Source: a virus. Taken from it: 29,262 nucleotides of DNA. Shown in pieces: positions 1-29,262 of the stretch. Where the stretch lies: positions 1-29,262 of the IMG/VR virus record IMGVR_UViG_3300000477_000009, one strand, 5' to 3'. The notes under the pieces are model-generated. The model did not search any database. It had not been told where the DNA came from and saw only the letters and a list, made by a program, of their open reading frames with translations. The position numbers and the translations under genes were made by a program. The first letter of the stretch is position 1, and every line of letters starts with the position of its first letter.

Positions 1-1
1 A

Positions 2-559
2 ATTGATAATGACATAAGATTATTTGATATAACAGATACAGAAGATATAAAATTAATTGATGTATTAACAGAAGAAGATATAGGTCACTCGAGTAATGTT
101 TTGTCAGTCAATATGTTAAAAACAGAAGATAAAGTATTACTTGCAAGCGGTTCGGCTGATAATGACATAAGATTATTTGATATAACAGATACAGAAGATA
201 TAAAATTAATTGATGTATTAACAGAAGAAGATATAGGTCACTCGATTAATGTTTTGTCAGTCAATATGCTTAAAACAGAAGATAAAGTATTACTTGCAAG
301 CGGTTCATGGGATAATGACATAAGATTATTTGATATAACAGATACAGAAGATATACAATTAATTGATGTATTAACAGATCACTCGGGTGGTGTTTGGTCA
401 GTTAATATGCTTAAAACAGAGGATAAAGTATTACTTGCAAGCGGTTCAGTGGATAATGACATAAGATTATTTAAACTAACGGACATTGGGGTCATCATAG
501 CTCTGACTGGCGGTTACGGCGGCGTCCGTGTAGGGTATAGGAGTTTGTTTGGTTATTAA
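2..559 (+). CDS. WD40-repeat protein, C-terminal part (start outside window)
   Basis: The reading frame is open from base 2, so the gene begins upstream of the window; about 185 residues are visible. They hold three full and one partial unit of a WD40-like repeat with the signature LLASGS-x-DNDIRLFD preceded by GHS/DHS and V-x-SVN, which matches the GH...V.SV...LASGS.D..IRLWD pattern of beta-propeller blades. Units are 51 residues, longer than the usual 40 because of an acidic linker. The last 20 or so residues leave the repeat and become glycine-rich (TGGYGGVRVG). WD40 propellers bind proteins or ligands; none is a standard phage structural fold. The gene sits just upstream of fibre-like genes, so a role in a virion appendage or adhesin is possible, but this is inference. 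The repeats are about 29% GC by my hand count of one unit, clearly poorer in GC than the genes that follow. Confidence 0.75.
   Translation: MDNDIRLFDITDTEDIKLIDVLTEEDIGHSSNVLSVNMLKTEDKVLLASGSADNDIRLFDITDTEDIKLIDVLTEEDIGHSINVLSVNMLKTEDKVLLASGSWDNDIRLFDITDTEDIQLIDVLTDHSGGVWSVNMLKTEDKVLLASGSVDNDIRLFKLTDIGVIIALTGGYGGVRVGYRSLFGY
5..472 (+). repeat. Tandem 153-bp / 141-bp direct repeats in the WD40 gene
   Basis: Units starting at the GATAATGACATAAG block lie at 5, 158, 311 and 452. The first two spacings are exactly 153 bp and the third is 141 bp, because four codons (E-E-D-I) are missing from the last linker. The units are almost identical at the DNA level including synonymous positions, so the array arose by recent duplication. 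Copy number may change by recombination. Confidence 0.92.
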
Positions 560-579
560 AACAAAAGGAGGTGTGGTAA

Positions 580-1497
580 TTGAGTGAGAAGTGGAAAGAT
601 AGAACTTTGCTCAGGGATTTAGAAGATGTTGTGATACCACAGGAGTGGAATGCGGAGGAGGAAAATTTTAAACCTTATGAGGGTAGTGCTAATTTTGAAA
701 AATTAGAATCTGCTTTAATAGACAAACTTAATACCTTCATAAGCACTGCGGAAAGTCTTAATTCTGCTCTCAAAGGGGCCCAGAATAAGGACCTAACTAC
801 CCTTCAGAATGAGATTACTAATCAGGCTGACAGTTTGGAAACCAAGATAGGTCAGCTTGAGTCTGGGATAAGGGGGTCCAATAATCGAACTCTGACTACC
901 ATTCAACAAAAGATGGAAGCCCGGCTAAATGAGATAAGAGTAGCTGTGGAAGAGTGGGAGGTTAAAGTTAACTTCGAGCAGATGATGGGTCCGGGGCATA
1001 CTAATCTGACCGAGATTCTAGACGCTATACAAGATGTGGTTTCGGGTATAGCTGCTTTGGACTTCTTGGTCAAAGAGGACTTAAGTTTTGACGAATATAA
1101 CCAACTTAGAACTACGGCTCTTAGACGAAGCGAACTTCAATTCGACGAAGGAGGGAGGTTGCTTACTAAGATTGATGGGTTGGAGTCTAATGTAGAAAAT
1201 GTTGCTATTGAGAATGTAAATATAGCTCCTCCCAGCGGAATAGTTACCGGAGAATCAACTTTACAGGATGGCGACCCTCCTGAGCCTCTCACTAGCTATG
1301 AACCCGACTGTGGTTATGTCGACGTAGCTAATAGTTTGGACAGTGAAGGGGACCTATTAATAGGAGGATATGAAGGACAACATCGCCGTATATCCCCGGG
1401 AGGTTCAATCGGTATAACTATTGACAAAGCTACTAAGATTTACGTAAGAGCAGACGGAGGTTCTGTGAATTACGACTATATGATTCTGGTTGCATAA
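580..1497 (+). CDS. Coiled-coil virion appendage protein (putative tail fibre or spike component)
   Basis: This 305-residue protein starts at TTG 580, chosen because AAAAGGAGGTG lies just upstream and no in-frame ATG is near. The first half is helical with heptad-like patterns (about residues 45-130), rich in N, Q, E and L. The C-terminal 60 residues are glycine and aspartate rich with alternating hydrophobics (for example GGSIGITIDKATKIYVRADGG), which looks like a beta-sandwich tip. A helical stalk followed by a beta-rich tip is typical of trimeric phage fibres. It is followed after 12 bases by another fibre-like gene with its own ribosome site, so the two are probably co-transcribed. I do not recognise a named family; a baseplate or appendage role rests on architecture and position only. 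Confidence 0.5.
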   Translation: MSEKWKDRTLLRDLEDVVIPQEWNAEEENFKPYEGSANFEKLESALIDKLNTFISTAESLNSALKGAQNKDLTTLQNEITNQADSLETKIGQLESGIRGSNNRTLTTIQQKMEARLNEIRVAVEEWEVKVNFEQMMGPGHTNLTEILDAIQDVVSGIAALDFLVKEDLSFDEYNQLRTTALRRSELQFDEGGRLLTKIDGLESNVENVAIENVNIAPPSGIVTGESTLQDGDPPEPLTSYEPDCGYVDVANSLDSEGDLLIGGYEGQHRRISPGGSIGITIDKATKIYVRADGGSVNYDYMILVA

Positions 1498-1509
1498 GGA
1501 GGGATAAAG

Positions 1510-2361
1510 ATGTCTTTTTGGGGAATACGGCATAGGATAGATTATTATGTCATGCGACTACTCAAACTCCACAAAGCCGAGACTGTGGAGCATGATGACG
1601 TACACGGAGGTAAATCTTATGCAGACGGACTAAATTCTGCGTTAGATGGTAAATTAGACGAGCACATAGAGGACTATGAGGGTCACAACCACGACGGAAC
1701 TGAAACTCCTAACGTGCCGTGGGATAACGTGTCGGATAAGCCTGATGAGTTTCCTCCGGAAGAGCATGGCGACGATGAACACTCTGAGGACTATTCTAAA
1801 GAAGGTCACAGTCATACAGAATCGGATATAACTGATTTGGGCAATTACTCAGAAGTGGGCCATAGTCACACAGAATCGGATATAACTGACTTGGGTGATT
1901 ATTCGGAAGTGGGCCATACCCATGATTATGGAGATTTAACCGAAAAGCCTGCGGCTCATATAGAAGCAGAGGGTAGTGATACGGAAACTGTTCCTGGGGA
2001 TGTTGAAGAGAGAACTGATTGGATAAAATATTCAAACGGAACTATGATACAATATTTAAGTTCTTATGTGCCGGAACGAAGAGAAGTTACCATTGATAAT
2101 GAATATTCTATTCCTGTTGAAGAGGAGGATGATTGTAGTCCCTTTTACCATTCTAGTGATACTCATCCCTGGGTCTTTCCCGAAGACTTTTTGGGAGGCG
2201 AAGAGGGGCAGGTTTCTGTTACTTTAACTACTAATCACAGTGGGGGTACAGCAGTATGTCGGTTTGCTCGTAGTTACCAGGCAGATTACTCTATATTTAT
2301 TGTTAGAGACGCAGATGAAGGGAGACTTACAGGAGGTATTGCTATAGGGAGGTGGAAATAA
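1510..2361 (+). CDS. Tail-fibre-like protein with H-x-H repeats
   Basis: The 283-residue product starts at ATG 1510 behind AAGGAGGG. A basic N-terminal segment (residues 1-25) could be the anchor to the particle. Residues about 50-140 are very acidic and contain GHNHDG, GHSHTE, GHSHTE and GHTHDY; two of these lie in perfect 18-residue repeats with the core TESDITDLG-x-YSEV. This repeat type is common in phage fibres, and in T4-type fibres H-x-H motifs bind iron along the trimer axis. The C-terminal half (from about residue 150) is beta-rich and could be the receptor-binding tip. The stop codon overlaps the next start by one base (TAATG). The fibre call is fairly firm, but the exact position on the virion is unknown. 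Confidence 0.65.
   Translation: MSFWGIRHRIDYYVMRLLKLHKAETVEHDDVHGGKSYADGLNSALDGKLDEHIEDYEGHNHDGTETPNVPWDNVSDKPDEFPPEEHGDDEHSEDYSKEGHSHTESDITDLGNYSEVGHSHTESDITDLGDYSEVGHTHDYGDLTEKPAAHIEAEGSDTETVPGDVEERTDWIKYSNGTMIQYLSSYVPERREVTIDNEYSIPVEEEDDCSPFYHSSDTHPWVFPEDFLGGEEGQVSVTLTTNHSGGTAVCRFARSYQADYSIFIVRDADEGRLTGGIAIGRWK
1804..1923 (+). repeat. 54-bp coding repeats of the fibre gene
   Basis: Two full units (1804-1857 and 1858-1911) and a partial third (1912-1923) each begin with a G-H-x-H quartet. The two full units differ at only a few bases, one of which changes N to D. They encode the 18-residue fibre repeat. Confidence 0.9.
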
Positions 2362-2726
2362 TGAAAATAGTATTTAACCCGGCCAGTCATGCTCCGGAAA
2401 AATATGAGTTTGACGGAGAAAGGATAACAGCACACTACCAAGGAAAATCTGAAACATTTGATTTATCTGGCTTAGAAGAAGGGGATAAATTCTACGTTAT
2501 GGAAGAAGACGAGAAAGGGGAGCCTTTTAGGAAACACGGGGTGGAGCCTGAGGTGTTAGATTTACCGGGAACAAAAGTTATACGAGACGCTGTGAGAAGA
2601 AACGGGGAGCTCCATGTTTATCTAAAACAAGAAAAGCCTATAAGAAGCGGGCATTGGAAATATTCTGACTGGATAGATGCGAAAGACTACGACCCTGACA
2701 AATTATATATAAAGAAGGAGGGGTAA
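2361..2726 (+). CDS. Small protein of unknown function after the fibre gene
   Basis: I place the start at ATG 2361 (first residues MKIVFNP), not at the in-frame GTG 2352, because AGGGAGGTG ends about 7 bases before the ATG and the ATG overlaps the upstream stop by one base. The product has 121 residues and is soluble, mixed acidic and basic, with aromatic-rich beta-like stretches (for example GHWKYSDWIDAKDYDPDKLY near the C-terminus). I do not recognise the family. Overlap with the fibre gene suggests translational coupling, so a fibre-associated or assembly role is possible. Confidence 0.6.
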   Translation: MKIVFNPASHAPEKYEFDGERITAHYQGKSETFDLSGLEEGDKFYVMEEDEKGEPFRKHGVEPEVLDLPGTKVIRDAVRRNGELHVYLKQEKPIRSGHWKYSDWIDAKDYDPDKLYIKKEG

Positions 2727-2728
2727 AT

Positions 2729-2911
2729 ATGGCTGTTAATATAACGAAAAAGGCTCAGATTCAACAAAAAAGAGATGAAGCGAAACAACTTAGAGAACAG
2801 AAGAAGGCTCAAAGAGAACAAATTTTGGCTGACATAGAAAAGGCTGAGTCTTTAGACGACATAAAAGACATTCTCAAAAAGGCTGTGGAAGGAGGATTGA
2901 AATATGGCTGA
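2729..2911 (+). CDS. Small charged helical protein upstream of the terminase
   Basis: The 60-residue product is almost wholly helical and rich in K, Q, E and R, ending in an amphipathic acidic/hydrophobic helix (ESLDDIKDILKKAVEGG). Its ribosome site AAGGAGGGG lies 5 bases before ATG 2729. The 3' end overlaps the small terminase start by 8 bases (ATGGCTGA), a usual sign of coupled translation. Its family is not recognised. Confidence 0.6.
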   Translation: MAVNITKKAQIQQKRDEAKQLREQKKAQREQILADIEKAESLDDIKDILKKAVEGGLKYG

Positions 2912-3434
2912 AAGAGAAATTAAGTGGCTTGACAGGGATGGACCTACTCAAGGGCGAGCTGCTATTACTGAAATGAAAAAGCGTAAGTTCTTAGAAGCCT
3001 TCGCAGAGTTGGGTAACCGGAGAGAGGCTTGTAAGAAAGCCGGAATAGGAAAGACTACTCCCAGTATATGGGCTAGAAAGGACCAACAGTTTTTGGAGGA
3101 GTGGGAAACAGCTCGTAAAATGGCTACTCACGTTTTGGAAGAAGAGGCTCATCGAAGAGCGGTAGAAGGTTGGGAAGAACCGGTATTTTACAAAGGCGAA
3201 CAGGTTGGGACTGTGAGAAAGTATTCTGATACGTTGTTAATCTTCCTGCTTAAGGGTCTTAAACCCGAGACTTACAGAGAGAAATATGAGGTTACTAAGC
3301 AGGAAACTCAGCCTCAAGAGGTTATTCACACTCACCAATTAAGAGAGATGTCCGACGAGGAGTTGAGGGTTCTTGAGAAAATCGCAGGCAAAGGAAAAGC
3401 CCAAGAAAAATCAGCTGAATCTGAGCTCCATTAA
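2904..3434 (+). CDS. terS: Terminase small subunit (TerS)
   Basis: TerS recognises packaging sites on the phage DNA concatemer and regulates the large subunit. The 176-residue product has an N-terminal helix-turn-helix of the resolvase/phage TerS type (about residues 24-52: KFLEAFAELGNRREACKKAGI then TPSIWARKD). A central helical part carries the family-typical pattern R-A-x-x-G-W-x-x-P-V-x-x-x-G-x-x-V-G, followed by YSDTLLIFLLKGLKPETYR. This matches many small terminases of Gram-positive phages in both length and order. The C-terminal segment is charged and flexible. It overlaps the large subunit gene by 62 bases, consistent with coupled synthesis of the two partners. Confidence 0.85.
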   Translation: MAEREIKWLDRDGPTQGRAAITEMKKRKFLEAFAELGNRREACKKAGIGKTTPSIWARKDQQFLEEWETARKMATHVLEEEAHRRAVEGWEEPVFYKGEQVGTVRKYSDTLLIFLLKGLKPETYREKYEVTKQETQPQEVIHTHQLREMSDEELRVLEKIAGKGKAQEKSAESELH

Positions 3435-4926
3435 TCCTGAACTTTTAGAAAGAGAAGTCAAAAAGGAGCAATGGAGAAGAGACTCAACAAGATTTATAGA
3501 GGAAGCTGTATACATCGAAGACCGAGACGTAGAGGGGTTAGCTATTCCTTTTGAGCTGTGGGAGGAGCAAAGAGATGTAGCTCGAAGAATGGCGGAGGAC
3601 CGGCTTTTGGTTATCCTTAAGGCTAGGCAGCTGGGATTGACCTGGTTAGCCTTGGCTTTTGCTTTACATGAAATTGTTTTTAAAACTGGTTATTCCGTGG
3701 TTGGTTTGAGTAAGAGGGAGGAGGATGCTAAAGAACTTACTCGAAGAATGGTATTTATGTTGAGGTATCTTCCTAAGTGGTTAATTAGAGAACATAAAGG
3801 TAGGAACAAGAATTGGGGAGGACCTACTTGGGAAGCTACCACTATGTCTGTTACCATTCATCATCCTGAAAGAGAGCCAGCAGTTTTCCAATCTATGACT
3901 AGTGGTCCTGATTCTGGTCGTTCTTTTACGGCTAACTTGGTAATACTGGATGAGTGGGCCTTCCAGCAATGGGCTGAAGAGATATGGTCAGCTGCTTATC
4001 CCACCATCAATAGGCCTACCGGGGGGAAAGTATTTGGATTAAGTACGGGTAAACGAGGAACCCTGTTCGAAATGGTGTGGAGGGATGCAGAAAAGGGATT
4101 AAATAAATTTGTTCCTATATTTTTACCTTGGTGGGTTGACCCTAGAAGAGACAGGGATTGGTATGAGGATACTAAGAGAGCATTGCCTAATACTTATCGA
4201 GCAGAATATCCCAGTACTCCGGAAGAAGCTTTTATGGTTGGAGAAGGAGCATTTTTCCCTGAATGGGACCCTGACTTGCATATAATAAACGAACCGGGTT
4301 GGTATCCTCCTTCTTATTGCCAAATCATAGGGGCCTACGATTCTGGTTATGGTTCTAATGCTTGTTTCAAATGGTATGCTGTTTTTCCGGATGGAACGGC
4401 TATAGCTTATAGGGAATATTACCCACAACATGTTACTGATAGTGAGCAGGCTAAAGAAATTCTTCGGCTGAGCAAAGACCCGGACGGGAACCCTGAAAAG
4501 TTAGGTATGATTCCGGCTGACCCCTCCTGTTGGAATAAACAACCCGGGACGGGCAAAAGCACAGCCGAAGAATTTCTTAGTCATGGTCTTAGGCTTGTTC
4601 CAGGTGATAATAACATCGAGAGTGGATGGAGAAGGTTACACGAATGGCTGAGGCCTGGGGAGACCCAAGATGGTTACCCCGCACTCAGGTTCACTATTAA
4701 CTGTGGTAATACTATAAGAACTTATTCTGCCTGTGAACAGTCTAAGACCAATCCTGAAGATATAAGTAAAAATTCGGAACATCATGCCCAGGACGTAGAC
4801 CGATATTTTATTATGTCTCGTCCTAGGTTTAAGGTGAAGAAAAAGGATGTCCCTAAGAAGAAGCTTCCTTTTGAGTTGCAGAGTACTCCTGCTGAGGATG
4901 CTTCAGAAACTTGGACGGGGTGGTGA
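3373..4926 (+). CDS. terL: Terminase large subunit (TerL), DNA-packaging ATPase and nuclease
   Basis: TerL pumps DNA into the prohead and cuts it. In 517 residues I see a Walker A-type loop KARQLGLT (83-90), Walker B VILDE (190-194), a coupling motif STG (224-226), and RNase H-fold nuclease acidic residues at D323 (AYDSGYG), D383 (PADPS) and D474/D476 (HHAQDVDRY). The start is uncertain. TTG 3373 lies inside terS with only a moderate GAGGAG upstream, and the first in-frame ATG comes 73 codons later, close to the ATPase core. A start around 3373-3430 is therefore needed to keep the usual N-terminal segment. No motif is missing. It is directly followed by a small membrane protein and the portal. 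Confidence 0.95.
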   Translation: MRKSQAKEKPKKNQLNLSSINPELLEREVKKEQWRRDSTRFIEEAVYIEDRDVEGLAIPFELWEEQRDVARRMAEDRLLVILKARQLGLTWLALAFALHEIVFKTGYSVVGLSKREEDAKELTRRMVFMLRYLPKWLIREHKGRNKNWGGPTWEATTMSVTIHHPEREPAVFQSMTSGPDSGRSFTANLVILDEWAFQQWAEEIWSAAYPTINRPTGGKVFGLSTGKRGTLFEMVWRDAEKGLNKFVPIFLPWWVDPRRDRDWYEDTKRALPNTYRAEYPSTPEEAFMVGEGAFFPEWDPDLHIINEPGWYPPSYCQIIGAYDSGYGSNACFKWYAVFPDGTAIAYREYYPQHVTDSEQAKEILRLSKDPDGNPEKLGMIPADPSCWNKQPGTGKSTAEEFLSHGLRLVPGDNNIESGWRRLHEWLRPGETQDGYPALRFTINCGNTIRTYSACEQSKTNPEDISKNSEHHAQDVDRYFIMSRPRFKVKKKDVPKKKLPFELQSTPAEDASETWTGW

Positions 4927-4930
4927 TTGA

Positions 4931-5173
4931 ATGTCTTTAGAGTATTTTATTATTTTTATTATTGGAGTATTAATAGGAATATTAATAACTAATCTTATTA
5001 TATTCCTTAATAAAGACAAAACCGAGGTTAATCCCCAAGAGCCTTCTTACCAGAAAAATTTTGTTGAAAAGGTTAAAGAAAACCGGAGGTTGAAGAAAGA
5101 GAGAAAAGAGTTTGAGAATCAAGTAATAGCTTGGGACGAATGGTTATATGGCCCTGCAGGGGAGGAGGAATAA
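4931..5173 (+). CDS. Small single-pass membrane protein between terminase and portal
   Basis: The 80-residue protein has one strongly hydrophobic segment (about residues 5-27, of the form FIIFIIGVLIGILITNLIIF) followed by a charged helical tail (KENRRLKKERKEFENQ) and an acidic end. The start ATG 4931 lies 4 bases after the terL stop. The layout, a short outside part, one membrane helix and a cytoplasmic coiled coil, resembles small phage membrane proteins such as Rz-like or anchor proteins, but no family is recognisable. Its place between terminase and portal is unusual because neither partner is a membrane protein. Confidence 0.6.
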   Translation: MSLEYFIIFIIGVLIGILITNLIIFLNKDKTEVNPQEPSYQKNFVEKVKENRRLKKERKEFENQVIAWDEWLYGPAGEEE

Positions 5174-5176
5174 AAC

Positions 5177-7348
5177 ATGTTTGGGAAGAAGAAAAAGAAA
5201 AAAGAAATAGACCTGCTGGAGTTAGTATCTGACTCAGAAAAGTCCAGGGCTAGGTTAATACAACAAAGATATCGGTCGGGGGTGGATTATAACCGGTCTC
5301 AGGGTTTTTATAGCAAATGGCCCGAGTATGAGAGATTTTGGAACTCTGAGCAATGGCCTCAGGTTACAGGAAAGACTAAAAAATACCCCAGGCCTGTAAC
5401 TAATTATTTTGCTTCAATCATAGAGCAGAAAATAGCTGGGATAACTTATGATATGCCCGAGGTTTATTTTGACCCTGTGGACGCCGTAATGCCGACTAGA
5501 GTTGAACTGCAAAGGCCACAAGAAGTGGAAGGACAAGAAGACGTTCCGGACGACCTAGATGGCGCTGAGGTATTATCTCATGTGGCAAAGCACCAATGGG
5601 AAAAACTGGACATGGAAGACAAGATTGACCAGATGTGTAGAAGCTCTGCTGTTTTAGGGGTAGGAATTTTACATTTTCCTTGGGACAATACTGTGGTGGG
5701 AGGAGGACCTAACTCTCGTTACATAGGGGATATAAAGGCTTACGAAATAGACCCAGCTGACTTTTTCCCGGGTAATCCCCATGAGAGAGAAATTCAATCT
5801 CAGCCTTATATCATGGTAGCTGAGAGAGCTCCCTTACAGGAAGTCAGAGAGAGGTATGAAAAACAAGCCGGAGATAAGGTTCATTTACTAAAACCAGAGG
5901 AAAAGTCTAATGACCGAGAAATATACGACCAACAAAGAGTAGAGTTGGAGCAAACTGACTATGTGGATTTAATTCACTGCTGGGAAAAAATTCCTGTGGA
6001 AGGGAGAGCTCCTACTCCTTCTGAGGAATTATACCAAGAAGAGTTGGAGGGAGGAGAAAGAGGTGAAAAGTCAAGAGGAAAAGGTAAGGATGTTAAAGAC
6101 TCTAAAGAGGTTACAGATTTTGAGGAAATTGAAGAGGGGGATGATGAAGAGGAAGAGCATGAGATAGGAGAAGACTTAGAAGTATATGAATATCGTTTAG
6201 AATACACTGTGGTATCTCAAGGAATTGTACTACAGCATACAGAAGAGCTTTACGAACATGGTTTATACCCGTTTGTAGCTTTCCAATGGAATAATAAAAG
6301 GTTTAGTTTTCACGGTAAGCCTGAGAGTGCTGATTTGATTAATAACCAGAAAGAAGAAAACCGGTTGGCAGGTATATCTTTGGTTTCATCTTACCAGACG
6401 GGTCTTCCCAACATCCGGTTCAAAAGCGGATTTGTAGAACGAAACCAGATTCCTGAGGGCCCTGGAGGAGCTGTGATTGAGGATAGTTCTCCTCCTGGGG
6501 GTTGGGGCATAGAATTTATGCAACCCCCCTCTCCCGCTGCCCATATACCTCAGCTTAGAGAGACTATAGTTGCTGGAATGAAAGATAGTTCAGGAGTACA
6601 TGAGGCTTGGTCTGGGAAAATGGAAGGTTCTCAACTTAATGCCTCTGCTATTATTGCTCTTCAAGAGGCAGCGGGTATAAGGATAAGAGGACACCAGAGA
6701 AGGTTAAGGAAAGCTATAAAAGAGGCAGCTCAAATTTGGTTGGCTCATTGGAAAGAGTTTATCCAAGAGGACCGACTCATCAGAATAATTGGAGAAAAGA
6801 GAGTTAGAGGGTTTTTCTGGTTTAATGGTACTCATTATAAAGACATGGAGTTTGACGTAAGAGCACAAGCGGGAAGCGCTTCTCCTTTTAGCCGGTCTTT
6901 GATGACGGCTCAACTTGATAAGATGCATGAGAGAGGTATTATAGATTCTCAAGAGTACTTAGAGTGTATTCCGACAGACGTATTCCCTCAAGGTAGGGAT
7001 ATTATTAAACGAAGACAAGAAGCATTAGAACAGCAAAGGAGGGAGCTAGAAAAACAGAAACGAGCGTTAGTAGCACAGATGGTCAATCAAACCATACAAC
7101 AAGCACGGGAGCAAGGTGTGGAAATAGCTCCTGAAGTTTTACAACAAATGTTGGCTATGGTTGAGCAAATCTCTCAGCAAACTATGGAAGAGTTTGCCGA
7201 GCAGCAACAAGCAGCTGAAAGAAAGGCTGCCGGTACTGGAGGGGGAGTTCTCCCGACTCCAGAAGACCCCGAAGCCGAACAACCTAGAGTAGGAGGTGAT
7301 GAAGCTAGAGCTGAGATGGGTGTCCATCTAACCGGTGGAGGGGAGTAA
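5177..7348 (+). CDS. Portal protein (podovirus type)
   Basis: The portal is the dodecameric ring through which DNA enters and leaves the head. The 723-residue size, the place after terL, and the N-terminal portion (residues 30-100, with PVTNYFASIIEQKIAGIT and YDMPEVYF) fit portal proteins of P22/T7-like phages. So do the central segment HGKPESADLINNQKEENRL, which is typical of the clip/stem region, and the Gln-rich helical C-terminus (about 610-690), which could form a barrel. Residues about 281-338 are a very acidic, low-complexity insertion (ending EEGDDEEEEHEIGEDLEVYE) that probably loops out of the ring. The N-terminus is a run of lysines (FGKKKKKKE). The start ATG 5177 follows GGGGAGGAGG. 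No frameshift is seen. Confidence 0.88.
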   Translation: MFGKKKKKKEIDLLELVSDSEKSRARLIQQRYRSGVDYNRSQGFYSKWPEYERFWNSEQWPQVTGKTKKYPRPVTNYFASIIEQKIAGITYDMPEVYFDPVDAVMPTRVELQRPQEVEGQEDVPDDLDGAEVLSHVAKHQWEKLDMEDKIDQMCRSSAVLGVGILHFPWDNTVVGGGPNSRYIGDIKAYEIDPADFFPGNPHEREIQSQPYIMVAERAPLQEVRERYEKQAGDKVHLLKPEEKSNDREIYDQQRVELEQTDYVDLIHCWEKIPVEGRAPTPSEELYQEELEGGERGEKSRGKGKDVKDSKEVTDFEEIEEGDDEEEEHEIGEDLEVYEYRLEYTVVSQGIVLQHTEELYEHGLYPFVAFQWNNKRFSFHGKPESADLINNQKEENRLAGISLVSSYQTGLPNIRFKSGFVERNQIPEGPGGAVIEDSSPPGGWGIEFMQPPSPAAHIPQLRETIVAGMKDSSGVHEAWSGKMEGSQLNASAIIALQEAAGIRIRGHQRRLRKAIKEAAQIWLAHWKEFIQEDRLIRIIGEKRVRGFFWFNGTHYKDMEFDVRAQAGSASPFSRSLMTAQLDKMHERGIIDSQEYLECIPTDVFPQGRDIIKRRQEALEQQRRELEKQKRALVAQMVNQTIQQAREQGVEIAPEVLQQMLAMVEQISQQTMEEFAEQQQAAERKAAGTGGGVLPTPEDPEAEQPRVGGDEARAEMGVHLTGGGE

Positions 7349-7373
7349 ATATATTTTAACTTGGGCGTCGATT

Positions 7374-7394
7374 TGTAATGGCCGCCACATTACA
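7374..7394 (+). promoter_or_regulatory. Hairpin in the portal-scaffold gap
   Basis: TGTAATG (7374-7380) and CATTACA (7388-7394) are perfect complements around a 7-base loop GCCGCCA. No T-run follows, so it is not a classic terminator. It lies just before the scaffold ribosome site (TAGGGAGG) and could act as an RNA processing or stability element. The function is inferred only. Confidence 0.4.
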
Positions 7395-7411
7395 CTTAGG
7401 GAGGTAAGATT

Positions 7412-8275
7412 ATGTCTTACTTGAATGAATGGGTCTTTGACCTACAACTTTTTTCGGGCGTTGATGAGGGTTCCGACGCCGGGGACCAAGAGGAAGAAGC
7501 CGACGAAGACGACGAAATAACTGTGGACTATTTCTTAGAGAAAGACGACGAAGAAGATGAGGAAGCTGTCGGCGAAGAGGAGGAAGAGGAAACCGAAGAG
7601 GAGGAAGAAGAGAAGCTTGACCCTAAGACCGAAGAGGCATTTGCTAAGAGGTTGGCAGCGGAAAGAGAGAAAATGAAGAAAGAGTTCCAGCAAGAATTTG
7701 ACAATCGACTTAACCAAATCCAACAACAGCCTCCGCCTGGACAACCTGCTAAATCCGATAAGGAGATAAAGAAAGAGCTTGAGGAGCTGGCAGATGACCT
7801 CGGGTTGTCAACCGAAGCCGTAGAGATACTTTACCGCCAACAGTTGGCTCTTAACCAGCAAAACCAAAGGCTTCAAGAAGCCCAAGGAGTTATAGAGTCG
7901 ATGAAGGAAGATGTAAGTAAAGGAGACGCTAAGGCTGAAATTGAGAGTATGAGGTCTAAAAACCCCCATCTTCCCGCATTTGACGAGAATAGGTTGAGGG
8001 AAATAAGAAAGACTCACCGTGATACTTACGGAGTTTCTCTCCCTTGGAAAGAAGCCTATAAACAACTTGTGGCTGAAGAGGCTATGGCTGGTAAGCTTGC
8101 CCGGCAAGTACAACAAGAAACCATTGGGAATATCACCAAGAGAGGTAAAGCTACTACTAAGGCTGGTAAGAAGGGTAAAGCGAGTAAGAAGCCGGACCTT
8201 TGGGACCTTCCTCCTGAGCAGTTTGAAGAGCTTCAACAAAAGGCTCTTAGAGGTGAGCTTAAGACTAATCAATAG
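7412..8275 (+). CDS. Capsid scaffold protein with Prp-type N-terminal motif
   Basis: Scaffold proteins direct capsid assembly and then leave the prohead. The 287-residue product lies between portal and capsid genes. It has a very acidic N-terminal third (residues 18-75), a long Gln/Glu/Lys helical middle (85-200) and a basic tail (about 235-260, KRGKATTKAGKKGKASKKP) followed by a short acidic helix. This layout is typical of scaffolds, whose basic C-terminus binds the capsid protein. Residues 9-15 are FDLQLFS, matching the Prp protease site of Bacillota. Cleavage after F14 would remove 14 residues. The start ATG 7412 is set by TAGGGAGGTAAG. The opposite strand also shows long open frames here, but they result from the skewed acidic codon content. 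Confidence 0.85.
   Translation: MSYLNEWVFDLQLFSGVDEGSDAGDQEEEADEDDEITVDYFLEKDDEEDEEAVGEEEEEETEEEEEEKLDPKTEEAFAKRLAAEREKMKKEFQQEFDNRLNQIQQQPPPGQPAKSDKEIKKELEELADDLGLSTEAVEILYRQQLALNQQNQRLQEAQGVIESMKEDVSKGDAKAEIESMRSKNPHLPAFDENRLREIRKTHRDTYGVSLPWKEAYKQLVAEEAMAGKLARQVQQETIGNITKRGKATTKAGKKGKASKKPDLWDLPPEQFEELQQKALRGELKTNQ
7436..7456 (+). other. Predicted Prp protease site (scaffold)
   Basis: These codons spell F-D-L-Q-L-F-S at residues 9-15. By analogy with L27 (LNLQFF then A), the cut should fall between the last F and S. Confidence 0.7.
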
Positions 8276-8286
8276 GAGGTGTAAAC

Positions 8287-8733
8287 ATGTCTTCACAGGA
8301 CAATGTTTTTGTTGGAAAGGGGCCTGACCATATTGTAAGGGGTTTGGTTTCCAGTCAAACAGCTGTGGGGAATATCATAGCTGACGGTCAGTCTGCTAAG
8401 TATGTAAAGCTTGGTTTTAAGCCGGCTTTTATTAGGCTTATTAAACTGTCCGAAGCTGCAGAGTCTCCCACAACTGACGTATTGGCTCTGGAATGGAACG
8501 AGGGTATGTATTATAAGGACAGTGACGGAACTCTCCACTGGAATAAGTCCGTGGCTGTTGCCAACTCCGGCACAATGTCGAGAGTAGACAATGACCCTAC
8601 GGATGACGACCCGAAACATTCCGATTTTTCCGGGATATACGTAGACGAAAGAGGGTTTTACCTGGGGCAAGACAGTGACCTTCAAGGTACTGAAGGAAGC
8701 CCCAACCTTGTAGCTTTTATTGCTATGGGGTAA
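8287..8733 (+). CDS. Probable head-decoration / capsid-stabilising protein
   Basis: The 148-residue product sits between the scaffold and the major capsid gene, the usual place of decoration (gpD-like) proteins. It is beta-rich with alternating hydrophobic positions, for example KYVKLGFKPAFIRLIKLS (residues 38-55) and a glycine-rich C-terminus (SGIYVDERGFYLGQDSDLQG). It lacks cysteine, membrane segments and the F-D-L-Q-L-F motif present in its two neighbours, so it is probably added after assembly and not processed. The ribosome site TAGGAGGTG is strong, consistent with high expression in the capsid operon. The call rests on position and composition; no family is recognised with certainty. 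Confidence 0.55.
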   Translation: MSSQDNVFVGKGPDHIVRGLVSSQTAVGNIIADGQSAKYVKLGFKPAFIRLIKLSEAAESPTTDVLALEWNEGMYYKDSDGTLHWNKSVAVANSGTMSRVDNDPTDDDPKHSDFSGIYVDERGFYLGQDSDLQGTEGSPNLVAFIAMG

Positions 8734-8760
8734 ACAAACTAAAGAAAGGGTGAGAAAACT

Positions 8761-9759
8761 ATGGTTATCGGTTCTAAGTATTTCGATTTGCAGCTATTTG
8801 CCAGTAACCCCTTGAACACCTGGGAAGACCAGGGTACCCAAGGGTTGACCAACCGGCAGATTACGTTTTATAACCGGTCATTGCTTGAGAGGCTTTTGCC
8901 GAGTCTTATATTCCTCAAGCATGGACAGAAGAAGCCTATCCCTAAGAAGCATGGGATGACCGCTAACTTCCGTAAGTTTAACCGGCTTGAGCCCGCCTTG
9001 GAGCCTATCGTAGAAGGTATAACTCCGAAGGGCAATAAGCTCGATATCACCGCCATCCACGCTGTGGTCCAACAGTACGGGGATTATTTGACCCTTACTG
9101 ACCTCATCGACCTGGCTGGTATCGACCCGCATGTTACGGAAGCCACTCAGCTTCTCGGAGAACAAGCCGCAGAAACTCTGGATATTGTGGTCCGGGATAT
9201 AGTCGCTAAAGGTACTAACGTTTACTATGTAGGCGGGGGTACTGAAAGAAGCGACGTTGGAGACGGGGATAACATTACCGCTCAGACTATGCGAAGGGTA
9301 AGGCAAATCATGGCGAGGAATAACGTTAAGCCTTACGATGGTAAAGACTACTTGGCTTTTATCCACCCCGATGTTTCTTATGACATTATGGGAGATGAAA
9401 CCTGGGAGTCTGCCAACAATTACGCCAACACCGGTCGTATTTTCGATGGGGAGATTGGTCGTCTTTACGGAGTACGTTACATCGAGAGTACTCTTTGCCC
9501 CATTTTTGCTGGTGAGGGCGAAGGCGGAGAAGATGTGTATGGAACTATCGTTATCGGCAAGAATGCTTACGGAGTTCCTGATATTGACGGGAGTTCTAAG
9601 CCGGAAACTATTGTTAAGCCTCTTGGTTCCGGGGGAACTGAAGACCCGTTGAACCAACGTAGTTCCGTAGGTTGGAAAGCAATGCTTACATCCATTAGGT
9701 TGGATGAGCTTTGTATCCTGAGAGTTGAAAGTGCCGCCAGTGTTGGTGCTTTAGACTAA
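8761..9759 (+). CDS. Major capsid protein, N4-gp56 family
   Basis: This protein forms the HK97-fold shell. In 332 residues I recognise the N4-gp56 family pattern. It includes a segment ending LIFLKHGQKKPIPKKHG (residues about 52-68), then NFRKFNRLEPALEPIVEGITP, IHAVVQQYGDYLTLTDLIDL, and TQLLGEQAAETLDIVVRDI followed by GTNVYYVGG. The C-terminal half carries AFIHPDVSYDI and the GRLYGVRYIES region typical of the family. The extra N-terminus contains FDLQLFA (residues 8-14), a Prp-type cleavage site, so the mature chain should begin at A14. The codons of this motif differ from those of the scaffold motif, so the peptide itself appears to be conserved. Codon use is more C- and G-rich than in the flanking genes, as in highly expressed genes. 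A terminator follows. Confidence 0.92.
   Translation: MVIGSKYFDLQLFASNPLNTWEDQGTQGLTNRQITFYNRSLLERLLPSLIFLKHGQKKPIPKKHGMTANFRKFNRLEPALEPIVEGITPKGNKLDITAIHAVVQQYGDYLTLTDLIDLAGIDPHVTEATQLLGEQAAETLDIVVRDIVAKGTNVYYVGGGTERSDVGDGDNITAQTMRRVRQIMARNNVKPYDGKDYLAFIHPDVSYDIMGDETWESANNYANTGRIFDGEIGRLYGVRYIESTLCPIFAGEGEGGEDVYGTIVIGKNAYGVPDIDGSSKPETIVKPLGSGGTEDPLNQRSSVGWKAMLTSIRLDELCILRVESAASVGALD
8782..8802 (+). other. Predicted Prp protease site (major capsid protein)
   Basis: These codons spell F-D-L-Q-L-F-A at residues 8-14. Cutting before A14, as for ribosomal protein L27, would remove 13 residues. Confidence 0.75.
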
Positions 9760-9787
9760 AACTAAGCTCAAGATTAAGTTTAGGGGG

Positions 9788-9831
9788 GCCGGGTAGTAAC
9801 CTGGATATACTAACTACCCGGCTCTTCTTTT
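9788..9831 (+). terminator. Rho-independent terminator after the capsid gene
   Basis: GCCGGGTAGT (9788-9797) pairs perfectly with ACTACCCGGC (9813-9822) around a 15-base loop, and a T-rich tail (TCTTCTTTT) follows. It closes the portal/scaffold/capsid segment and should lower expression of downstream tail genes by partial read-through. No promoter is evident between it and the next gene. Confidence 0.88.
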
Positions 9832-9853
9832 AAAAATGAAAGGAGGAAAAATT

Positions 9854-10264
9854 ATGTCTAAGAAAACTAAAAAGAAAACTGAAGAGTCGGTTGAAGAGGG
9901 TGTTATTGTGGATGAGACCGGAGAAGAAGAAGTTGAGGAGCAAGAAGGGGTAACAGAAGGGATGTCCGCAGAAAGAGACCCCGCTCCTATTATAAAGGAT
10001 TCTACTCCTACTCCAGACCCTTTGGCTGCCAGTTTGGAGAAACAAATAACCGCTATGGGTAAAAAGACCGCTGAGAAGCTAAAGTCCTGTACTTATGAGA
10101 AAATCAAGATACCTATGGATGACCTTAACCCTAAGGAAACATTTGTCATTGTGGGTATAAATGGGTGGAACCTCCAGATTCAAAGAGGGGTAGCCGTTAA
10201 CCTTCCCATACCCGTAGTTGATTTGCTGGAAGCCGGAGGATATAACCCTACGAGAGTAAGGTAA
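9854..10264 (+). CDS. Small virion-associated protein after the capsid gene
   Basis: ATG 9854 is preferred over the in-frame ATG 9836 because AAAGGAGG lies between them at proper spacing; the product is then 136 residues. The first half is an acidic, disordered segment (V-E-E-x-x and E-E-E runs) and the second half is a compact domain with FVIVGINGWNLQIQRGVAV and PIPVVDLLEAGG. The V-N-G-x-x-x-x-I-x-R-G-x-x-V-x-(L/V)-P pattern of this domain is familiar from many small proteins found near head-completion genes of phages; its molecular role is not known. It is the first gene after the capsid terminator, so its level is probably lower than that of the capsid. Confidence 0.6.
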   Translation: MSKKTKKKTEESVEEGVIVDETGEEEVEEQEGVTEGMSAERDPAPIIKDSTPTPDPLAASLEKQITAMGKKTAEKLKSCTYEKIKIPMDDLNPKETFVIVGINGWNLQIQRGVAVNLPIPVVDLLEAGGYNPTRVR

Positions 10265-10276
10265 GGGGGGTATATT

Positions 10277-11065
10277 ATGAAAAATATTAGAAGCCGAGGG
10301 CTCACTGTAGGACAGCTTTTAAAGAGGTTGCAAAATGAAGTAGATGATGTTATACCCGAGGATTGGGTGTTTGATTGGATTGATGAGGGCCTCTTAGAAA
10401 TAGCTACTTACTACGGTGAGCCCAAAAGCTTCATCGTAATAGTAACGGACAAGGAGAACCACAAAGAAGCCCTGTCTGAGTTTATGGATAATCTTTCCGA
10501 CTACAAAGGAGTTTCTGTGGATTGGAGTACGAAGGGTTTAAAAGAGGGGACTAAAAGAGTTGTGGCTGGACCCAGAAGTTTTATCGACTTACCTGATGAC
10601 TTCATCAAAGAGAACGAAGTCGTGAGAGTAGAACATAACATAATAACAAGAGATTACGTTATAAATTCTAACAGACAAATAATGTTTGTTCATCCTGGAG
10701 GATACCAAGTTAATTATCAAAGTTTACCTTGGAATGTTTTCAGAGAAGACGTAGAACTGAGCGAATATTATTTTCCCACCCACTCACACCCAACGGAGCA
10801 GTCTTACGAAGTTAAACATAAAGAACTCTCCTTGCCTATTCATTACTTATTCCACCCCGCATTAATATTGTGGTGTAAACACAAATACTGGGAGAGAGAA
10901 GCCGATGCTTCTCCAGGAGAGGTTCAACTGTCGGAGAATTATTGGCATAAGTTCCACAGAAAAGTAAGGGATACTTCTGTCAAGTTATTAAAGCAAAAGA
11001 AGTACCCCGACATTATTTCTCTCCCTAATTGGGGTGGAGAAGTTCCCACTAATTGGCCTTTCTAG
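10277..11065 (+). CDS. Head-tail adaptor, gp11-like (tail tubular A) protein
   Basis: In podoviruses the adaptor ring attaches under the portal and carries the nozzle. The 262-residue product starts with a typical adaptor pattern, GLTVGQLLKRLQNEV then WVFDWIDEGLLEIA (residues 9-44). Central beta-strands (RSFIDLPDDFIKENEVVRVE) follow, with a YQVNYQSLP element, and then helical LFHPALILWCKHKYWEREAD. This mix of helical bundle and beta-sandwich, together with its place immediately before the large nozzle gene, supports the call. Starts ATG 10277 behind AAGGGGGG. Similarity is by fold pattern, so confidence is moderate. Confidence 0.6.
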   Translation: MKNIRSRGLTVGQLLKRLQNEVDDVIPEDWVFDWIDEGLLEIATYYGEPKSFIVIVTDKENHKEALSEFMDNLSDYKGVSVDWSTKGLKEGTKRVVAGPRSFIDLPDDFIKENEVVRVEHNIITRDYVINSNRQIMFVHPGGYQVNYQSLPWNVFREDVELSEYYFPTHSHPTEQSYEVKHKELSLPIHYLFHPALILWCKHKYWEREADASPGEVQLSENYWHKFHRKVRDTSVKLLKQKKYPDIISLPNWGGEVPTNWPF

Positions 11066-11077
11066 GGGGTATAATAA

Positions 11078-13036
11078 ATGGAAGAGCAGGTTCAGGATGA
11101 ACGTTACCAACCCTTAAAGGTTTATGACTTTTCAAAAGGGTATATGGATGCCTTAGCACCGGAGTATTTACCGGACGAAGCCTCCCCCGATTGTCTTAAT
11201 GTTTTGTGTAGAACTGCGGGAGATTTAAAGAGAAGACCTAGTTTCGACAAGGTGGCCTCTACAGGAGGGGAAGGCATAATTAACTTGTTCCCTTTCTATT
11301 CCGAAGACTTTACCATAATAGGTAAAGGTTTTAATTATTATGCTTTTGAAAAAGAGATTCAAGGAGACTCGGGGGAAGTATCGGGTAGTCTAGACCGAGG
11401 TTTAAGAGAAGAGCTTACTATTGGGTTGGTTTTGGAAGAAGAAGAGTTGGAAGAAGGGGATTACGTCAAAATAACTTCCACTGTCCCCATAAGTTTCTCA
11501 GGTATAGACGAATTGTTCGTTAATTGGATGTGGCTCCACGGGGGAATCGTTATGGAGGATTGGGAGGAAAGTAAGAAAGAATTGGTTGAGGATTTTAAAT
11601 TCCAATTAATAGACTCTGGTGACAATATAGTTAAAGAAGTTTTTTTGGGTTATGACCTTCCAGAGGAGGAAATTAAAGCAACTACTTCTGGAAAAACTTT
11701 AGTGGACGTATCTTCGCTAGAGGGTCTTTATTACGTCCGAATTAAGTTGTTGTGTTCTTATACTCCCGTTAGAAGCCGGATGTTAGCTATCTCTCAGGTA
11801 GCTGCAAAAGGTTTTGATGATAAAAGCCTTTTAGTAGCTTCTGTCAAAGAGAACGGCGAAGAAAAAATTAAATTCTTTAAAAATGAAGTGAAAGACGAAA
11901 ACTTAGAGTCACTGAATATAAACCTTCCCTTAGACGATAAAACTTTTTACCAGTTTGAACAGGCTATAGGAAGTTTGGTAGCTTTTAGCGGAAGGAGCAC
12001 TCCTTGGGTTTGGAACGGTTTGGTCGTTGAGGAGTTGGAGGAAGCCCCTGCTGAGGGTCGAAATCCTGTGTATCACCATGCCAGGCTTTTCGTTAGTACT
12101 CAACCGTCTTTGATAAATTGGTGTGAACCTTATAACCTCTTCAGTTGGCCCGGAGTCAATTATATGTATGTGGGAACTTATGGTGATGGTATCGTCAGTA
12201 TGAGAAGGTTGAGAGATGCACTGGTTATTTTTAAAGACCGTTCTACTTATGTACTAAGAGGAGCCTCTAAGTTAGACTTTCACCTCGAAGAGGTAAGTAC
12301 GTCTTTAGGTTGTGTTGGTCCTCAAGCTGCTTTGTTTTATGGCGGAGGAATAATACTGGTTACACAGAGAGGATTAGAAACCTTCGACGGGGTTAACTTT
12401 GAACCTTTATCTCAAGCTATTCCTCGTTTGTGGGATGGTTTGGTAAAAGAAGAAGACTTAGGTTCTATTGTTCTTTCGGAGAAAGACAGTTTGATATTTA
12501 TGAGTGTTCCTAGTAAAGACTTAGTCTTAGTTTATGATTTAAGAACTGGAGCTATATGGCCCTGGAAAAAGAGTATTACTTGTATGACAAGCTTCATGGA
12601 AGAGACAGGAAACGTTTATTTTTATTCAGGAGGGAAAGAAAACGGGTACATTACTAGTTTGGATAAAGAGGGCGACAAAGAAGTAGTATACCCTGCTTAT
12701 TGGGTATCTAAGCCTTATGGATTAGACGTTCCTAGTTGGTACAAAAAAACCAAAAACCTTTACCTAGAAACTAGTTCGTCCTCCAAAGCCAAAGATAACC
12801 TAGAACTTGTGGTTAATGTTGATAATACTTCTCTAACCTCGGAGGATGAGAAAGAGGTAATTAAAAGGAAAGAAGATGATTATATTACTAAATATCTTTT
12901 AAACCAACCTCGTCCTTGGTGGAGGTATATTTCTTTCAAATTTAACTTTAAAGAAGATTCTGAAGACTTGGTTATAAAGGGTTTGGAGGCTCAAGCTAAG
13001 CTTAAACCGTTATCTAAAGTTAGGGGGGAAGCATAG
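11078..13036 (+). CDS. Tail nozzle / hub protein (gp12 or P22 gp10-like beta-propeller)
   Basis: The nozzle closes the short tail. The 652-residue product has the typical N-terminus FSKGYMDALAPEYLPDEASP then CLNVLCRTAGDLKRRPSFD (residues about 19-55), as in many podovirus nozzle and hub proteins. The propeller part shows WCEPYNLFSWPGVNYMYVG, then LRDALVIFKDRSTYVLRGAS, GCVGPQAALFYGGGIILVTQ and LVYDLRTGAIWPW, which are canonical nozzle motifs. An insertion-like acidic domain occupies about residues 90-240. The gene follows gp11-like with a 12-base gap and is directly abutted (TAGATG) by a small coiled-coil gene. Confidence is good for the nozzle/hub class and low for any finer assignment. Confidence 0.78.
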   Translation: MEEQVQDERYQPLKVYDFSKGYMDALAPEYLPDEASPDCLNVLCRTAGDLKRRPSFDKVASTGGEGIINLFPFYSEDFTIIGKGFNYYAFEKEIQGDSGEVSGSLDRGLREELTIGLVLEEEELEEGDYVKITSTVPISFSGIDELFVNWMWLHGGIVMEDWEESKKELVEDFKFQLIDSGDNIVKEVFLGYDLPEEEIKATTSGKTLVDVSSLEGLYYVRIKLLCSYTPVRSRMLAISQVAAKGFDDKSLLVASVKENGEEKIKFFKNEVKDENLESLNINLPLDDKTFYQFEQAIGSLVAFSGRSTPWVWNGLVVEELEEAPAEGRNPVYHHARLFVSTQPSLINWCEPYNLFSWPGVNYMYVGTYGDGIVSMRRLRDALVIFKDRSTYVLRGASKLDFHLEEVSTSLGCVGPQAALFYGGGIILVTQRGLETFDGVNFEPLSQAIPRLWDGLVKEEDLGSIVLSEKDSLIFMSVPSKDLVLVYDLRTGAIWPWKKSITCMTSFMEETGNVYFYSGGKENGYITSLDKEGDKEVVYPAYWVSKPYGLDVPSWYKKTKNLYLETSSSSKAKDNLELVVNVDNTSLTSEDEKEVIKRKEDDYITKYLLNQPRPWWRYISFKFNFKEDSEDLVIKGLEAQAKLKPLSKVRGEA

Positions 13037-13183
13037 ATGGAAAAAAAGAAAAGGGAGGTTAATTTAGGTTTTCCTATAAACTCTTTCGACGACAAGAATA
13101 TTCCGGCTTTGCAAGAGAAGTTTAAAAAGATTGAGGATGAATTAAATAAGCTTCAAGAAAAAATCAAAGAGTTAGAAGAATAG
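13037..13183 (+). CDS. 48-residue coiled-coil protein
   Basis: ATG 13037 directly follows the nozzle stop (TAGATG), with AGGGGGG 9 bases upstream as ribosome site, and runs to TAG 13181-13183. It is easily missed because it is so short. The product has a basic N-terminus (MEKKKREVNLG), a short GFPINSFDDKNIPAL stretch, and a heptad-like helix (KIEDELNKLQEKIKELEE). Purine-rich codon use and the AGAGGAGGTG that follows for the next gene support real coding. It might be an assembly chaperone or a minor virion protein, but its function is unknown. Confidence 0.65.
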   Translation: MEKKKREVNLGFPINSFDDKNIPALQEKFKKIEDELNKLQEKIKELEE

Positions 13184-13198
13184 AGGAGGTGTAAACCT

Positions 13199-13963
13199 AT
13201 GCCTACTAGAAACCGTTATTTAGAGAGGTTGAAAGAGACTCACGACCAGGTTCGGTCTAAACCTCACGGGAGATTAGAAGGGCTAGCAGACAGAGACAGA
13301 ACAGGTCCTGTGGGTATTGTAAGTCCTCCGGTGGAAGGTCGAGGACAACCTTTGACTTCTCGACCTAGAACAACTGAAACTCCTTTGAAGATGCCGGAAC
13401 CGGGGCAAGTTCCTTATGAAGAGACTATGCAAGATTTGCTTAAAGGTATGCCTCGGATAGGAGGGGAACAAATAGAAGAAAGAGCAAGAGCTCATGCTGA
13501 TTTACAAATAGACCCCCAGATAAGAGCTTTACAGGAGCAGAAAGCAGAGGCTAGGGCAAGAGATTTAGACACAGCCATAGCCAGAGGTGTGGGTAGGTCT
13601 GGAGTAGTTGATTGGGCTGACCAGCAGAGACAGAAAGATTTTACTCAACAAGTTGCTGATTTAGAGAGAATGAGAGGGCAGCTGACTCTGGAAGAGGCTT
13701 CTCGTTTGGAAGAACAGGCTTTTCAACAAGGGATGGCAAAATTAGAAGCTATTAAGAGTTTAGCTCAACAGTCTATGCAACAGGATGCTGCACATTGGGA
13801 CCAATGGATGCAGTGGGCTGCTTTTGAAGCACAGGAGACCTTGGATTGGTTTGACCGGTTATATCTAACCCCCGGTCAGAAAGCAGATATTGCTATGGCT
13901 TGGGCCGAACTATTTGGAGAGATGCCGAAGGGAATGGATGATTGGATGAAAGGAGGAAAATAA
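13199..13963 (+). CDS. Probable internal virion (ejection) protein 1
   Basis: The 254-residue product has a basic, Arg/Pro-rich N-terminal part (residues 1-85), then long Ala/Gln/Glu helices (about 95-215), then a Trp-rich end (WDQWMQWAAFEAQETLDWFDR). Such Q/A-rich helical proteins located between nozzle genes and the largest virion gene are usually ejection proteins that form a channel with the DNA. Start ATG 13199 follows GAGGAGGTG. No motif gives an enzyme function, so the call is positional. Confidence 0.5.
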   Translation: MPTRNRYLERLKETHDQVRSKPHGRLEGLADRDRTGPVGIVSPPVEGRGQPLTSRPRTTETPLKMPEPGQVPYEETMQDLLKGMPRIGGEQIEERARAHADLQIDPQIRALQEQKAEARARDLDTAIARGVGRSGVVDWADQQRQKDFTQQVADLERMRGQLTLEEASRLEEQAFQQGMAKLEAIKSLAQQSMQQDAAHWDQWMQWAAFEAQETLDWFDRLYLTPGQKADIAMAWAELFGEMPKGMDDWMKGGK

Positions 13964-13964
13964 C

Positions 13965-14822
13965 ATGAGTAAATTAAGAGATATTATGGGAGAGATAGCC
14001 AAACATAGAGCTGTGAAGTCTCTTAGACCCGAGACTGAGCTTGGACCTGACCCCTTCTTTAAGAACGTACTCCCTGAAGAGAAGAGGAAGGTGGGAAGGC
14101 CCCCTATAGGTAGGGAGGACGTGAGAACTCGTATGGTTGGTGTAGAGACTCCCTCTCCTCCTAGGGAAGTCGAGGCTCCTCGTGACCCTGGGGAAAGGGC
14201 TAGGGGAATGGCTGCACAAAGAGAAGGGGTTCCTACTCCTTTTGAGCCTGGTACTCCCACACAACGGAGAATAGAACATGATGATACTATGGCTTTGGAA
14301 AGGGAGAAGATGGCTCTCCAAGAACGGTTGGCTAGGATGGCTGGAGCCGGAGGCGCTGGAGGCGCTCCTGGTGTAGATATGGATGAGCTTGCAGATATGC
14401 CTGGAGACCGTGAAATAATGAGGCCTGCTTTGGAGGAATTAGTAAGAACAGCTGTCGGAGAGGGTAAAACCTACCAGCAAATGAAGAGGATGCCTGAGTT
14501 TGCCAATACTCAAGACGCGCTCATCGACGCAGGGTTTAATAAAGGAGATATAGAGGATTTATCTAAACGAGCTTATGCTAGTATAGCCAATGACCGTGCA
14601 GAATATATAAGAACAGAAAGAGTTCCTCAACTCGGTTTCACAGGAGCAATTTTTGACCGCGATACTTTTAACAATACTTTTAAAATTCTGAGTAACCTGG
14701 TTAGAGGAATGGAACAAGCAGGCTATGAACCCTCTAAACGATTAGAAGAGTTAGCAGGATTAAGGAGAGGAACTGGAGGCCCCGCAGGGGGAGAAGCTCC
14801 CGCCGGAGGGCCCACTAGCTAA
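13965..14822 (+). CDS. Probable internal virion (ejection) protein 2 with AT-hook-like motif
   Basis: The 285-residue product has a disordered Pro/Arg/Glu N-terminal part and a Gly/Ala-rich hinge at about residues 126-133, then a folded helical domain (about 140-265). It ends in a Gly/Pro-rich tail. Residues about 42-48 read KVGRPPI, matching the G-R-P core of AT-hook DNA-binding motifs. This could keep the protein on the packaged DNA, which is inference. The start is only one base after the previous stop, behind AAAGGAGG, so coupling is likely. It precedes the giant gene by 16 bases with GAGGAGGG between. Function is assigned by place and composition. Confidence 0.5.
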   Translation: MSKLRDIMGEIAKHRAVKSLRPETELGPDPFFKNVLPEEKRKVGRPPIGREDVRTRMVGVETPSPPREVEAPRDPGERARGMAAQREGVPTPFEPGTPTQRRIEHDDTMALEREKMALQERLARMAGAGGAGGAPGVDMDELADMPGDREIMRPALEELVRTAVGEGKTYQQMKRMPEFANTQDALIDAGFNKGDIEDLSKRAYASIANDRAEYIRTERVPQLGFTGAIFDRDTFNNTFKILSNLVRGMEQAGYEPSKRLEELAGLRRGTGGPAGGEAPAGGPTS

Positions 14823-14838
14823 TTGAGGAGGGATATGA

Positions 14839-17800
14839 ATGTCGACTAGAAATCCTAGGTTACCTGCTCTTGTGGACAGGTATTTTTCTTTCCAAAGGCT
14901 TAGAAGCTTAGCCGAAGAGGAAGAAGAAAGAAGAAGAGAAGCTTTGGAGGCTATTCCTGACCCCTATGAAAGTCCCTTAGCAGGTATGCAAGATAAAATT
15001 TTACAGAGAGCTACTGTGGAACAAGACCCTCAGTTATTGAGAGCAATGAATATTGTGGAGGAATCTTTGCAGAGTTCTTGGAAAAGAAGAACAGAGGAAG
15101 ATAGGAAGAAAGCTTATGACAGGTTTCAAGAGCTGTCTCAAATACAACAAATTCAAGAGAAAGAAAAAGAAAGGTTTACGGACTTATTAACTACTCCTAC
15201 TACCCCGGAAGTTATACGAGATGCGGAGGAACGTATAGCTTTAACAGACCTCTCTATCCTAGATGAACCAGACGACGAGCATATGGCCGAGATGCGTTCG
15301 CTCTCGGATATAGTTGGACAAATAAAAGCTTTTGCTCTAGGGGAGCGAGGAAAAGCCGCCGTAGAGCAAGTTAAAACTGGGATGGAAAGGATGGCAACAG
15401 AAGAAGAGCTTGAAGAAATAGCTCCTAGAATGGCTGAGTTTGTCGACGAGCCAGAACCTACTGAACTCCCCCCTGAGCCAGAAGAAGAGCCAAAAATGCC
15501 TACAGACTACCCTCTTATGGCAGGTCTCATTGGAAGAGAAGAGATGATTGAAGCTGGTGTAGATATTCCTGAAGATAGACCCATAGACCCCGCAGAAGCG
15601 ATAGAAAGATGGAGAGGAACCTTGTTGGAAGACGAAGAACGAGACGTGCTTGAGGAGTATGGTTTACAGCCTCTTATCTCCGATTATATGTTGTCAAAAA
15701 TATCTGCTACTGGTTGGAATATGATTCCCGGCCGAGCTCCAGACGTGGTGTACGAAAACATAGCTGAAAGGGATAAAGAAATTATACAAGAATACGGAGA
15801 AATTGAAAATGCCCCTTGGGACGTTCGAACGGGAAGAGTAATGGAAGACTCTATTGCGCAAACAATAGGGGCTGTTCCTTTTTACTTAGGGGGACATAAA
15901 GCTATAAGAGCAGGGGTTTCTGCTATTACCGGAGTATCAAAGCTTCCCGAATTGTTAGGAAGAGCTGCAACTCCTGAGCCCCTTGACATGGCTGCTAAAG
16001 CCGCAATAAGAAGAATACTTGAAAGTGGGGGACAGACTGGGGTAAGACTTGGAACCATAAGTAGTATTTTTTCTTCTATACGTAATACAGAGGAAGTCTT
16101 GAGAGGGGAAAAAACTTCTCAAGAAGCTTTGTGGGATATTAGTATGGAAACCACGATGGGTACAGCAACTGGGTTTATTCTGGGCTCTATTTTTAGAGTT
16201 ATACCGGAGGTAGGTATTCGTTTAAAATATGCAACAAAACCGAAAGTAGGAGAAGTAAAACTTGAATATTTCAGACAACCTAAGGATTTACAAGACCTAA
16301 AAAATCAATACAAAGAATTATCAAAACGTTACCACCCTGACAGGGGAGGTACAGAAGCTCAAATGAAGCAAATACATGCAGAAAAGGATTACCTTTTTAA
16401 TAAAATTAGTAGCGAAACGGCCCATAAGACTATGACGGATTGGCAGATAATGCATAAAGAATTGCTAAAAAGAGATTATGAGCAAACAAATATAGGGGTT
16501 TATAAGAATAAGATAACCGGGGAAAAGGTTTACTTAGAGGGGATAACTCCAGAGGGGAAAGTAGTTAGTATTGATAGGCTTATGAAAGACATAGCTAAGA
16601 GGTCCGATATACCTAACCTTACAAAAATGACAAGGGGTGAGATATACCAATATATTACCCAACACATGGTTCCGAGAGCACAACTGGTTCCAGCAAAAGG
16701 AGACTTAGAAACTATTTCTAGGTTACCTTCGTTTATGAGAGGAGACAAACCTATAACCGGGGTTCACGTAGGGGGATATGACCCCTCCTTGTTTAGAGAA
16801 CCTCCTCGTGGTTTGTTAATGGGAAAAGTTGCTGAACCCTCTGTGAAGAGAACAGATCTCTTAGCACAAATAAAAATTCCAGAGACTGCTCGGATAGCTT
16901 CGACCAGTGATAAGTCTAAAATCGTTTTTTCTGAAAAAATCCCCACAACACTAAGAGACCAATTGGCAAAAGCAGGGTTTAAAGGACAAGGAACTGGTAA
17001 GGCTGGGGAAAGAGCCTACATCGCTACTAGAACAGAAGAGAGAGAAGAATTACTAAGAGAAATAGAAAATGTCAGGCAACAGCAGTTAGCAGAAGCTCCT
17101 GTAGAAGAACCCGTTGCTGAGCTCCCGGTAGAAGAACCCGCTCCCGAACCTGTGGTAGAAGAACCTGTCGAACCTCCAGTAGAGGAACCTGTTGTTGAAC
17201 CTCCGGTAGAGGAGCCCCTTTCGAAAGATGAATTAATGCCAAGAGCATACCGGAGGTTAGACGTATTAAACCAAAAGGCGGGTAAAACATTAAGTGAAAA
17301 AGAGAGGGAAGAACTTCGAGAACTCAATGAAGAATCAGGAAGACTACAATACAGGATATATGATTTGAGGCCTAAAGAGGAAGTGGATGCTTTAACTGAG
17401 GAGGAGGCTAAGGAGCTTAAGTCTCTTGAAAACGAGTTGAAAAGAGTTAAAAGAAAAATACGAAATATACAAAGTGATAAGGACAAACTAAACGCAGAAG
17501 AACAAAGAGAAATGGATACCTTAGCAAGAGCTGTGGAAGAGGAGAACCTTGCCCTTATAGATAGTGTGCTAAGAGATAGGCCTAGTATAACTTTTTCAGA
17601 AGGTTCTAGAGTGGAGAAAGCCACAGGAAGTGTAGACAAAGGAACTCTCAAAGCGAGAAGAGGAACCGTAGCTGGGCCTACTTATGAGGACGACAAGGGT
17701 AGAATCCAAGTTCCTGTTATATGGGACCACAAACCGGGTGAAGTGGAACATATAAGATCGGACGCCAAGAGGTTTTACAAGATAGATGAAGAAGCAGTAA

Positions 17801-20800
17801 GACCCTCTCCGGAGGAAGTAAGAAGGGAAGTAGAACCTACTCCTACTACTGCTCCTTCCCCTCCGGAAACCAAAGAAAGGCCTCTTAGAGACTTGGAAGT
17901 AACAAAGACCGTAGGAGAAGACGACGTTAGTATCTCTTTCAGAAAAGGAAGACCCGACCACCGGACAAGAACTGCTTTAAAAGAGACTGGGTTTAGTTTC
18001 GAAAGAACCAGAGAAGGAGAGTTGTGGAGAGCCCCCTTGACTGATGAATCATTGGAAGTTGCGAATAGGGTAGAAGCTAAAGAAACAGAACTGATACCTA
18101 AAGTAGAGGCTCCTGCTGAGGTCGAGGTTAACATAGAACAAGCCAGAGCTAAGAAGGGGTGGGAGATGTCCTTCGAAGAGTTTATGGCTGTGAGAGAGCA
18201 TGATGACCCCGAGACCCACGAAAACGTACATTGGAGAGAACACTTAGATGCCTGGGAAGAGGTTATAGCCACAGCTAGAGACAGAGGAGAAACTATCCCT
18301 AAAAACGTTAGTGAACAACTTAAAGGATTATCTCGAGGAGACATATCCCCTGCCAAAGTAAGTCTAGTAGACCATACTCCCGAAGAACCTTTGCCTGCAG
18401 TTGAAGACCCTCTAGATGTTGTGAGGGTTCCTGCTTCTGCGTTAACCATAAGAGAAGAACCAGAACTTGAGCCCTTAGCTACAGATGAGATTGAGATGTA
18501 CATGGATGAAATATCAGACGCTCTAGGTATGTTTGATATAGAATATGACTACGCCTCGGGAGACTTAATAGTAGACCCTACTACAGACTTGTCAAGGGCT
18601 TTAGGCGAAGTGAGAGAAGCTGTGGAAAACCACCAACAAGGTAACCCTCCCGAAGCTCTTAGAGGAAGAGCTATGGAATTCCAAAGAGACTACATAAGAG
18701 AAGCTCCTGATTTGTATGGAGATGACCCTAATGTTTTAACACAAACTTTGGAATCTTTACAGTCGGAAGTAGATAAGCATGTAGAGGCGCTAAAACCCGA
18801 ACCCAAAAAAGTCAAACCAAAACCCAGGAAACCTAAGAAGAAAGAGCCTGAAGTTAAACCTATGACTGAAGAACAGGTTAAAGAAATTAAACTAAAAGTT
18901 GTGGAAGAGCTGCGTAAGAAAGGGGTTAGCAAAGAAGATAAGAAAGTTATATCAGAAATCTTAGAAAAGTTAACCAAAGCAGCTAAAAAAGGTGAAGTAA
19001 GATTAGATTTTGTTGTGGAAGTAACAAACAAGATGAATACAAAATTAACCAAGGCTGATTTAGAGAAAGCTGGAGTTAGCACAGACGTTAGTAGAGACCC
19101 AAAAGCTTTGGGAGCCGTAATGGTAAACATGGAACCCAACTTACTCTCTGTTAATATGAAGCTGTTACTTAACACTGAGAAACCTATGGCAAGAACCATC
19201 CTCCATGAGTTTGGGCATGTTTGGTCAGAAGTGTGGAGAGCCACAGACCCTGACGGTTATCACCACGCAGTTAGAGAACTAGCTTTAATAGCTAGGGGAG
19301 AAAGAAAGGGTACGGTTTCTCAGAAACAAATTGAGAGAGCAGAAGAGATTCTTGCTGGCATGATGGCTGACTTTGCTATCATGACTGACGACGCTGACTC
19401 TATAGTAAAGAATGCTTTGGGGAACCAAGCTGCTAACCTTAAAAAATGGTTAATAGAAGGAGCAGAAGAATATCCAGACTTCAAGACTGAAATATTCCCC
19501 AACCTACCTAAACCTTTAGTAGAACAAATTGAGAAGTTCTCTAAAGGTGAGTGGTCAAAACTATTCAAGTCCCATAAAGGTAAATTCGACGTGTCTATGA
19601 GGGAGTTTAAAGAGATAGAAGAGAGAGGAAGAGACCACCTTAACGAGACTTATCGTATGTTAGCTCCTCCCTTCTATCCTGCTATTAAGAATGCAATTAA
19701 GAAGATGGCTGACCGTAGAAAAGACAGAAAAATACACAAAGAGGAATTTTACAATACTCTTCATAAATGGATACCCTCCAGTAAAATAGACTCTGACCTT
19801 CGTTGGTCTGGACTTAGGGATTTTCTAAATCGTTATCCAGATACTCATATCCCGGAGAAAGTAGCTCTCTCCGCTGTTGAAGAACCAAAAGTAACTATTC
19901 TTAGGGACATTGTTTCCCAAGAATATTCTAGTTACACCAAACTAGCAGGTCAAGGCAGAGATTATGAGGAAGTCGTGTTTCAGGTTCCTAAGTTCGATAC
20001 AGAAAAAGAAAAGCTTGCAGCAGTACTCCAAGATACCTTGAGTTTCCCAAATAGGGAGGCATTAAGAGAACTTGCTTTTTCTAAGGGTAAACGTCCTCTT
20101 CAACTGACTATTAGAGAAATTATGGATAGATATTTCAAATATGACTTATCCGGATTTGAAGGTATGGAGCAACATAATGAATACCTTAAAATGCATGATT
20201 TGGCTGAAGTTTTAAACCAACTAGACCTTGTGGGACAAATCCACGTAGAAATTCGCTCCCACTTTTTTGGGAGTGCTAAAAGGATAGGGTTCAATTCTTC
20301 GGAATTAGACGAGGAAGGTTCTCCCCTCCACACAGGGATAATTTTAGACCCCAAGGGAGAGGATGTTCTAAGAGCAATAGATATAGCTAAATCTCACTCC
20401 TTCGAGGATAGGTGGGAGGAAATGAGAAAAGAAAGAGTAATGGTGGACCACGGAAGAGCGGGGGCAATATTTACTAAGTTTCAGGATAAAGAAGAAAGAA
20501 TGTTAAGAGAACTTTCTAATAAACCCGAGAACTTAACAATCGAACCTTTATCTGGACGTAGAGCTTTAGTGGTTCATGAAGGTAAAGAGGAAACTATTAC
20601 TTTATTATATAGAATAGGTTATCCAGAACTTGTCTCAGAAAGTGAAGTAAAAAATGAAGTTAAAAAAATTCATAACAGTTTTAGGAAAGACTTGTCAAAA
20701 TTAGTAAGAAATTTAGATACTACTCTCAAAGAAGCAGCAAAATTAGATGATAGCTTAAAAGAAATGTTGCAGGCAGCTGATAAGAAACAAAAAGAAATAT

Positions 20801-23800
20801 TAAAGATGGAAGAGGGAGTATTTGACCCGGAGATAGTAGTTATGAACGGCTTAAACTATGTGAGAGAAAAACTAATAGACATTGTAAACAGGTTACGAGC
20901 AAACAAAGAGCCTATTCCAGACGAGATAGAGTCTTTGGCAGAAATAGTATTTGGAGGGTCAGAATACAATAGGATATTACAAGAGTATACTCCTCACTTT
21001 CAAGATGTGGTGGACCCTGAGTCAATGCCTTCATTTTGGTTTAGGGGAGACCGGGTTGATTTGGAAGACTTAACGGGAACTGCTACTAGGATACATGAGC
21101 TTCAAAGCGACTTACAAGATTTAATAAGAGATACTCTATTTCACTCTGCAACCCTTCCCGACGGTTTCTCTTTGAATAAAGAATCATTTTCGGGGCTTCC
21201 TCCGATGTATATATTAAGGGACTCAAAAGGAAAACCCATAGCCAGTTCAGACGAAAAAAGCAAAGGGAAAGCTTGGTCTGACATATCATCTAGGTTGTCT
21301 TTTCCTATACATAGAATACCTTTCTCTCACAGCTGGCATGAATTTGCCATTAAGTATGCTATTAGAAAAGCTGCATTAGAAGGGGATGACGCTGTATTAT
21401 TTACTACAGGGGAAATTCAAAACTTCAGTGCTATAGGAACATTTGAGGAAAGTGTAGAAGACTTAAAAGAACTCTTAGAGTCTTATAAAGGAAAAGAAGT
21501 AACTTTATACGGAGAAAGAGTTAAAGTATATGACCCTAAAGAAGAACCAGACGTAGATATAAGGGATAAAGTTAGAGCTTTAAGAAACCAACGTCATGTT
21601 CCTGGTTTTGACATTCGGTGGTATATTCAGCGGAAGGATAAGGACCCGGACAGGCCTCTTTATCTTTACGAATTAAATTCTCCTGACCTATACGGAACTC
21701 ATCTTGGCCCAGACCAAGGAGGAGTTACAGTTTGGGAGTGGGACCTAGAAGAACCTTTCTTCGGAGATTCTCAATATGTTAAACAACTGAGAGAGCATTT
21801 CGACGCTTTGGAAGCAGAAGGAAGAGCTACTGAATTAAGCTTAGCAAGTGAACAAGAAGAATTAGTATCCAAAGAGTGGGACGTAGACATAGAAAGGTTA
21901 GATATCCCTAAAGAGATAATAGACCAACTAGGGGTAAAAGAAGTATACGAAGAGTATGATGAAATCTTAGAAGAAAACTATTTGTCAATGAGATTAGGGA
22001 GTACTTGGCCTAGTAAGAGCCATGCAGAGAAGGCGACAGGAGGACCTGTTATACCAGTTAAAACAGGGATACAAGACCATTATTTTATTCCTGTGGAAGT
22101 GAAGTCAAGAGTACGACCTATGACTCCTCAAGAAAAAACAGTTGGCTTGGAAGATTTAGAAAAAGACGTAGCGGTGTGGGCTGTTAGAATAGTAGACAAA
22201 AAAACCGGAGAACGTTACATTGTTCCAGGAACAGCTTCTAGGATAGAGATGATACCTGACAAAAAGATAGCTTTAGAAGGGAGAGACCCCGTTAAAATAT
22301 TCACTGACTATTTACAGCAGACGGGCCCTGAAGGTACTTATAATGAAATAGTAGGAGAAAAAGATGTTCCAGAATTATACAACAGATTAAAAGATACTAT
22401 GGACAAGATAGCTGACGCCCCCGCTCCTTTCGCCGCTACATTCAACCCTAAGATTAAAAAACTAGGAGCACACGGAATAAGGTATGGATATTATAGAAAA
22501 GACGGGACTTATGCTTGGGATAAAGCTCAATACTTTAAGTTCCTGAAAAACTACCTTAAACAATGGGGAGTTAAACTCGAAGACAAGATAAAATATAAGG
22601 GAACCGATGGAACCGTAGACTACCTCCCAGGGTTTTACATTAATGAAAAAATGAAAAACGACGTGTTGTACAAAGGTCAGCCTTTCCATTATTCACTTGA
22701 AGGACAAGACGACAAACGTGCTGAAGTATATTCTCGAATAGCCAAAACTAAACCTGTGGAAGACAAACCCAAGAAAAAGCCTAAGAAACCTAAAGCTAAG
22801 GAAGTTAAGACTGCCCAGGAATTATACAAAAAGTTCCAAGAGAAAGAAAAAGAAGCCAAAGAGGCTCCCGAGAAAGGTTTGAAGCCATTAGGAGAACTAA
22901 AAACTCTAGAGGGTAGGAGGAGAAGGTTAGGGTTTGAACGTAAAGAAGAGTTAAGGTTAGCTATGGAAGCACACCAGATGGGTAAGGAAAAATGGGTGGA
23001 ACACTTTGCTCAGATGGACAAAACACAATTCGACACTTTACACAAGTATGTGAGTCATGACCAAACTCCAGAAGAAAAGTATGAGACTCTTACTCTTAGG
23101 ATACAGAACTTAGACCAAAAAATATACGATGAGATGTGGACCGAAGTTTTCCAGACCCCCGAAGAATGGAAGAAGTTTACTAAGGACCAATTGCAAGAAA
23201 TAAACACCGAAATAAAAGACCTTAAGTATTGGTGGCGTAAGTCTAACTATGGTAAAGGGTTGGAGAAAAGATATAAAGAAGCTTTAAAACAGATAATAGG
23301 AAACGTGGATTGGAGAAAAATATATAAAAGAGAGAAGCACCTAGAAAAAGCTAGGAACCTAGTATCTTACTATGAAACTGAAGTACAACAACCTATTACT
23401 AAGGCTCTTCTCGAAGACCCCGCTCAACTAGATAAGCTGGGAATACATTACGTTCCTGTGTCTCTTATAAAATCTGTGAGTTACCTAGACCAGGTTCCTC
23501 TGTCAGAGTTTGAGTTTGAAGATGTAATAAATATGCTAAGACTTGCTAAACGAACGATACAAACCGACATCATGAAGAAGAGTAAATACCAAATGGGTTT
23601 ACTTAGAGATAGAGAAAAGAACATAAAAGCTTTAACCAAGAATATGCACCTAAACCACACCAACCTTGCCGAGTCGGTTAAAGAGCAGTATAAAAATACT
23701 AACAGAGCTATAGTTACTATTGAACCTAAGAACTATCGTTCCAAGCATGAAAAGAATCTTACTAAAACACATGCTGCTTTGTTAGACCCTTACAATATCA

Positions 23801-26721
23801 TGAGAGCTATAGAAGGTATAGATAAAGGATATATGGAAAAGCTCTATAAAGGGATAGACAAAGGACAAGAAGGCGTTTACAAAGACATGTTTGCAGCTGA
23901 GGATGCAATAAAGCCAGAGATTGATAAAGTAGGAAGAGAAAAAGTTGCTAAGTGGAGTAATTATTTATCAAGAACTGCTACTATTGTAGACGTAGCTGCT
24001 GAACGTATGATGAAAAGAACTCGGAAGGCTCTCAACAAAGGGGAAATTAAAAATGAAAGCCCTAAAGAGTTAGCAAAATTAGAGAAAGAGTTTGAAAAAA
24101 TAGCTAAAGAAGCTAAAGAAGAGGTTATGAAAAACCCCAAACTCAACGCAGATGCTTACGATATTACTAAACTGTTTAGAGACCCCCTGTCTCCCGAGCC
24201 TGGAAAAGTTGTGGAGAAACTAGAACTTTACATGTCAGAGATTATGTCTCTATATCTTATGGGTAGAAGCTGGAAAGGGAAAGAAGTAATTGCCAAGTAC
24301 GGATTGAGGAGAGAAGATAAACCCGTAGACCGTTTCGTTCTATCCTATGCGGACCAAGGACGTTTGTCCGAATGGTTAAGACAAAACCACCCGGATGTTG
24401 TGAAAATAGCGGACAAGATGTTTGACCACGTAAACGAGTATATAAAAGAAAGATTAAATGAAACCTCAATGAGTAGAGAGTTGCAAGAAAAGTTTCTCGA
24501 GAAGTTTTATTGGCCCTTAATACACACAGGAATGTACCAAGACATAGAGGATAGCCTTTGGGAAAGGATAACAGGGTTTGGATTAGACGGAATGACCCAG
24601 CTTGACAAACATACAAAAGACGGGTTAAACCGGGGTTATATGGGCCAAAAAACTTTGGAACATATGTATTTCACTAAAGAAAGAAAGCCCGAGAAAGGTT
24701 CCAAGATGGAAGGGACAGTATTACTCCAAGATGCTTTTAAAAACTTCCACCAATACGTAAAAGACACCGCTGTTTGGGCTAATTTGGTAGAGCCTGTAGA
24801 TGAAGCTAAATATTTGCTGGACCATCCTCACTTTAAAGATGCTTGTAGAGATGCCGACTTAATGCACCTTTACTATTCTTTTAAGAGTTTCATCGGAGAC
24901 TTAGAGGGTAATATGCTAAGACCTGTGGACAGCCTGGAAAAGATAGGTAAGTCTGTTATAAGTAGAATACACTCATCAATTCTAGGAGTTAACCTAGGAG
25001 TTATGTTAAAGCAACCCCTTTCCCTGTTTATGGCTGCAACGGAGTTTGAACATGAGAAATACCTTTGGAAAAACGTAGCAGTATCTAGGAAGAAAAAGAA
25101 ATGGGCTCTTAAAATGTTTACTACGTATTCCGCCCAAGGTCGGTTCAGAGACCAAGGAAAAATGCACAGAGAGATGGGGGAGTTAGGAGAGTCTGCTGAG
25201 GTGAGGAGGTTCTTCTTGGGACAACTACCCAGAATCTCAGTGTTCACCGAAGGGATAAGGGCTTTTGACAGATTTGCTGTGGGAACTATATGGCTAGGAG
25301 TAAGAGACCAAACCATGGTTTTAAGACCAGACCTTGAACCTGATAGTGAAGAATTCTTAAAATACGTATCCGATGTAACTATGGGTATAGTTAACAGAAC
25401 CCAGCCTACTTATACGGTTCATACCAGAAGCGAACTAAACCGAGCTTCTAACTTGTTTACTAGAGGGCTATACCCATTCTCTACTCAGAGAAATAAAAAC
25501 TACAATGTTGGGTGGAGAGCTTGGTTTGAATATCAAAGTGAACTTAAAAGGATTTGGGGTACTCCTGATGGGCTTCCTCCTAAAATAGAATGGGACTCTG
25601 AAGTCAAAGAATGGAGGAATAAAATTGAAAAAGGAAAGAAACTGTGGGGTACTCCCGATGGAAAACCTTGGGACAAACCTGAACCCGGAACACGGGAAAA
25701 AGAAACTTATGATAGGTTAATGGAGCGTTCTCAGAGGTTATACGGAACGTCTTCTGGAGCTCCCCCCGCTCCTCCTCCGGGTAAGCCTCCTAAAGGTTTT
25801 AAAGGGACTCCTAAAGAATGGGAGAAGGAGTATAGAAACAAGGTTAAAAGAGTAAGAAAAGCTCGGAAGGAATTTTTAAGAGCTATGTTCCATTGCTTTT
25901 TCTCTTTGGGGTTAGGTATGTTCTCAGTAGCGGCTATAATGCGAAGGTTTTATGGGACTCAAGCTCCAGAATGGTCTACTCCCGTAAGGATGGCTGTTCA
26001 CGTATTAACCACAGCAGTAGGGTCATTTCCCGGAGGACAGGCTCTTGACACTATAGTTGCTATGGTTGAAAGGGAAGGAACCTTTGGTATAGAAATGGTA
26101 AGCCCTATGTACTCTGCTCTTAACGAGATTTTAGAAGCCCTGGCAGGAGGAACTATAGCCGTTAGTAGGTGGGGTGAAAAATATGAAGACACTGCTAGGC
26201 ACGGAGAAGAAAGGTGGAGAACGGAGATGACCCAACTAGTAGAAACATTATTGGGAGTACTCGGACATTTCTCGGGGATACCTATTCATAACATAAATAG
26301 GCATTCAAGAGCATTGGTGAAACTAATCACTCCTCATTGGATGGACTTCCCTATAGATAACTTCGGAAGAAACATACACCAGAGACATTACTACGAAGAG
26401 ATGTGGAATAGTTTAGCAGAAGGAACTGCAGAGGGTAGAGGAAATGCTAAGAGAGCTATGTATATACTAGCGCATTATTATGGATATGGAATCGGACACG
26501 ACAAAGGAGAAACTCCTCAAGAAACCTACAATAGGGTGTGGAGGGGTATTGAAAGAAGTTACGACGGAAGAAAAGAAGAATTGAAAAAACAGGGGGTGAC
26601 TAAAGAAGACGTTATTAAACTTTGGAGAGAGGTAGGAGACTGGCCCAGTCCACAAGACCCTAATAGATGGAGACCGAAAGAGTGGACCCGAGGAACTATG
26701 CTGAGAGAATTAACTAAGTAA
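14839..26721 (+). CDS. Giant polyvalent virion protein (3,960 aa) with J-domain, metallopeptidase-like and large polyvalent domains
   Basis: Domains visible in order: disordered acidic N-terminus; Gly/Ala/hydrophobic segments at 335-460; J-domain at about 476-525 with HPD 499-501 and flanking KNQYKELSKRY / GGTEAQMKQI; a small aGF/aYIA-type domain at about 690-745; an E-P repeat linker at 752-794; a second small domain at about 1028-1075 (TALKETGFSFER); a K/P linker at 1318-1343; a HEFGH zinc-peptidase-like motif at 1456-1460 with possible third ligand E1502/E1503; a polyvalent domain with HELQSD 2086-2091, PFSHSWHEFAIK 2161-2172 and TTGE 2189-2192, ending near 2620; a long helical region at 2700-3370; an LPD38-like part at about 3375-3570 (RTQPTYT, FSTQRNKNYN); and hydrophobic segments around 3678-3760. 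Such proteins are thought to be packaged and injected to act early in the cell. I could not find N4 vRNAP signatures. The start ATG 14839 follows GAGGAGGG. Confidence 0.85.
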   Translation: MSTRNPRLPALVDRYFSFQRLRSLAEEEEERRREALEAIPDPYESPLAGMQDKILQRATVEQDPQLLRAMNIVEESLQSSWKRRTEEDRKKAYDRFQELSQIQQIQEKEKERFTDLLTTPTTPEVIRDAEERIALTDLSILDEPDDEHMAEMRSLSDIVGQIKAFALGERGKAAVEQVKTGMERMATEEELEEIAPRMAEFVDEPEPTELPPEPEEEPKMPTDYPLMAGLIGREEMIEAGVDIPEDRPIDPAEAIERWRGTLLEDEERDVLEEYGLQPLISDYMLSKISATGWNMIPGRAPDVVYENIAERDKEIIQEYGEIENAPWDVRTGRVMEDSIAQTIGAVPFYLGGHKAIRAGVSAITGVSKLPELLGRAATPEPLDMAAKAAIRRILESGGQTGVRLGTISSIFSSIRNTEEVLRGEKTSQEALWDISMETTMGTATGFILGSIFRVIPEVGIRLKYATKPKVGEVKLEYFRQPKDLQDLKNQYKELSKRYHPDRGGTEAQMKQIHAEKDYLFNKISSETAHKTMTDWQIMHKELLKRDYEQTNIGVYKNKITGEKVYLEGITPEGKVVSIDRLMKDIAKRSDIPNLTKMTRGEIYQYITQHMVPRAQLVPAKGDLETISRLPSFMRGDKPITGVHVGGYDPSLFREPPRGLLMGKVAEPSVKRTDLLAQIKIPETARIASTSDKSKIVFSEKIPTTLRDQLAKAGFKGQGTGKAGERAYIATRTEEREELLREIENVRQQQLAEAPVEEPVAELPVEEPAPEPVVEEPVEPPVEEPVVEPPVEEPLSKDELMPRAYRRLDVLNQKAGKTLSEKEREELRELNEESGRLQYRIYDLRPKEEVDALTEEEAKELKSLENELKRVKRKIRNIQSDKDKLNAEEQREMDTLARAVEEENLALIDSVLRDRPSITFSEGSRVEKATGSVDKGTLKARRGTVAGPTYEDDKGRIQVPVIWDHKPGEVEHIRSDAKRFYKIDEEAVRPSPEEVRREVEPTPTTAPSPPETKERPLRDLEVTKTVGEDDVSISFRKGRPDHRTRTALKETGFSFERTREGELWRAPLTDESLEVANRVEAKETELIPKVEAPAEVEVNIEQARAKKGWEMSFEEFMAVREHDDPETHENVHWREHLDAWEEVIATARDRGETIPKNVSEQLKGLSRGDISPAKVSLVDHTPEEPLPAVEDPLDVVRVPASALTIREEPELEPLATDEIEMYMDEISDALGMFDIEYDYASGDLIVDPTTDLSRALGEVREAVENHQQGNPPEALRGRAMEFQRDYIREAPDLYGDDPNVLTQTLESLQSEVDKHVEALKPEPKKVKPKPRKPKKKEPEVKPMTEEQVKEIKLKVVEELRKKGVSKEDKKVISEILEKLTKAAKKGEVRLDFVVEVTNKMNTKLTKADLEKAGVSTDVSRDPKALGAVMVNMEPNLLSVNMKLLLNTEKPMARTILHEFGHVWSEVWRATDPDGYHHAVRELALIARGERKGTVSQKQIERAEEILAGMMADFAIMTDDADSIVKNALGNQAANLKKWLIEGAEEYPDFKTEIFPNLPKPLVEQIEKFSKGEWSKLFKSHKGKFDVSMREFKEIEERGRDHLNETYRMLAPPFYPAIKNAIKKMADRRKDRKIHKEEFYNTLHKWIPSSKIDSDLRWSGLRDFLNRYPDTHIPEKVALSAVEEPKVTILRDIVSQEYSSYTKLAGQGRDYEEVVFQVPKFDTEKEKLAAVLQDTLSFPNREALRELAFSKGKRPLQLTIREIMDRYFKYDLSGFEGMEQHNEYLKMHDLAEVLNQLDLVGQIHVEIRSHFFGSAKRIGFNSSELDEEGSPLHTGIILDPKGEDVLRAIDIAKSHSFEDRWEEMRKERVMVDHGRAGAIFTKFQDKEERMLRELSNKPENLTIEPLSGRRALVVHEGKEETITLLYRIGYPELVSESEVKNEVKKIHNSFRKDLSKLVRNLDTTLKEAAKLDDSLKEMLQAADKKQKEILKMEEGVFDPEIVVMNGLNYVREKLIDIVNRLRANKEPIPDEIESLAEIVFGGSEYNRILQEYTPHFQDVVDPESMPSFWFRGDRVDLEDLTGTATRIHELQSDLQDLIRDTLFHSATLPDGFSLNKESFSGLPPMYILRDSKGKPIASSDEKSKGKAWSDISSRLSFPIHRIPFSHSWHEFAIKYAIRKAALEGDDAVLFTTGEIQNFSAIGTFEESVEDLKELLESYKGKEVTLYGERVKVYDPKEEPDVDIRDKVRALRNQRHVPGFDIRWYIQRKDKDPDRPLYLYELNSPDLYGTHLGPDQGGVTVWEWDLEEPFFGDSQYVKQLREHFDALEAEGRATELSLASEQEELVSKEWDVDIERLDIPKEIIDQLGVKEVYEEYDEILEENYLSMRLGSTWPSKSHAEKATGGPVIPVKTGIQDHYFIPVEVKSRVRPMTPQEKTVGLEDLEKDVAVWAVRIVDKKTGERYIVPGTASRIEMIPDKKIALEGRDPVKIFTDYLQQTGPEGTYNEIVGEKDVPELYNRLKDTMDKIADAPAPFAATFNPKIKKLGAHGIRYGYYRKDGTYAWDKAQYFKFLKNYLKQWGVKLEDKIKYKGTDGTVDYLPGFYINEKMKNDVLYKGQPFHYSLEGQDDKRAEVYSRIAKTKPVEDKPKKKPKKPKAKEVKTAQELYKKFQEKEKEAKEAPEKGLKPLGELKTLEGRRRRLGFERKEELRLAMEAHQMGKEKWVEHFAQMDKTQFDTLHKYVSHDQTPEEKYETLTLRIQNLDQKIYDEMWTEVFQTPEEWKKFTKDQLQEINTEIKDLKYWWRKSNYGKGLEKRYKEALKQIIGNVDWRKIYKREKHLEKARNLVSYYETEVQQPITKALLEDPAQLDKLGIHYVPVSLIKSVSYLDQVPLSEFEFEDVINMLRLAKRTIQTDIMKKSKYQMGLLRDREKNIKALTKNMHLNHTNLAESVKEQYKNTNRAIVTIEPKNYRSKHEKNLTKTHAALLDPYNIMRAIEGIDKGYMEKLYKGIDKGQEGVYKDMFAAEDAIKPEIDKVGREKVAKWSNYLSRTATIVDVAAERMMKRTRKALNKGEIKNESPKELAKLEKEFEKIAKEAKEEVMKNPKLNADAYDITKLFRDPLSPEPGKVVEKLELYMSEIMSLYLMGRSWKGKEVIAKYGLRREDKPVDRFVLSYADQGRLSEWLRQNHPDVVKIADKMFDHVNEYIKERLNETSMSRELQEKFLEKFYWPLIHTGMYQDIEDSLWERITGFGLDGMTQLDKHTKDGLNRGYMGQKTLEHMYFTKERKPEKGSKMEGTVLLQDAFKNFHQYVKDTAVWANLVEPVDEAKYLLDHPHFKDACRDADLMHLYYSFKSFIGDLEGNMLRPVDSLEKIGKSVISRIHSSILGVNLGVMLKQPLSLFMAATEFEHEKYLWKNVAVSRKKKKWALKMFTTYSAQGRFRDQGKMHREMGELGESAEVRRFFLGQLPRISVFTEGIRAFDRFAVGTIWLGVRDQTMVLRPDLEPDSEEFLKYVSDVTMGIVNRTQPTYTVHTRSELNRASNLFTRGLYPFSTQRNKNYNVGWRAWFEYQSELKRIWGTPDGLPPKIEWDSEVKEWRNKIEKGKKLWGTPDGKPWDKPEPGTREKETYDRLMERSQRLYGTSSGAPPAPPPGKPPKGFKGTPKEWEKEYRNKVKRVRKARKEFLRAMFHCFFSLGLGMFSVAAIMRRFYGTQAPEWSTPVRMAVHVLTTAVGSFPGGQALDTIVAMVEREGTFGIEMVSPMYSALNEILEALAGGTIAVSRWGEKYEDTARHGEERWRTEMTQLVETLLGVLGHFSGIPIHNINRHSRALVKLITPHWMDFPIDNFGRNIHQRHYYEEMWNSLAEGTAEGRGNAKRAMYILAHYYGYGIGHDKGETPQETYNRVWRGIERSYDGRKEELKKQGVTKEDVIKLWREVGDWPSPQDPNRWRPKEWTRGTMLRELTK

Positions 26722-26734
26722 GGAGTGATGAAAA

Positions 26735-26938
26735 ATGGACCTAGATATTTTCGGGGATTTTATTGCCCAAGTGGGTTTTCCAGTCTTCGTAGCTATATTC
26801 ATGCTATCAAGACTGGAACCCACAATCAAAGAGTTGAATAAGACTATAACCGTACTCATTACTGTGGTAGCCCAACAAAATGGAATCTCAGTAGACCAGG
26901 CTGAAAAGATTGTGGGAAAGAAGAACGGGGGGAATTAA
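26735..26938 (+). CDS. YvrJ-family small membrane (holin-like) protein
   Basis: The 67-residue product has one membrane segment (about residues 8-25, including QVGFPVFVAIFMLSRLE) and then a polar helix (IKELNKTITVLITVV). The pattern VGFP...hydrophobic...R-x-E-x-x-I-x-x-L is that of the YvrJ family of Bacillota and their phages, often next to lysis genes. ATG 26735 has AAGGAG about 9 bases upstream. The stop lies one base before the amidase start. It is probably a holin or holin partner, which is inference from place; YvrJ function itself is not established. Confidence 0.7.
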   Translation: MDLDIFGDFIAQVGFPVFVAIFMLSRLEPTIKELNKTITVLITVVAQQNGISVDQAEKIVGKKNGGN

Positions 26939-26939
26939 A

Positions 26940-27806
26940 ATGGGTATATATAATGGAAGTTATCCCACTAAAAACTTTGGATACCCAAAAGGAACCCAAG
27001 GTAGAAATGGGCATAGTATTGTAGGAGTAGGCGTTCATATAAGTGGAGCTAGATGGGCAAGCAACCTTAGTTGGATTCAAAACCCTTCTAGCAATGCTTC
27101 CTACAATTGTATTGTGAGAAGGGCCGGGAGCAAAATGTTATTGGTTCCAGAACGTAATGCTGCTTACTCCCACGGTCGTGTTAACAGGCCCTCTTGGCCC
27201 TTGTTAAAGTCTGGTGTAAACCCCAATTTATATACCCTATCTATAGCTAGGACGGGGAGTAATCAGAACGAGTGGACCGAAAAACAAATGGACAGTACTG
27301 TAGAAGTTATTATGTATTGGAGTGAAAAATATGGGTTCCCGCCTAGGTGGCCTTACGTTTTTGGTCACTTTCACATTGACTCGGTTAACAGAGCTTATTG
27401 TCCGGGGGAAGAGTTTTTTGAGGAGCTTTTAAAAAGGTTAGAACGAGAAGAGATTAAGAAGGAGAAAAAGATTATTGAGGAGGATGATGAGGATATGGCT
27501 AGAAGAAACTGGGTCCCTATAACCGGGGACTGGGATGGTAGCGGAAAAACAAGAGTAGGTTTCTACAGAAGAGAAGATGCAAAAGTTTTTCTCAACACTT
27601 CTAACACTGGGGGGAATGCTGACATTGAATACTATTTAGGTCCTGCTGGTAATGAATTCGACGTTTTAGTCGGGGATTGGGACGGAGACGGGAAAGACGA
27701 AGTAGGTCTTTACGACCCTGAAACAGACATGTGGTATTTACGACATGAACATGCCGGGGGCCATGCTGACGAAGAATTCCGGTTTGGAGGAAAAAGACAT
27801 GGATAA
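26940..27806 (+). CDS. Endolysin: N-acetylmuramoyl-L-alanine amidase with two FG-GAP/VCBS-like repeats
   Basis: The enzyme cuts the bond between N-acetylmuramic acid and L-alanine in peptidoglycan. I start at ATG 26940 (behind GGGGGGA), not at the upstream in-frame TTG 26910. In 288 residues, an Amidase_2 domain spans about 1-160 with probable zinc ligands H33 (GVHIS), H143 (FGHFH) and C154 (AYCPG). A charged linker (165-188) leads to two 49-residue repeats beginning GDWDGSGKTRVG (196) and GDWDGDGKDEVG (245), with D-x-D-G-D-G calcium-loop character, known from FG-GAP/VCBS-type surface proteins. These probably bind the wall or calcium, which is inference. A third repeat seems cut short at the C-terminus. 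There is no signal peptide, so export needs a holin. A possible internal start lies at 27495. Confidence 0.9.
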   Translation: MGIYNGSYPTKNFGYPKGTQGRNGHSIVGVGVHISGARWASNLSWIQNPSSNASYNCIVRRAGSKMLLVPERNAAYSHGRVNRPSWPLLKSGVNPNLYTLSIARTGSNQNEWTEKQMDSTVEVIMYWSEKYGFPPRWPYVFGHFHIDSVNRAYCPGEEFFEELLKRLEREEIKKEKKIIEEDDEDMARRNWVPITGDWDGSGKTRVGFYRREDAKVFLNTSNTGGNADIEYYLGPAGNEFDVLVGDWDGDGKDEVGLYDPETDMWYLRHEHAGGHADEEFRFGGKRHG

Positions 27807-27820
27807 AGGAGGTGAGTCTG

Positions 27821-28036
27821 TTGGCTAAGTATGACAATTCTGGTAAGAAGAAACCTATCTTCAAAACCGAAGAATTTTGGGAGTCGGTGTTGGTTGTGTT
27901 TATCGCTTTGGCCAACCAACTGTGGTCGTTGGGTTTAGAATCTGGAGAGGTTATAGCAATTACTGTGCCTTTTATTCTGTTGATTATTAATGAGATTGTA
28001 ATCAACAAAGAGGAGGCTAAAAAAAATATTGGGTAG
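27821..28036 (+). CDS. Holin-like protein with two membrane segments
   Basis: I place the start at TTG 27821 (MAKYDNSG), because AAAGGAGGTG directly precedes it at good spacing, while the GTG at 27812 overlaps this ribosome site. The product has 71 residues: a polar, basic N-terminus, a membrane helix at about 19-38 (FWESVLVVFIALANQLWSLG), a short turn (LESGE) and a second helix at about 44-62 (IAITVPFILLIINEIVI), then a charged tail. This fits class II holins, which make membrane holes for the endolysin. The stop TAG falls in the left arm of the terminator stem. No specific holin family is recognised. Confidence 0.7.
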   Translation: MAKYDNSGKKKPIFKTEEFWESVLVVFIALANQLWSLGLESGEVIAITVPFILLIINEIVINKEEAKKNIG

Positions 28037-28059
28037 GGGGTTATTCCCCTACCCTTTTT
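28031..28059. terminator. Bidirectional rho-independent terminator between convergent genes
   Basis: GGGTAGGGG (28031-28039) and CCCCTACCC (28046-28054) form a perfect 9-bp stem with a 6-base loop, followed by TTTTT. On the other strand the stem is followed by AATATTTTTT, so it can also stop leftward transcripts. The holin stop TAG (28034-28036) is in the stem and the stop of the - strand gene (28041-28043) is in the loop. Confidence 0.9.
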
Positions 28060-28577
28060 ACTAATACTTTCCTGCTTCTTACTCCCCATTCTTGAGCTTG
28101 TTGTTTTGAATGGGTAGCTACATCTATATGCCCCGTTCCAACCCTCCCCCCTCTATCGTTTACTATTCTTCTTCCTATCCCCTCAATATATACCACATCT
28201 CCGAAACTTAAGTCCGGACCGGCAGCTACTGTATCTCCGGGTATGACTTTGTCTCCCGAAGCTGTGATACTAGGGTCTCCCGAATAATCCCAGCCCGGGA
28301 TAGCCTCCTCGCATAGAGGAGCATATTTAGTTATTTTATAGTATCCGAGTTCGAGAGTATCTATTAATTTATTTATAGTGTCCTTTAAAGCGTCTAGCTC
28401 CTTCTCTAGTTCTTTGTTGTTATCCTCTATATGTTCGACCTTATGTTCGTAATATCTAATTTCTTCTTTTAACTCATCATTTTTACTGTCCAATAAGCTT
28501 ATCTTTATAACCAACGCAATAAAGATAGCTCCTAATAACAATGCACAAACAACAGGTTCAAGGTGGTGGCTCTTCAT
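28041..28577 (-). CDS. Membrane-anchored 3D-domain protein (putative peptidoglycan lytic transglycosylase)
   Basis: In 178 residues there is a membrane anchor at about 9-28 (VVCALLLGAIFIALVIKISL), a coiled coil at 30-72 with regular E/K/L heptads (NKELEKELDALKDTINKL), and a 3D domain at 79-176. The three domain-defining aspartates are D122 (AAGPD), D141 (VNDRGG) and D152 (HIDVAT). Family members with this double-psi beta-barrel (YabE/YocH/MltA type) cleave peptidoglycan or are related to such enzymes. The N-terminus is typical of a membrane anchor, with the enzyme domain outside. It is read from the - strand, facing the endolysin and holin, so it is not in their operon. Its ribosome site is AAGGAGG before ATG 28577. 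Confidence 0.85.
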   Translation of the reverse strand: MKSHHLEPVVCALLLGAIFIALVIKISLLDSKNDELKEEIRYYEHKVEHIEDNNKELEKELDALKDTINKLIDTLELGYYKITKYAPLCEEAIPGWDYSGDPSITASGDKVIPGDTVAAGPDLSFGDVVYIEGIGRRIVNDRGGRVGTGHIDVATHSKQQAQEWGVRSRKVLVKRVGE

Positions 28578-28581
28578 AGAG

Positions 28582-28938
28582 TTATACCTCCTTCTTGTTC
28601 CAGGGCTTAAAGTTTATAATCTTTTTAAACAGCGTAGTAACATCTCCGTCAAAACATATAGCCCTGTCATCTACCGTAACTATTGCAGGGGGTTTTTCTC
28701 CCGTAACTCTATCCACCACAATATCGTGCTTATCCAAATAACGTTGTATTGCTTCTATCCCCCCTTCTTGGTAGCACCTAGTAGAAACTACCACAACCTT
28801 GTAACCCGCTATTCTCAACTCTTCTATCACATCTCTTATGCCGGTAACCGGGGGGTCTGGGATATTTGTTACCCCTTTCCATCCGCTTTCATAAGAGTGA
28901 ATCACTCCGTCGAAATCGAATATAACTGTAGGTTCCAT
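28582..28938 (-). CDS. Small HAD-superfamily phosphatase
   Basis: This 118-residue protein carries HAD motif I as FDFDGVIHSY (D8, D10), motif II in VVVVSTR (S52/T53), K82 (GEKPP) and a motif III-like DD at D90-D91 (VTVDDRAICFDG). The enzymes of this class remove phosphate from nucleotides, polynucleotide 3' ends or small metabolites; the phage substrate cannot be read from the sequence. The cap domain is minimal, so a large or exposed substrate is possible. The gene is 3 bases after the preceding - strand gene and 4 bases before the 3D-domain gene, so they form one leftward operon. Ribosome site GAGGAGG overlaps the end of the upstream gene. Confidence 0.8.
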   Translation of the reverse strand: MEPTVIFDFDGVIHSYESGWKGVTNIPDPPVTGIRDVIEELRIAGYKVVVVSTRCYQEGGIEAIQRYLDKHDIVVDRVTGEKPPAIVTVDDRAICFDGDVTTLFKKIINFKPWNKKEV

Positions 28939-28941
28939 AAC

Positions 28942-29262
28942 TTATACCTCCTCTTTCATAATGTCTCTTCTAAGTATTTTTGCTGCTTCTAAAAAGGCTT
29001 CTCCCAATACCTCAAAAGCAGCTGCTGCTCTTTTCTCGGCAGTTAAATAGGTAATACGAACCGGATTATCTTCGGTCTCCACGTCTTTCTTCTCAGGAAT
29101 TTTCCCATTGCTTCTGGGAGGAATCTCTTTCCTTTTTTTCTTTTCTGTTACTGCTGCTTGCATAGAAGAAGCACTTAAACCTAATTCTGCTGCTGCAGTG
29201 CTTATCGCCTCATTGTCACTAGAGGACCTTTCTCGGTGCCTTAGAAATGCGTTTACTCTTCT
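28942..29262 (-). CDS. Unrecognised protein, C-terminal part (start outside window)
   Basis: The frame is open on the - strand to the edge of the window, so the true start is beyond 29262, and an in-frame ATG at 29163 is probably internal. The visible 106 residues have an Arg-rich start (RRVNAFLRHRERSSSD), a helical stretch AISTAAAELGLSASSMQAAV that looks like a helix-turn-helix, then a basic Lys/Pro linker (KKKRKEIPPRS) and a helical end with Ala, Leu and Glu. A DNA-binding function is possible from the HTH-like stretch and basic charge, but this is inference and the family is unknown. It is the first gene in view of the leftward operon. Confidence 0.55.
   Translation of the reverse strand, partial: RRVNAFLRHRERSSSDNEAISTAAAELGLSASSMQAAVTEKKKRKEIPPRSNGKIPEKKDVETEDNPVRITYLTAEKRAAAAFEVLGEAFLEAAKILRRDIMKEEV

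Follow-up and report, generated by a model that had tools for sequence, protein, structure and literature searches.

The locus and its genes

The DNA analysed here is an IMG/VR record of 29,262 bp, classed as linear and probably a fragment of a larger genome, which we refer to as the window. A single intact open reading frame at 14839-26721 (+) runs from an ATG through 3,960 codons with zero internal stops and takes up 11,883 of the 29,262 bp (40.6%, close to the 41% originally estimated). A strong ribosome-binding site lies immediately 5' of this frame, GC content by codon position is of the coding type along its entire length, and the probability that the frame would stay open by chance is about e^-286. 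The absence of stops, the ribosome-binding site and the coding-type GC pattern bear out the original prediction of a single 3,960-residue gene. The genes surrounding it are as follows:

2904-3434 (+): terminase small subunit (TerS), Sf6-like (E 1.4e-4, below the cut-off)
3373-4926 (+): terminase large subunit (TerL; profile match)
5177-7348 (+): P22-type portal (profile match)
8761-9759 (+): major capsid protein (MCP), N4-gp56 family (TIGR04387)
11078-13036 (+): tail nozzle / P22 gp10-like protein (weak profile hits)
13199-13963 (+): 254-aa cysteine-free protein, probable first ejection protein (53% identity with G001, the nearest relative)
13965-14822 (+): 285-aa cysteine-free protein, probable second ejection protein
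14825-14832 (+): ribosome-binding site GAGGAGGG (printed sequence)
14839-26721 (+): giant polyvalent-type protein, 3,960 aa (ORF and codon pattern)
26735-26938 (+): holin-like protein, first lysis gene
26910-27806 (+): amidase endolysin (profile match)

The giant gene is thus the final virion gene, directly ahead of the lysis genes and preceded by TerS, TerL, portal, MCP, nozzle and two small genes. This agrees with the proposed placement in the virion gene block, with TerL, portal and MCP upstream and holin and amidase downstream. The proposed N4-type capsid holds for the MCP, which matches TIGR04387 with 238 bits (cut-off 60), while the portal is instead of the P22 type. Judging from gene place, a scaffold is probably encoded among the genes upstream of the MCP. 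Besides the portal type, two further aspects had been overlooked: the two small preceding genes belong to the same set as the giant, and an entire clade shares this gene order, so that the giant is no singular oddity. The same slot, last virion gene ahead of holin and endolysin, recurs together with small preceding genes in the window, in Paenibacillus phage API480 and in other relatives.

Several further features were observed in the window. Three 153-bp direct repeats at 5-472 encode a beta-propeller-like repeat (VLLASGSxDNDIRLFDITDTEDI), probably a piece of a tail or adhesin protein truncated at the contig end, and a Pfam PTR phage tail repeat protein with a 54-bp tandem repeat at 1510-2361 is probably a tail fibre. 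The gene at 10277-11065 has two adjacent matches in G001 (L011; 65% and 31%), likely reflecting a tandem duplication in G001. On the minus strand, 28041-28938 encodes a small HAD hydrolase and a 3D-domain cell-wall protein with a coiled coil (spanin-like).

Domains of the giant protein and its relatives

Searches of the giant against Pfam and NCBIfam gave zero matches above cut-off, and tblastn against annotated phages returned no match for the N-terminal 2,000 aa and one gut fragment only beyond them. The stretches aa 530-1360, 1500-2050 and 2700-3130 yielded no informative relative in this analysis. The chain contains long charged stretches and the following features:

16228-16431 (+): J-domain core with HPD motif, aa 464-531 (phrog_15863)
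17092-17217 (+): Pro/Glu/Val-rich linker repeat, period 27 bp
18934-19338 (+): zincin-like metallopeptidase region, aa 1366-1500 (weak E, motif aligned)
19204-19218 (+): HEFGH motif, residue 1456
21076-21423 (+): QSD/TTGE domain, first part, aa 2080-2195
21424-22527 (+): unmatched insertion within the QSD domain, aa 2196-2563
22528-22692 (+): QSD/TTGE domain, second part, aa 2564-2618 (KQWGV...LYKGQPF)
24226-25545 (+): conserved helical C-terminal module, aa 3130-3569
25882-25941 (+): hydrophobic segment, aa 3682-3701

The J-domain, metallopeptidase-like motif and QSD/TTGE domain named in the original prediction were all recovered. The HPD loop ('YHPDRGG') and helices II/III of a J-domain are present in a core that matches phrog_15863 (E 7e-8), with Pfam DnaJ reaching only E 0.018, below the cut-off; the sub-significant PDB matches of this region are nearly all J-domains. 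The HEFGH motif at residue 1456 lines up with the HExxH of the clade, albeit at a weak E of 0.002 against the clade profile, and HExxH was found in 19 of 19 giants. A second HExxH at 1127 is probably due to chance, since the nearest relative shares the stretch 796-1176 but carries no HExxH there.

For the QSD domain, we built a profile from about 80 homologues taken from viral contigs (L242-L321), which matches the giant at aa 2148-2195 (E 2.9e-11) and aa 2564-2618 (E 2.6e-6). Because both parts match in the correct order and a reversed-sequence control was negative, we consider this a single domain interrupted by about 370 aa. Its consensus reads EIQSDWHQxGRKxGY ... APFKxxWHELxLKRxLxxAAExGYDxxAWTxG ... 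GxPxF, and the domain is present in at least 494 viral-contig stretches in one scan, with no match to Pfam in this analysis. An AlphaFold model of the homologue L242 (pLDDT 79, pTM 0.70) has a best PDB match at a non-significant E of 0.26, and about 14 of the first 50 matches are GNAT folds, a lead towards a possible GNAT-like fold.

The giant's C-terminal part defines a widespread clade. We gathered relatives' contigs via the MCP and built a profile from the C-terminal 277 positions of four members, two of which (the window and G002) match by construction. Of 49 records, nearly all selected through the MCP, this module profile matches 19, the window among them, and the matching frame is always 2681-4670 aa long; of 25 Clostridia genomes, likewise selected through the MCP, it matches 9, with frames of 2567-4008 aa. 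Among the contigs and Clostridia prophages found via either MCP or module, the giants are mostly 2.5-4.7 kaa long and occupy the same place; two shorter relatives, of 1,528 and 1,788 aa, emerged from further scans. The latter (L211) is the closest over the module, with 30% identity over 404 columns; by eye, the L211 protein (6158-11524), alone among the relatives, has an N-terminal stretch reminiscent of the lytic transglycosylase of T7 gp16. Common to the clade giants are the helical C-terminal module and HExxH, and within the module V3388, Q3392, D3477, T3521-Q3522, R3535 and F3547 are near-invariant. Its AlphaFold model is helical and of only moderate quality (pLDDT 60, pTM 0.40) and found no match in the PDB; in structure it comes closest to phage proteins that carry the names MuF_C, PolyVal ART and 'Nuclease' (E 1.8e-9 or weaker). 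The module is not LPD38 (PF18857), a domain that is present in gp20 of Bacillus phage Page (E 2.6e-30) and was not found in the window or the other relatives tested. Of the hydrophobic C-terminal segments predicted in the plural, one (aa 3682-3701) passes the threshold.

The rest of the chain varies. In 23 clade members (giants and shorter relatives), Pfam detects ART-PolyVal in 12, and also PBECR3/5, MuF_C, LPD3, LPD23, M23, SNF2/ResIII, Eco57I and GNAT, a set that corresponds to the vocabulary of polyvalent proteins (PMC5512222). LPD3 was sought in the window and not found, nor were the ART and PBECR enzyme domains of the relatives detected in its giant. Between the window and G001, MCP, TerL and portal are 87%, 76% and 70% identical, whereas the two giants align in patches only (aa 43-222 at 37%, aa 796-1176 at 33%), pointing to fast divergence. 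The first 1,411 aa of the G001 giant contain no HPD, HExxH or QSD; since that contig ends ahead of the later regions, this demonstrates turnover for the J-domain only. The presence of J-like, zincin-like and QSD domains in one chain, together with ART, PBECR and SNF2 in relatives, supports the assignment to the polyvalent class, with several unrelated effector or enzymatic domains joined in a protein encoded among virion genes.

Cysteine depletion and comparison with N4

The giant and its two small neighbours are strikingly poor in cysteine. The giant has 2 cysteines over its 3,960 aa, and its two preceding genes have 0 in 539, giving 2 in 4,499 for the trio as compared with 24 in 4,530 for the remaining genes of the window (Poisson P ~1e-8). 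N4 gp50, gp51 and gp52, which are known ejection proteins (PMC12633501), contain 0 cysteines in 4,294 aa. The same holds for API480 gp14-16 (L013 10649-17459; 0 in 2,262) and Page gp18-20 (L012 17622-24825; 0 in 2,342), two sets from cultured phages that infect Gram-positive bacteria and whose sequences mark them as probably ejected. The upstream neighbours of 12 other giants have 2 cysteines in 4,881 aa, and the giants pooled with the Page and API480 proteins 116 in 72,158, against 1.34% in the relatives' TerL. Because some giants reach 15 cysteines, and single short cysteine-free proteins are uninformative, we regard this depletion as supportive rather than as proof; in a short protein the lack of cysteine is no specific sign, as the N4 MCP and the Page TerL are cysteine-free too. 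If the interpretation is right, a cysteine-free trio would offer a simple way to recognise ejection proteins from sequence, one that fits the three known from N4.

The proposed likeness to N4 in gene place is confirmed: the N4 order is portal, MCP, gp52, gp51 and the giant gp50. Like the window giant, gp50 (3500 aa) lies after the MCP, carries HExxH and has two smaller cysteine-free partners, being itself free of cysteine. Unlike gp50, the window giant lacks the T7-like single-subunit polymerase core of the N4 virion RNA polymerase (vRNAP), and the two have no detectable similarity anywhere. A profile from five schitovirus vRNAP cores, which scores held-out Vibrio and Litunavirus polymerases at 106-121 bits, stays below zero on the giant and all relatives tested. 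An N4-type RNA polymerase in the giant is thereby rejected, in line with the earlier observation that no polymerase motif is visible. Likewise, the C-terminal module does not correspond to the N4 CTD (hhalign probability 0.3%, with N4 entered as a single sequence; controls 99.9-100%). Since this 29-kb fragment includes no replication or transcription module, the genome may encode a polymerase elsewhere. This phage may nonetheless follow an early takeover strategy different from that of N4.

A proposed role in protein delivery

Our preferred reading, to which we give a probability of about 0.75 from sequence comparison, is that the giant is a polyvalent ejection protein that joins a conserved delivery module to swappable host-acting domains. 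The protein would be made late and enter the capsid together with the two small ejection proteins, and would then be threaded, largely unfolded, through the short tail alongside the genome; such passage has been proposed for the N4 vRNAP (PMC12633501). The clade-shared C-terminal helical module would serve packaging and/or envelope crossing. After entry, the zincin could cleave the chain and free the middle domains, a form of processing proposed for polyvalent proteins (PMC5512222), whereupon the J-domain, QSD and unmatched regions might target proteins or defences of the host during the first minutes of infection. Besides the limits of the cysteine signal and the failure to detect the relatives' ART and PBECR domains in this giant, two points count against this reading: beyond its motif the metallopeptidase region matches only weakly, and the relatives' hosts are Bacillus, Paenibacillus and Clostridia, whereas dedicated ejection proteins have mainly been described from Gram-negative hosts (PMC8954989).

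The giant could alternatively be purely structural, an overgrown gp16-like channel or pilot whose length serves DNA translocation and whose domains are decayed or non-catalytic. That the C-terminal module alone is conserved clade-wide, that few catalytic domains are detectable in the giant's middle and that its charged stretches are long would all fit. We nevertheless consider this unlikely, given that recognisable ART, PBECR, SNF2 and methylase domains occupy the variable part in relatives, that conflict would be expected to produce just such an exchange of domains, and that the HPD and HExxH motifs are intact in the window giant. Its location beside the lysis cassette would also suit a non-packaged late protein acting inside the infected cell, for example in lysis or assembly, an explanation made quite improbable by the constant position after small cysteine-free virion-type genes, by the N4-like cysteine depletion and by the tendency of phage polyvalent proteins to adjoin virion genes (PMC5512222). 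An N4-type virion RNA polymerase so divergent that its recognisable motifs are lost, as might be suspected from the N4-family capsid, the shared gene place, the similar length and an HExxH also present in N4 gp50 (PMC12633501), is nearly refuted by the vRNAP profile and N4 CTD comparisons described above.

A polyvalent ejection protein would be of a general kind already known. Polyvalent proteins as described by Iyer et al. (2017; PMC5512222) are likewise giant multidomain chains with an HExxH zincin encoded in the virion block, and their domain types (ART-PolyVal, PBECR, LPD3/23, MuF_C, SNF2, methylase) occur in members of our clade; the window giant differs in that its detectable domains are only J-like, zincin-like and QSD, and the terms 'QSD', 'J domain' and 'DnaJ' are absent from the main text of that paper. 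The Clostridium clostridioforme podovirus prophages LM41phi1 and LM41phi4 have a single 8-kb ORF at the 3' end that was likened to large polyvalent proteins (LPD3) (PMC11318856); at ~2.7 kaa these are shorter than the 3,960 aa of the window giant, and the comparison with it is by size and gene place. Page gp20 (1679 aa) and API480 gp16 (1631 aa) accompany a related MCP, lie in the same place before the holin and are cysteine-free, but their C-termini have no detectable homology to the window's module. T7 gp16 and P22 gp16 are, as the giant would be, the last and largest of three podovirus ejection genes; gp16-type proteins span 609-1337 aa in a published survey (PMC8954989), and we found no sequence match between either and the giant. 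As far as the literature and libraries compared show, what is new is the window giant itself, the module that runs through the clade together with the giants carrying it, the cysteine mark of the trio and the widespread QSD domain, which lacks a Pfam match.

As a tentative generalization, to which we assign somewhat less than even odds, podoviruses of Bacillota with an N4-type capsid and a P22-type portal may have turned the slot of the ejected N4 giant into a modular delivery vehicle, in which a conserved C-terminal transport module and a zincin accompany swapped sets of host-takeover or anti-defence domains, so that the giant can become unrecognisable while the capsid remains 87% identical. 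Our findings draw attention to the podoviruses of Gram-positive relatives, whose ejection machinery is poorly known and in which the cysteine mark could be tested on the cultured phages Page and API480, and to QSD as a phage domain. If the proposed role is correct, these giants would be natural protein-delivery chains, in which a fixed C-terminal part carries thousands of variable residues into bacteria.
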